A stretch of 42,339 nucleotides of DNA from Armatimonadota bacterium (GTDB taxonomy: Bacteria > Armatimonadota > UBA5829 > DTJY01), in assembly GCA_025358205.1 (NCBI GenBank), contig JANYKG010000002.1, positions 1 to 42,339 of the forward strand. The letters are read 5' to 3'. Below are positions 1-42,339 of the stretch, piece after piece. Positions within the stretch are counted from its first letter, which is position 1. Each line of letters starts with the position of its first letter. The translations under genes and the position numbers were made by a program. The notes under the pieces were generated by a model that worked only from the letters and a program-made list of their open reading frames with translations, had not been told where the DNA came from and made no database searches.

Positions 1-33
1 GCTTGATATTGGTAGTTGAGTTAGAATGGATCT

Positions 34-88
34 GCATGCGCGTAGTCTCCTTTTTGATTTGGCGATCATCAAAGAGACTACCGCATGC
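34..88. repeat. Long imperfect inverted repeat / hairpin
   Basis: Arms starting GCATGCG at 34 and ending CGCATGC at 88 pair over about 21 bp, with one bulged base at 41 and a small internal loop near 54-55. The apex is at about 59-67. A pyrimidine-rich run (TTCTCTATCTTTTC) follows on the plus strand, so it could be a terminator for a gene left of the window. It could equally be an operator-like palindrome. Confidence 0.55.
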
Positions 89-131
89 TTCTCTATCTTT
101 TCAACTCCGAGTGTTCATAATGTCATGAGAC

Positions 132-160
132 TGGACAATTAACCATTGACCATCAGCCAT
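132..160. repeat. Short period-7 intergenic repeat (CCATTGA type)
   Basis: The segment reads as heptads CAATTAA, CCATTGA, CCATCAG, CCAT immediately upstream of the tRNA-Arg gene. Only one arm is visible and no inverted partner is seen. It shares its 7-bp period with the other intergenic repeats of the window (266-404, 2445-2599, 3711-3772, 9018-9104). Confidence 0.4.
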
Positions 161-169
161 CTCCCCCGT

Positions 170-245
170 GCCCTTGTAGCTCAGTGGATAGAGCGCCTCC
201 GTCCTAAGGAGGGCGTCGGGAGTTCGATTCTCTCCAAGGGCGCCA
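170..245 (+). tRNA. tRNA-Arg (anticodon CCU)
   Basis: A full cloverleaf can be drawn. The acceptor stem GCCCUUG (170-176) pairs with CAAGGGC (235-241), followed by discriminator G and an encoded CCA at 243-245. The D-arm is GCUC/GAGC and the anticodon stem CCUCC/GGAGG, with loop GUCCUAA giving anticodon CCU, which reads AGG. The T-loop is UUCGAUU. The gene is 76 nt including CCA. A small GC hairpin follows directly. Confidence 0.97.
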
Positions 246-248
246 AAG

Positions 249-265
249 CCCCGCCGACAGCGGGG
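249..265 (+). terminator. GC hairpin directly after tRNA-Arg
   Basis: CCCCGC (249-254) pairs with GCGGGG (260-265) around a 5-nt loop, three bases after the encoded CCA. There is no U-tract behind it, so intrinsic termination is only possible. It may instead mark the 3' trailer for tRNA processing. Confidence 0.4.
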
Positions 266-404
266 AAATCCGAAACCCGAAGCACGAAACAAACCGGAAA
301 TTCGGAAAGAGCAATCTCCCGAACTCTGCACAAACGCGGTTTCGCATTCCGGAGTTTGGATATTTGGATTTGTTTCGAATTTCGGATTTCGTGCTTCGAA
401 TTTG
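266..404. repeat. Period-7 inverted repeat, AAYYCGA family, copy A
   Basis: The left arm (266-299) reads as heptads AATCCGA, AACCCGA, AGCACGA, AACAAAC. The right arm (369-404), read on the other strand, gives AATTCGA, AGCACGA, AATCCGA, AATTCGA, AACA. The arms therefore form a long imperfect hairpin filling the gap between the two tRNA genes. The same heptad vocabulary recurs at 2445-2599. No credible coding sequence lies here. Confidence 0.8.
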
Positions 405-424
405 CCAGGCTCGCCTGGGCTCCC

Positions 425-512
425 GGAGAGGTGGCTGAGTGGTCGAAAGCGGCGGTCTCGAAAACCGTTATGGCGCAAGTCATCCAGGGTTCGAATCCCT
501 GCCTCTCCGCCA
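425..512 (+). tRNA. tRNA-Ser (anticodon CGA)
   Basis: Class II tRNA of 88 nt. The acceptor GGAGAGG (425-431) pairs with CCUCUCC (502-508), followed by discriminator G and encoded CCA at 510-512. The anticodon loop CUCGAAA gives CGA, reading UCG. The long variable arm between the anticodon and T arms is typical of serine tRNAs. The T-arm contains the GGUUCGAAUCC core. Confidence 0.97.
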
Positions 513-639
513 GTAATCACGCTCAAACCCCCGCATTTGACAGCCCTCGCTGGTTCCACAGGCAACCTCGGCTATCTGCCATTCTTTGCTCGGGATTTCG
601 GCGGATACGAGCACTCCATACGACGGCCACCCGCTGCGA

Positions 640-725
640 GGCATGTGGCGCTTCTGTGATGCGGCATGCACTGCGTTCTGGCCTGTGCACTTTCCACAGA
701 CTGCGTACTGCCCTGGGACGCTCAT
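640..725 (-). pseudogene. Decayed N-terminal fragment of a zinc-ribbon protein
   Basis: On the minus strand a ribosome-binding sequence GAGGTGA precedes ATG at 725. The peptide that follows contains C-GKC-TGQN and a later AA. This parallels CPKCKGQN...AA at the start of the intact zinc-ribbon gene at 755-1318, which also has GAGGTGA before its ATG. The second Cys pair is lost (QKRH instead of CMHC) and no transmembrane segment follows before the frame runs into the tRNA-Ser gene. I read it as the remnant of a tandem duplicate. The similarity is short, so chance cannot be excluded. Confidence 0.4.
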
Positions 726-754
726 GGTATCACCTCAGAAGTTCTTATCGGCGT

Positions 755-1318
755 CTATCCGTTTCGGAGTATTCTATCTCCAGAACTGGACTTGCCGTAT
801 ATCGTGATGCTGCCTATGGGATACTTTTTGCCTTCGCTTGAGTACATAAAACTTCTGACTGCACCAAAAATGCCATTTGTGGGCGTAGGGGCATCCGAAT
901 CATCCCATATGCTTGTACGAACATTCACGTAGTATTCTTCACCGGATAGGCCAACCTCGAAGGAGTTGATAAGCGAATACCAGGACGCGGCGTATCCAGG
1001 CGTGCCAAAGTTGTCCAACATATACTGCTTCAACTCTGAAAGAATCCGTGAGGACATGTCATCAAGCTGTGGGGTTGCAGGAGGAACAGTGCTGGTAGTT
1101 GATTGTGGCTGTACTGGTGCGGTTGTGCTGGGTGCGGACACCCACAAAGCCACGAAAACAACAGCAATGCAGATCAGCGCAACAATTATACCTTGGTTCG
1201 GCTTCTCGACAATGGCTGCTTGCCGAATCACGGAACCACAGTGCATACAGAAGGCGGCGTATGAGTAATTCTGTCCTTTGCACTTAGGACAGATCGTGTA
1301 TGGTTGTTGAGTGTTCAT
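755..1318 (-). CDS. Zinc-ribbon, single-pass membrane protein of unknown function
   Basis: The 187-residue protein starts at ATG 1318 behind GAGGTGA. Residues 10-27 form a double-CxxC zinc ribbon (C10, C13, C24, C27). A hydrophobic segment at about 43-62 is a transmembrane helix, then comes a Ser/Thr/Pro-rich linker (about 63-85) and a roughly 100-residue C-terminal domain that I do not recognise. If the ribbon is cytoplasmic, the C-terminal domain faces outside, as in many bacterial zinc-ribbon anchor proteins. It lies downstream of the RbsC-type permease on the same strand with a gap of about 130 bp, so co-transcription is possible but not shown. No catalytic motif is visible. Confidence 0.8.
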   Translation of the reverse strand: MNTQQPYTICPKCKGQNYSYAAFCMHCGSVIRQAAIVEKPNQGIIVALICIAVVFVALWVSAPSTTAPVQPQSTTSTVPPATPQLDDMSSRILSELKQYMLDNFGTPGYAASWYSLINSFEVGLSGEEYYVNVRTSIWDDSDAPTPTNGIFGAVRSFMYSSEGKKYPIGSITIYGKSSSGDRILRNG

Positions 1319-1450
1319 GGTTCACCTCGCAAGATGTCTGGTCAGCCACTTGATGCCTCTGCTGATCTGCTACATGATAAGCTAAATGCCACAGATCACG
1401 TAATGGCTAGTTTGGTTGCGCCGGTATCATCTCTATCGGTGTGCAGAGCG

Positions 1451-2431
1451 CTAACCTTGCTGCTTCGAGGTCATCTTCGTGCGGTAGTAGTCCAGTATCA
1501 CCGCCAGGACAATCACACAGCCGGTGATCATGCGCTTTGTGGCTTCTTCCGCGCCGATCTGCGAGAGTCCGCTGCTGAGGATCGCCATTATCGCGACCCC
1601 GAACAGCGAGTTGACGACCGACCCGCGTCCGCCCATCAGACTCGTTCCGCCGATGACTACCGCCGCAATCGCCTCAAGCTCGAACCCGGTCCCGGCGTTC
1701 GGGTTCGCCGACTCCATGCGAGCGGTGTTCACCAGCGCGGCCAGTGCGCAGAGCAGCCCGGATATCGAATAGACCGCCAGCTTGATATGAGAGGTGTTGA
1801 TGCCCGAGAGGTAGGCGGCTTTTTCGTTCGTGCCGATAGCGATCATGTACCGCCCGAACCGGCTCTTGTCCAGCACCAGTTGCGCGACTACCGCGATGAC
1901 GATTGCCAGGATGAACAGCGTCGAGATATTGCCGACCCCGACATCCGCGATCCCGCCGATTTTCGACCCCAGGTAAATCGTGCGAGTCTGGGTGAGCAGG
2001 AACGTGCCACCGCGCGCAACCTCCAGCATGCCTAAAGTGACGATGAACGGCGGCAGCGACCATCGCACGATGACCATTCCATTGACTAGGCCGCATAACA
2101 GACCCGCAAGCAGCCCCGCGATGATGGCAACCGGCAACGGCGCGCCAAGCCTGTCCAGAAGTATTCCGATCACCGCGCCTGACAACCCCACCATCGAGCC
2201 GACCGAGAGGTCAATTCCGGCGATGATGAGCACGTAGGTCATGCCGACCGCGATGAGGATGGCCGCCGGTATCTGGTTCGCCAGCGCCAGGAAGTTGGTC
2301 GCGGTCAGGAAGTTCGGGCTTTTGACGCTGAAGAAGGCGATCAGCGCCGCAAGCACCAGGAACATGCCCAGGCTGTCCACCAGGGGCTTGAGATAGGAAC
2401 GATCTGACTTTTTAGCTGAGTTTGTGTTCAT
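1451..2431 (-). CDS. ABC sugar transporter permease, RbsC/BPD_transp_2 family
   Basis: The 326-residue integral membrane protein has the length and layout of RbsC-type permeases. It has about eight to ten hydrophobic segments, an early VGMTYVLIIAGIDLSVGS block, and an EAIAAVVIGGTSLMGGRGSV stretch in the C-terminal half; both are hallmarks of the ribose/xylose/autoinducer-2 permease family. It would form the membrane channel for a sugar or sugar-like solute supplied by the binding protein encoded just upstream (2601-3551, same strand). The 169-bp gap between them is filled by a period-7 repeat. No ABC ATPase gene is visible on either side, so the ATPase must be encoded elsewhere. The substrate cannot be read from the sequence. 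Confidence 0.92.
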   Translation of the reverse strand: MNTNSAKKSDRSYLKPLVDSLGMFLVLAALIAFFSVKSPNFLTATNFLALANQIPAAILIAVGMTYVLIIAGIDLSVGSMVGLSGAVIGILLDRLGAPLPVAIIAGLLAGLLCGLVNGMVIVRWSLPPFIVTLGMLEVARGGTFLLTQTRTIYLGSKIGGIADVGVGNISTLFILAIVIAVVAQLVLDKSRFGRYMIAIGTNEKAAYLSGINTSHIKLAVYSISGLLCALAALVNTARMESANPNAGTGFELEAIAAVVIGGTSLMGGRGSVVNSLFGVAIMAILSSGLSQIGAEEATKRMITGCVIVLAVILDYYRTKMTSKQQG

Positions 2432-2444
2432 ACTTGTTCGTTCA

Positions 2445-2599
2445 AATTCGAAATCCGAAATTCGAAATTCGAAACAATCGGGAAAGGCTCAAGGAGACAA
2501 GCAGAAAACCGACGATACGGACTCTCGGCTGGGAGCGTTTTGGCTGCTTTCCCGATTGTCTTGTTGTTTCGTGCTTCGTGCTTCGAATTTCGAATTTCC
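2445..2599. repeat. Period-7 inverted repeat, AAYYCGA family, copy B
   Basis: The left arm from 2445 reads AATTCGA, AATCCGA, AATTCGA, AATTCGA, AACAATC. The right arm (about 2547-2599), read on the other strand, reads AATTCGA twice, AGCACGA twice, then AACAACA. An inner stem (CAATCGGGAAAG with CTTTCCCGATTG) extends the hairpin. The element fills the whole space between the binding-protein and permease genes, so any joint transcript would carry this large foldback and could be attenuated there. Confidence 0.85.
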
Positions 2600-2600
2600 G

Positions 2601-3551
2601 TCACTTGGTGACGAGATCCACCGGTGTCTCTTTGTCGGCGGGAGTCGCTTTCTTCGCCAGCATATCAAGCGCGTACTGGATGCCGAAGACCGCGAGTTGG
2701 TCCGCATGCTGATCCGCCGTCGCCAGGAGCTTGCCTTCCTTGACCAGTTCCTTCGCCGCCGAGATGTTGTCGAATCCCACGACCGCGATCTTGCCCGCCT
2801 TGCCGGACTCCTCAACCGCCTTAAGCGCGCCGAGTGCCATGCTGTCGTTCGCGCACAGCAGACCCTTGATCTCCGGGTGGGCAGTAATCATGTCCCGCGC
2901 CAGGGCGTTCGCCTTGTCGGTCTCCCAGCCAGCGGTCTGCGAAGTGACGATCTTCATGCCTGCCGCCTTCATCGCGTCCTCGAAGCCGAGCTTGCGCTGC
3001 TCGCCGTTGAACGAGTTCGGTGCGCCCTCAAGTATCGCCACGCTGTCGCCCTTCTTCAGATTCTTGGCCAGGACTTCGCCGACCATTTTCGCGCCCTTCC
3101 GGTTGTCCGGGCCGACGAACGGCGCCTTCAGCCCGCTGTCCTTCAGCGCGCCTGCGTCAAAGCGATTGTCAATGTTGATGACGACGATGCCCGCGTCCGA
3201 CGCCTTCTTGCAGACCGAGACCAGCGCCTTCGAGTCGGCAGGTGCGATCACGATAGCGTTCACTTTCTGCGCGACCATCTGCTCCACAATCTCGACCTGC
3301 TTGTTCACGTCAAGCTCGTCCTTGATGCCGTTCACGATCAGGTCGTAGTCGGCGGGGTGTGCCTTCTGATGCGCCTGAGCGCCGTCGGCCATGGTCTTGA
3401 AGAACTCATTGGAGAGCGACTTCATGACCAGAGCGATCCTCGGCTTGCTGGTCGAAGCAGTCCCGGTAGTCGGCTGCTGTACGTTCTTGGAACACCCGGC
3501 GGTCAGTCCGAGGATCAGCGAAGAGATTATGAATGCTTTGTATGTCCGCAT
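2601..3551 (-). CDS. Periplasmic sugar-binding lipoprotein, RbsB type (Peripla_BP_4)
   Basis: The 316-residue protein starts at the ATG at 3551, preceded by GGAAGGA with good spacing; an ATG 27 bp upstream lacks a comparable site. A lipoprotein signal peptide with lipobox LTAGC sits at residues 1-20. The mature part has the type-I binding-protein pattern: RIALVMKSLSNEFF at the start, then IVIAPADSKALV, VVINIDNRFDAG and GLLCANDSMALGALKAVEESG. It would capture a sugar or related solute outside the membrane and deliver it to the permease at 1451-2431. The gene is first in the minus-strand block and a TATAAT-like -10 lies about 50 bp upstream. Confidence 0.93.
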   Translation of the reverse strand: MRTYKAFIISSLILGLTAGCSKNVQQPTTGTASTSKPRIALVMKSLSNEFFKTMADGAQAHQKAHPADYDLIVNGIKDELDVNKQVEIVEQMVAQKVNAIVIAPADSKALVSVCKKASDAGIVVINIDNRFDAGALKDSGLKAPFVGPDNRKGAKMVGEVLAKNLKKGDSVAILEGAPNSFNGEQRKLGFEDAMKAAGMKIVTSQTAGWETDKANALARDMITAHPEIKGLLCANDSMALGALKAVEESGKAGKIAVVGFDNISAAKELVKEGKLLATADQHADQLAVFGIQYALDMLAKKATPADKETPVDLVTK

Positions 3552-3595
3552 GTTGTCCGTCCTTCCAATCGCGCGCATGGCGCGGTTTCCTCTTC

Positions 3596-3601
3596 ATTAT
3601 A
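3596..3601 (-). promoter_or_regulatory. Probable -10 element for the binding-protein gene
   Basis: Read on the minus strand this is a perfect TATAAT, placed about 45 bp upstream of the start codon at 3551. No convincing -35 hexamer is present at the usual distance, so an activator may be required. Position and sequence fit, but the call rests on a single hexamer. Confidence 0.4.
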
Positions 3602-3710
3602 CTTGTTGGCCCGGAATACCTGCTTACGATTGAGTATTGGATACCCATGCCTCAACGTGGTATCATGTCGCGTTAGGGGTTAATAGAACACAGATCACAC
3701 AGATGGAAAC

Positions 3711-3772
3711 GTAGTCCGTATCGCGTATTGCGTAATGGAACCGTCTCCGGATACGGAATACGCACTACGCAT
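3711..3772. repeat. Period-7 inverted repeat, GTATTGC family
   Basis: The left arm reads GTAGTCC, GTATCGC, GTATTGC, GTAATGG. The right arm, read on the other strand, reads GTAGTGC, GTATTCC, GTATCCG. The two arms form an imperfect hairpin in the divergent 271-bp gap between the sugar-binding gene and the ADP-ribosylglycohydrolase gene. A short period-9 ACACAGATC/ACACAGATG pair lies just upstream at about 3690-3705. Confidence 0.75.
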
Positions 3773-3822
3773 TTGTTGTTCTGCGGTGGTTGCCGGCGAG
3801 TACATTTGTGGGAGGCAGTTTC

Positions 3823-5781
3823 ATGCGGCGGATAGAGTATAAGGATTATCTGGACAAGGTTTACGGGTGCTGGATCGGCAAGGGGGTTGCTGGGACCATC
3901 GGCGCGCCGTACGAGGGTGCGAAGGAACTGATGGACCTGGAGTATGACCCGTCCATCATTGAGAACATGCTGCCGAATGACGACCTCGATCTGCAGGTGC
4001 TGTGGCTCTCCGTGCTGGAGGAAAAGGGCGTTCGCTTCACGTCAGACGACCTCGCCGACGCATTCCTGAACCGATGCAAATACGGGCCGGGCGAGTATGC
4101 CTACTTCAAGAAAAACTACACACGCGGCATTCACCCGCCGGTGAGCGGCTCATTCAATAACAGGTACTACTGTGAAGGCATGGGTTGCCCGATTCGCTCC
4201 GAGATATGGGGGTGCATCGCGCCTGGGAACCCCGCCCTCGCCGCTGAACTCGCTGCGAAGGATGGCGTGCTTGACCACAAGTGGGAGTCGGTCTACGCCG
4301 AGCAGTTCCTGTCAGCCCTTGAGGCCGCTGCCTTTTTCGAGAGCGATCTGGACAAGCTGATTGATATCGGTCTGGCGCAGATTCCAGTGGGATCAAAGGC
4401 CTCGCTGCTCATCAGAGACGTGTGGGGCTGGTGCAAGGCATCGTCCGACTGGCGGTACGTGCGGAGTCAGATTCTGCGCAAGTACGGCCACCCCGACTGC
4501 ACGAACATGCCGCAGAATATCGGCATCACGCTTCTTGGGCTTTACTACGGCGGGATGGATATCATCGAGACATCCATGGTCGCGCTGAACTGCGGGTTCG
4601 ACACGGACTGTACGTGCAGCACAGCAGGCGCGATCATCGGGCTGATTCAGGGCGCGGACTACCTGGAGCAGAAGTACGGCTTCGGCGACCCCGGATTCAA
4701 ACTGGGGGTTGACGCGCCGAGGCGGTCGGACAGGAACCTACACCTCGCGGAGGATACCTGCGCGATGGGCTTGCACTTTGCCGAACATCTGAACAAGGAA
4801 GTCGAGATCGTCAATGCCCCGCCCGCACCGAAGATCGCACTTCAGCCGATCCCGTCCGTGAGTATATCGGTGGAGTATGACGGCATTCCGGCGATAGGCA
4901 TTGGGGAGACGTCCGGCGTGAAGATAGTTTTCGAGAACACAACTGATTCCGATATCACGGGCAAGGCATCGCTAAGCATACCCAAGGGATGGGTTTGCGA
5001 CCGCGAGACAAGCATTACTATCCCGGCGCGTGGAAAATCGCACTGGAACGTGGCGATCAGCGTGCCGGTTGATATCGGCGTGCTGAACGAGGCGAACCAC
5101 CTCGAAGCGACTTTCTCCGTGGATGGAATCGAGCCGATCACGTATCGGTTTGGGCTGACCGGCGCGTCTGTGTGGACGGTCTTCGGCCCGTTCTGGCAGA
5201 ACACGGTTGACATGCCGCCGCTGGAAATCAAGGAGAGCTTCTACTCGCACATACCGGGCGACGGCAAGGACAATTATGCCGACAACGTGCGCCAATATCA
5301 CTTAAATACAACCGTTGACCCGAAACGGGAGTATATGACTATGGAAGAAGTCACCGGCAAGTCGGCGACCGGTGATGCTGCCAAGGAAGGTGCGCTCGTC
5401 AACTGCTACGAAGACTTTATCTCGGTGAACGACGTGATCGGGTGGCAGGGGCCGTGCGCGGTGTACATGGTCAGGCGCATGGTTTCGCCCGAGGATAGGG
5501 CCGTGTGCGTCCAGGTCGGCCACACGGATGCGTATCAGCTTTGGATCAACGGCAAGCTCATTAGCGAGAGGGACAACGTGGACTGGTGGACGCTGGAGAA
5601 TGCGCACATACACGGATTCAGGTTGAACAAGGGCGTAAATGAGATCGTGGTGAAACTGATTCGACGCGGCGCGAAAGCCGACTTCAGCATTACGTTCACA
5701 AAGTCCGGCCCGTGTGCTGAGCAGTACTGGGACTTCGCCTCTGAGAATCCGCTTATTCGAGTGGCTGAGCAAGCAGGGTAG
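3823..5781 (+). CDS. ADP-ribosylglycohydrolase-fold protein with Ig-like and C-terminal beta domains
   Basis: The start ATG 3823 has GGGAGG seven bases ahead; a start 33 bp upstream has no such site. The protein is 652 residues. Residues 1-320 show the ADP-ribosylglycohydrolase fold, with the acidic metal-ligand motif NDDLD at 52-56 and the late motif GFDTDCTC at about 258-265 (D260, D262). Family members bind two divalent metals and hydrolyse N- or O-glycosidic ADP-ribose or related nucleoside bonds. Residues about 345-455 look like an Ig-like beta sandwich (SISVEYDG...IPARGKSHWNV). The C-terminal 150 residues (DAYQLWINGKLI...NKGVNEIVVKLIRRG) resemble the sugar-binding-like beta domains seen on carbohydrate enzymes. 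No signal peptide is evident. A glycan- or nucleoside-directed role with the neighbouring transporter is plausible but not shown. Confidence 0.85.
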   Translation: MRRIEYKDYLDKVYGCWIGKGVAGTIGAPYEGAKELMDLEYDPSIIENMLPNDDLDLQVLWLSVLEEKGVRFTSDDLADAFLNRCKYGPGEYAYFKKNYTRGIHPPVSGSFNNRYYCEGMGCPIRSEIWGCIAPGNPALAAELAAKDGVLDHKWESVYAEQFLSALEAAAFFESDLDKLIDIGLAQIPVGSKASLLIRDVWGWCKASSDWRYVRSQILRKYGHPDCTNMPQNIGITLLGLYYGGMDIIETSMVALNCGFDTDCTCSTAGAIIGLIQGADYLEQKYGFGDPGFKLGVDAPRRSDRNLHLAEDTCAMGLHFAEHLNKEVEIVNAPPAPKIALQPIPSVSISVEYDGIPAIGIGETSGVKIVFENTTDSDITGKASLSIPKGWVCDRETSITIPARGKSHWNVAISVPVDIGVLNEANHLEATFSVDGIEPITYRFGLTGASVWTVFGPFWQNTVDMPPLEIKESFYSHIPGDGKDNYADNVRQYHLNTTVDPKREYMTMEEVTGKSATGDAAKEGALVNCYEDFISVNDVIGWQGPCAVYMVRRMVSPEDRAVCVQVGHTDAYQLWINGKLISERDNVDWWTLENAHIHGFRLNKGVNEIVVKLIRRGAKADFSITFTKSGPCAEQYWDFASENPLIRVAEQAG

Positions 5782-5810
5782 GCGTTGCAGGCTGATATTC
5801 GGAAGTGACA

Positions 5811-8800
5811 ATGCGACAAACAAACCGAGCCATTGAGGGGACACTGCTCCTCTTCGCCTCAATCGTTTTACTGATCGGGTTCGCCTTGCTTTTCCTGGCG
5901 AAACTGCCGAGCCTCAACATCTCCCAAACCGTGAACATCAACACAGCGTCGGGCGACCGCATCGCGTCATCTCTCATGATAGACAGGTCGCTGGGAAAGC
6001 GGATTACCGACTTCCGTGCCAGCCACGGTCTATTCCAAAGCACAGCCTCGCTCAACGAAGTTGCGCTTCTCTCGCCCGATCAGGCCAAGTCACTGGCGGA
6101 GATTCAGAAGACGCACGATCTGGCGGGTATGTCACCGGGCGAGCTTGCATCACGTGGAGGGTTGACCAACGCGGTCTCGGAGCGGTTGGTGGAGTGGCTC
6201 GCGCTTGACAGGAAGGTTTCGGAGGAGCGGTTGGCGGCGATTTCCATCGTTTCCAGCGATATGGTCACGCGGCTCGATAACCGTCTCATAGTTCGCAATT
6301 CCGGTAAGGTTGTATTCAACTACTGGCTGTATGCCGGGCTGCTCATCTTGGCGTTCTTCGTCCTGCATGCGGCGTTGAGGCGCAGAGGTGCGTTCGCCGA
6401 TCCGTACATTCTGCCGTGCGCGCTGCTGCTGTCCGGGCTGGGCGCGCTGATCCTGTTCAGCATTAAGGACCCTCTGCGCGACACGGATGTCTACACCCGC
6501 CAGATTCAGGGCATACTCATCGGCATCGTTGTGGCAGCGTTTCCTCTATCGGCGAAGTTCCGGTCGTTCCGTCCATGGCGGTACACTTACATATTCGCAC
6601 TGCTGGCGGTTTTTCTGACGCTCATGCTAGCCGTGTTTGGCAGTGGGCCGGGCGGTGCAAAGCTCAAGCTGTTCGGATTCCAGCCCGTTGAAGTCGTGAA
6701 GCTCGCGCTGGTCTTCTTCGTCGCGAGCTACCTGGCGGACAGGTGGTCGGCGCTCATGGACAAGACCGGCCCGAGGCGCACATTCACCATGCCGCTGTTC
6801 CGCGACATCGGTCCACTGCTGGTGATGTACCTGCTATCGTTGTTCACGTTTGTGCTGGTCAAGGACCTTGGACCCATGCTCATCCTGTTCGGCATGTTCG
6901 TCTGCATGCTCTACGCGGCGACCGGCAAGCTTTCGTTCGTTGCGGTGGGTGTTGCGGCGGTGGGCGTGACGGGGTGGCTGGCATATGTCATGCACCTTGG
7001 GGTGTTCGACGTGCGCGTGGACATGTGGCTTGGGCCGTGGAAGAACGCTCACGCAAACGGCATGCAGCTCGGCCAGGCGCTGTGGGGTTTGGGCACTGGC
7101 GGGGTCTTCGGCAGCGGCCTTGGGTTGGGGCAACCGGCGTTCATGCCGCGTTCGGGGTCAGATCTCATTTTCGCGTCAATCGGCGAGGAACTTGGCCTGG
7201 TCGGCTCGCTGTTTACGCTGATAGTGTCTTCCATCATCATCGCCCGTGGATACCGCGCCGCGCTTCATGCTCGAACCGATTTCGAGCGGTTCCTCGCGGT
7301 GGGGATTTCTACTCTGCTTGGCATACAGATCGTTATCATCGTGTTCGGCGTTCTCGGCATTCTCCCGCTCACCGGCGTAACTTTCCCGTTCGCCAGCTTC
7401 GGCAAGTCGTCGCTGGTGGCGTCCTTCCTCATGGTCGGGCTGCTGCTGAACATCTCCGCGAACGGAACTCGTGATTCGCTCGACGTGCGCAGGGAATTCC
7501 GTGGCGCGGTCTCCGGGCTGCTCACCGGGCTGTTGGTGTTGATCCTCGGTGTCGCGGGAATCGGCAGACTGATCTGGGTTCAGGGCGTGAAGTCCGACCA
7601 AATCGCCGGAATGACGGTTACCACGCCGGATGCCGATGGATTCGTCCGTCCGCACATCAACCCAAGGCTGATGTCCATCGCCGCGAGCATACCCAGGGGC
7701 TCTATCTACGACAGAAACGGTAAACCGCTTGCGACCTCGCGGGCATCAGAACTGCAGCAACTGGGCGCTGTGGATACTGCGGCTGATCGCCCGATGGACC
7801 GCTATTATCCGTATGGTCAGTCTATGTCGCACATCGTCGGCTACGTTGATCCGCGCTGCGGCGGGCCGATTGGATACGAAAAGTGGCGGAACAACGACTT
7901 GCGCGGGTTTGAGGACTATGCGCAGTTGCTGCCCCTCTATCGGCGCAGGTTCACGCCCTACAAGACCAACCTTGAAGGCAAGGACGTTCGGCTTACAGTG
8001 GACGCTGATCTGCAGGCGACTGTGGAGAAGGCGCTGGTCAAGTTCGCGGGCGCTGTGCGGGACAAGCGGAACGGCAGGCGGAAGGATCGCGCGGCTGCGG
8101 TGGTGATTGATGTTTACACCGGCGAGATTTTGGCGGCGGCGTCCATACCGGGATTTGACCCCAACGAGCTAACAACAGGCAAGTGGATGGCGTATAATAA
8201 CGACAGAACCGGCGAGTCGGTGCTGTTCGATAGGTCAATGAACGGCGTCTATCCGCCCGGCTCAACGTTTAAGCTGGTTACCGCGTCGGCTGCGCTGGAA
8301 AACGGTGTGGACTTATTGGTAAACTGCGCGCATCAGGCGTTCAACGTGCGGTGGAGCTACGACAGCAAGAATTATTCCAGAAGGCGAATAACCGATCTTG
8401 AGGAGATGCGGGCGCACGGGCTGACGGGCCTTGCGAAGGCGATTCGCGTGTCATGCAATGTCTTCTTTGCACGCATGGGGATTGCGCTTGGGCCGAACAA
8501 GCTGTACGATATGACCAGGAAGTATCGGTTGAGCCGTATTCCGCCGCCGAAGAAGCTTGCGGAGGACCTGCCTGATAACGCTTATGGGCAGGGGACGATT
8601 CAGGTTTCGCCGCTGGAGATGGCGCGGGTAGTGGCAGCAATTGCGAACGGCGGAGTGATGATGAAGCCTCAGTTGGTCAAGGACGTAAGTCTGCACGAGA
8701 AGGCTTTGGAAACGGTGATGCCGGTTGAGATGGGCCGTCCGCTGAGTGCTACATCTGCCAATGCGCTGCGGAAGATGATGGCGGATGTAGTATCCAAAGG

Positions 8801-9020
8801 CACCGGCAAAGGCGTGTTCAACGGCGTGGGCGTTTCCGTTGCGGGCAAGACCGGCAGCGCGGAGAACGATCAGGGCGACAAAATGCCGCACTCCTGGTTT
8901 GTGGGTTTTGCGCCGGTGGACGATCCGCGAATTGCGTTTGCGGTAGTCGTGGAAAATGGCGGTTACGGTCGGGCAGCAGCCGCGCCGATCTGCCGCGAGA
9001 TAGTCAAAGCAGCGTTCTGA
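5811..9020 (+). CDS. FtsW/RodA (SEDS) glycosyltransferase fused to class B PBP transpeptidase, with HhH insert
   Basis: One 1069-residue chain joins the two peptidoglycan polymerising activities. ATG 5811 has GGAAG five bases ahead (a GTG at 5805 is possible). After TM1 (about 12-32), residues 40-98 match the ComEA-type helix-hairpin-helix (VNINTAS...ITDFRASHGLF), with a weaker second copy to about 150. Next comes an actinobacterial-type SEDS core: ADPYILP, FQPVEVVKLA and SDLIFASIGEELG, whose Asp (D451) corresponds to the catalytic Asp of RodA. A PBP linker helix at about 575-595 leads to the transpeptidase, with SxxK STFK at S818, SxN SCN at 881-883 and KTGS at K1013. It should synthesise and crosslink glycan strands outside the membrane. 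The gene is immediately followed by the FHA/PP2C/kinase genes, suggesting control by Ser/Thr phosphorylation. Confidence 0.95.
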   Translation: MRQTNRAIEGTLLLFASIVLLIGFALLFLAKLPSLNISQTVNINTASGDRIASSLMIDRSLGKRITDFRASHGLFQSTASLNEVALLSPDQAKSLAEIQKTHDLAGMSPGELASRGGLTNAVSERLVEWLALDRKVSEERLAAISIVSSDMVTRLDNRLIVRNSGKVVFNYWLYAGLLILAFFVLHAALRRRGAFADPYILPCALLLSGLGALILFSIKDPLRDTDVYTRQIQGILIGIVVAAFPLSAKFRSFRPWRYTYIFALLAVFLTLMLAVFGSGPGGAKLKLFGFQPVEVVKLALVFFVASYLADRWSALMDKTGPRRTFTMPLFRDIGPLLVMYLLSLFTFVLVKDLGPMLILFGMFVCMLYAATGKLSFVAVGVAAVGVTGWLAYVMHLGVFDVRVDMWLGPWKNAHANGMQLGQALWGLGTGGVFGSGLGLGQPAFMPRSGSDLIFASIGEELGLVGSLFTLIVSSIIIARGYRAALHARTDFERFLAVGISTLLGIQIVIIVFGVLGILPLTGVTFPFASFGKSSLVASFLMVGLLLNISANGTRDSLDVRREFRGAVSGLLTGLLVLILGVAGIGRLIWVQGVKSDQIAGMTVTTPDADGFVRPHINPRLMSIAASIPRGSIYDRNGKPLATSRASELQQLGAVDTAADRPMDRYYPYGQSMSHIVGYVDPRCGGPIGYEKWRNNDLRGFEDYAQLLPLYRRRFTPYKTNLEGKDVRLTVDADLQATVEKALVKFAGAVRDKRNGRRKDRAAAVVIDVYTGEILAAASIPGFDPNELTTGKWMAYNNDRTGESVLFDRSMNGVYPPGSTFKLVTASAALENGVDLLVNCAHQAFNVRWSYDSKNYSRRRITDLEEMRAHGLTGLAKAIRVSCNVFFARMGIALGPNKLYDMTRKYRLSRIPPPKKLAEDLPDNAYGQGTIQVSPLEMARVVAAIANGGVMMKPQLVKDVSLHEKALETVMPVEMGRPLSATSANALRKMMADVVSKGTGKGVFNGVGVSVAGKTGSAENDQGDKMPHSWFVGFAPVDDPRIAFAVVVENGGYGRAAAAPICREIVKAAF

Positions 9021-9104
9021 CACATGACACGTGATGAGCGAACTGCTTTTCGAGACGTTCTGAGCCGTCACGGCCGTTCACGTATCACTTATCACTTATC
9101 ATCC
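9018..9104. repeat. Period-7 inverted repeat, TGAYAMR family
   Basis: The left arm begins in the stop codon of the SEDS–PBP gene and reads TGACACA, TGACACG, TGAT. The right arm (9075-9104), read on the other strand, reads TGATAAG, TGATAAG, TGATACG, TGA. The arms pair imperfectly, with a second small stem inside (GAGCCGTCACGGC). The element fills the gap before the FHA gene and stops just short of that gene's ribosome-binding site. Confidence 0.7.
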
Positions 9105-9116
9105 GGAGGGTCCCAC

Positions 9117-10259
9117 ATGGATATGTTCGAGAAGATCAACAAGGCGTTTGCGGGATGGTACGAGTCGTGGTTTGGCGATGCAGTGAGCGACATTCGCCCG
9201 AAGGATGTCCTCCGCAAGGTCGTCAGCGCCATGGAGGACAACCGCAAGGAAGGGCTGGACAACCGCGTCTATGTGCCGAACAAATACGTGCTGGAGATCG
9301 CTTTCGAGAGTGATGACGAGCGCGAGTACCTGCTTGCGTTTCTGGATAAACAGGAGTTTGAGTCCGCACTTCGCAAGTACATGTCGCAGAACAAGTATTA
9401 CGTTCGTGGGCTGCTTGACTTCACGATTCAGGAAATGGAGCAGGCCGAGGGTGAGTCTCAGCCTCAGAAGTTGACGGTCAAGGCCAAGTGGGACGTTCGC
9501 CTAATGGAGAAGGAGAGCGATCCGCCCGTGCTGGACGCGCCTCCGCAGGCCGTGCCGGGCACCCCGTATGAGCCGTATGAGGAAGAGGAGTACACGGTTG
9601 CCGGAACCGATGTCTACGATGCCAGCACCGTTGCGCCGCCTTGCTTGAACATAAAGAAGGCGGATGGTTCAACGAGCCAGTTCCTTCTGACGAAGCCGAC
9701 TGTCACGATTGGCCGGTCGCAGCGTTTGAACAACGACATCGTGATCGAGAACGACGGCATGGTTTCCAAGCGTCACGCGCAGATATCGCTTGGGGCTGAC
9801 GGCTTCACGGTCAGCGACCTCGGCAGTACGAACGGCCTGTGGGTAAACGGCGCGAAGGTGTCCTCGGCGCTCCTCCGAAGCGGCGATGTCATCCGCCTGG
9901 GCGGGACGGAGATGACGTTTGAGGAGTCCGGCGTGCGCGCGCCTGTCGTTACCGGCTTGCAGAGTCGTCCTCGCTTGATGATAGACCGGGGTGGGCGGAC
10001 TGAGGAGTTTCGGCTGGCGTCTGATGTGGTGATCGGTCGGTCGCTTACCAGTGACGTGCGGTTTGAGGATCGTTCGGTTGCCCAACGCCACGCGCGGGTA
10101 TTCTCTCAGGGCGGCGGAAATTATTACGTCGAAGACCTGGGCAGCGAATCGGGCACGGTGGTCAACGGCGTGGTGATTCTGCACGGCTCACCGGTCAAGC
10201 TGTCCGCTGGAGACCGTATCAAGCTTGGGGATGTGGAGGTGCGCTATGAAGTGGATTAG
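9117..10259 (+). CDS. fhaA: FhaA-like protein: DUF3662 domain plus two FHA domains
   Basis: ATG 9117 follows GGAGGG at good spacing; the upstream extension of the frame lies in the repeat and is not expected to be translated. The 380-residue protein starts with a DUF3662 domain (about 1-115, MFEKINKAFAGWYESWFGD), then an acidic linker. FHA1 is at about 175-265 (IGRS at 198-201, SKRHA, DLGSTNGLWVNG). FHA2 is at about 290-380 (IGRS at 306-309, AQRHA, DLGSESGTVVNG). FHA domains bind phosphothreonine peptides. In mycobacteria FhaA sits beside rodA, pbpA, pstP and pknB and interacts with cell-wall proteins phosphorylated by the kinase. Two FHA domains instead of one is a difference from the mycobacterial form. 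Likely a cytoplasmic adaptor between the kinase and the SEDS–PBP synthase. Confidence 0.92.
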   Translation: MDMFEKINKAFAGWYESWFGDAVSDIRPKDVLRKVVSAMEDNRKEGLDNRVYVPNKYVLEIAFESDDEREYLLAFLDKQEFESALRKYMSQNKYYVRGLLDFTIQEMEQAEGESQPQKLTVKAKWDVRLMEKESDPPVLDAPPQAVPGTPYEPYEEEEYTVAGTDVYDASTVAPPCLNIKKADGSTSQFLLTKPTVTIGRSQRLNNDIVIENDGMVSKRHAQISLGADGFTVSDLGSTNGLWVNGAKVSSALLRSGDVIRLGGTEMTFEESGVRAPVVTGLQSRPRLMIDRGGRTEEFRLASDVVIGRSLTSDVRFEDRSVAQRHARVFSQGGGNYYVEDLGSESGTVVNGVVILHGSPVKLSAGDRIKLGDVEVRYEVD

Positions 10260-10362
10260 CGGACTTGACTACTTACTCGGTATACTGAAGTATATTCTGC
10301 TCGTCGGCCTGTCGTTGTTCATGGTTTACATGATCGGCCTGCTAAGGCGGAATGCGGATTGA
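10246..10362 (+). CDS. 38-residue single-TM protein between fhaA and the PP2C gene
   Basis: A strong ribosome-binding site GGAGG six bases ahead of ATG 10246 lies inside the end of fhaA, so the genes overlap by 14 bp and are probably translationally coupled. The peptide starts MKWISGLDYLLG and carries one hydrophobic helix (about residues 10-32), ending with positive residues RRN before the stop. By inside-positive rules the C-terminus would be cytoplasmic. In actinobacteria this position holds fhaB, which is a membrane helix followed by an FHA domain. Here only a helix is present, so it may be a stand-alone membrane partner. That comparison is inference. Confidence 0.7.
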   Translation: MKWISGLDYLLGILKYILLVGLSLFMVYMIGLLRRNAD

Positions 10363-10368
10363 TGACCC

Positions 10369-11709
10369 ATGAATGAACCTGGAATCAGAACAGCCTTCAA
10401 AACGGATATCGGGCGCAGGCAGGAGAACGAAGACTCCTACCTCGCGCTGAACGCCGCCGAACTCGGCGGGCGCGCGGATGCCCTGCTCATTGTCGCGGAC
10501 GGCATGGGCGGTCGTGCGTCTGGTCAGGTGGCCAGCCGCCTGGCCGTCAGCTCCGTGCGTGACGCGTTTCTGTCTGGGGCGGTGGCGGATGACCTTTCGT
10601 CGAGTCTGAGAGAAGGTCTGCGCACTGCTAACTCAAAAGTCTTTGGCGAGGCGTCCACTAAAGCTGAACTTCAGGGGATGGGTACAACCTGCTCCGCCGC
10701 AGCGATCAAGGGCGGCAAGGCTTTCTTCGCGCACCTGGGTGACAGCCGCATCTACCTCTTGCGGGATGGCGCGATTCTTCGTCTGACCGAGGACCATTCT
10801 TTTGTGGCCGAGAAGGTGCGCACGGGCGAGCTTACCGAGGAGCAGGCCAGACAGAGTAGGTTCCGCAATGTCATCACACGAGCGGTCGGCCTTGAGGCAG
10901 ACTGTCAGCCGGCGGTCGGCAGCGTGGACCTGGCGCAGGGCGACGTGCTGCTGCTCTGTTCGGATGGGCTGACCGGGCCGGTACCCGACAACCAGATTGC
11001 CGATATTCTGTGCGGTTCGTCCGACGTGGATGAGGCTTGTGATCGGCTGGTCAAGACCGCACTGAAAAACGGCGGCAGTGATAACGTCACAGTGGTGTTG
11101 GCTGTGTTCGGCACGCGCACGTCAGTCAAACGCCGGGCAGTCAAGAAGGAACCGAAGCGCATCTCGTGGGTGATTCCGCTACTTATAGGTCTGCTGTTGG
11201 GGCTTGGGATAGGGGCGCTGCCGGGGTATCTCATTTTCCTGAAGCCGACGCCAAAGCAGGTCGTCGCCGAGAAGCCGACAGTCAGTGCGACAGTTTACGG
11301 CGACCCCGTGCCGCTGACCTACGAGCCGCTGCAGCAGGGATTCCTCGCGTTAGATGAGGCAGAGCGATTGAATGTCGTTGATACCCAGGCGCGGCGAATG
11401 GTGGTTGACGGCAACGGCAAGACGCTCGCCACGTTCCCAGCGCGCGGTACGTTCAAGCCCGTGAAGCATACGCCCACCCAGATGGCGGCTGCTGATACGG
11501 ATGGGAATCTGTACGTATCCGACCCGGTCGGCAAAAAGATACTCAAGTTTGGCAAAGACGGCTTGTTCCTGTGCGTTATAGGCGAAGGGAAGCTGATGTT
11601 ACCGGAAGCGCTGGCTGTTGACAAGAACGGCAGCGTGTTCGTAATTGACGGCGGTAGGCTCAAGGTCATCCGACCCAAGATCGGTGAGCAGAAGGAGCCG
11701 TCACCATGA
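10369..11709 (+). CDS. PP2C-family Ser/Thr phosphatase with TM helix and external beta-propeller-like repeats
   Basis: The 446-residue protein begins six bases after the small TM gene. Residues 1-245 form a PP2C phosphatase with all metal motifs: RRQENED (16-22), DGMGG (44-48), HLGDSRIYLLRDG, CSDGLTG and GGSDNV. A transmembrane helix is at about 267-288. The roughly 150-residue tail shows NHL-type repeats such as AAADTDGNLYVSDPVGKKILKF and ALAVDKNGSVFVIDG, expected outside the membrane. The domain order matches mycobacterial PstP (cytoplasmic phosphatase, TM, external domain), which dephosphorylates the kinases and FHA proteins of the locus. The stop overlaps the kinase start by 4 bp (ATGA), indicating tight coupling. 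The external repeats could sense cell-wall material; this is inference. Confidence 0.94.
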   Translation: MNEPGIRTAFKTDIGRRQENEDSYLALNAAELGGRADALLIVADGMGGRASGQVASRLAVSSVRDAFLSGAVADDLSSSLREGLRTANSKVFGEASTKAELQGMGTTCSAAAIKGGKAFFAHLGDSRIYLLRDGAILRLTEDHSFVAEKVRTGELTEEQARQSRFRNVITRAVGLEADCQPAVGSVDLAQGDVLLLCSDGLTGPVPDNQIADILCGSSDVDEACDRLVKTALKNGGSDNVTVVLAVFGTRTSVKRRAVKKEPKRISWVIPLLIGLLLGLGIGALPGYLIFLKPTPKQVVAEKPTVSATVYGDPVPLTYEPLQQGFLALDEAERLNVVDTQARRMVVDGNGKTLATFPARGTFKPVKHTPTQMAAADTDGNLYVSDPVGKKILKFGKDGLFLCVIGEGKLMLPEALAVDKNGSVFVIDGGRLKVIRPKIGEQKEPSP

Positions 11710-13313
11710 GCCTGGGCATGATCGGAAAATACGAAAAGCTGGACGTTCTAGGCCACGGAGTATCCGGCATTGTCTACCTGGCATGGGACACCCTGCTCGG
11801 CAAGCACGTCGCGCTGAAGGAGATCAGCCTTCAGTCCGGCGATGAGGCGCGGTTCCTGGAAGAGGCGAGGGTGCTTGACCGACTGCGCCATCCGAACATC
11901 GTGCAGGTGAACGGTGTGGACAAGATTGACGGGCATCTGATCATTGACATGGAGTACGTGAACGGCACGAACCTTCATGAATATCTGCGGACTCACGGCA
12001 AGCTGCCTGTGCGCGAGGCGTTGAGCGTGGCGTTTCAGGTCTGTGATGCGCTCGATTTTGCTCACAAGAACAACATAGTACACAGGGATATCAAACCCGC
12101 GAACATATTGATCTCCAAGGAGGGAGCGGCTAAAATCGCCGACTTCGGGCTGGCTGAGATACTCGGCAGCGGCTCATACGCCGGGGGCGCGGGCACATAC
12201 GCGTACATGGCGCCGGAGGACTTTGCGGAGGAGGAACGCTCGGACAGCCGATCGGATACTTGGGCGGTTGGGGTCACCCTTTACGAGATGCTTACAGGCA
12301 GACGTCCGTTCCAGGCGGATAAGGCAAAAGACCCGTTTTCGTGGAGGCGGACTGTATCGGAAGATAGCCCATCGCCGCTTGGGGAGACTGATCCATCATT
12401 GCCTATCGAACTAGAGCAGGTTATTTCGCGAGCTTTGGCGAAGAATAAGGCAGAGCGTTATCAGTCTGCCGGTTTCATGCGTGACGATATTGCGAAGATT
12501 CTTACATCGGTCGGTGGTCAGGTTCCGTTGAGTTGCGCATCTACTGCCGGACCGGAAGCGTCTGCCCTTCAGTCTGCTGAGGATTCCGAGATTGAGTCGG
12601 ACGTAGAAGTAATCCCGGACGAACTGGATTTTGGCAAGGTTCGCAAAGGCGAGTTGGGCAGCCGCAAGCTGCGTATGCGCATTCCGGGCCGTGGGCGGAT
12701 CGAGGGCCGGGTGGCGTCGCTTCCCGGGTGGCTGGCGGTCACCCCTCAGTCTTTCAACCGAAGGAATCAGACGCTCGTCGCAACAGGAGACACGAAGACA
12801 ATCTGGCAACCGGGTACCTATCAGGATCAACTGCTCCTGGAAGTGGACGGCGAAAAGATTAGTGTCCCGGTTTCCATGCAGGTCGTTCCGCCGCGCAGGT
12901 CGTTTTCTGAAGTTGTGTGGTGGTATGTGCCGCTGCTCGCGATATGCGCGATGCCTGTACTGGCGCGCTTGGTTGTATCAAAAGACCATCAGCCGGATGC
13001 GGCGGGTCTGGTTACATCCGGCCTGCTGTACGTCATGCTGTTGATAATGAGCATTGTTGCTGATCTGGGGATACCGGAGAAAGTCGTCCCCAGTGCCGCA
13101 GCGACGGTGGCCATATTCGCAGTGGTGGGCCAGTTCACTCAGCGGTCGGCTATTGCGCAGATGAAATCGGCTGATCTTGTGGCAATGTCGGTGGCCGGCA
13201 CGTTGCTGAGCCTGTTGATAGCCATGCAGTTGCTTACGGCATCGAAATGGAGAGTTTGGGGCGTGATTCTAGTTTTGTGTTCGGTCATCGCCACTATGGC
13301 GTTTGGCAGATAG
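11706..13313 (+). CDS. Membrane Ser/Thr protein kinase with Ig-like domain and about five TM helices
   Basis: The 535-residue protein overlaps the phosphatase gene by ATGA. Residues 9-265 are a Hanks-type kinase: glycine loop LGHGVSG, VALK with K38, HRDIKPAN with D128 and DFG at D146. APED replaces the usual APE. Residues about 302-395 form an all-beta domain (ELDFGKVRKGE...LPGWLAVTPQSF...TYQDQLLLEVDG) like those that accompany HYDIN/ASH-type repeats. The last 135 residues are about five hydrophobic helices. It differs from PknB, which has one TM and external PASTA repeats: here the beta domain precedes the membrane part and should be cytoplasmic. With the PP2C and FHA neighbours it likely phosphorylates cell-wall proteins. 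Its stop codon TAG is also the edge of an intergenic repeat. Confidence 0.93.
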   Translation: MSLGMIGKYEKLDVLGHGVSGIVYLAWDTLLGKHVALKEISLQSGDEARFLEEARVLDRLRHPNIVQVNGVDKIDGHLIIDMEYVNGTNLHEYLRTHGKLPVREALSVAFQVCDALDFAHKNNIVHRDIKPANILISKEGAAKIADFGLAEILGSGSYAGGAGTYAYMAPEDFAEEERSDSRSDTWAVGVTLYEMLTGRRPFQADKAKDPFSWRRTVSEDSPSPLGETDPSLPIELEQVISRALAKNKAERYQSAGFMRDDIAKILTSVGGQVPLSCASTAGPEASALQSAEDSEIESDVEVIPDELDFGKVRKGELGSRKLRMRIPGRGRIEGRVASLPGWLAVTPQSFNRRNQTLVATGDTKTIWQPGTYQDQLLLEVDGEKISVPVSMQVVPPRRSFSEVVWWYVPLLAICAMPVLARLVVSKDHQPDAAGLVTSGLLYVMLLIMSIVADLGIPEKVVPSAAATVAIFAVVGQFTQRSAIAQMKSADLVAMSVAGTLLSLLIAMQLLTASKWRVWGVILVLCSVIATMAFGR

Positions 13314-13389
13314 TCCGCATTATTCACGGAACGTGTGAATAATGCTCAGAAGGACGCAGATTATGTGGAACATGCATAATCCATGCTAG
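13311..13389. repeat. CTAG-bounded twin-hairpin repeat, copy 1
   Basis: The 79-bp element begins with the TAG stop codon of the kinase gene and ends CTAG at 13389. Hairpin 1 is GCATTATTCAC / GTGAATAATGC. A linker CTCAGAAGG follows, then hairpin 2 around GATTATG / CATAATC. It matches copies at 14843, 29116 and 35860 with several substitutions. The start of the downstream HEAT gene lies just outside its right edge. Confidence 0.9.
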
Positions 13390-13415
13390 TTATTCTTTTC
13401 GACAGGAGCATTCGA

Positions 13416-14840
13416 TTGGGCAAGAAAATCTTTCTCGCAATAGTTATTCTGTTGGTTGGATACGGTATCGTGAATGGTATCGTGCGTAGTGTTGAGTTGA
13501 AGGGGCTGTCGCGCGACCTTCGGGCCGGGAGTGAGTCGGCCAAGGTTGCGGCAGCTACGCGGCTGATGAAAATTGATCGCCTGTATGACGTAGTGCAGGC
13601 GATGCAGCCCAAAGACCGCATAAAGGCCATGGATGCGGTGGACAAGACGTCCGGTGAGTTGACCGTCAAGCAGTCGCTCATCCTGCTCAAAGACACGGAT
13701 AAGGATGTCCGCGCTCGCGTGGTGAAGGTGTTGATCGGCGCTGCCAAGGATCACGTTGATCTGCTCATTCCAGCGATGAAAGACTCCGATGAAAACGTGC
13801 GAAACGGCGCAAAGGATGCCCTTGTCGGAATTGGTCCCAAGGTCATATCACTGGTTCAACCAGCCGCCAAGATTGTTGACACCAGAGGCGCTGCCATTGA
13901 TGTGCTGATCCGTCTGGGTGTACCCAGCGTCCCGCCAGTGGTTGCGCTGCTGAAAGAAGACGATCAGGATACGCGCATGGCAGCCGCAAGCGCGCTTGGC
14001 AAGATTAAGAGCATGGATGCTACTCCTGCGCTCATGGTTGCGACCAAAGATATCAAGGCTGTGCGTATGTTGGCGATAAGCTCGTTGTGCGACATATGTG
14101 ATCCGCGCTCGTCGGACCTGCTCATATCCGTGCTTATCGGATCGCAGGACGGCGGCGAGGTAAGGGCGCGAACCGCTCGGGCGTTGAGTGTCATCGGCGG
14201 CGCTAAGGCGTCTGCGGCGCTGGTGAGTGTGCTCGGCGATTTGGATCTGAAAGTTCGCTCATCATCCATCAGCGGCTTGCAGAGAATGGGCGATCCCGTG
14301 GTCGGAGTTGTTGCCGCGAAGCTTTCCGACCCCAGCAAAATCGTGCGCGAATCAGCAGCACGGTGTTTGGAGCAAACGAATTCACCTGCTGCAGCGGCGG
14401 TGTTGGTGCGTATGGCTAAGGATGCTGACCCGGCAGTGCGCGCATCATCCGCAAACGGCCTCGGCGTGCAGACGGCAGCCGGTCATCCCGATGTGTTGAT
14501 AGCAATGTTGAGCGACAGCGCCGATGAGGTGGGGGAGGCCGCGGTGGCATCACTGATTGAGATCGGCGTCCGCACCATTCCTGGGCTGATGGCTGTGTTG
14601 AAGTCATCGCCGAGTGAAACTGCGAGATATCGGGCGGCAGAGGCGCTTTCAGGTATAGGGCCTGATTCCGTGCCTGCACTACTTGCAGTTGCCGGTGGAG
14701 ATGTGAATGCTCAAAGGTGGGCTGCATATGCGCTAGGCAGAACGGGCGACCAGCGCGCAAAGCCGACGTTGGAGAGACTTGCAAAGGCAAGTGACCCTGA
14801 TCTGGCGGCGGTCGCAAAGCGCGCGCTAAGCCGCATGTAG
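13416..14840 (+). CDS. Membrane-anchored HEAT-repeat protein
   Basis: I choose TTG 13416 because AGGAG sits seven bases ahead. The alternative ATG 13383 lies inside the repeat element and has no ribosome-binding site. The 474-residue protein has a hydrophobic helix at about 4-24 (IFLAIVILLVGYGIVNGI). The rest is a long run of roughly 31-residue HEAT/PBS-lyase-type repeats, recognisable by recurring units such as LLKDTDKDVRARVVKVLI, DSDENVRNGAKDALVGIG and LLKEDDQDTRMAAASALGKI. Such solenoids are protein-binding scaffolds, and no enzymatic residue is apparent. The membrane anchor and the position between the kinase and the sensor kinase could link either system, but no function is assigned. Confidence 0.9.
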   Translation: MGKKIFLAIVILLVGYGIVNGIVRSVELKGLSRDLRAGSESAKVAAATRLMKIDRLYDVVQAMQPKDRIKAMDAVDKTSGELTVKQSLILLKDTDKDVRARVVKVLIGAAKDHVDLLIPAMKDSDENVRNGAKDALVGIGPKVISLVQPAAKIVDTRGAAIDVLIRLGVPSVPPVVALLKEDDQDTRMAAASALGKIKSMDATPALMVATKDIKAVRMLAISSLCDICDPRSSDLLISVLIGSQDGGEVRARTARALSVIGGAKASAALVSVLGDLDLKVRSSSISGLQRMGDPVVGVVAAKLSDPSKIVRESAARCLEQTNSPAAAAVLVRMAKDADPAVRASSANGLGVQTAAGHPDVLIAMLSDSADEVGEAAVASLIEIGVRTIPGLMAVLKSSPSETARYRAAEALSGIGPDSVPALLAVAGGDVNAQRWAAYALGRTGDQRAKPTLERLAKASDPDLAAVAKRALSRM

Positions 14841-14842
14841 GA

Positions 14843-14922
14843 TTAGCCCACATTATTCATGAAACGCATGAATAATGCTCAGAAGGCCGCGGATTATGCG
14901 GGACATGCATAATCTGCGCTAG
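14843..14922. repeat. CTAG-bounded twin-hairpin repeat, copy 2
   Basis: The 80-bp element starts TTAG at 14843, two bases after the stop codon of the HEAT gene, and ends CTAG at 14922. Hairpin 1 is CATTATTCATG / CATGAATAATG, then CTCAGAAGGC, then hairpin 2 GGATTATGC / GCATAATC. This is the only full copy whose edge does not itself provide the upstream stop codon. Confidence 0.92.
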
Positions 14923-14940
14923 TGGCCTACGGGGGTTCTA

Positions 14941-16542
14941 TTGTCCGAAAAGAGCGAAAAACCAGCGGATTCCCAGGACAGCTTGGATTCGCTATCGTTT
15001 ACATTGCCTGCTCAGGCCAGCGCCAGAGGAGTGATTGTCACTGATGCAGAGCACAGGGTCTGCTTTGTTGACCCCAGAGTTTGCGATCTGTTGGGAGTTG
15101 ATGCCGTGCAGATCATGGGGTTGACAGTTGCTGACTCGATGCCGGCGTTGCGTTTCAGGTTTGCCGATCCCAAGCAGTTTGATAGCCGTGCCGAGTGGAT
15201 GCTGAGCCATGCGGACGAGATAGCCGAGGATGTACTTGAACTGGCCGCTCCTGATGGCCGCGTTCTGCACTGCTACAGCGCTCCATTACTTGACGGTGAC
15301 GGCCATTCCACAGGACGTATTGACGTTTACAGCGACATCACGCGCAGACGGCATCTCGAGGAAATGAACGCGGGTCTTTACAGGCAAATTCGGTCTGCCT
15401 ATGAGGAGTTGAAGGCGACACAGGATCAGCTTCTGCAGTCCGAAAAACTTCGCGCTATTGGTGAAATTGCCGCCGGTGTCGCCCATGATTTCAACAACAC
15501 GCTGGGCATAATACTCGGCAACATCCAGCTTCTGCTTCGTACTGCCCAGGATGAGAAGACGCAGAACCGGCTTCGCGCCGTGGAGCAGGCCGCGCTAGAT
15601 GGAGCCGAGACCATCCGCCGCATCCAGGAGTTCACTCGTGTTCAGCCGGATGAAACCACAGCGCCGGTAGATCTGAGTGCGTTAGCAGAAACCGTGGTTG
15701 AGGTGATGAAGCCGAGTTGGCAGAATAGCGCACAGGCAAATGGTTGCAGGATTGACGTTGATCTGGAACTAGCCGCGGATGTCTACGCTGCGGGAATCGC
15801 CCCTGAGATCAGAGAAGTTTTGGCGAACGTGATACTGAACTCGGTTCAGGCCATGCCGACCGGCGGGAAGCTGAGCATTTCAACGGGCCATGATGAACCG
15901 ACTGTATGGATCAGGATAGCGGATACCGGCGCAGGCATGAGCGATGCCGTGAGGAACAGGGTGTTTGACCCGTTCTTCACCACGAAGGGTGTGGAAGGCT
16001 CCGGGCTGGGCATGAGCGTGGCATACGGCATCGTCAAGCGTCACAGAGGCAGGATCACCATAGAGAGTGCGGAGGGCGAGGGGACTGCCGTTACCATCTG
16101 GCTGCCGGTATCTCAGTCGGCGCCCGGCGAACAGCTTCCGTCCGCTCCGAAGTTAGAACGGGTTGGGTCCGTGAGCATACTGGTGGTTGACGATGAGGAG
16201 ATGTTCGGCAAGGTGCTGGCGGAGATGCTGACGGAACATGGTCATACTGTGCGCGCGGCGAACTGCGGATCTGAGGCGCTGGACATGTTTACGAAAGAGC
16301 ATTACGACCTGGTGTTCACCGATCTCGGCATGCCTGACATGTCGGGTTGGGAAGTGGCCGCAGCAATCAAGGAGTGCAGTCACGATACGCCGGTTGTGCT
16401 GCTGACGGGCTGGGGCGCGAAAGTGGACGAGGATCGCCTGTCATCGTCGAAGGTTGACCTTGTACTCTCCAAACCAGTGAAGATGGATGAACTACCGGCG
16501 ATAGTGGCTGCGGCGCTGGCCGGACGCAGAAGAAGGAAGTAA
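14941..16542 (+). CDS. Soluble hybrid histidine kinase: PAS, HisKA, HATPase, receiver
   Basis: The 533-residue protein begins at TTG 14941 with GGGGG upstream. Residues about 26-150 form a PAS sensor (RGVIVTDAEHRVCFVDPRVCDLLG). The phospho-acceptor H182 lies in AAGVAHDFNNTLGIILGN. ATP-binding boxes follow: NVILNSVQAMP, ADTGAGMSD and GSGLGMSVAYGI. The C-terminal receiver (about 410-530) has VVDDEE and phospho-acceptor D461 in FTDLGMPDMSG. No membrane helix is seen, so the signal is probably cytoplasmic. Eleven bases separate it from the NtrC-type regulator, its likely output. An attached receiver suggests a phosphorelay or feedback control. Homology to flagellar kinases such as FlrB is contextual only. 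Confidence 0.93.
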   Translation: MSEKSEKPADSQDSLDSLSFTLPAQASARGVIVTDAEHRVCFVDPRVCDLLGVDAVQIMGLTVADSMPALRFRFADPKQFDSRAEWMLSHADEIAEDVLELAAPDGRVLHCYSAPLLDGDGHSTGRIDVYSDITRRRHLEEMNAGLYRQIRSAYEELKATQDQLLQSEKLRAIGEIAAGVAHDFNNTLGIILGNIQLLLRTAQDEKTQNRLRAVEQAALDGAETIRRIQEFTRVQPDETTAPVDLSALAETVVEVMKPSWQNSAQANGCRIDVDLELAADVYAAGIAPEIREVLANVILNSVQAMPTGGKLSISTGHDEPTVWIRIADTGAGMSDAVRNRVFDPFFTTKGVEGSGLGMSVAYGIVKRHRGRITIESAEGEGTAVTIWLPVSQSAPGEQLPSAPKLERVGSVSILVVDDEEMFGKVLAEMLTEHGHTVRAANCGSEALDMFTKEHYDLVFTDLGMPDMSGWEVAAAIKECSHDTPVVLLTGWGAKVDEDRLSSSKVDLVLSKPVKMDELPAIVAAALAGRRRRK

Positions 16543-16552
16543 GACGGATACG

Positions 16553-17950
16553 ATGGCAAAACGCATCTTAATCATAGACGACGAAGAAGGCATTCGGGCG
16601 GTGCTCGCTGATCTGTTCACTGATCTTGGGTATGAGGTCGAGCAGGCATCGGACGGCCGAGTCGGACTGAAGACGGCGGTCAGCGGCGACTACGACCTGG
16701 TGCTGTGCGACCTCAGCCTGCCGCACATGGACGGGCTGGCGGTGCTTCGCGATCTCAAGGAACACAAGCCGGGAATCGCCGTCGTCATGATCACCGGCTA
16801 TGCGTCAATGCAGAGCGCGATTGAGGCGATGAAGCTCGGCGCGTATGACTACGTGACAAAGCCTTTCGACCTCAACGAAGTCCAGATGATCGCTGAGCGC
16901 GCGCTTGAACACGACCGCATCATGGACGAGAACAAGTACCTGAAGAACCAGCTCAAAATTCATCACAATTTCGAGAACATCATCGGCTCGAACCCTCAGA
17001 TACAGGAGGCGTACAGGCTGGCCGCGCAGGTGGCGGAGAGCAACGCGTCCGTGCTCATACTGGGCGAGACCGGCACCGGCAAGGAGTACCTGGCGCGGGC
17101 GATCCACTACCAGAGTCCGAGGGCCGGTCAGCCGTTTGTGAAAGTTAGTTGTGTTGCGCTGCCGGAGTCGCTCTTGGAGAGTGAGCTTTTCGGCCACGAG
17201 AAGGGCGCGTTCACCAACGCAGTGGCCCGCCGCATCGGGCGGTTTGAGTCTGCGGACGGCGGCACTCTGTTTCTTGACGAGATAGGCGATATCACTCAGG
17301 CCACGCAGTTGAAGCTTCTGCGCGTGCTGCAGGAGAAGCAGTTCGAGCGGGTAGGGGGCAGCGATACCATCACGGTTGACGTTCGGATTGTGGCGGCGAC
17401 GAACAAGGACATGAAGAAGGCGATTGCGGAAGGTGAGTTTCGTGATGACCTGTATTATCGCCTGAATGTCATCACTATCAACCTGCCCGCGCTCAGGGAT
17501 CGCAAAGAGGACATACCGGAGCTGGCCGTACACTTCATTCGGAAGTACAGCAAGGAGAACCACAAGGAGATAGATGGAATCGTCCCCGAAGCGCTGGCTC
17601 TGCTACAGGACTACTCCTGGCCGGGTAACATCCGGGAACTCGAAAACTGCATACACCGAGCGGTTGTCTTCTGTAACGGTCGGCGATTGTTGCCCCAGCA
17701 TATCCAGCTTGGTGAGGAAACCGCCCCGGAGATAACGGAAAAAGGTGTGGCTACCGGTCCTAGATCACTCGCTGATGTCGAGCGCGATCACATCGAAATC
17801 ACGCTCAAAGAGTGCGGCTGGAACCAGACAAAAGCCGCGCAAACCCTCGGAATTGACCGCAAAACCCTTCGCAATAAAATCAGGGAATACGGGCTTGGCA
17901 CGGAAATTGCTGTGCTTGACCCTGATGATACAGCGAAACCCCTCCGATAA
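16553..17950 (+). CDS. NtrC-family sigma-54 activator (response regulator), GAFTNA variant
   Basis: The 465-residue protein has the complete NtrC architecture. The receiver at 1-120 has acidic residues D9/D10 and phospho-acceptor D53. The AAA+ domain at about 140-375 has Walker A GETGTGKE (K177), Walker [12 protein letters not shown] and R-finger region [12 protein letters not shown] Fis-type helix-turn-helix lies at about 408-447 ([20 protein letters not shown]). The sigma-54 contact loop at 218-223 reads GAFTNA instead of the usual GAFTGA. It should use ATP to open sigma-54 promoters, four of which are in this window. The last 20 codons contain the sigma-54 promoter for the next genes. Its position beside two kinases, rpoN and flagellar genes makes it the likely flagellar master activator (FlrC/FleQ-like role, inferred). 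Confidence 0.95.
17896..17911 (+). promoter_or_regulatory. Sigma-54 promoter P1 (inside the 3' end of the activator gene)
   Basis: TGGCACG-GAAA-TTGCT has GG at 17897-17898 and GC at 17909-17910, with exactly ten bases between, matching the -24/-12 consensus. The predicted transcription start is near 17922. It would serve the second kinase, the lone receiver and rpoN, giving sigma-54 autoregulation. It lies within the codons for the last part of the activator. Confidence 0.85.
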
Positions 17951-17978
17951 TCTTAGTGGCTACCGGAATGAGGGCCTT

Positions 17979-18776
17979 TTGAGTTGCTCAGGAACCAAGC
18001 GCGGTCGCAAGCCGAGTAAGGCGAAAGAGAAACCGAAGGCCGAGATGGAAACCGTAGCTGCCGAACGCCTGGAAGCGGCGGGAAGGCTAGCCGGGTGGAT
18101 CGCCCACCAGATCAACAATCCTCTGGGTGCGATCTCCGGCAATGCCCAACTGCTCGCAAGGCGGCTCCAACGAGACATCGGCGATCCCGACACGCTCCGA
18201 GTTTATCTCGGGTATCTGGAAGCGATTCAGAGTCACACGGAACGATGCGCACGCATCACCGGCGAAGCTCTGAACTTCACCAGACCCGGTGACCCGGAAC
18301 TGCGCAAAGTGGATTTGTCCGAGGCCGTGATGGAGGCCGCTGACCTGGTTCGGTATGCTTACCCGAACAGTCGTATCATGCTGGCGCTGGACAATGAGCG
18401 CGGCATACCCGAGGTGAAGGCAGACAGAGAATGGCTCACCAGGGTGGCGTTTGAGATACTCTCGAATGCAGCGGCTGTTTCAGAGGATAGGCCGATAAGC
18501 GTACACATCTGCGCAGGCCTTTCCGATGTAAGGGTTCGGATTTCCGATTCCGGTCCCGGGATCGCGGAAGACGTGCTTCCCAGAGTCTTCGATCCTTTCT
18601 TCTCGACGCGCGATGAGGCCAGAGGAATGGGCCTGACGGTCAGTCTGGAGATGACGCGCAAGATGGGCGGAAGCCTGAAAGTTGAGAGAAAGAAGGAAGG
18701 CGGATGCACCTTCACAGCGGCGTTCCCGTTATGGGGGCAAAGGGCTAGTGACTGCACAGATTCTGGTAGTGGATGA
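17979..18776 (+). CDS. Small soluble histidine kinase (HisKA plus HATPase)
   Basis: The frame is open from 17745, but the part before about 17922 lies upstream of the predicted transcript start. TTG 17979 is my choice, with GAGGG close ahead at only four bases, so the start is uncertain. The resulting protein is about 265 residues. After a basic N-terminus comes the phospho-acceptor motif GWIAHQINNPLGAISGN (H43 from this start). HATPase boxes follow: EILSNAAAVS, ISDSGPGIAED and GMGLTVSLEMTR. There is no sensor domain and no membrane helix, so the input is unclear. It overlaps the next receiver gene by 29 bp. It probably phosphorylates that receiver or the adjacent NtrC-type activator. Confidence 0.88.
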   Translation: MSCSGTKRGRKPSKAKEKPKAEMETVAAERLEAAGRLAGWIAHQINNPLGAISGNAQLLARRLQRDIGDPDTLRVYLGYLEAIQSHTERCARITGEALNFTRPGDPELRKVDLSEAVMEAADLVRYAYPNSRIMLALDNERGIPEVKADREWLTRVAFEILSNAAAVSEDRPISVHICAGLSDVRVRISDSGPGIAEDVLPRVFDPFFSTRDEARGMGLTVSLEMTRKMGGSLKVERKKEGGCTFTAAFPLWGQRASDCTDSGSG

Positions 18777-19137
18777 CGAAAAGGGACTGACCGACGTTTT
18801 GGCCGATCTCCTCGAATCCGAGGGATACGAGGTGGATGTATGCCATGACGCGGTTTCCGCCCGTGAGAAACTTGCCGCAAAGCGATTCGATGCGGCAATG
18901 CTCGATGTCTTCCTCTCCAACTCTCCGGCAGGTCTTGATCTGGCGAACCTCATTTTCGCCGAGCATCCCACCACCGGGGTGATCATCATGACCGGATACG
19001 CCGACCGAGCCGATGTAAACCTCGCGTGCAGCAACGGTGCGTTCACCTGCATTGACAAGCCTTTCAACCTCGACGATGTTATAAAAGCGCTGGACCTGGC
19101 GCTCACTACCAACGCAGATTCGGACGGGGAGAACTAA
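18748..19137 (+). CDS. Single-domain response regulator (receiver only)
   Basis: GTG 18748 follows AAAGGG closely and gives a 129-residue protein that starts directly at the receiver fold (MTAQILVVDDEKG). The phospho-acceptor is D53 (AAMLDVFLS), with acidic pocket D9/D10, a conserved Thr in IIMTGYA, and Lys in CIDKPFN. There is no output domain, so it should act as a phosphate shuttle, sink or protein-binding switch. It overlaps the upstream kinase by 29 bp and is separated from rpoN by one base, which argues for one transcript. Its role in the sigma-54 circuit is inferred from context. Confidence 0.92.
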   Translation: MTAQILVVDDEKGLTDVLADLLESEGYEVDVCHDAVSAREKLAAKRFDAAMLDVFLSNSPAGLDLANLIFAEHPTTGVIIMTGYADRADVNLACSNGAFTCIDKPFNLDDVIKALDLALTTNADSDGEN

Positions 19138-19138
19138 G

Positions 19139-20560
19139 ATGGCTATGCACGTAGGCGCTGGGCAAAGACAGCATCAAAACGCCGGGATGGTCCCGGATCA
19201 CTTTCTTGGCAAGAACATCCTCAAAATGGGCATGCAAGACCTGCAGCAATTTGTGCAGGAGCAGCTTGCCGAAAACCCCGCGCTGGTTATGTCCGATGAC
19301 GCGGCGATGTGCCCGGTCTGCGGCGGCGCGTTGATGGGCGGATTCTGTCCCACTTGCGGCTCCGAAACCCTGACCGTTGAAGCGGATGTCACCGACAACT
19401 CGGATGACTGGGACGAAGAAATGTACACCGCTCCCGCCGATGATGAAATCTGCGAGGCTATCAACTTCGTGGCGGCCCCGTCCTCACTGACCGAATACCT
19501 GATGGAACAGATCAGCACAGTGGCGGACGGCGAGACGAGGCGTATTGCCGAGTTCCTGATCGCCAGCCTGGATGAAGACGGCTACATTCGCGAGCCGCTG
19601 ATCGAGATTGCCTCTGAGTTTCAGATGAGCGTCCCTCAGATCGAGGAAGTTCTGAGAGTGGTTCAGTCGCTGGAGCCTGCCGGGGTGGGCGCGCGCGACC
19701 TTCGCGAATGCCTTTCACTGCAGATCGCGCAGATTGACGACGACTCGGACGATAAGCAGCTTGCCGAGATAATCCTGCGTGAGCACTGGGAGGCCGTCGA
19801 GCGCATGAGACTGGACAACCTCGCCGGAGCGCTGGGCGTAGAGGCAGAGAACATCACGGATGCCCTCGCGTTCATCAAGGAGAACCTGACGCCCCATCCC
19901 GCTGATTCGTTCCGCGATGCCTGGGAGAAGCTGGCGCCGAAGCGTGAGGCCAGGTGCGTGCCTGACGTCCTCGTGCGCAGCACGGACACGGGACTGAATG
20001 CCGAGATACTTGATCCTGTCACCGGGCAGGCTGCACTGGATGAGGCGTACAGCAGCCTCTACGCGGAGATGCAGAAGCGGCTCGGTGGTTTCACCGAAGA
20101 GGAGAGAACGCACATCCGCGAGTGCGTACAAGGCGCGCGAGTGCTCATCGAATCGCTTGAGTTTAGAAAGTCCACTCTACGGCGCGTGGTTGATGCCATC
20201 GTGGCGGAGCAGACCGGCTTCATCGTGAATGGTTCCTCATATCTGCGGCCCCTGACCCGGAAGCACCTGGCCGACAAGCTGGGCGTGCATGAATCCACCG
20301 TGTGCCGCGCCACTACCGACAAGAACATGCAGCTTCCGACAGGCGAAGTCATACCCTTCGACATTTTCTTCGATTCCGCGCTGCCCGTTAAGGAATTGGT
20401 CAGAAAACTGGCATCCGAAAGACCGAACGGCAAGGCTATGAGCGACAACGAGATCGCCAAGCGTTTGAAAGATATGGGCTTTGAGATCGCCAGACGCACG
20501 GTTGCCAAGTACAGAGCGCAGCTTAGAGTGCTTTCGCAGGACTATCGTCTGGCAGCTTAG
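19139..20560 (+). CDS. rpoN: RNA polymerase sigma-54 factor with N-terminal zinc-ribbon insert
   Basis: The 473-residue sigma-54 is recognised by region I (ILKMGMQDLQQFVQEQLAENPAL, 27-49), the core-binding middle, the helix-turn-helix (LADKLGVHESTVCRAT) and the RpoN box ARRTVAKYR at 451-459, which reads the -24 element. Between region I and the core lies an extra zinc ribbon, CPVCGG...CPTCGS (C58, C61, C70, C73), followed by an acidic stretch. I know of no such module in standard RpoN. The start ATG 19139 is one base after the receiver gene, with GGGGAG eight bases ahead. It needs an AAA+ activator to open DNA, supplied by the NtrC-type protein at 16553-17950. The flagellar promoters P2-P4 match its recognition sequence. 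Confidence 0.96.
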   Translation: MAMHVGAGQRQHQNAGMVPDHFLGKNILKMGMQDLQQFVQEQLAENPALVMSDDAAMCPVCGGALMGGFCPTCGSETLTVEADVTDNSDDWDEEMYTAPADDEICEAINFVAAPSSLTEYLMEQISTVADGETRRIAEFLIASLDEDGYIREPLIEIASEFQMSVPQIEEVLRVVQSLEPAGVGARDLRECLSLQIAQIDDDSDDKQLAEIILREHWEAVERMRLDNLAGALGVEAENITDALAFIKENLTPHPADSFRDAWEKLAPKREARCVPDVLVRSTDTGLNAEILDPVTGQAALDEAYSSLYAEMQKRLGGFTEEERTHIRECVQGARVLIESLEFRKSTLRRVVDAIVAEQTGFIVNGSSYLRPLTRKHLADKLGVHESTVCRATTDKNMQLPTGEVIPFDIFFDSALPVKELVRKLASERPNGKAMSDNEIAKRLKDMGFEIARRTVAKYRAQLRVLSQDYRLAA

Positions 20561-20601
20561 TGCGCCCGCCGAGAGTCACCTCTGCTTTCACCACACCCAC
20601 C

Positions 20602-20617
20602 TGGCACGGGAATTGCT
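20602..20617 (+). promoter_or_regulatory. Sigma-54 promoter P2, upstream of flgB
   Basis: TGGCACG-GGAA-TTGCT has GG at 20603-20604 and GC at 20615-20616, spaced by ten bases. It sits between rpoN and flgB, with a predicted start near 20628, about 25 bases before the flgB codon. It should drive flgB through at least fliK. Confidence 0.93.
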
Positions 20618-20652
20618 GTATAGCCTGTGCTTGCCATTGGAGGTTGATGAAA

Positions 20653-21033
20653 ATGGTAGATTATCTTAATGACTTAACGTCGGTCGTGCTGGCCAAGTCG
20701 CTTGATGCGGCGGGTGCGCGGCACAAAGTAATAGCGGATAACATCGCCAATGTAGAGACGCCCGGTTTCACCCGGTCAAAGGTCAGCTTCGACGAGCAGT
20801 TGAAGTCGGCTCTTGCGTCCGGCGATGACGATAGTACGAAGGACAGAGTCTCTGAAATGGAGCCGGAAGTGGAGCTGGACGAAGCCTCTCCCCGTGGTCC
20901 TAATGGCAACAATGTGAACATTGACATCGAGATGGCAGAATTGAATAAGAACAACCTGCAGTACGATAGCCTGGTCCAACTGCTCAATCTGAGGGGCAGC
21001 ATGATCAAGATCGCGATCAGGGAAGGTAGATAG
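20653..21033 (+). CDS. flgB: Flagellar proximal rod protein FlgB
   Basis: ATG 20653 has GGAGG nine bases ahead. A second ATG six bases upstream is too close to that site, and earlier codons lie before the promoter start. The 126-residue protein has the FlgB rod signature: an N-terminal helix (LAKSLDAAGARHKVIADNIANVETPGFTRSKVSFDEQL) and a C-terminal amphipathic helix (NVNIDIEMAELNKNNLQYDSLVQLLNLRGSMIK). Both helices pack in the axial rod core after export by the flagellar type III apparatus. It opens the flagellar run, two bases before flgC, in the usual flgB-flgC-fliE order. Confidence 0.97.
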   Translation: MVDYLNDLTSVVLAKSLDAAGARHKVIADNIANVETPGFTRSKVSFDEQLKSALASGDDDSTKDRVSEMEPEVELDEASPRGPNGNNVNIDIEMAELNKNNLQYDSLVQLLNLRGSMIKIAIREGR

Positions 21034-21035
21034 AG

Positions 21036-21446
21036 ATGGGTAATTTTTCCTCCATTGACATAAGCGCGTCGGGACTTTATGCCCAGCGTATGCGCATGGA
21101 CGTGATTGCGAATAACATCGCAAACGCCACCACCACACGCACGGATAAGGGTGGGCCGTACCGCAAGCAGGAAGTGATTTTCCAGGCTCATTCCGGCAAA
21201 CTCGACGGCGCGAACGGCGGCGTGGAAGTAGCCGGGGTGGTGGAAAGCCCGGAGCCGTCGAAGATGGTCTACGATCCATCCAGCCCGGATGCCGGACCAG
21301 ACGGCATGGTGGCAATGCCGAATGTGAATGTGGTCGAGGAGATGGTGGATATGATCACCGCGACCAGGGCTTACGAGGCGAATGTGCAGGCAATAACCGC
21401 TTCGCGCAGCATGAGCACAAAAGCTCTGGAGCTTGGCAGGGTTTAA
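21036..21446 (+). CDS. flgC: Flagellar proximal rod protein FlgC
   Basis: The 136-residue protein has the rod/hook N-terminal motif (SSIDISASGLYAQRMRMDVIANNIANATTTRT) followed by GPYRKQEVIF. The C-terminal helix NVVEEMVDMITATRAYEANVQAITASRSM is diagnostic of FlgC. It is exported and polymerises into the proximal rod with FlgB, FlgF and FliE. It lies two bases after flgB and 14 before fliE, clearly in one operon. Confidence 0.98.
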   Translation: MGNFSSIDISASGLYAQRMRMDVIANNIANATTTRTDKGGPYRKQEVIFQAHSGKLDGANGGVEVAGVVESPEPSKMVYDPSSPDAGPDGMVAMPNVNVVEEMVDMITATRAYEANVQAITASRSMSTKALELGRV

Positions 21447-21460
21447 GGAGATTATTCGCT

Positions 21461-21754
21461 ATGAAAATTGACGGCATAGGCGGCCAACTAAACGCACCGC
21501 AGATAGGCGGAACCAAGGCTGAGGGTGTAGGCGGAAGCTCATTCGGCGACACCATGAAGAAGGCTATCACGGATGTGAACGACCTGCAGACCTCGGCTGA
21601 CCAGATGGCGACGAAACTGGCGTCCGGTGATGCAGTTGAGATCCATCAGGCAATGATAGCCATGCAGAAGGCCAGCACTGCGCTGCAGTTCACATTGGCG
21701 ATTCGGAACAAGATCATTGATGCGTACCACGAGGTCATGCGCACGTCGGTCTAG
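21461..21754 (+). CDS. fliE: Flagellar MS-ring/rod junction protein FliE
   Basis: The 97-residue protein has the FliE C-terminal signature (SGDAVEIHQAMIAMQKASTALQFTLAIRNKIIDAYHEVMRTSV), preceded by a glycine-rich N-terminus (GIGGQLNAPQIGGTKAEGVGGSSFGDTMKKAI). FliE links the MS-ring to the rod and is the first rod substrate. GGAG upstream of ATG 21461 is well spaced. A 62-bp gap separates it from fliF. Confidence 0.97.
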   Translation: MKIDGIGGQLNAPQIGGTKAEGVGGSSFGDTMKKAITDVNDLQTSADQMATKLASGDAVEIHQAMIAMQKASTALQFTLAIRNKIIDAYHEVMRTSV

Positions 21755-21816
21755 GTGGTACTTGCACCGGCGAACTAGCAGATAGCAGACACTGAGAGTA
21801 AGAGAGGACAGGATAG

Positions 21817-23400
21817 ATGGAGCAGAAACTCGGACCATTGCAGGCGTTGGCGAGATTTTGGGGCACACTGAACAACACACAAAAGTTCGTAAGTGCAGCC
21901 TTTTTGTCTGTCAGCATCGTTCTGCTCGGTATTGTATCGGTAGTGGCATCCAAGCCGAAGATGGAAGTTCTGTTTTCGGGGCTTCAGTCAAACGATGCCG
22001 GCGCAATTATAGCCAAGCTTCAGGAGCAGAAGGTGCCCTATGAAGTAGACGGCACGGTCATCAAAGTTCCTACCAAGAATGTGTATGAGACACGTATGCA
22101 GCTTGCCAGTCAGGGGTTGCCCGCAGGTGGGAATGTCGGATTTGAACTCTTTGACAAGAATAGTTTTGGCATGACGGAGTTCTCTCAGAAAGTTACTTAT
22201 CAGCGCGCCTTGCAGGGCGAACTGGAGCGTACGATTTCGCAGATCAACGGTGTAGATCAGGCCAGAGTTTCCATGGCGGTCCCTGAGAAGAGCGTGTTTA
22301 CAGAGAACCAGACGGAGACGACCGCATCCGTGCTTCTGAAGTTGAAGCCCGGCATGGAACTGAGCGCGGATCAAGTTGGCGGTGTGGTACATCTGGTATC
22401 GTCTGCTGTGGAAGGGTTGAAAGCGAACCAGGTGACTGTGGTTGACACTAACGGCAATCTTCTGTCAGAAGCCGGAGACGACGGCACAGGTCTCGACGCT
22501 CGCATGAGTTCCACTAAACTGAAGCTGAAGCGCCAAGTGGAACAGCAGATAGCGAAGGATATAGACACCATGCTGGCCCGCGTGCTTGGTCCTAACAAAG
22601 CCGTTGTGCGGGTGAATGCAAAGATGAATTTTGACCGACGCGAGACCAGCAGCGAGACCTTCTCGCCTGGCGGAGCGAACACCGGTGTACTCACCAGTGA
22701 GCAGAAAACGCAGGAAAGCTACGGAAACGGGAATGCCGGTGCAGTCGCGCCCGCAGCTACAGGCGGCCCAGCGGGCATCGCAAGCACACTTCCCGGAGCG
22801 CAGGCGAATACCGCATCGGGCGGTAAGAACAACTATCTGAGAACTGAAAGCACTGCCAAATATGAGGTTTCCAAGACCACGGAGCGCGTGGTTAAGGCTC
22901 CCGGTGAAATAGAGGAGTTGTCGGTGGCGGTCATGGTGGACGGCAAGGTAGATGCGGCAACTCTTCCCGCCATCAAGAATACGGTATCCGCAGCGTGCGG
23001 CATAGGTCTTGATCCTGCACGCAAGGATCGGATAGTTGTGGAAAGCGTGCAGTTTGATACCTCGGCGACGCAGGGTCAGGAAAAAGAGATGGCTGCTCTT
23101 GCCGCCAAAGCGATGTACATGTCAGTCGGGAAGACGGTTGGCGCGATTCTGCTGCTGTTCATATTCCTGTTCTTCCTGAAGACCATACTCAAACAGGTGA
23201 ACATCTCGATTCCGGTGCCGCAGCAGCCTGTGCTGGTGCAGGACTATGGGATATCCGCTCCATCGCAAATGCAGTCTCAGCCTCAGCAGCGGCCTGTGGT
23301 TGAGGAAATAATGGAGACTGCCACACCGGTTCCCACTATAGGCGAAGTGCCGCCCGAAGAGGTGGCTCAAGTACTGAGAAAGTGGATGTCGGAAAGCTAG
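21817..23400 (+). CDS. fliF: Flagellar MS-ring protein FliF
   Basis: The 527-residue protein has TM1 at about 24-45 and TM2 at about 440-458, enclosing the large periplasmic ring-building region. This region includes EVLFSGLQSNDAGAII, GNVGFELFDKNSFGMTEFSQKVTYQRALQGELERTI and the conserved RVSMAVPEKSVF. A Gly/Ala-rich loop at about 305-335 interrupts the periplasmic part, as is common. The C-terminal tail PPEEVAQVLRKWMSES is the FliG-binding helix. FliF forms the inner-membrane ring that houses the export gate. The FliG gene follows after nine bases. Confidence 0.98.
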   Translation: MEQKLGPLQALARFWGTLNNTQKFVSAAFLSVSIVLLGIVSVVASKPKMEVLFSGLQSNDAGAIIAKLQEQKVPYEVDGTVIKVPTKNVYETRMQLASQGLPAGGNVGFELFDKNSFGMTEFSQKVTYQRALQGELERTISQINGVDQARVSMAVPEKSVFTENQTETTASVLLKLKPGMELSADQVGGVVHLVSSAVEGLKANQVTVVDTNGNLLSEAGDDGTGLDARMSSTKLKLKRQVEQQIAKDIDTMLARVLGPNKAVVRVNAKMNFDRRETSSETFSPGGANTGVLTSEQKTQESYGNGNAGAVAPAATGGPAGIASTLPGAQANTASGGKNNYLRTESTAKYEVSKTTERVVKAPGEIEELSVAVMVDGKVDAATLPAIKNTVSAACGIGLDPARKDRIVVESVQFDTSATQGQEKEMAALAAKAMYMSVGKTVGAILLLFIFLFFLKTILKQVNISIPVPQQPVLVQDYGISAPSQMQSQPQQRPVVEEIMETATPVPTIGEVPPEEVAQVLRKWMSES

Positions 23401-23409
23401 GGTTGAACC

Positions 23410-24357
23410 ATGAGCGTCAATACAACTGATAACTTAAATGGTTTGGAGAAGGCTTCCCTGCTGCTGGTGGCCATGGGTACCAGCGCCTCTGCTGAGGTGT
23501 TCCGATACCTGAGCGAAGAGGAGATAGAGAAACTATCCGCCGGAATAGTGAGCATGCGCCAGGTGGACGACGGCGTGATGAAGTCCGTGGTCGCGGAGTT
23601 TGAGCGTGCTGCGAGCGCAGATATTGCCGGTTCGTATTCTGGGCGGCCCCAAACGCCACAATCAACAACACGGCGTCCGTTTGAGTCGCTTTCACGCACT
23701 GAGGCAGGTCAGATTGCGGACCTGCTTGCAGAAGAACAGCCTCAGGTCATCGCACTGGTGTTGGTCAGCTTGCCCAGAAGCAAGGCCGCTGCCGTTCTAG
23801 CGGAGTTTGATGAAGAGACTCAAGCGGAACTCGCGCTGCTGATCTGTCGCATGGAAGAAGTTGATCCGGTGGTTATTGAAGCCATTGAGCAGTCGTTGAA
23901 GACCCGGCTTGCTGCCTCGCTCCAGAAGACTTCTGCGAAGACCGGTGCGCATACACTTGTAGAGATATTGAACAACGCCAGCGACACAACCGGACGAGCT
24001 ATCATGAACGCTCTGTCGCAGGACGAGCCAAGTTTTGCGGAGCAGATTCGCTCGCGGTCATTCACATTTGACGATTTTCACAGACTCGATTCCGTGTCCA
24101 TGAAGTTCGTGCTGCGCGAGGTTGATGCGGACGATCTTACGACCGCACTTAAAGCGGCAGAAGACGACCTGAGGGAGTTGGTCATGCAGAATCTTCCCGA
24201 TCAGGCGGCACAGGCGCTAAGAGAATCACTGGAGGCGGTTGGTCCGGTGAAGGTTCGGGACATTGAAGCCGCGCAGCAGAGGATTGCCGGAATCGCGCGC
24301 CATCTGCTGGCGATGAATATCATATCCTTACCGGACACTAAGGAGGCTGCAGCTTGA
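23410..24357 (+). CDS. fliG: Flagellar motor switch protein FliG
   Basis: The 315-residue protein has the three FliG parts. The N-terminal FliF-binding domain begins LNGLEKASLLLVAMG. The middle domain carries the EEQPQVIALVLVSLP motif (variant of EHPQTIALIL). The C-terminal torque domain shows MKFVLREVDADDLTTALKAAEDDLRELVMQNLPDQAAQALRESLEAVGPVKVRDIE. The charged torque helix is retained. It is slightly shorter than the usual 330-340 residues because of a short N-terminal/middle linker. FliG converts ion flow through MotAB into rotation. Its stop overlaps the fliH start (TTGA). Confidence 0.97.
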   Translation: MSVNTTDNLNGLEKASLLLVAMGTSASAEVFRYLSEEEIEKLSAGIVSMRQVDDGVMKSVVAEFERAASADIAGSYSGRPQTPQSTTRRPFESLSRTEAGQIADLLAEEQPQVIALVLVSLPRSKAAAVLAEFDEETQAELALLICRMEEVDPVVIEAIEQSLKTRLAASLQKTSAKTGAHTLVEILNNASDTTGRAIMNALSQDEPSFAEQIRSRSFTFDDFHRLDSVSMKFVLREVDADDLTTALKAAEDDLRELVMQNLPDQAAQALRESLEAVGPVKVRDIEAAQQRIAGIARHLLAMNIISLPDTKEAAA

Positions 24358-25076
24358 GCGCAGTGATCAAATCCAATCGGCTGCGGATAATCGAGTCCAA
24401 CCGTGACTTCATGGTTGAGCCGGGTGATCTCGCTTATGCCCTGGAATTGCAGCGGGAAGCCACCGATCCGCCGCAGGTGCGCGCAAAATCCATAGTGGAA
24501 AAGGCGCGAGAGGAAGCAGAGGAGATGGTTTCATCGGCTCGGGCAGAGGCGGATGGAATACGTGCCGCCGCTTACCGCGAAGGATACGACACTGCGCGAA
24601 AAGCGTTTGACTTAGAGCGTGCAGAAATCGTGGAACATCTGGCGGATACGCTGGAAGATACTAGACGCCAGGTAGATGAGTTCTGGATTACGGTGGAGCC
24701 GGAGATTCTGAAGCTTGCCGTGGACGTTGCTCGTAAGGTAGTCCACAAAGAGATCAATGAGAGTCCGGACGTAGTCTTGAACACGGTCAAGATCGCGCTT
24801 TATCAGATCAAGGATCGTCAGGCTCTGAAGATTCTCGTGAACCCAGCGGACTACGAACTCCTGCGCGAACACAAAGAGGAGATCATGGGTTCCTGTGACG
24901 GGATGCGATCTCTGGAGATAGTTGAAGATCGCCGCACGCAGCAGGGCGGTTGTTTGATAGAAGCGGAAAACGGAAATCTGGATGCGCGCATAGACACCCA
25001 GCTCAGAGAGGTTGAGCGCGCACTCATGGAGGCAGCACATGACGGCAGGCACAATGTCGCCGCCGAAACTGGATAA
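24354..25076 (+). CDS. fliH: Flagellar export ATPase regulator FliH
   Basis: The 240-residue protein starts at TTG 24354, overlapping the fliG stop by four bases, with AGGAGG seven bases ahead. A variable N-terminus is followed by a helical Ala/Glu-rich stretch (AREEAEEMVSSARAEADGIRAAAYREGYDTARKAF) with the small-residue pattern typical of FliH. The conserved C-terminal V-ATPase-E-like domain follows (LKLAVDVARKVVHKEI...ILVNPADYELLREH). It docks the FliI ATPase to the export gate and the C-ring. The 3' end overlaps fliI by 38 bp. Confidence 0.93.
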   Translation: MSAVIKSNRLRIIESNRDFMVEPGDLAYALELQREATDPPQVRAKSIVEKAREEAEEMVSSARAEADGIRAAAYREGYDTARKAFDLERAEIVEHLADTLEDTRRQVDEFWITVEPEILKLAVDVARKVVHKEINESPDVVLNTVKIALYQIKDRQALKILVNPADYELLREHKEEIMGSCDGMRSLEIVEDRRTQQGGCLIEAENGNLDARIDTQLREVERALMEAAHDGRHNVAAETG

Positions 25077-26376
25077 GTATAGCCGTACAGTCGCTCAGCT
25101 AAACACGATGCGTATGAACGGCAAGGTCTCGCAGGTAATCGGCGTAGTGGTTGAATCGCGAGGGCCTGCCGCGCATCTGGGCGAGATCTGCGAGATACAC
25201 TACAAGCGCAATACCGAGCCGCTCCTGGCTGAGGTGGTGGGCTTTCGTCAGAATGTAGTGCTTCTTATGCCGTTGGGCAGCCTGGAGGAGATCGCACCGG
25301 GCAGCGACGTCGTGGCCACCGGTACATCCCTCAAGGTGAAAGTGGGCAACGGTCTGCTGGGCAGGGTGCTGGACGCGTTGGGCAGACCGCTTGACGGTCT
25401 CGGCCCGGTTCAGGCTTATGAAGAGTCGTTGGTCAGTCGCACACCGCCGCATCCGCTTCAGAGACAGCGTATTCGCGAGCCGCTCGCGTTTGGCGTAAGA
25501 GCCATTGACGGTGTTCTGACATGCGGTAAGGGTCAGCGCATAGGCATCTTCGCAGGCAGCGGCGTGGGAAAAAGCACGCTGCTTGGCATGATTGCCAGAA
25601 ACACGGAAGCGGACGTGAACGTTATCGCCCTGATCGGAGAACGAGGGCGTGAGGTTAGAGATTTCCTGGAGAAAGACCTGGGGCCTGAAGGCCTTAGCAG
25701 GTCTGTTGTCGTGGTTGCCACTTCGGATCAAGTGGCAATCACAAGGCTCAGAGGCGCTATGCTCGCCACCAGTATAGCCGAGTACTTCCGCGACCAGGGC
25801 AAGGACGTAATGCTGATGATGGACTCGGTCACTCGAGTCGCCTGGGCGCAGAGGGAAATAGGTCTCGCCGTCGGTGAGCCGCCAACCACGCGTGGTTATA
25901 CGCCTTCCGTCTTCGCCATGCTTCCCAGGTTGCTGGAACGATCTGGGACGGCGGAGAAGGGGTCTATAACCGGGCTGTACACGGTGTTGGTGGACGGTGA
26001 TGACATGAACGAGCCTGTAGCGGACTCGGTGCGGAGTATCTTGGACGGTCACGTGGTGCTGTCCAGGGATCTCGCGCATCGGAACCACTATCCGGCTATA
26101 GATGTGCTTGCGAGCGTAAGCCGATTGATGCCTGATGTCAGCGCTCCCGCACAACGTGAGGCAGCCGGCGCTCTGAGAGACATACTTGCTACGTACAAAT
26201 CGGCTGAGGACCTTATCAACATCGGCGCGTACTCGGACGGAAGCAATCCGAAGATTGACTACGCCAAGGCTCACATAGATTCCGTCAACGGTTTCCTGCG
26301 TCAGGCCGTGGACGATCCGGCTCCGTTTGCGGATACCGTTGCCAGTGTTGAGAACCTTTTTGGGGTTACTGAATGA
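25039..26376 (+). CDS. fliI: Flagellar export ATPase FliI
   Basis: ATG 25039 has GGAGG six bases ahead and gives a 445-residue protein; an upstream GTG at 25012 is less likely. The F1-beta-like ATPase domain carries Walker A AGSGVGKST (K178), IGERGREVRDFLEKDLG and DVMLMMDSVTRVAWAQREIGLAVGEPPTTRGY, the FliI/YscN signature. The C-terminus ends with VENLFGV. It energises unfolding and release of export substrates together with FliH and FliJ. Overlaps with fliH (38 bp) and fliJ (ATGA) indicate tight coupling. Confidence 0.97.
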   Translation: MTAGTMSPPKLDKYSRTVAQLNTMRMNGKVSQVIGVVVESRGPAAHLGEICEIHYKRNTEPLLAEVVGFRQNVVLLMPLGSLEEIAPGSDVVATGTSLKVKVGNGLLGRVLDALGRPLDGLGPVQAYEESLVSRTPPHPLQRQRIREPLAFGVRAIDGVLTCGKGQRIGIFAGSGVGKSTLLGMIARNTEADVNVIALIGERGREVRDFLEKDLGPEGLSRSVVVVATSDQVAITRLRGAMLATSIAEYFRDQGKDVMLMMDSVTRVAWAQREIGLAVGEPPTTRGYTPSVFAMLPRLLERSGTAEKGSITGLYTVLVDGDDMNEPVADSVRSILDGHVVLSRDLAHRNHYPAIDVLASVSRLMPDVSAPAQREAAGALRDILATYKSAEDLINIGAYSDGSNPKIDYAKAHIDSVNGFLRQAVDDPAPFADTVASVENLFGVTE

Positions 26377-26840
26377 GGAAGTTTGAGTTCAATCTGCAGC
26401 GAGTTCTGGATTATCGAGAGAGCATCGAAGAGAAGCTGCTCGGTGAGTTGGCGGCAGTCAGGGCGGAGCATGACCGTGAGGTCGGAAAGCTCACCGCCAT
26501 GATGCGCGCCCGTGACTCGTTCAGAAAGAAAATGAAGAGGCAACTCTCGGCAGGTAGCCCGGATGAGATTCGGACCGCCTACTTCTACTTGAATGATCTT
26601 GTGCGGCAGATTCAGTCGCAGGAAGTGAACGTGATGCGCGCTGCCGAGCAGAAGAACCGCAAAACGGCTGAGGTAGTCGAGGCATCGAAGGATCGCAAGG
26701 TGATGGAGAGGCTGCGGGACTACAAGATTGTGGAGCATAGGGTGGAAACGCAGGCGCAGGATCAGAAGTTCCTGGATGACCTGTCAAGCATTCGCACCAA
26801 CCGCGCCAGATCCAGAGCGGCTGACGGAGGTCACGCGTGA
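26373..26840 (+). CDS. fliJ: Flagellar export coiled-coil protein FliJ
   Basis: The 155-residue protein begins FEFNLQRVLDYRESIEEKLLGELA, the typical FliJ start, and is almost entirely charged coiled coil. FliJ sits in the centre of the FliI hexamer like the gamma stalk of F1 and promotes coupling of the export gate. It overlaps fliI by ATGA and the transglycosylase gene by GTGA. The assignment rests on coiled-coil character, length, N-terminal pattern and position. Confidence 0.92.
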   Translation: MRKFEFNLQRVLDYRESIEEKLLGELAAVRAEHDREVGKLTAMMRARDSFRKKMKRQLSAGSPDEIRTAYFYLNDLVRQIQSQEVNVMRAAEQKNRKTAEVVEASKDRKVMERLRDYKIVEHRVETQAQDQKFLDDLSSIRTNRARSRAADGGHA

Positions 26841-27400
26841 ACCTGGAGAACATCCAAGCCGTTAAGGAGCGCATAGAGGAGATCCGGCAGAGGTTTGCCG
26901 GCTTTGAAGATACAAAGTCAGCGCCCTTGACCAACACATCAGGACTCGGTGACTTTACGTTTGCTGATGCGCTCAACCGGGCGAGGTCGGTGAAGTCGGT
27001 TTCATGCCCCAAGGATCTGGAACCCATCATCTTGTCAGCTTCCTCTCGTCATGGAGTAGACCCCGCGCTGGTAAAGGCTGTCATTCGTGCGGAGTCGGGT
27101 TTCCGCTCGGATGCTGTTTCGCGGACCGGAGCACAGGGGCTGATGCAACTCATGCCTGGCACCGCGAGGGCGTTGGGCGTGGATGCCACTGACCCGGCGC
27201 AGTGCGTGGATGGTGGTGTTCGTTACTTGAAACAGCAACTAGATCGTTTTGGCGGTGACACGAAACTGGCTCTTGCGGCGTACAACGCTGGGCCGGGTAG
27301 TGTTGCCAAGTATGGCGGGGTGCCTCCGTATGCGGAGACCCAGCGATATGTGAACGACGTGCTCCGTTACACTGATTCATACTCGGAGGACGACAAATGA
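26837..27400 (+). CDS. Flagellum-associated lytic transglycosylase (SLT domain)
   Basis: The 187-residue protein starts at GTG 26837, overlapping the fliJ stop, with GGAGG six bases ahead. An N-terminal coiled stretch (1-25) is followed by the SLT goose-lysozyme-like domain (about 60-175). It has catalytic E86 in VKAVIRAESGF and the motifs AQGLMQLMPGTARALGV, GGVRYLKQQL and ALAAYNAGPGSVAKYGGVPPYAETQRYV. It should cleave peptidoglycan to let the rod pass. No Sec signal peptide is visible, so export through the flagellar apparatus is a reasonable inference. Its place between fliJ and fliK supports a rod-assembly role (FlgJ-like job with a different enzyme family). Confidence 0.93.
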   Translation: MNLENIQAVKERIEEIRQRFAGFEDTKSAPLTNTSGLGDFTFADALNRARSVKSVSCPKDLEPIILSASSRHGVDPALVKAVIRAESGFRSDAVSRTGAQGLMQLMPGTARALGVDATDPAQCVDGGVRYLKQQLDRFGGDTKLALAAYNAGPGSVAKYGGVPPYAETQRYVNDVLRYTDSYSEDDK

Positions 27401-27460
27401 GCAGGTACAGGCCGAACAGAGCTTTTACCATATCATCTCACATGGAAGGAGGTGAAATAT

Positions 27461-29119
27461 ATGAACCAGCTTGCGAGTTTGTTAGTTGGGATGTCTACCC
27501 AAGGGACGAATGCAGCAGCCGGGTTGCAGCCTGGTTCCGCCCAGACAACAGGTGGAACAGACGTGTCAGCGTTTCAGTCGCTCTTAATGGAGAGCCTGGG
27601 CGAAACGACACAACAGGTGAGCAATCCGGCATCATGGGCTGGACAACAGCTTGGTGGTGTGGAGGGGGCTGATCCGGAGTCAAAGGATGAGTCTGCTGAC
27701 ACAACCAATCTGTTGGGGTCCACTAGCATGGCTTCGAGCTTAATCGGCGCAGCGTATGTTGTGCCCACGGTTGCTGTCGTTGAACCGTCAGTGGTTACAG
27801 CGTCAAAACCCGAAGCCGCCCCCACGAACGCCACGACCGGTGTGCCTGTAAACACGTCGCCGGTAGCCACAACCGTTGGTCGGCAGGATGTGTCCGCGCT
27901 CCTCACTCCGGTGAATAGCGCAGACTCCGAATCGCTGCCCGCTATGGTGTCGGCTGATCAGCAATCAGCAGCAGTGAATCAGACCCACGCGCAGGCGACC
28001 ACCGTTGCTCAGAATTCGGAGCAGACGGCAACCGGTGACGCGATTGCAGCGCAATCATCCCCGGACATTGCGGCAGTGGTTGAAATGGTCGGCGTTCGAG
28101 TGAACGAGACTACTCCACATGCGACAGCGGCTCCGGCAAAAGCGCATCATGACGGACAGAAGACGCATATGCAAGCCGATCAGCAGACCGGTGAAGCGGA
28201 ATCAGTTCCGACGGCCCAAACGGCGCAGTCGGATTCGAGCGTGCAGAAAAGCGCTGAGGATGCGCCTTCGCTGCCGGATGTGCAGGCTCCTATGATGGCG
28301 CAGGCCGGTGCGGACTATCAGCAGATGAAACTGAAACTGAAGGTGGACGCGCGGGTTGCACATGATGGAGATGCCACGCTGAAAGAGAAGCTGTCTCTTC
28401 AGATCAGCGCTGCGTCGCCGGAGAAGGCCGGGCAGTCGGTGAACTCGGAAAAGAAGCCGATCAGTATCGGTTTGTCAACTGCTGAGTTGACCGCTGATCT
28501 AACCAAAGCGATCTCAGCGCCGACGGTTGCGGTTGCCATTGAGGCTACCACAAACCAGAAGTCTCAAGGAGCAAAAGGTGACACGGGTTTGGCGATAGGT
28601 GCATCAGGCATCCAGCCGTCCATTGAGAGATCGGTGGAAGGGGCTATACGTTCCGAGGGATTCAATGCGCCCGAACGCGTGATAGAGCAGAAGGTAATCC
28701 ATCAGTTCGTGCAGGCCGCCAAGATTCAGATGACGGATGGCGGTGCGAACATGACTCTAAGATTGGATCCGCCGCATCTCGGTGTCATTCACATGAATGT
28801 CTCGGCACAGCAAGGCTCAGTTGTTGCCAGTATCCAGACCAGCACGGAGGCCGCGAGGCACGCGCTGCAATCGGATCTGACTTCACTGCGGCAATCGTTG
28901 GCCGACGCCGGCATAGCGGTAGATTCAATCAATGTGTCTTTGGCGAACACGCCGGATCAGCCCGGTGCTCAGCATGCCAATGCGCATGGTGACAGGCGCG
29001 GTCACGCTTCGCATAGGAATGGCGCATCGTTCAAGGATATCCTTGACGGTGGTGCCGAGCCTGTGCAGGCAGCGAACCGCACGATACGTACGGCAGGTGG
29101 ATTCGACCACCTCGCCTAG
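27461..29119 (+). CDS. fliK: Flagellar hook-length control protein FliK
   Basis: ATG 27461 follows a near-perfect AAGGAGGTGA at eight bases. The 552-residue protein has a long low-complexity Ala/Thr/Val/Gln-rich N-terminal ruler region. The conserved Flg_hook C-terminal domain follows (about 415-500): MTLRLDPPHLGVIHMNVSAQQGSVVASI...ARHALQSDLTSLRQSLADAGIAVDSINVSL. FliK measures hook length and switches export specificity through FlhB, also present in the window. The gene ends exactly at the TAG of a twin-hairpin repeat. Confidence 0.94.
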   Translation: MNQLASLLVGMSTQGTNAAAGLQPGSAQTTGGTDVSAFQSLLMESLGETTQQVSNPASWAGQQLGGVEGADPESKDESADTTNLLGSTSMASSLIGAAYVVPTVAVVEPSVVTASKPEAAPTNATTGVPVNTSPVATTVGRQDVSALLTPVNSADSESLPAMVSADQQSAAVNQTHAQATTVAQNSEQTATGDAIAAQSSPDIAAVVEMVGVRVNETTPHATAAPAKAHHDGQKTHMQADQQTGEAESVPTAQTAQSDSSVQKSAEDAPSLPDVQAPMMAQAGADYQQMKLKLKVDARVAHDGDATLKEKLSLQISAASPEKAGQSVNSEKKPISIGLSTAELTADLTKAISAPTVAVAIEATTNQKSQGAKGDTGLAIGASGIQPSIERSVEGAIRSEGFNAPERVIEQKVIHQFVQAAKIQMTDGGANMTLRLDPPHLGVIHMNVSAQQGSVVASIQTSTEAARHALQSDLTSLRQSLADAGIAVDSINVSLANTPDQPGAQHANAHGDRRGHASHRNGASFKDILDGGAEPVQAANRTIRTAGGFDHLA

Positions 29120-29195
29120 CCCGCATTATTCATGAAAAGCATGAATAATGCTCAGAAGGCCGCGGATTATGCGGGACATGCATAATCCGAGCTAG
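29116..29195. repeat. CTAG-bounded twin-hairpin repeat, copy 3
   Basis: The 80-bp element runs CTAG to CTAG. Its first TAG (29117-29119) is the fliK stop codon. Hairpin 1 is GCATTATTCATG / CATGAATAATGC, linker CTCAGAAGG, hairpin 2 GGATTATGC / GCATAATCC. It differs from copy 2 at only a few positions. It separates fliK from flgD and could attenuate transcription there. Confidence 0.95.
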
Positions 29196-29240
29196 CAAAC
29201 GCTGCGCGGGAAACGCGTAGTGCAGCAGGAGGAATGCAAG

Positions 29241-29801
29241 ATGATAACAAGCGGGGTCACACAGACCTACTATACACCGGCTACGACCAGTAGCACGGCT
29301 GGCACAACGGCGATGGGCAAAGATTCTTTTCTGAAGCTTCTCATAACTCAGTTGAGCAATCAGGACCCATTGGCGCCAATGGAGGACAAGGAGTTCATTT
29401 CGCAGCTCGCTCAGTTCTCCAGTCTCGAACAGATGCAGACCTTGAACACCAGCGCAACGGCGTTGGGCAAGAACTTCGATCTGTTTGCGGCTAATCAGTC
29501 CGCTTCCACCATGATCGGCAAGACGGTCACGGCGGCGGACCCGACTCCGGCGAAAGACGCATTGGGCAAGCTGATTAACCCTCAGCTTGATGCCAGTGGC
29601 AACGTAGTGAAGGACTCCATCGGCGCGGAAGTGGCAGCCCCCATCACTGCACAGGTGCAGGGAGTGCTGTTCACCTCAGATGGCGCCAAGGTAGTGATCA
29701 CAGTGAACCAGAAGGAATTGAACCCATCCACTGGCGCTATAGTCACAGTAGCGAGAACCAAGCAGATACCGGTCGCCGACGTGTACAGCGTCACGCAGTA
29801 G
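29241..29801 (+). CDS. flgD: Flagellar hook-capping protein FlgD
   Basis: ATG 29241 has AGGAGG eight bases ahead; a GTG 21 bp upstream is inferior. The 186-residue protein has the FlgD N-terminal motif ([40 protein letters not shown]) and a short C-terminal beta region ([22 protein letters not shown]). It caps the growing hook and is needed for FlgE polymerisation. It is shorter than enterobacterial FlgD (about 230), as in Firmicutes. A small GC hairpin around 29203-29227 precedes its ribosome-binding site. Confidence 0.96.
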
Positions 29802-29818
29802 ACCGGCTCTGCATAGGT

Positions 29819-29858
29819 GGGGCGCTCGGGTGGAAGCGGCGTTTCAGCCGAGCGCCCC
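29819..29858 (+). terminator. Strong hairpin after flgD
   Basis: GGGGCGCTCGG (29819-29829) pairs perfectly with CCGAGCGCCCC (29848-29858) around an 18-nt loop. It lies 18 bases after the flgD stop and about 70 bases before sigma-54 promoter P3. No U-tract follows, so termination may be Rho-assisted or partial. The position marks a transcription unit boundary. Confidence 0.65.
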
Positions 29859-29928
29859 ATTGACTTACTGATAGGGAGTGGATACGGCAAATGTCAATGA
29901 TCTGTATGGAAGCACAGGCGTCCGAGCA

Positions 29929-29944
29929 TGGCACGCTAATTGCT
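29929..29944 (+). promoter_or_regulatory. Sigma-54 promoter P3, upstream of cheX
   Basis: TGGCACG-CTAA-TTGCT has GG at 29930-29931 and GC at 29942-29943, ten bases apart. The predicted start is near 29955, with about 50 bases of leader before the cheX TTG codon at 30005. The motif lies inside the longest open frame of cheX, which shows that the frame's first codons are not translated. It should drive cheX through fliM. Confidence 0.9.
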
Positions 29945-30004
29945 GATAAAGGCTCGGAGATGATAAACCGTATGCACACCAGCTTGCTTGAAAGGAATGG
30001 TATC

Positions 30005-30463
30005 TTGAAGGTCGAGTACATGGAACCATTCGTCCAGGCGGCTTGCTCGGTGTTGGAACGGGTTTCAGGCGGACGCGCGGCGCCCGGACCTCTGGGGCTG
30101 ATGGGGGCAACTTACCCCACAGCCTGCGTAAATATTGCCGCGCGTGTCAGCGGAAGACTGCAGGGCGATGTGGTCTACAGCATGTCCAGTCAGACCGCTC
30201 AGAAGTTGGCCGAACTGCTTACCGGAATGGAAGCGCATGGTTTCGGCAGACTGACGGGCACGGGACTGGTACGGCTTGGAGATATGATCGCTTTGGAGAC
30301 CGGCAACCTGCTCGGAACGAGCGGGATTAGCTGCGAGATCGGAAGGCCTACGGTGTTTCGTGGGTTGAACGTGGAGTTCTCGTCTGCATCGCCGGCGCTG
30401 GCAGTAAGAGTAGACACTGATGCAGGTCAAGTGGACATCAACTTGGCGGTGAATAATGGTTAA
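30005..30463 (+). CDS. cheX: CheX-type CheY-P phosphatase
   Basis: TTG 30005 has AAAGGA about nine bases ahead and lies downstream of P3. Starts at 29891 or 29960 would include promoter sequence or be poorly served. The 152-residue product begins MKVEYMEPFVQAACSVLERV, a typical CheX opening. It has the LGDMIALETGNLLG motif with catalytic-type E98 and N101. CheX proteins are cytoplasmic, often dimeric, and dephosphorylate CheY-P to reset motor bias. The upstream Ser/Asp position of the CheC-type motif is not clearly conserved, so activity is inferred. The gene overlaps the next one by 8 bp. No cheY or cheA lies in the window. Confidence 0.82.
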   Translation: MKVEYMEPFVQAACSVLERVSGGRAAPGPLGLMGATYPTACVNIAARVSGRLQGDVVYSMSSQTAQKLAELLTGMEAHGFGRLTGTGLVRLGDMIALETGNLLGTSGISCEIGRPTVFRGLNVEFSSASPALAVRVDTDAGQVDINLAVNNG

Positions 30464-30836
30464 CCAAGTTAATTTAACAACAAAAGGGATTCAATCATCC
30501 CAGGGGTCTGCCGGAGTAAAGCAGGCCAACGGCAAACCGGGCGGTTTCGCTGCCACGCTGGCCAAAGAGACCCAGCGGCAGGAAGCACTGACGATATCCC
30601 AACATGCACAGAAGCGTCTCGACTCGTCTCACGTCACACTATCGAACCAGGATATGCAGCGCATCAACACAGCAGTTGACAAGGCTTCTCTCAAGGGGTC
30701 GAACCAGTCGCTGGTGATGATGGATGACCTGGCGCTGGTGGTGAGCATCAAGAACCGAGTTGTGATAACGGCTGTAGACGAGGCGCGAACGAAGGAAGGG
30801 ATATTCACGAACATAGACAGCGTAGTCATCGCGTAG
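30456..30836 (+). CDS. Flagellar operon protein, TIGR02530 family
   Basis: The 126-residue protein matches the small family found between flgD and flgE in many Gram-positive-type flagellar operons. It shows the conserved HAQKRLDSSHVTLSNQDMQRINTAVDKASLKGSNQSLVMMDDLALVVSIKNRVVITAVD and the ending EGIFTNIDSVVI. Its molecular role is not established; hook assembly is suggested by genomic position. It overlaps the cheX end by 8 bp. Confidence 0.88.
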   Translation: MVNQVNLTTKGIQSSQGSAGVKQANGKPGGFAATLAKETQRQEALTISQHAQKRLDSSHVTLSNQDMQRINTAVDKASLKGSNQSLVMMDDLALVVSIKNRVVITAVDEARTKEGIFTNIDSVVIA

Positions 30837-30902
30837 GACGTTTGGACCGAACGTGAGCGCGCTGCCTTCTCTAGGAGGTGGTAGTTTCCATCATCGAATC
30901 CT

Positions 30903-30957
30903 GGGGCCGGACCTTACCTGAGGAGGCCCCGCAAGGCTGTGAGAGTATTCTCGCGGC
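30903..30957 (+). promoter_or_regulatory. Structured 5' leader before flgE (two tandem hairpins)
   Basis: Stem 1 pairs GGGGCC (30903-30908) with GGCCCC (30925-30930) and encloses an AGGA stretch. Stem 2 is a 9-bp stem, 30936-30944 with 30949-30957, closed by a GTAT loop. They lie in the 164-bp gap between the TIGR02530 gene and flgE, about 45 bases before the flgE start. No known riboswitch consensus was recognised. The region could be a translational control element or an RNA-stability structure. Confidence 0.5.
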
Positions 30958-31000
30958 AATCAGAAACCAATCAATCACCGAATCAGAAAGGTCAAGGAAA

Positions 31001-32566
31001 ATGATTCAAGCAATGTACAATGGCGTTACGGGACTTAGGTCTCATAAGGTCATGATGGACGTAATCAGTAACAACATCGCGAACATCAACACCGTGGGAT
31101 TCAAGGCCGGCAAAGTGAGCTTCAAAGAGATGTTCAACCAGACAGTGAAGGGCGCAACCGCGCCTCGAGGCAACGTTGTCGGCGGCACGAACCCAGAGCA
31201 AGTAGGTCTCGGTGTGAGCGTTGGCAGCATTGACGTTGTCAACAGCCAGGGCTCCATGCAGCCGACCGGTAAGGTCACTGACATGGCTATAGAAGGTAGT
31301 GGGTTCTTTATGCTGGGTGACGGCTCAGGCCGATTCTACACAAGAGACGGCGCTTTCAACGTGGACTCGGACGGCGCTCTAGTTGCGGCGGGTTCAGGTT
31401 TGAAGGTGCTGGGCTGGGCCGCGGACAAGATCACCGGCAAGATAGACTCGACGATACCGATCCAGCCAACATCGTTCATCAATCTGCCTGTCGGGCAGAT
31501 CGCCAGACAGACAACTCAGGTTACATACGGCGGCAACCTGGCTTCAACTAGTTTCCCAGGTCAGAGCCGGTCTGTTAGCGCGCTGATCTACGACACTCTG
31601 GGCACGGCTCATACACTGGGTGTGGACTTCACAAAGGTGCAGCAGCCCACGATATCTGATGGGTATGCTGATACGGACACGACCACGATTGGCACCGGCA
31701 CGCTGACACTTAAAATCGGCACCGGCAAGACCATCGGGACCAGCACTGACCCGCAGACTAGTGTGGATGTCACCATAGCGGCAACCGATACACTGCAGGA
31801 TCTCTGCGACAAGATAGACGCCACGTCGGAAGCGAAATGCACCATAGTTGATGCAGGCGCTGCGGCCGGAGCTGATCGCTATTCTCTGAGAATCACTAGC
31901 GCCAGCGGACAGCAGACGTCAGCCAGCGCCACCTACACCGCAGCGGGCGGCCACGCGCCGGTGTTCTCGACATCAACTGAGAATGCAAACATATGGTCAT
32001 GGGAGGCCAGCACCGAAGGCATGAGTGTAGGCAGCGGTTCTGTCACGTTCGACGGGCAGGGCCGCAGCCCGTTCGCAAGCGGCAACATATCCATTCCGCT
32101 GACCAACGGCGCGTCAACGCCCTTGGACTCGTCTCTGGTGTTCGGATCAATCACGCAGTTGGCTGGTGATACCACAATAAGCGCCACAAGCCAAAACGGT
32201 CTGCCGATGGGTATGTTGGATAACTTCACCATCGGTCAGGACGGGATCATATCCGGTATCTTCACGAACGGCACGAGTCAGCCCCTCGCGCAGATTGCCT
32301 TGAGTGCATTCAGCAACCCAGGCGGTCTGTCCAAGATCGGCAATAACATGTTGGTGGAGAGCAGCAACTCCGGTCTGCCGCAGATTAGTCCTCCGGCAAT
32401 CGGTTCCATGGGTAAGGTCAACGCCGGCTTCCTCGAGTCGTCGAACGTGGACCTGCCTACGGAGTTTGCGAACATGATAGTCGCACAGCGCGGCTTCCAG
32501 GCGAACTCCAGAGTTATCACAACTGCGGATCAGATACTGCAGGAACTGGTGCAGTTGATTCGGTAA
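31001..32566 (+). CDS. flgE: Flagellar hook protein FlgE with internal Flagellin_IN-like segment
   Basis: ATG 31001 (MIQAMYNGVTGLRSHKVMMDVISNNIANINTVGFK) is the canonical hook start; the open frame upstream is leader. The protein is 521 residues. It has the N-terminal rod/hook motif, the middle hook domain (GLKVLGWAADKITGKID, QVTYGGNLAS), and the C-terminal motif NVDLPTEFANMIVAQRGFQANSRVITTADQILQELVQLIR. At about 230-305 is a segment resembling the flagellin hook IN motif (DVTIAATDTLQDLCDKIDATSEAKCTIVDAG...YSLRITSASG), lengthening the exposed domain. It is exported and builds the hook. A hairpin follows. Confidence 0.96.
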   Translation: MIQAMYNGVTGLRSHKVMMDVISNNIANINTVGFKAGKVSFKEMFNQTVKGATAPRGNVVGGTNPEQVGLGVSVGSIDVVNSQGSMQPTGKVTDMAIEGSGFFMLGDGSGRFYTRDGAFNVDSDGALVAAGSGLKVLGWAADKITGKIDSTIPIQPTSFINLPVGQIARQTTQVTYGGNLASTSFPGQSRSVSALIYDTLGTAHTLGVDFTKVQQPTISDGYADTDTTTIGTGTLTLKIGTGKTIGTSTDPQTSVDVTIAATDTLQDLCDKIDATSEAKCTIVDAGAAAGADRYSLRITSASGQQTSASATYTAAGGHAPVFSTSTENANIWSWEASTEGMSVGSGSVTFDGQGRSPFASGNISIPLTNGASTPLDSSLVFGSITQLAGDTTISATSQNGLPMGMLDNFTIGQDGIISGIFTNGTSQPLAQIALSAFSNPGGLSKIGNNMLVESSNSGLPQISPPAIGSMGKVNAGFLESSNVDLPTEFANMIVAQRGFQANSRVITTADQILQELVQLIR

Positions 32567-32574
32567 GCGGTAAT

Positions 32575-32606
32575 GCGGTGGCCTGGGCAGCCGCTCGGGC
32601 CACTGC
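32575..32606 (+). terminator. Hairpin between flgE and flbD
   Basis: GCGGTGGCC (32575-32583) pairs with GGCCACTGC (32598-32606) over nine base pairs including one G-U, with a 14-nt loop. There is no U-tract, so it may attenuate or stabilise the highly expressed flgE message rather than terminate. Confidence 0.5.
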
Positions 32607-32624
32607 TCCTGAGGTAATGAAAGT

Positions 32625-32858
32625 ATGATTGACTTGCGTTTAATCAATGGCACGCATATCGTGCTAAATTCCGACCTTATCGAGTTCATTGAGGCTACAC
32701 CGGACACGGTGGTCTCGCTCTCCACCGGAAAGAAACTGATGGTGAAGGAGACGCTGGATGAAGTGATAGACAAGGTTGTGCATTTCAGACAGCGGATTGG
32801 AATAGTGGTCAAGGAGTTTGTCGCTGGCGAAATCGAGGACTTCTCGGACGCCGCGTGA
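32625..32858 (+). CDS. flbD: FlbD/SwrD-family small flagellar protein
   Basis: The 77-residue protein has the family core MIDLRLINGTHIVLNSDLIEFIEATPDTVVSLSTGKKLMVKETLDEVIDKV. In Bacillus the homologue SwrD sits after flgE and increases motor power; the name FlbD in this family is distinct from the Caulobacter NtrC-type FlbD. The ribosome-binding site GAGG is about ten bases ahead. It is directly followed by motA, which fits a stator-related role. Confidence 0.92.
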   Translation: MIDLRLINGTHIVLNSDLIEFIEATPDTVVSLSTGKKLMVKETLDEVIDKVVHFRQRIGIVVKEFVAGEIEDFSDAA

Positions 32859-32880
32859 AGGGATACTTGGGGTAGTTGAA

Positions 32881-33693
32881 ATGGATCTGGCGACAATCAT
32901 AGGTTTGCTGGTTGCCTGGGGTGCGCTGATAGTGGCGCTGATTATGGAGGGTGGTCGCTTTGCTGATCTCCTTAATCCTGCGGCGTTCATCCTTGTGGTA
33001 GGGGGGACTGTTGGCGCTACAACGATTGCTTTCTCCATAAAGCAGCTCGCCGGGGTGCCGGTCATACTGAAGAACGCTTTCTTTCATAAGGAAGCCGACC
33101 TGCCTCAGATCATCCGAAGGTTGGTGGCCTTTGCGCGTAAGGCCAGGACCGAGGGCATTCTGACGCTGGAAGAAGATTGTTCCAAGCTTGATAACAAGTT
33201 TATGCAGACCGGTCTCAGGCTTGTCATGGATGGAACTCCGTCTGAGATGGTGCGCGAGATACTGGAGACGGAGATAGTTTCCCTTCAGGAACGGCACAAA
33301 GTCGGGCAGAGTATCTTCAACACCATGGGAGGGTTTGCACCTACGTTGGGCATCATCGGTACGGTTATGGGATTGGTGAAGATGTTGTCTTCACTGAACC
33401 AGCCCGGCAAAATGGGTCCGGCCATCGCGTCGGCGTTCATTGCCACACTGTACGGCGTGGCTTTCGCGAACCTGGTTTTCTTGCCCATTGCCACCAAACT
33501 GAAATCGAAGACGGCCGATGAGATAATAGCGTACGACATGATTGTTGAAGGCATTCTATCCATACAGGCCGGTGACAATCCGCGGATGGTGGAGTCAAAG
33601 ATGATGGCGTACTTGCCACCGAAGATGCGCGAGGAACTGGCGTCCGAGATCCAATCTAGACGGCGGGTGGAAGTGATCTCGAAAGCGGCATAG
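32881..33693 (+). CDS. motA: Flagellar stator protein MotA
   Basis: ATG 32881 gives a 270-residue protein starting MDLATIIGLLVAWGALIVALIMEGG. Four transmembrane helices are seen, two near the N-terminus and two at about 150-205 (NTMGGFAPTLGIIGTVMGLVKML and GPAIASAFIATLYGVAFANLVFLPIA). Between them is the cytoplasmic loop with charged residues that contact FliG. It forms the ion channel with MotB, encoded three bases downstream. The open frame upstream overlaps flbD and is not used. Confidence 0.96.
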   Translation: MDLATIIGLLVAWGALIVALIMEGGRFADLLNPAAFILVVGGTVGATTIAFSIKQLAGVPVILKNAFFHKEADLPQIIRRLVAFARKARTEGILTLEEDCSKLDNKFMQTGLRLVMDGTPSEMVREILETEIVSLQERHKVGQSIFNTMGGFAPTLGIIGTVMGLVKMLSSLNQPGKMGPAIASAFIATLYGVAFANLVFLPIATKLKSKTADEIIAYDMIVEGILSIQAGDNPRMVESKMMAYLPPKMREELASEIQSRRRVEVISKAA

Positions 33694-33695
33694 AT

Positions 33696-34430
33696 ATGGC
33701 AAGACGAAGAAGAACTGATGGGGATCATGAGGGTGGGCACGACGGCGGTATGCTTCGATGGCTGCTCACCTATGCGGATATGATTACCCTGCTGATGGCC
33801 TTCTTCATCATGCTTTACTCTATGTCCATACTGAATATTGACAAGTTTCGTCAAGTGGCGGTTTCCGTTCGGAGTGGATTCGCGGGGCTGGTGGAAGGGC
33901 AGGGACGGTCAATCCTGGCGAGTGACGGTCAGTTCAGCTCGAAGCCGTCTCCTATCACTGGTGACACAGCCGGTGTGCCATGGCAGACTGTGCGGCACAT
34001 GCAGGAGTACATTCGCGCGGAACGACTGGACAAGACAGTTAAGCTGAGGGCGGACAGTCGCGGATTGGTCATTAGTCTGGCTGACAACATAACCTTTGCG
34101 AAGGGACAGGTGGAGCTTTCCACTAATGCAGTAAAAGTGGTGACCAATATAGGCATGATGCTGAAGGATTTGCCGAATGCAATTGAGGTTGAGGGTCATA
34201 CATGTGATCTCCCAACCGCAAATCAGTTGTACCCTTCGAACGTCAGCCTTTCGGCCACGAGGGCATCGAACGTAGCAAACTATTTGGTGAAGAATGTGGG
34301 CATAGACCCCAGGCGGGTCTCGGTCGCCGGATATGGCGAATGGCGGCCTATAGCGCCGAACACATGTGAGAAGAACAGAGCGCAAAACAGGCGAGTGGAC
34401 ATAGTGGTCTTCAGACCTGGTCTTGGATAA
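33696..34430 (+). CDS. motB: Flagellar stator protein MotB
   Basis: The 244-residue protein has a basic N-terminus and a single TM helix beginning LLTYADMITLLMAFFIMLYS with the ion-carrying D28. A plug/linker region follows, then an OmpA-type peptidoglycan-binding domain (ITFAKGQVELSTNAVKVV, IEVEGHTCDLP, NVSLSATRASNVANYLV, VSVAGYGEWRP, NRAQNRRVDIVV). It anchors the stator to the cell wall. The TM sequence Y-A-D-M-I-T-L-L fits a proton-type MotB, but ion choice is not settled by sequence. Confidence 0.96.
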   Translation: MARRRRTDGDHEGGHDGGMLRWLLTYADMITLLMAFFIMLYSMSILNIDKFRQVAVSVRSGFAGLVEGQGRSILASDGQFSSKPSPITGDTAGVPWQTVRHMQEYIRAERLDKTVKLRADSRGLVISLADNITFAKGQVELSTNAVKVVTNIGMMLKDLPNAIEVEGHTCDLPTANQLYPSNVSLSATRASNVANYLVKNVGIDPRRVSVAGYGEWRPIAPNTCEKNRAQNRRVDIVVFRPGLG

Positions 34431-34447
34431 CACGAAAGGTGAGTGCA

Positions 34448-34918
34448 ATGATGTTGATTAGGGGTAATTCAGGTAAACTTCCGCTGATGATGATAATCGG
34501 GGCCGTAGTGGTTCTGGGCCTTGTAGGCGGTGGATTCGGGATTATGAAGATGAAGAAATCCCATTCCGGTAAACCGGATGTGAATAAGGTGGAACTGAGT
34601 CAGTGGAAGCTGGAGGAGTTCCTTGTGAATCTGGCGGACACCGATGAGAGCCGGTATCTGAAGGCGGTCATCGTGCTGGAGGTGGCGGGCGAGGCTCCAA
34701 AGGCCGAGGGCGGTGAAGGCGGCGCAGCGGGCGGAGGCACCGAGGAAATCAAGGCCAGGGATGCCATCATAACGGCGATCTCCCGGAGAACGTACAGCAG
34801 TATGCTTTCAGAAGAGGGCAAAGTGTCGCTGAAAGCGGAGATCAAGGCAGCATTGAATCACGCCATTGAAGACCTGAAGGTCGAGAACGTGTATTTCACG
34901 TCCTTTGCGATGCAGTAG
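34448..34918 (+). CDS. fliL: Flagellar basal body-associated protein FliL
   Basis: ATG 34448 follows AAAGGTGA with five bases spacing, preferred over GTG 34439, which overlaps that site. The 156-residue protein has one TM helix (about 12-33), then a periplasmic FliL domain (VELSQWKLEEFLVNLADTDESRYLKAVIVLEVAG) interrupted by a Gly/Ala/Glu-rich loop, and the C-terminal ending VENVYFTSFAMQ. FliL rings surround the stator and increase torque. It lies between motB and fliM as in Bacillus. Confidence 0.94.
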   Translation: MMLIRGNSGKLPLMMIIGAVVVLGLVGGGFGIMKMKKSHSGKPDVNKVELSQWKLEEFLVNLADTDESRYLKAVIVLEVAGEAPKAEGGEGGAAGGGTEEIKARDAIITAISRRTYSSMLSEEGKVSLKAEIKAALNHAIEDLKVENVYFTSFAMQ

Positions 34919-34924
34919 GAAGAG

Positions 34925-35863
34925 ATGAACATGCATACCCTTACCAGAGAAGAAATCAGCGAGTTCACCAAGGCTTTCGGCGGCGACAAGAGGAAGCCCA
35001 AACGCAGTCGCGAGGTTCGGGACTATGATCTAACGAATCCCGGTCGCAACGTTTCCAAGATTGACTTGCGTGCGGCAGAGAGAATTCTGAAGTCCATGGC
35101 GGATGCCTGGTCGTCCACGCTATCACGCGCACTCAGGGTTCCTGTGGCGCTGAGACTGGATTCGCCGGAGCAGTCAACGTCCGTCGCCTACTCGGAAAGC
35201 CTGCCGGTGGATTCCGTGCTGGTCACCCTGCGGGATGGCGGCGGCACTGATCTTCACCTGAATTTGCCGTCAGATCTGGCATTGACGCTTGTGAACCGCC
35301 TGTCAGGGGGTAGGGGAGAGATTCACCAGCGGCGGAGTAAACTTACCCATATTGAGATGTTCATTGTGGAGCGGTTTGCCGGTCTTCTGTGTTCGAATGT
35401 GTCCGAGTTGGCTGCCACCTTTGGTTCGTCTGATTTCGTTGTTGCAGGTGTGACCGCCGCTCTGCGGATATCTAACTCCGCCTTGATGGCTGCACCTGGC
35501 GAATGGACGATGAACGGCAAGATGTACAATTTCAGCGTTGCGCTTCCTTCTGAGATGGTAGCGAAGGCGGCGGAGTCATTTGCGCAGGCGCATGCTCCAG
35601 AGAGTAATGTACTTGCGAGTGCGGATATCGCCAAGCTTGAAAACACGTTCGGATTGGTGCCCATTCCAGTCAGTGTTGAACTGGGCAGCGCCCGTGTGAA
35701 CATGCAGGATGTGAAGGACATGCAGATCGGTGATGTCATTCGGTTGAACCACCCGGTCAGCGAGTCTGTGTCGGTGAAGATCGGAAAGAGACCAGTGTTC
35801 AACAGCCGAGCCGGAGTAGTGGGCGACAAGTTGGCGGTACGTATCGGCACACGCATGAACTAG
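34925..35863 (+). CDS. fliM: Flagellar motor switch protein FliM
   Basis: The 312-residue protein starts MNMHTLTREEISEFTKAF, a variant of the CheY-P-binding motif (LSQEEIDALL). The middle domain runs from about 35 to 225. The C-terminal SpoA domain is at about 235-310 (FGLVPIPVSVELGSARVNMQDVKDMQIGDVIRLNHPVSESVSVKIGKRPVFNSRAGVVGDKLAVRIG). It forms the C-ring with FliG and FliN and sets rotation direction. The presence of the CheY-binding motif and of cheX suggests chemotactic control. Its stop TAG is the edge of a twin-hairpin repeat. Confidence 0.95.
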   Translation: MNMHTLTREEISEFTKAFGGDKRKPKRSREVRDYDLTNPGRNVSKIDLRAAERILKSMADAWSSTLSRALRVPVALRLDSPEQSTSVAYSESLPVDSVLVTLRDGGGTDLHLNLPSDLALTLVNRLSGGRGEIHQRRSKLTHIEMFIVERFAGLLCSNVSELAATFGSSDFVVAGVTAALRISNSALMAAPGEWTMNGKMYNFSVALPSEMVAKAAESFAQAHAPESNVLASADIAKLENTFGLVPIPVSVELGSARVNMQDVKDMQIGDVIRLNHPVSESVSVKIGKRPVFNSRAGVVGDKLAVRIGTRMN

Positions 35864-35939
35864 CGCAGATTATGCATCCCCTGCATAATCTGCGGCCTTC
35901 CGAGCATTATTCATGCTGTTCATGAATAATGCGGACTAG
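35860..35939. repeat. CTAG-bounded twin-hairpin repeat, copy 4 (inverted)
   Basis: The 80-bp element runs CTAG to CTAG in the opposite orientation to copies 1-3. The GATTATGC/GCATAATC hairpin comes first, then GGCCTTCCGAG, then the GCATTATTCATG/CATGAATAATGC hairpin. TAG at 35861-35863 is the fliM stop codon. It ends two bases before sigma-54 promoter P4. Confidence 0.95.
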
Positions 35940-35941
35940 GT

Positions 35942-35957
35942 TGGCACGGTAATTGCT
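35942..35957 (+). promoter_or_regulatory. Sigma-54 promoter P4, upstream of fliN
   Basis: TGGCACG-GTAA-TTGCT has GG at 35943-35944 and GC at 35955-35956, ten bases apart. The predicted start is near 35968, about 25 bases before the fliN ATG. It begins two bases after repeat copy 4 and should drive fliN-OPQR-flhB-flhA. Confidence 0.93.
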
Positions 35958-35992
35958 GTCTACCCTCGTGACATCCACGAAGGAGTAGAAGC

Positions 35993-36577
35993 ATGAGCCC
36001 TAAGAACGCAGCAGCGAAAGCAGAAGAAGTAGTTGAGAGTCCGGCAGTTGAGACTGGCGCTATCTCTGACGAGACCGTAGAGAAGGTCAAACTTGAACTG
36101 GTGGACGCCGATGCAGCCGATGCACTGATCTCTGATAAAGGCATTTCGGATGCAGGGATATCAGATCAGGCTATGGTAGACCAACTGATATCCGGCGGCC
36201 CAATTTCGGACGCCCCAATCTCCGACACCCCTATGCCGACAATGGCGCAGCAACCGGTCAGCACTGTGCAGACCGCGAAGTTCGCGCAATTGGGCGAGGG
36301 CGCTGTCAGCATGGATCAGAACTCCATGGACTTGCTCCTGGACGTAGACCTGGACCTTAGCGTAGAGCTTGGTCGGGCAGCCGTCCCGGTGCGGGATATC
36401 CTCCACCTCGGCTCCGGTTCCATCGTTGAACTAACCAAACTTGCAGGCGATTCGGTAGACGTTCTCGTGAACGGCCGACTGATCGCCAGAGGTGAAGTCG
36501 TGGTTGTGGATGAGAACTTTGGAGTACGGATCACGGAGATACTCAGTCCCACAGATCGCATCAGCCGACTCGGCTAG
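35993..36577 (+). CDS. fliN: Flagellar motor switch protein FliN with N-terminal five-residue repeats
   Basis: ATG 35993 has GAAGGAG ahead. The 194-residue protein has a C-terminal SpoA domain (about 108-190; LLLDVDLDLSVELGRAAVPVRDILHLGSGSIVELTKLAGDSVDVLVNGRLIARGEVVVVDENFGVRITEI), standard for FliN. The N-terminal extension is acidic. At about 45-79 it has a run with a strict five-residue period of ISD units (I46, I51, I56, M61, I66, I71, I76). No CheC phosphatase domain is present, so it is FliN rather than FliY. It completes the C-ring and docks FliH. The extension's role is unknown. Confidence 0.94.
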   Translation: MSPKNAAAKAEEVVESPAVETGAISDETVEKVKLELVDADAADALISDKGISDAGISDQAMVDQLISGGPISDAPISDTPMPTMAQQPVSTVQTAKFAQLGEGAVSMDQNSMDLLLDVDLDLSVELGRAAVPVRDILHLGSGSIVELTKLAGDSVDVLVNGRLIARGEVVVVDENFGVRITEILSPTDRISRLG

Positions 36578-36590
36578 AAGGTGTGCCCGC

Positions 36591-37547
36591 ATGAAACGTC
36601 TGCTGACAGCTCTAACAACTTTGTGTCTGGCATCCATGCTGGCGTCACCAATGGTTTCGGCTCAATCCGTTGAGCAGGACTTCGGGATGGCCACAGATGG
36701 ATCGCATGTCCACTCCTCGGACAAGCCCGCTGCAACGGATGCGGCGATCACACCGCTTACGGTTGTTCCCGTGAAACCCGCGTCCACACCGCCAACGGTT
36801 GCATCTGTGAAATCCGTTGTCAAGCCGCTCGCCGTGAAGATGCCTGTGGTTGTGCCTGCCGAGCCGGTCGTGGTTCTTCCGGCTGCGTCTGTGAAGGTCG
36901 CAAAGAAGGTCGGCAAGAAGAAATCGGTTGCTCCGACTACGGCCCACGGGAACCTCACAGTTACCGAACTACCGAGAATAATCAAGGTCAATTCGGTGAG
37001 CGCGCCCAAGGCGGCAGTGACGACGCCGGTTCGCGAGGACAAGGTTGCCCTGTTGCTTAAAGAGGCAAGCGGAACCAAGCCCGCCTCATCGAGTTCAGGC
37101 AACTGGGTGAAGACCGGCTTCAGCACACTTCTGAAACTGGCATTCGTGTTGGGTCTGGCCTATGTGACTATCCGTGGTCTGAAGCGGTTCCAGGATAAAA
37201 GGGAGACCGCGCCTCACCGTTCACGGGATATGCAGATCATGGATACGCTGAAGCTGACTCCCGGCAGTACGATCCATGTGGTCAAAATTCAGGGCAAGAC
37301 ATTGCTCATCAGCAGTACAGCAAACCAGGTGAGCCTGCTCACGGAGATAGAACCGGATGCGGCAGTTGCGCCGGAACCTGTAGCGGCGGACACACGTTTT
37401 GCACAGTACCTTGAGAAGTACTGCGGTGATGACAATTCCGCGAGTCCTGCGGGGCGCGTAGCTGGGATGTTGAGAGACGCAACCGCGCATCTCAAGGGTC
37501 GGTGCGTTGTATCGGCAGTCAAGGCGGGTGACCAAGATGCTGCGTAG
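36591..37547 (+). CDS. fliO: Flagellar export protein FliO with long periplasmic N-terminal region
   Basis: ATG 36591 opens a Sec-type signal peptide ([23 protein letters not shown]) with likely cleavage after VSA. About 145 residues of Val/Pro/Lys/Ala-rich sequence follow (for example [36 protein letters not shown]). A TM helix ([24 protein letters not shown]) then leads to the FliO domain ([41 protein letters not shown]). The 318 residues exceed the usual 100-220. FliO is a scaffold for FliP-ring assembly. It overlaps fliP by 11 bp. The upstream open frame overlapping fliN is not used. Confidence 0.9.
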
Positions 37548-38283
37548 AGTGTTGCTGATACTGGTGATGCTTGCGGCTGCCTGCGCTGTCGCCCATGCGC
37601 AGACCCCGGCGATGCCCAAACTGAGCATTGGTTTGGATACCGCCAAGGGTCCGCAGGATGTTTCTGCCAGCCTGCAGATAGTCTTCATACTTACGATATT
37701 GTCTCTGGCGCCGTCACTACTGATGATGGTGACGTCGTTCACCCGCATTGTCATTGTGTTGTCGTTCACGCGGAGCGCCATTGGCACCCAGCAGGTTCCG
37801 CCGAACTCCGTGCTTATAGGTCTGGCTCTGTTCCTGACCTTCTTTACGATGTGGCCGGTTTGGAACAAGGTCAACACCACAGCCGTTCAGCCGTACATGC
37901 GGCACGAGATGAGTTTTGACCAAGCCGCCGACGCCGGTGTAAAGCCGGTGCGAGATTTCATGTTTGCCCAGGTGAGAGAGAAGGACCTTGGTTTGTTCAT
38001 CAGCCTGGCGCATATGAAGCAACCAAAGAACGAAGCGGACGTGCCGACGCATGTGCTGATCCCGGCTTTCCTGATTAGCGAACTGCGGACTGCCTTTAGC
38101 ATAGGCTTCTTGATATTCATACCATTTTTGGTAATAGACATGTTGATATCGGTGACCCTCATGTCCATGGGCATGATGATGCTGCCGCCGGTCCTCATCT
38201 CGCTTCCATTCAAGATACTACTGTTCGTGCTTGTGGATGGCTGGCACCTGATCATTCAGTCGCTGACCATGAGCTTCAACTGA
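37537..38283 (+). CDS. fliP: Flagellar export gate protein FliP
   Basis: ATG 37537 gives a 248-residue protein with a cleavable signal peptide ([21 protein letters not shown]). The conserved FliP motifs follow: [84 protein letters not shown] and [29 protein letters not shown]. Five FliP subunits form the core of the export gate with FliQ and FliR. A GTG nine bases upstream is an alternative start. Confidence 0.97.
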
Positions 38284-38295
38284 GGTTAATGAGAG

Positions 38296-38565
38296 ATGAC
38301 GGATACAACGGCGCTCGATATTGTGCAGAAAGCGATGACCGTGGCGTTCATGGTCAGTCTGCCCGCGCTGGGCCTGGGGTTGTTGGTTGGCCTGATAGTT
38401 GCTGTGTTCCAAGCGGCGACTCAGATTCATGAGGCGACACTCACCTTTATACCGAAGATTGCCGCCGTGATCGTGGCGCTCGTAGTGTTCGGCCCGTGGA
38501 TGTTGACCAAGATGGTGAACTTCACCACGACAATATTTACCAGCATTCCGCAGCTCATAAAATAA
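38296..38565 (+). CDS. fliQ: Flagellar export gate protein FliQ
   Basis: The 89-residue protein has two TM helices forming a hairpin and the FliQ pattern ALDIVQKAMTVAFMVSLPALGLGLLVGLIVAVFQAATQIHEATLTFIPKIAAV. FliQ wraps the FliPR core of the export gate. It lies 12 bases after fliP and one base before fliR. Confidence 0.97.
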   Translation: MTDTTALDIVQKAMTVAFMVSLPALGLGLLVGLIVAVFQAATQIHEATLTFIPKIAAVIVALVVFGPWMLTKMVNFTTTIFTSIPQLIK

Positions 38566-38566
38566 C

Positions 38567-39349
38567 ATGGATTTAGCATTTCTCAGCGGCCAGAATCTCA
38601 TATTGTTCATCCTGATCTTTGTCAGGACTGCGGGGATATTCACGTTGACGCCAATTTTCGGCGCACAGCAGTTGCCGACCCAGGTGCGGCTGATTATTGC
38701 CCTGGTGTTGACTCTGGTGTTCATGCCTTTAGCTAAGATTGCAGCGGATCTGCCAGTGGATGTGATTTCACTGATGCTGATGGTGATTCGAGAAGCGGCC
38801 ATCGGTCTGACGATAGGCTTTGTCATCAACATGGTTTTCATGGCCATTGAGACCGCCGGACACATGATTGACACGACCGCCGGTTTCGCGTTCGCGACCA
38901 TAGTTGATCCGGCGAACGGCACCCACGTTGCGTTAGCGGCTAGAGTTCACAATCTGCTGGCAGGTTTGTTGTTCTTCGCCACGAACTCGCACCATCTGGT
39001 GATTAAGGGCCTGGCAGATAGTTTTACGCTGGCGCCGCTTGGCGAGATGTCCCTGAATCCGGCGATTGCAGGTGGCATGACGGATTTGTTTGCGCAACTG
39101 ATGATGATCTCTCTAAGAATTGCGATGCCGGTGACTGCCGCGGTCTTCCTGGTTGATCTGTCTATGGCTGTAGTATCCAGAGTTGTGCCGCAGATGAACG
39201 TGCTGATCGTGGGATTTCCGCTAAAGTTGGGTGCAGGGATCGTTGGCATGGCGGTTGCTATGCCCGTGGTTGCGTCCATGAGCCAGAATATGTTTAGTGA
39301 TATGTACAACCAGATGAATGCTATGGTTCGGCTCGCAGTAATTCACTAG
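38567..39349 (+). CDS. fliR: Flagellar export gate protein FliR
   Basis: The 260-residue multi-spanning protein has FliR motifs LILIFVRTAGIFTLTPIFGAQQLPTQVRLIIALVLTLV, EAAIGLTIGFVINMVFMAIETAGHMIDTTAGFA and VPQMNVLIVGFPLKLGAGIVGMAVAMPV. One FliR joins five FliP and four FliQ in the export gate. Its stop TAG at 39347-39349 belongs to a CTAG followed by a repeat-like remnant. Confidence 0.97.
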   Translation: MDLAFLSGQNLILFILIFVRTAGIFTLTPIFGAQQLPTQVRLIIALVLTLVFMPLAKIAADLPVDVISLMLMVIREAAIGLTIGFVINMVFMAIETAGHMIDTTAGFAFATIVDPANGTHVALAARVHNLLAGLLFFATNSHHLVIKGLADSFTLAPLGEMSLNPAIAGGMTDLFAQLMMISLRIAMPVTAAVFLVDLSMAVVSRVVPQMNVLIVGFPLKLGAGIVGMAVAMPVVASMSQNMFSDMYNQMNAMVRLAVIH

Positions 39350-39364
39350 TCCGCCTTATTCACG
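39346..39364. repeat. Remnant of the CTAG twin-hairpin repeat (copy 5, partial)
   Basis: CTAGTCCGCCTTATTCACG matches the first 19 bases of copy 1, with one substitution after the initial CTAG region. The element then breaks off. The TAG is the fliR stop codon. The rest of the fliR-flhB gap shows no second hairpin, so this looks like a deleted copy. Confidence 0.7.
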
Positions 39365-39380
39365 CCAGGGAGACTGTAGA

Positions 39381-40463
39381 TTGGCAGTACAGGACAAAAC
39401 TGAAGCCCCGACTTCCAAAAAGCGCGAGGACGCACGCAATAAGGGCAGTGTAGCGAAGAGCATGGATCTGAATTCCGCCCTCGTGCTGCTGGTCTGCCTT
39501 GCGTTGATTAAGTCGCTTGCTTCGTTTTTTGTGCAGGGTTTGGACTCGATGTTGCGTGATGCCTTGGCGCAACTGAGCAACCCGGAACTTACGCAGACGA
39601 GAGTTCTGGGGCTGGCGAGCGACAACGGGGTGAAGATGCTGATTTTGTGTGGCCCGATTCTTGCTGCAGCAGGTGCAGTGGGATTTGCCACAAACGTCAT
39701 GCAAGTTGGATTGAAGGCATCACCTCAGTCAATGGCGCCTGATCTGAACAGAATGAACCCGATTTCCGGGCTGGCGAAGATGTGCTCTGGACGCGGGTTT
39801 GTGGAGTTGCTGAAGTCCGTTCTCAAGATTTTCATCGTGGGGTATGTGGTCTACGCTTTCCTGCAGGCCGAACTGCCGAACTTCACGAAGTTGGCGGATA
39901 TGGCGTTGAGAGACTCAGTCTCCGTAGTCGCTCTGATGTGCTGGCGGATGATGATCAAGGCGGGCGCCGCGATGGCCATGATAGCCATCATAGACTATGG
40001 TTATCAGAAATGGAGCTTCGAGCAGAGCATCAAGATGACCAAGCAGGAGGTCAGAGATGAATACAAGATGCAGGAGGGTGATCCCCAACTGAAGGGGCAG
40101 ATACGGCAGCGGCAGCGGGACATGGTGAAGCAGCGTATGATGCAAAATGTCCCAAAGGCCGACGTGATTATCACTAACCCCACCCATTACGCGGTTGCTA
40201 TCCAGTACGATCAAGAGAAGATGGGCGCTCCCACAGTGGTGGCGAAAGGGCAGAGACTGCTAGCGCAGAAGATCAAGGACGTAGCGATAGCGAATGGAGT
40301 TCCGATAGTAGAGAACAAGCCGGTGGCTCGGGCGCTCTATGCGGCGGTGGAAGTGGGAGACCAGATTCCTGAAAATTTGTACCAGGCAGTGGCTGAGATT
40401 CTGGCCTACGTGTTCCGCATAAGCAACAAGGCTGGAAGAGTGAGTCACTCCGCAGCACACTAA
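39381..40463 (+). CDS. flhB: Flagellar export specificity switch FlhB
   Basis: TTG 39381 has GGGAG eight bases ahead, and the product starts AVQDKTEAPTSKKREDARNKGSVAKSMDLNSA, the classic FlhB N-terminus. Four TM helices fill about 30-210. The cytoplasmic domain contains the autocleavage motif NPTH at 266-269 (NPTHYAVAIQYDQEKMGAPTVVAKGQ). The protein is 360 residues, a usual length. FlhB switches from rod/hook to filament export in response to FliK, also encoded here. Confidence 0.97.
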   Translation: MAVQDKTEAPTSKKREDARNKGSVAKSMDLNSALVLLVCLALIKSLASFFVQGLDSMLRDALAQLSNPELTQTRVLGLASDNGVKMLILCGPILAAAGAVGFATNVMQVGLKASPQSMAPDLNRMNPISGLAKMCSGRGFVELLKSVLKIFIVGYVVYAFLQAELPNFTKLADMALRDSVSVVALMCWRMMIKAGAAMAMIAIIDYGYQKWSFEQSIKMTKQEVRDEYKMQEGDPQLKGQIRQRQRDMVKQRMMQNVPKADVIITNPTHYAVAIQYDQEKMGAPTVVAKGQRLLAQKIKDVAIANGVPIVENKPVARALYAAVEVGDQIPENLYQAVAEILAYVFRISNKAGRVSHSAAH

Positions 40464-40517
40464 GAGTAGTACAGGAATAACGCGAAAAGTTTGACGCGCG
40501 CACAGAAGAGGATTCCA

Positions 40518-42339
40518 GTGGCAACAAATGTGATGAGTGCAAAAACGAACGGTCTGGCGAAGATGGCAAAGTACACGGACTTTCTCGTAGCCGCGGGTTT
40601 GGTTGCGGTCGTGGGCATGATGATCGTGCCGATGCCGACTTGGATGCTGGACGTGCTGTTGACGCTGAACGTAAGTATGGCGTTGACGGTTCTGCTCGTT
40701 GCCATCTACACGGTGAAGCCACTGGAGTTCTCTTCGTTCCCATCTCTTCTTCTCGTGGCCACGCTGTTCCGCTTGGGCCTTAGTATTGCGGGCACAAGAG
40801 CGCTGCTGCTGAACGCAGACGCCGGCGCGGTGGTTGGGGCGTTCGGCACGGTCGTCGTCGGCGGGAACTACGTAGTCGGCCTGGTCGTCTTCGCTATCAT
40901 CCTCATCGTGCAGTTCAGCGTTATCACCAACGGCACCGTGCGAACCGCTGAGGTAGCAGCCAGATTCACGTTGGATGCGATGCCGGGCAAGCAGATGGCG
41001 ATAGATGCAGACCTGAACGCCGGGATTATTGACGATCAGGAAGCGTTGCGGCGCAGGGCCTACATCACTAAGGAAGCGGATTTTTACGGAGCAATGGACG
41101 GCGCGAGTAAGTTCGTGAAGGGTGATGCCATGGCGGCCATCATCATGATCCTCGTGAATATCATCGGCGGATTGCTGGTGGGCGTGCTCCAGCGCCACAT
41201 GGATCTGATGAACGCTGTGCAGACGTACATCTTGCTGACAATCGGTATCGGCCTGGTCACCCAGATTCCGGCGCTGCTGATTTCCACAGCGGCCGGTCTT
41301 ATGGTCACCAAGGCGGCATCCGAGGGCGATGTGGGCAACGACCTGACCGCGCAGATTTTGTCACAGCCGAAACCTCTTATGATAACAGGCGCTCTGTGCG
41401 GAGTGCTAATGCTGGTCAACGGCATACCAAAGGCGCCGTTTATCATCATCGGTCTGGCCTGCGTGGCATTGGCCCAGGCATTGAAGAAGCAGGCCAAAGT
41501 GCGGCCCACCAATGAAGACACAGTCGTCGAAGCGCCTGTCATACCGGCTACCATGACGGAACTCCTGACCGTGGACCCCATCGAGGTCGAGCTTGGCTAC
41601 GGTCTGATCGCGCTGGCCGATCCCAAGCAGGGCGGCGATCTGCTTGATCGTGTGACAGCTGTTCGCCGACAGTCTGCCGTGGAACTCGGTATGCTGATAC
41701 CGGCGATTCGTGTTCGCGACAACATGCAGTTGAAGCCGAATATGTACTCCATCAAGCTGCGTGGGGTTGCTGTGGCGCAGGGTGAGATCTACGTTGGGCA
41801 TCTGCTGGCAATGGACCCTGGAACCGCTACTACGCAACTTCAGGGCATTGACACGGTTGAGCCTGCGTTCGGACTTCCGGCTACCTGGATTGCCGATATG
41901 CAGCGCGCTGAGGCTGAGATGGCCGGGTTCACAGTGGTTGACCCGCCGAGTGTAATGATTACCCATTTGACGGAAACTCTGCGCAGACATGCCGCTGAGA
42001 TACTGACAAGGCAAGACACGCAGGAACTGATAGACGCGGTGAAAGAGACTTCACCGGCAGTCGTGAATGAACTCATACCGGAAGTGCTGACTCTGGGCGA
42101 CGTGCAGAAGGTGCTGCAGAACCTGCTCACCGAGCGCGTTTCAATCAGGGATATGTCGGGCATCCTCGAAGCTTTGTCCGATGCCGGTCGCTTCGTCAAG
42201 GACGCCGATCTGCTTACTGAGCATGTGCGTGCGGGTCTGGCCCGGCAGATCACAGCGCAGTATCAGACCGCCGATGGTACCGTTCATGTCTTCACGCTGG
42301 ACCCCGTGCTGGAGCAGAGTATAGCCGAAGGAATCCGCC
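40518..42339 (+). CDS. flhA: Flagellar export protein FlhA (3' end outside the window)
   Basis: GTG 40518 has AAGAGGA five bases ahead. The frame stays open to the window edge, giving 607 codons of a protein usually near 690 residues. Eight or so TM helices precede a cytoplasmic domain. The FHIPEP signature is visible (VATLFRLGLSIAGTRALLL, VRTAEVAARFTLDAMPGKQMAIDADLNAGIIDDQEALRRR, EADFYGAMDGASKFVKGDAMAAIIMILVNIIGG). The cytoplasmic part includes VELGYGLIALADPKQGGDLLDRV and GMLIPAIRVRDNMQLKPNMYSIKLRG. FlhA forms the nonameric ring that receives substrates. It is truncated only by the window. Confidence 0.97.
   Translation, partial: MATNVMSAKTNGLAKMAKYTDFLVAAGLVAVVGMMIVPMPTWMLDVLLTLNVSMALTVLLVAIYTVKPLEFSSFPSLLLVATLFRLGLSIAGTRALLLNADAGAVVGAFGTVVVGGNYVVGLVVFAIILIVQFSVITNGTVRTAEVAARFTLDAMPGKQMAIDADLNAGIIDDQEALRRRAYITKEADFYGAMDGASKFVKGDAMAAIIMILVNIIGGLLVGVLQRHMDLMNAVQTYILLTIGIGLVTQIPALLISTAAGLMVTKAASEGDVGNDLTAQILSQPKPLMITGALCGVLMLVNGIPKAPFIIIGLACVALAQALKKQAKVRPTNEDTVVEAPVIPATMTELLTVDPIEVELGYGLIALADPKQGGDLLDRVTAVRRQSAVELGMLIPAIRVRDNMQLKPNMYSIKLRGVAVAQGEIYVGHLLAMDPGTATTQLQGIDTVEPAFGLPATWIADMQRAEAEMAGFTVVDPPSVMITHLTETLRRHAAEILTRQDTQELIDAVKETSPAVVNELIPEVLTLGDVQKVLQNLLTERVSIRDMSGILEALSDAGRFVKDADLLTEHVRAGLARQITAQYQTADGTVHVFTLDPVLEQSIAEGIR

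Follow-up and report, generated by a model that had tools for sequence, protein, structure and literature searches.

The window analysed here, a stretch of 42,339 nucleotides from an Armatimonadota bacterium, carries on its forward strand an open reading frame (positions 5805-9020) that encodes 1071 amino acids and stays open across both a SEDS polymerase and a class B penicillin-binding protein (PBP). Pairs of this kind, which are drug targets, build the walls of bacteria. The start codon is a GTG at 5805, the initial annotation having begun the gene at the ATG at 5811. From N- to C-terminus, and all on the forward strand, the protein comprises an extra N-terminal helix, x1 (residues 2-37, about 13-33 transmembrane according to AlphaFold helices and charge pattern; 5808-5915); a first ComEA-type helix-hairpin-helix domain, (HhH)2 (residues 41-103, from Pfam HHH_3 and AlphaFold helices; 5925-6113); a second, degenerate copy of it (residues 107-160, from profile-profile comparison with copy 1 and AlphaFold helices; 6123-6284); a second extra helix, x2 (residues 166-194, from AlphaFold and the alignment; 6300-6386), with a conserved R164 just before it; a SEDS polymerase core of ten transmembrane helices (residues 199-556; 6399-7472); the PBP transmembrane helix (residues 563-595, from AlphaFold; 7491-7589); a short PBP pedestal region with weak PBP_dimer and PBP_dimer_2 matches (residues 596-760; 7590-8084); and a class B PBP transpeptidase domain with the motifs S820TFK, S883CN and K1015TG (residues 764-1067; 8094-9005).

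Pfam recognizes FTSW_RODA_SPOVE at residues 208-553 (E 1e-59, 202 bits against a cut-off of 26.4), Transpeptidase at 764-1067 (E 4e-56) and HHH_3 at 41-98 (positions 5925-6098; 31.9 bits in the whole protein and 37.7 for the isolated loop, against a cut-off of 27), while the scan finds no Transgly (GT51 transglycosylase) match in the protein. The triple HhH-SEDS-PBP fusion of the initial annotation is thus upheld, with all three domains found in one open frame, as is its ComEA-type HhH, which it had placed at residues 40-98. S820, K823, S883, N885 and K1015-G1017 are invariant across 53 aligned relatives, as is D453, the conserved SEDS aspartate at the start of TM8 (the SEDS helices span 202-553), and the PBP half is, as had been claimed, a complete one. 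An assembly artefact or frameshift is ruled out, since the fusion recurs uninterrupted in dozens of independent genomes.

The HHH_3 match is not due to chance, as the same model matches 22 of the 24 Armatimonadota loops tested. A weaker second copy had also been suspected: a profile-profile comparison of copy 1 with copy 2 gives 98.3% and a score of 64.2, whereas 40 column-shuffled controls do not exceed 11.9, and together with the predicted fold this indicates that the second copy is real. Compared with solved structures, the profile of the module matches EEPD1, ComEA and the type II secretion protein K, and the T2SSK model matches 11 of the 24 loops at E below 1. A fold search with the isolated module gives weak local matches, among others to ComEA (8dss; probability 0.87, rmsd 1.3 over 41 columns) and XcpX (6utu; rmsd 1.4 over 44 columns, 34% identity), and because none of its hits has an E-value below 1, sequence profiles are the main basis for calling the module an HhH. 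Identity among the loops is low (mean column identity 29%). The first hairpin glycine is lost in 15 of 24 loops and the second in 20 of 22, being kept in two; in the window LMID stands where a G-h-G hairpin would be expected. Net charge ranges from -4 to +8 across the loops and is 0 in the window. The loss of the hairpin glycines and the near-neutral charge make canonical DNA binding by the fusion HhH unlikely, much as the initial annotation had expected; L122, another HhH protein encoded in this genome, keeps intact LPGIG and VKGIG hairpins.

An AlphaFold model of the fusion, built from 53 sequences, has a mean pLDDT of 92.9 and a pTM of 0.85, and in it a four-helix HhH unit appears twice, with helices at 50-57, 61-74, 80-85 and 91-103 in the first unit and at 111-118, 122-132, 140-144 and 151-156 in the second. 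The repeated pattern is unchanged when the isolated module is modelled alone (confidence 93.1). The initial annotation had inserted the HhH between TM1 and TM2 of the SEDS enzyme. An insertion between two transmembrane helices is confirmed, but not the identity of these helices: TM1 of the SEDS core lies at 202-220, so that x1 and x2 are both N-terminal additions and the HhH sits between two extra helices, outside the canonical TM1/TM2 pair. The x1-x2 hairpin is also found in HhH-less fusions and in unfused relatives, there with a short loop. As family averages, the N-terminus and five of the six interior loops that precede the last SEDS helix show a clear surplus of basic over acidic residues, whereas the outer loops show hardly any; the average HhH loop of 84 residues carries 10.5 basic and 9.2 acidic residues. 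Helix alternation and the positive-inside charge pattern thus both predict that the HhH loop falls outside the membrane. On the two points on which the proposal had been staked beforehand, profile comparison thus supports the HhH and predicted topology its exoplasmic position.

The HhH module is conserved beyond the window. Of 291 Armatimonadota species, 38 or more have a match to a profile of the extension, in long open reading frames of which a few are shorter than the full fusion and perhaps cut at contig ends; families f1, f5, f6, f11, f17, f25 and f27 are represented among the matches listed, and HhH fusions occur by name in metagenome-assembled genomes (MAGs) of Chthonomonadales, Capsulimonadaceae and Armatimonadaceae. 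Acidobacteriota (Bryobacterales and relatives) share the SEDS-PBP fusion. Their loop, which is conserved and reads GELLNLNxV ... PLPNVGALARLR (for example L068:6082-6447), is not recognized by Pfam; profile comparison with the Armatimonadota loop gives 88% for the whole loop and 79% for the HhH stretch alone (score 26.0, whereas none of 40 column shuffles exceeds 14.6), and by this measure it resembles an HhH in degenerate form. A second, divergent lineage of SEDS-PBP fusions (open reading frames of 1221-1427 amino acids in G018, G028, G043 and G055; L174-L177), one member of which comes from the window's own class, carries an HhH at the equivalent place: L174 has HHH_3 above the Pfam cut-off, L177 and L175 match it weakly and Pfam does not find it in L176, and the A3 profile matches all four loops, L176 being the weakest. 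One clade of fusions (L015-L017 with their kin) has no HhH, nor has L046, and the synthase can thus work without the module. Three further fusions (L019, L020 and L021; about 1070-1120 amino acids) have no loop resembling an HhH in the N-terminal portion examined.

All 53 fusions fall, in a tree of SEDS proteins, with unfused, FhaA-adjacent Armatimonadota SEDS proteins and with two sequences from Clostridia, a grouping with a support of 0.90. Separate from it stand a clade of FtsW (0.94) and one of RodA (0.99), whose labels derive from the dcw-type genes of the window genome and from our own reading rather than from an annotated reference. The SEDS half thus lies outside both the FtsW and the RodA groups of the same phylum and is part of a third clade. 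A single clade of fusions has low support (0.41), so that one fusion event is indistinguishable from several. The PBP half is closest by sequence to an Eggerthella protein (4mnr), Mycobacterium tuberculosis PbpA (3un7/3lo7) ranking second and third, and closest by fold to PbpA (3upp). Directly downstream, on the same strand, follow an FhaA-like protein with FhaA_N and two FHA domains by Pfam (9024-10259), a PstP-like PP2C-type phosphatase (10369-11709) and a Ser/Thr protein kinase (11706-13313) in which Pfam finds no PASTA domain. The order in the window is thus fusion-FhaA-PP2C-kinase; G003 shows fusion-FhaA-PP2C, the order in Acidobacteriota is PP2C, kinase, fusion, and FhaA adjoins the SEDS gene in some unfused relatives; in the stretch covered around most other Armatimonadota fusions, no FhaA, PP2C or kinase neighbours were found. 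In Actinobacteria, one locus holds pstP, rodA, pbpA, a kinase and fha genes (PMC6554272). The third SEDS clade, the PbpA-like PBP half and the FhaA/PP2C/kinase neighbours point to a protein that is related to the RodA-PbpA synthase of Actinobacteria, but fused; as the tree was built without actinobacterial RodA, the case for orthology is carried by the PBP half and synteny. Elsewhere in the window, an ADP-ribosylglycohydrolase domain protein of 663 amino acids (3790-5781) lies directly upstream of the fusion, and a histidine kinase, a sigma-54 activator, a sigma-54 factor and FliF are encoded on one strand at 14941-23400, perhaps a sigma-54-controlled flagellar cluster.

Most fusion genomes have three SEDS genes, and most of those sampled outside the window's family also keep FtsW and RodA (among named records, G065 has one SEDS and G074 two). 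MreB and MreC are present in the searched HhH-fusion Armatimonadota outside the window's family (G033, G039, G047, G052 and G060). Within this family (G000-G004), MreC was found in none of five genomes and a strong MreB match in none either, the best reaching about 60-65 bits against 424-502 for the top match in MreB-bearing relatives, and no RodA match was obtained; it is an elongasome-free family within a phylum whose members mostly keep the elongasome. Four of its five genomes have FtsW and the fusion, and G001 has FtsW as its single SEDS and no fusion. Whether separate synthase genes exist beside the fusion, a point raised with the initial annotation, has a divided answer: the window genome carries its own FtsW, one class A PBP and one other class B PBP, while rodA, mreB and mreC were not found in it. 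The fusion is therefore the only SEDS synthase beside FtsW in the window's family and, RodA, MreB and MreC being lost, presumably carries out non-septal, elongation-like wall growth there.

Taken together, we lean towards reading the protein as a kinase-linked counterpart of RodA-PbpA whose HhH is an exoplasmic protein-contact module and not a DNA binder. The SEDS half would polymerise lipid II and the fused PbpA-type half would cross-link the resulting strand, a single chain fixing the two at 1:1 stoichiometry, and the fusion would be the Armatimonadota/Acidobacteriota counterpart of the pair encoded at the fhaA-pstP-rodA-pbpA-pknAB locus. The tandem ComEA-type (HhH)2 would hang on the outer face between the two extra helices and, as a two-domain module tethered before the SEDS core, would be in a good position for bracing or steering the PBP half; through protein contact it could act as a brace that sets the position of this half or as a dock for an envelope partner. 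Extracytoplasmic precedents for HhH domains exist among its own profile matches, namely ComEA and the type II secretion protein K.

Alternatively, the module may be an inherited spacer between accessory helices, neutral or purely structural and with no specific binding. This would agree with its absence from one fusion clade and L046, its presence in one or two copies, the low loop identity and its degeneration in Acidobacteriota; we hold this to be rather unlikely, as the HhH is retained across several Armatimonadota families and two divergent fusion lineages and as its second copy and fold are kept, the latter with high model confidence. Exposed on the outer face beside both active sites, the HhH might instead contact the substrate or the product (lipid II, peptidoglycan or the glycan strand), acting between polymerase and transpeptidase as its guide or as a clamp for processivity, an idea that we regard as improbable because no sugar-binding site is singled out in the sequence and because, to our knowledge, no HhH of ComEA type binds glycan. 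Least probable is that the HhH binds DNA on the outside and so couples the making of the wall to DNA uptake or extracellular DNA: ComEA, which acts outside the membrane, is among the nearest relatives, but the lost hairpin glycines and neutral charge argue against it, as does the separate L122, which keeps both hairpins in the same genome. Protein contact would thus rank first among the roles of the HhH, followed by neutral spacer, glycan contact and DNA binding.

The protein-contact reading can be taken one step further. In the RodA-PBP2 pair both enzymes become active when the PBP half opens, a step that MreC is believed to promote, while bacteria lacking MreCD must use other means of activation, which were left open (PMC10257715). 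The HhH of MreC-less bacteria could be a built-in activator or regulator that governs in cis how the PBP half opens, in place of MreC (or FtsQLB), a suggestion that we put forward tentatively and with some doubt. Replacement of MreC as the origin of the HhH was considered and rejected, as HhH fusions also occur alongside MreB, MreC and a RodA. A synthase that unites both enzymes in one chain and has an additional exoplasmic module, in a family devoid of MreB, MreC and RodA, bears on how activation proceeds without MreC and, since a single loop is at stake, offers a direct test bed for tethered regulation of polymerisation and cross-linking. It also illustrates how a wall enzyme has retained HhH domains whose DNA-binding hairpins were lost.

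Natural SEDS-PBP fusions in a single open reading frame are already known, PMC10449877 citing the Rhodococcus RHA1 genome. That fusion, compared here by its description only, shares the joining of SEDS and PBP in one frame, and PMC10449877 mentions no HhH module for it. No paper joining helix-hairpin-helix, RodA and penicillin-binding protein was found in the open-licence literature searched; relative to that literature, the HhH module in such a fusion is thus new, the fusions as such being known. With ComEA-type HhH domains (HHH_3, PF12836; Geobacillus ComEA, 8dss) the module shares its domain family, above the Pfam cut-off, and a local fold match, but it differs in lacking the hairpin glycines, in being neutral and in being housed in a wall synthase. 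The type II secretion minor pseudopilin K (GspK/XcpX) likewise has an HhH-like part outside the cytoplasm, although it is a secretion-system protein with no tie to wall synthesis; a literature search found no paper joining GspK with helix-hairpin-helix. By comparison with the RodA-PBP2 elongasome synthase, with which it has a SEDS core and a class B PBP in common, the fusion has a SEDS half that groups apart from RodA, and the window's family lacks MreB and MreC. The closest counterpart is the actinobacterial RodA-PbpA pair (pstP/rodA/pbpA/pknAB/fhaA locus of M. tuberculosis), which resembles the fusion in its PBP half and its FhaA/PP2C/kinase neighbours; MreC is absent from the window genome and likewise from Actinobacteria (PMC10257715). 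Whereas rodA and pbpA are separate genes in Actinobacteria, here SEDS and PBP form one continuous open reading frame into which an exoplasmic HhH module is inserted.
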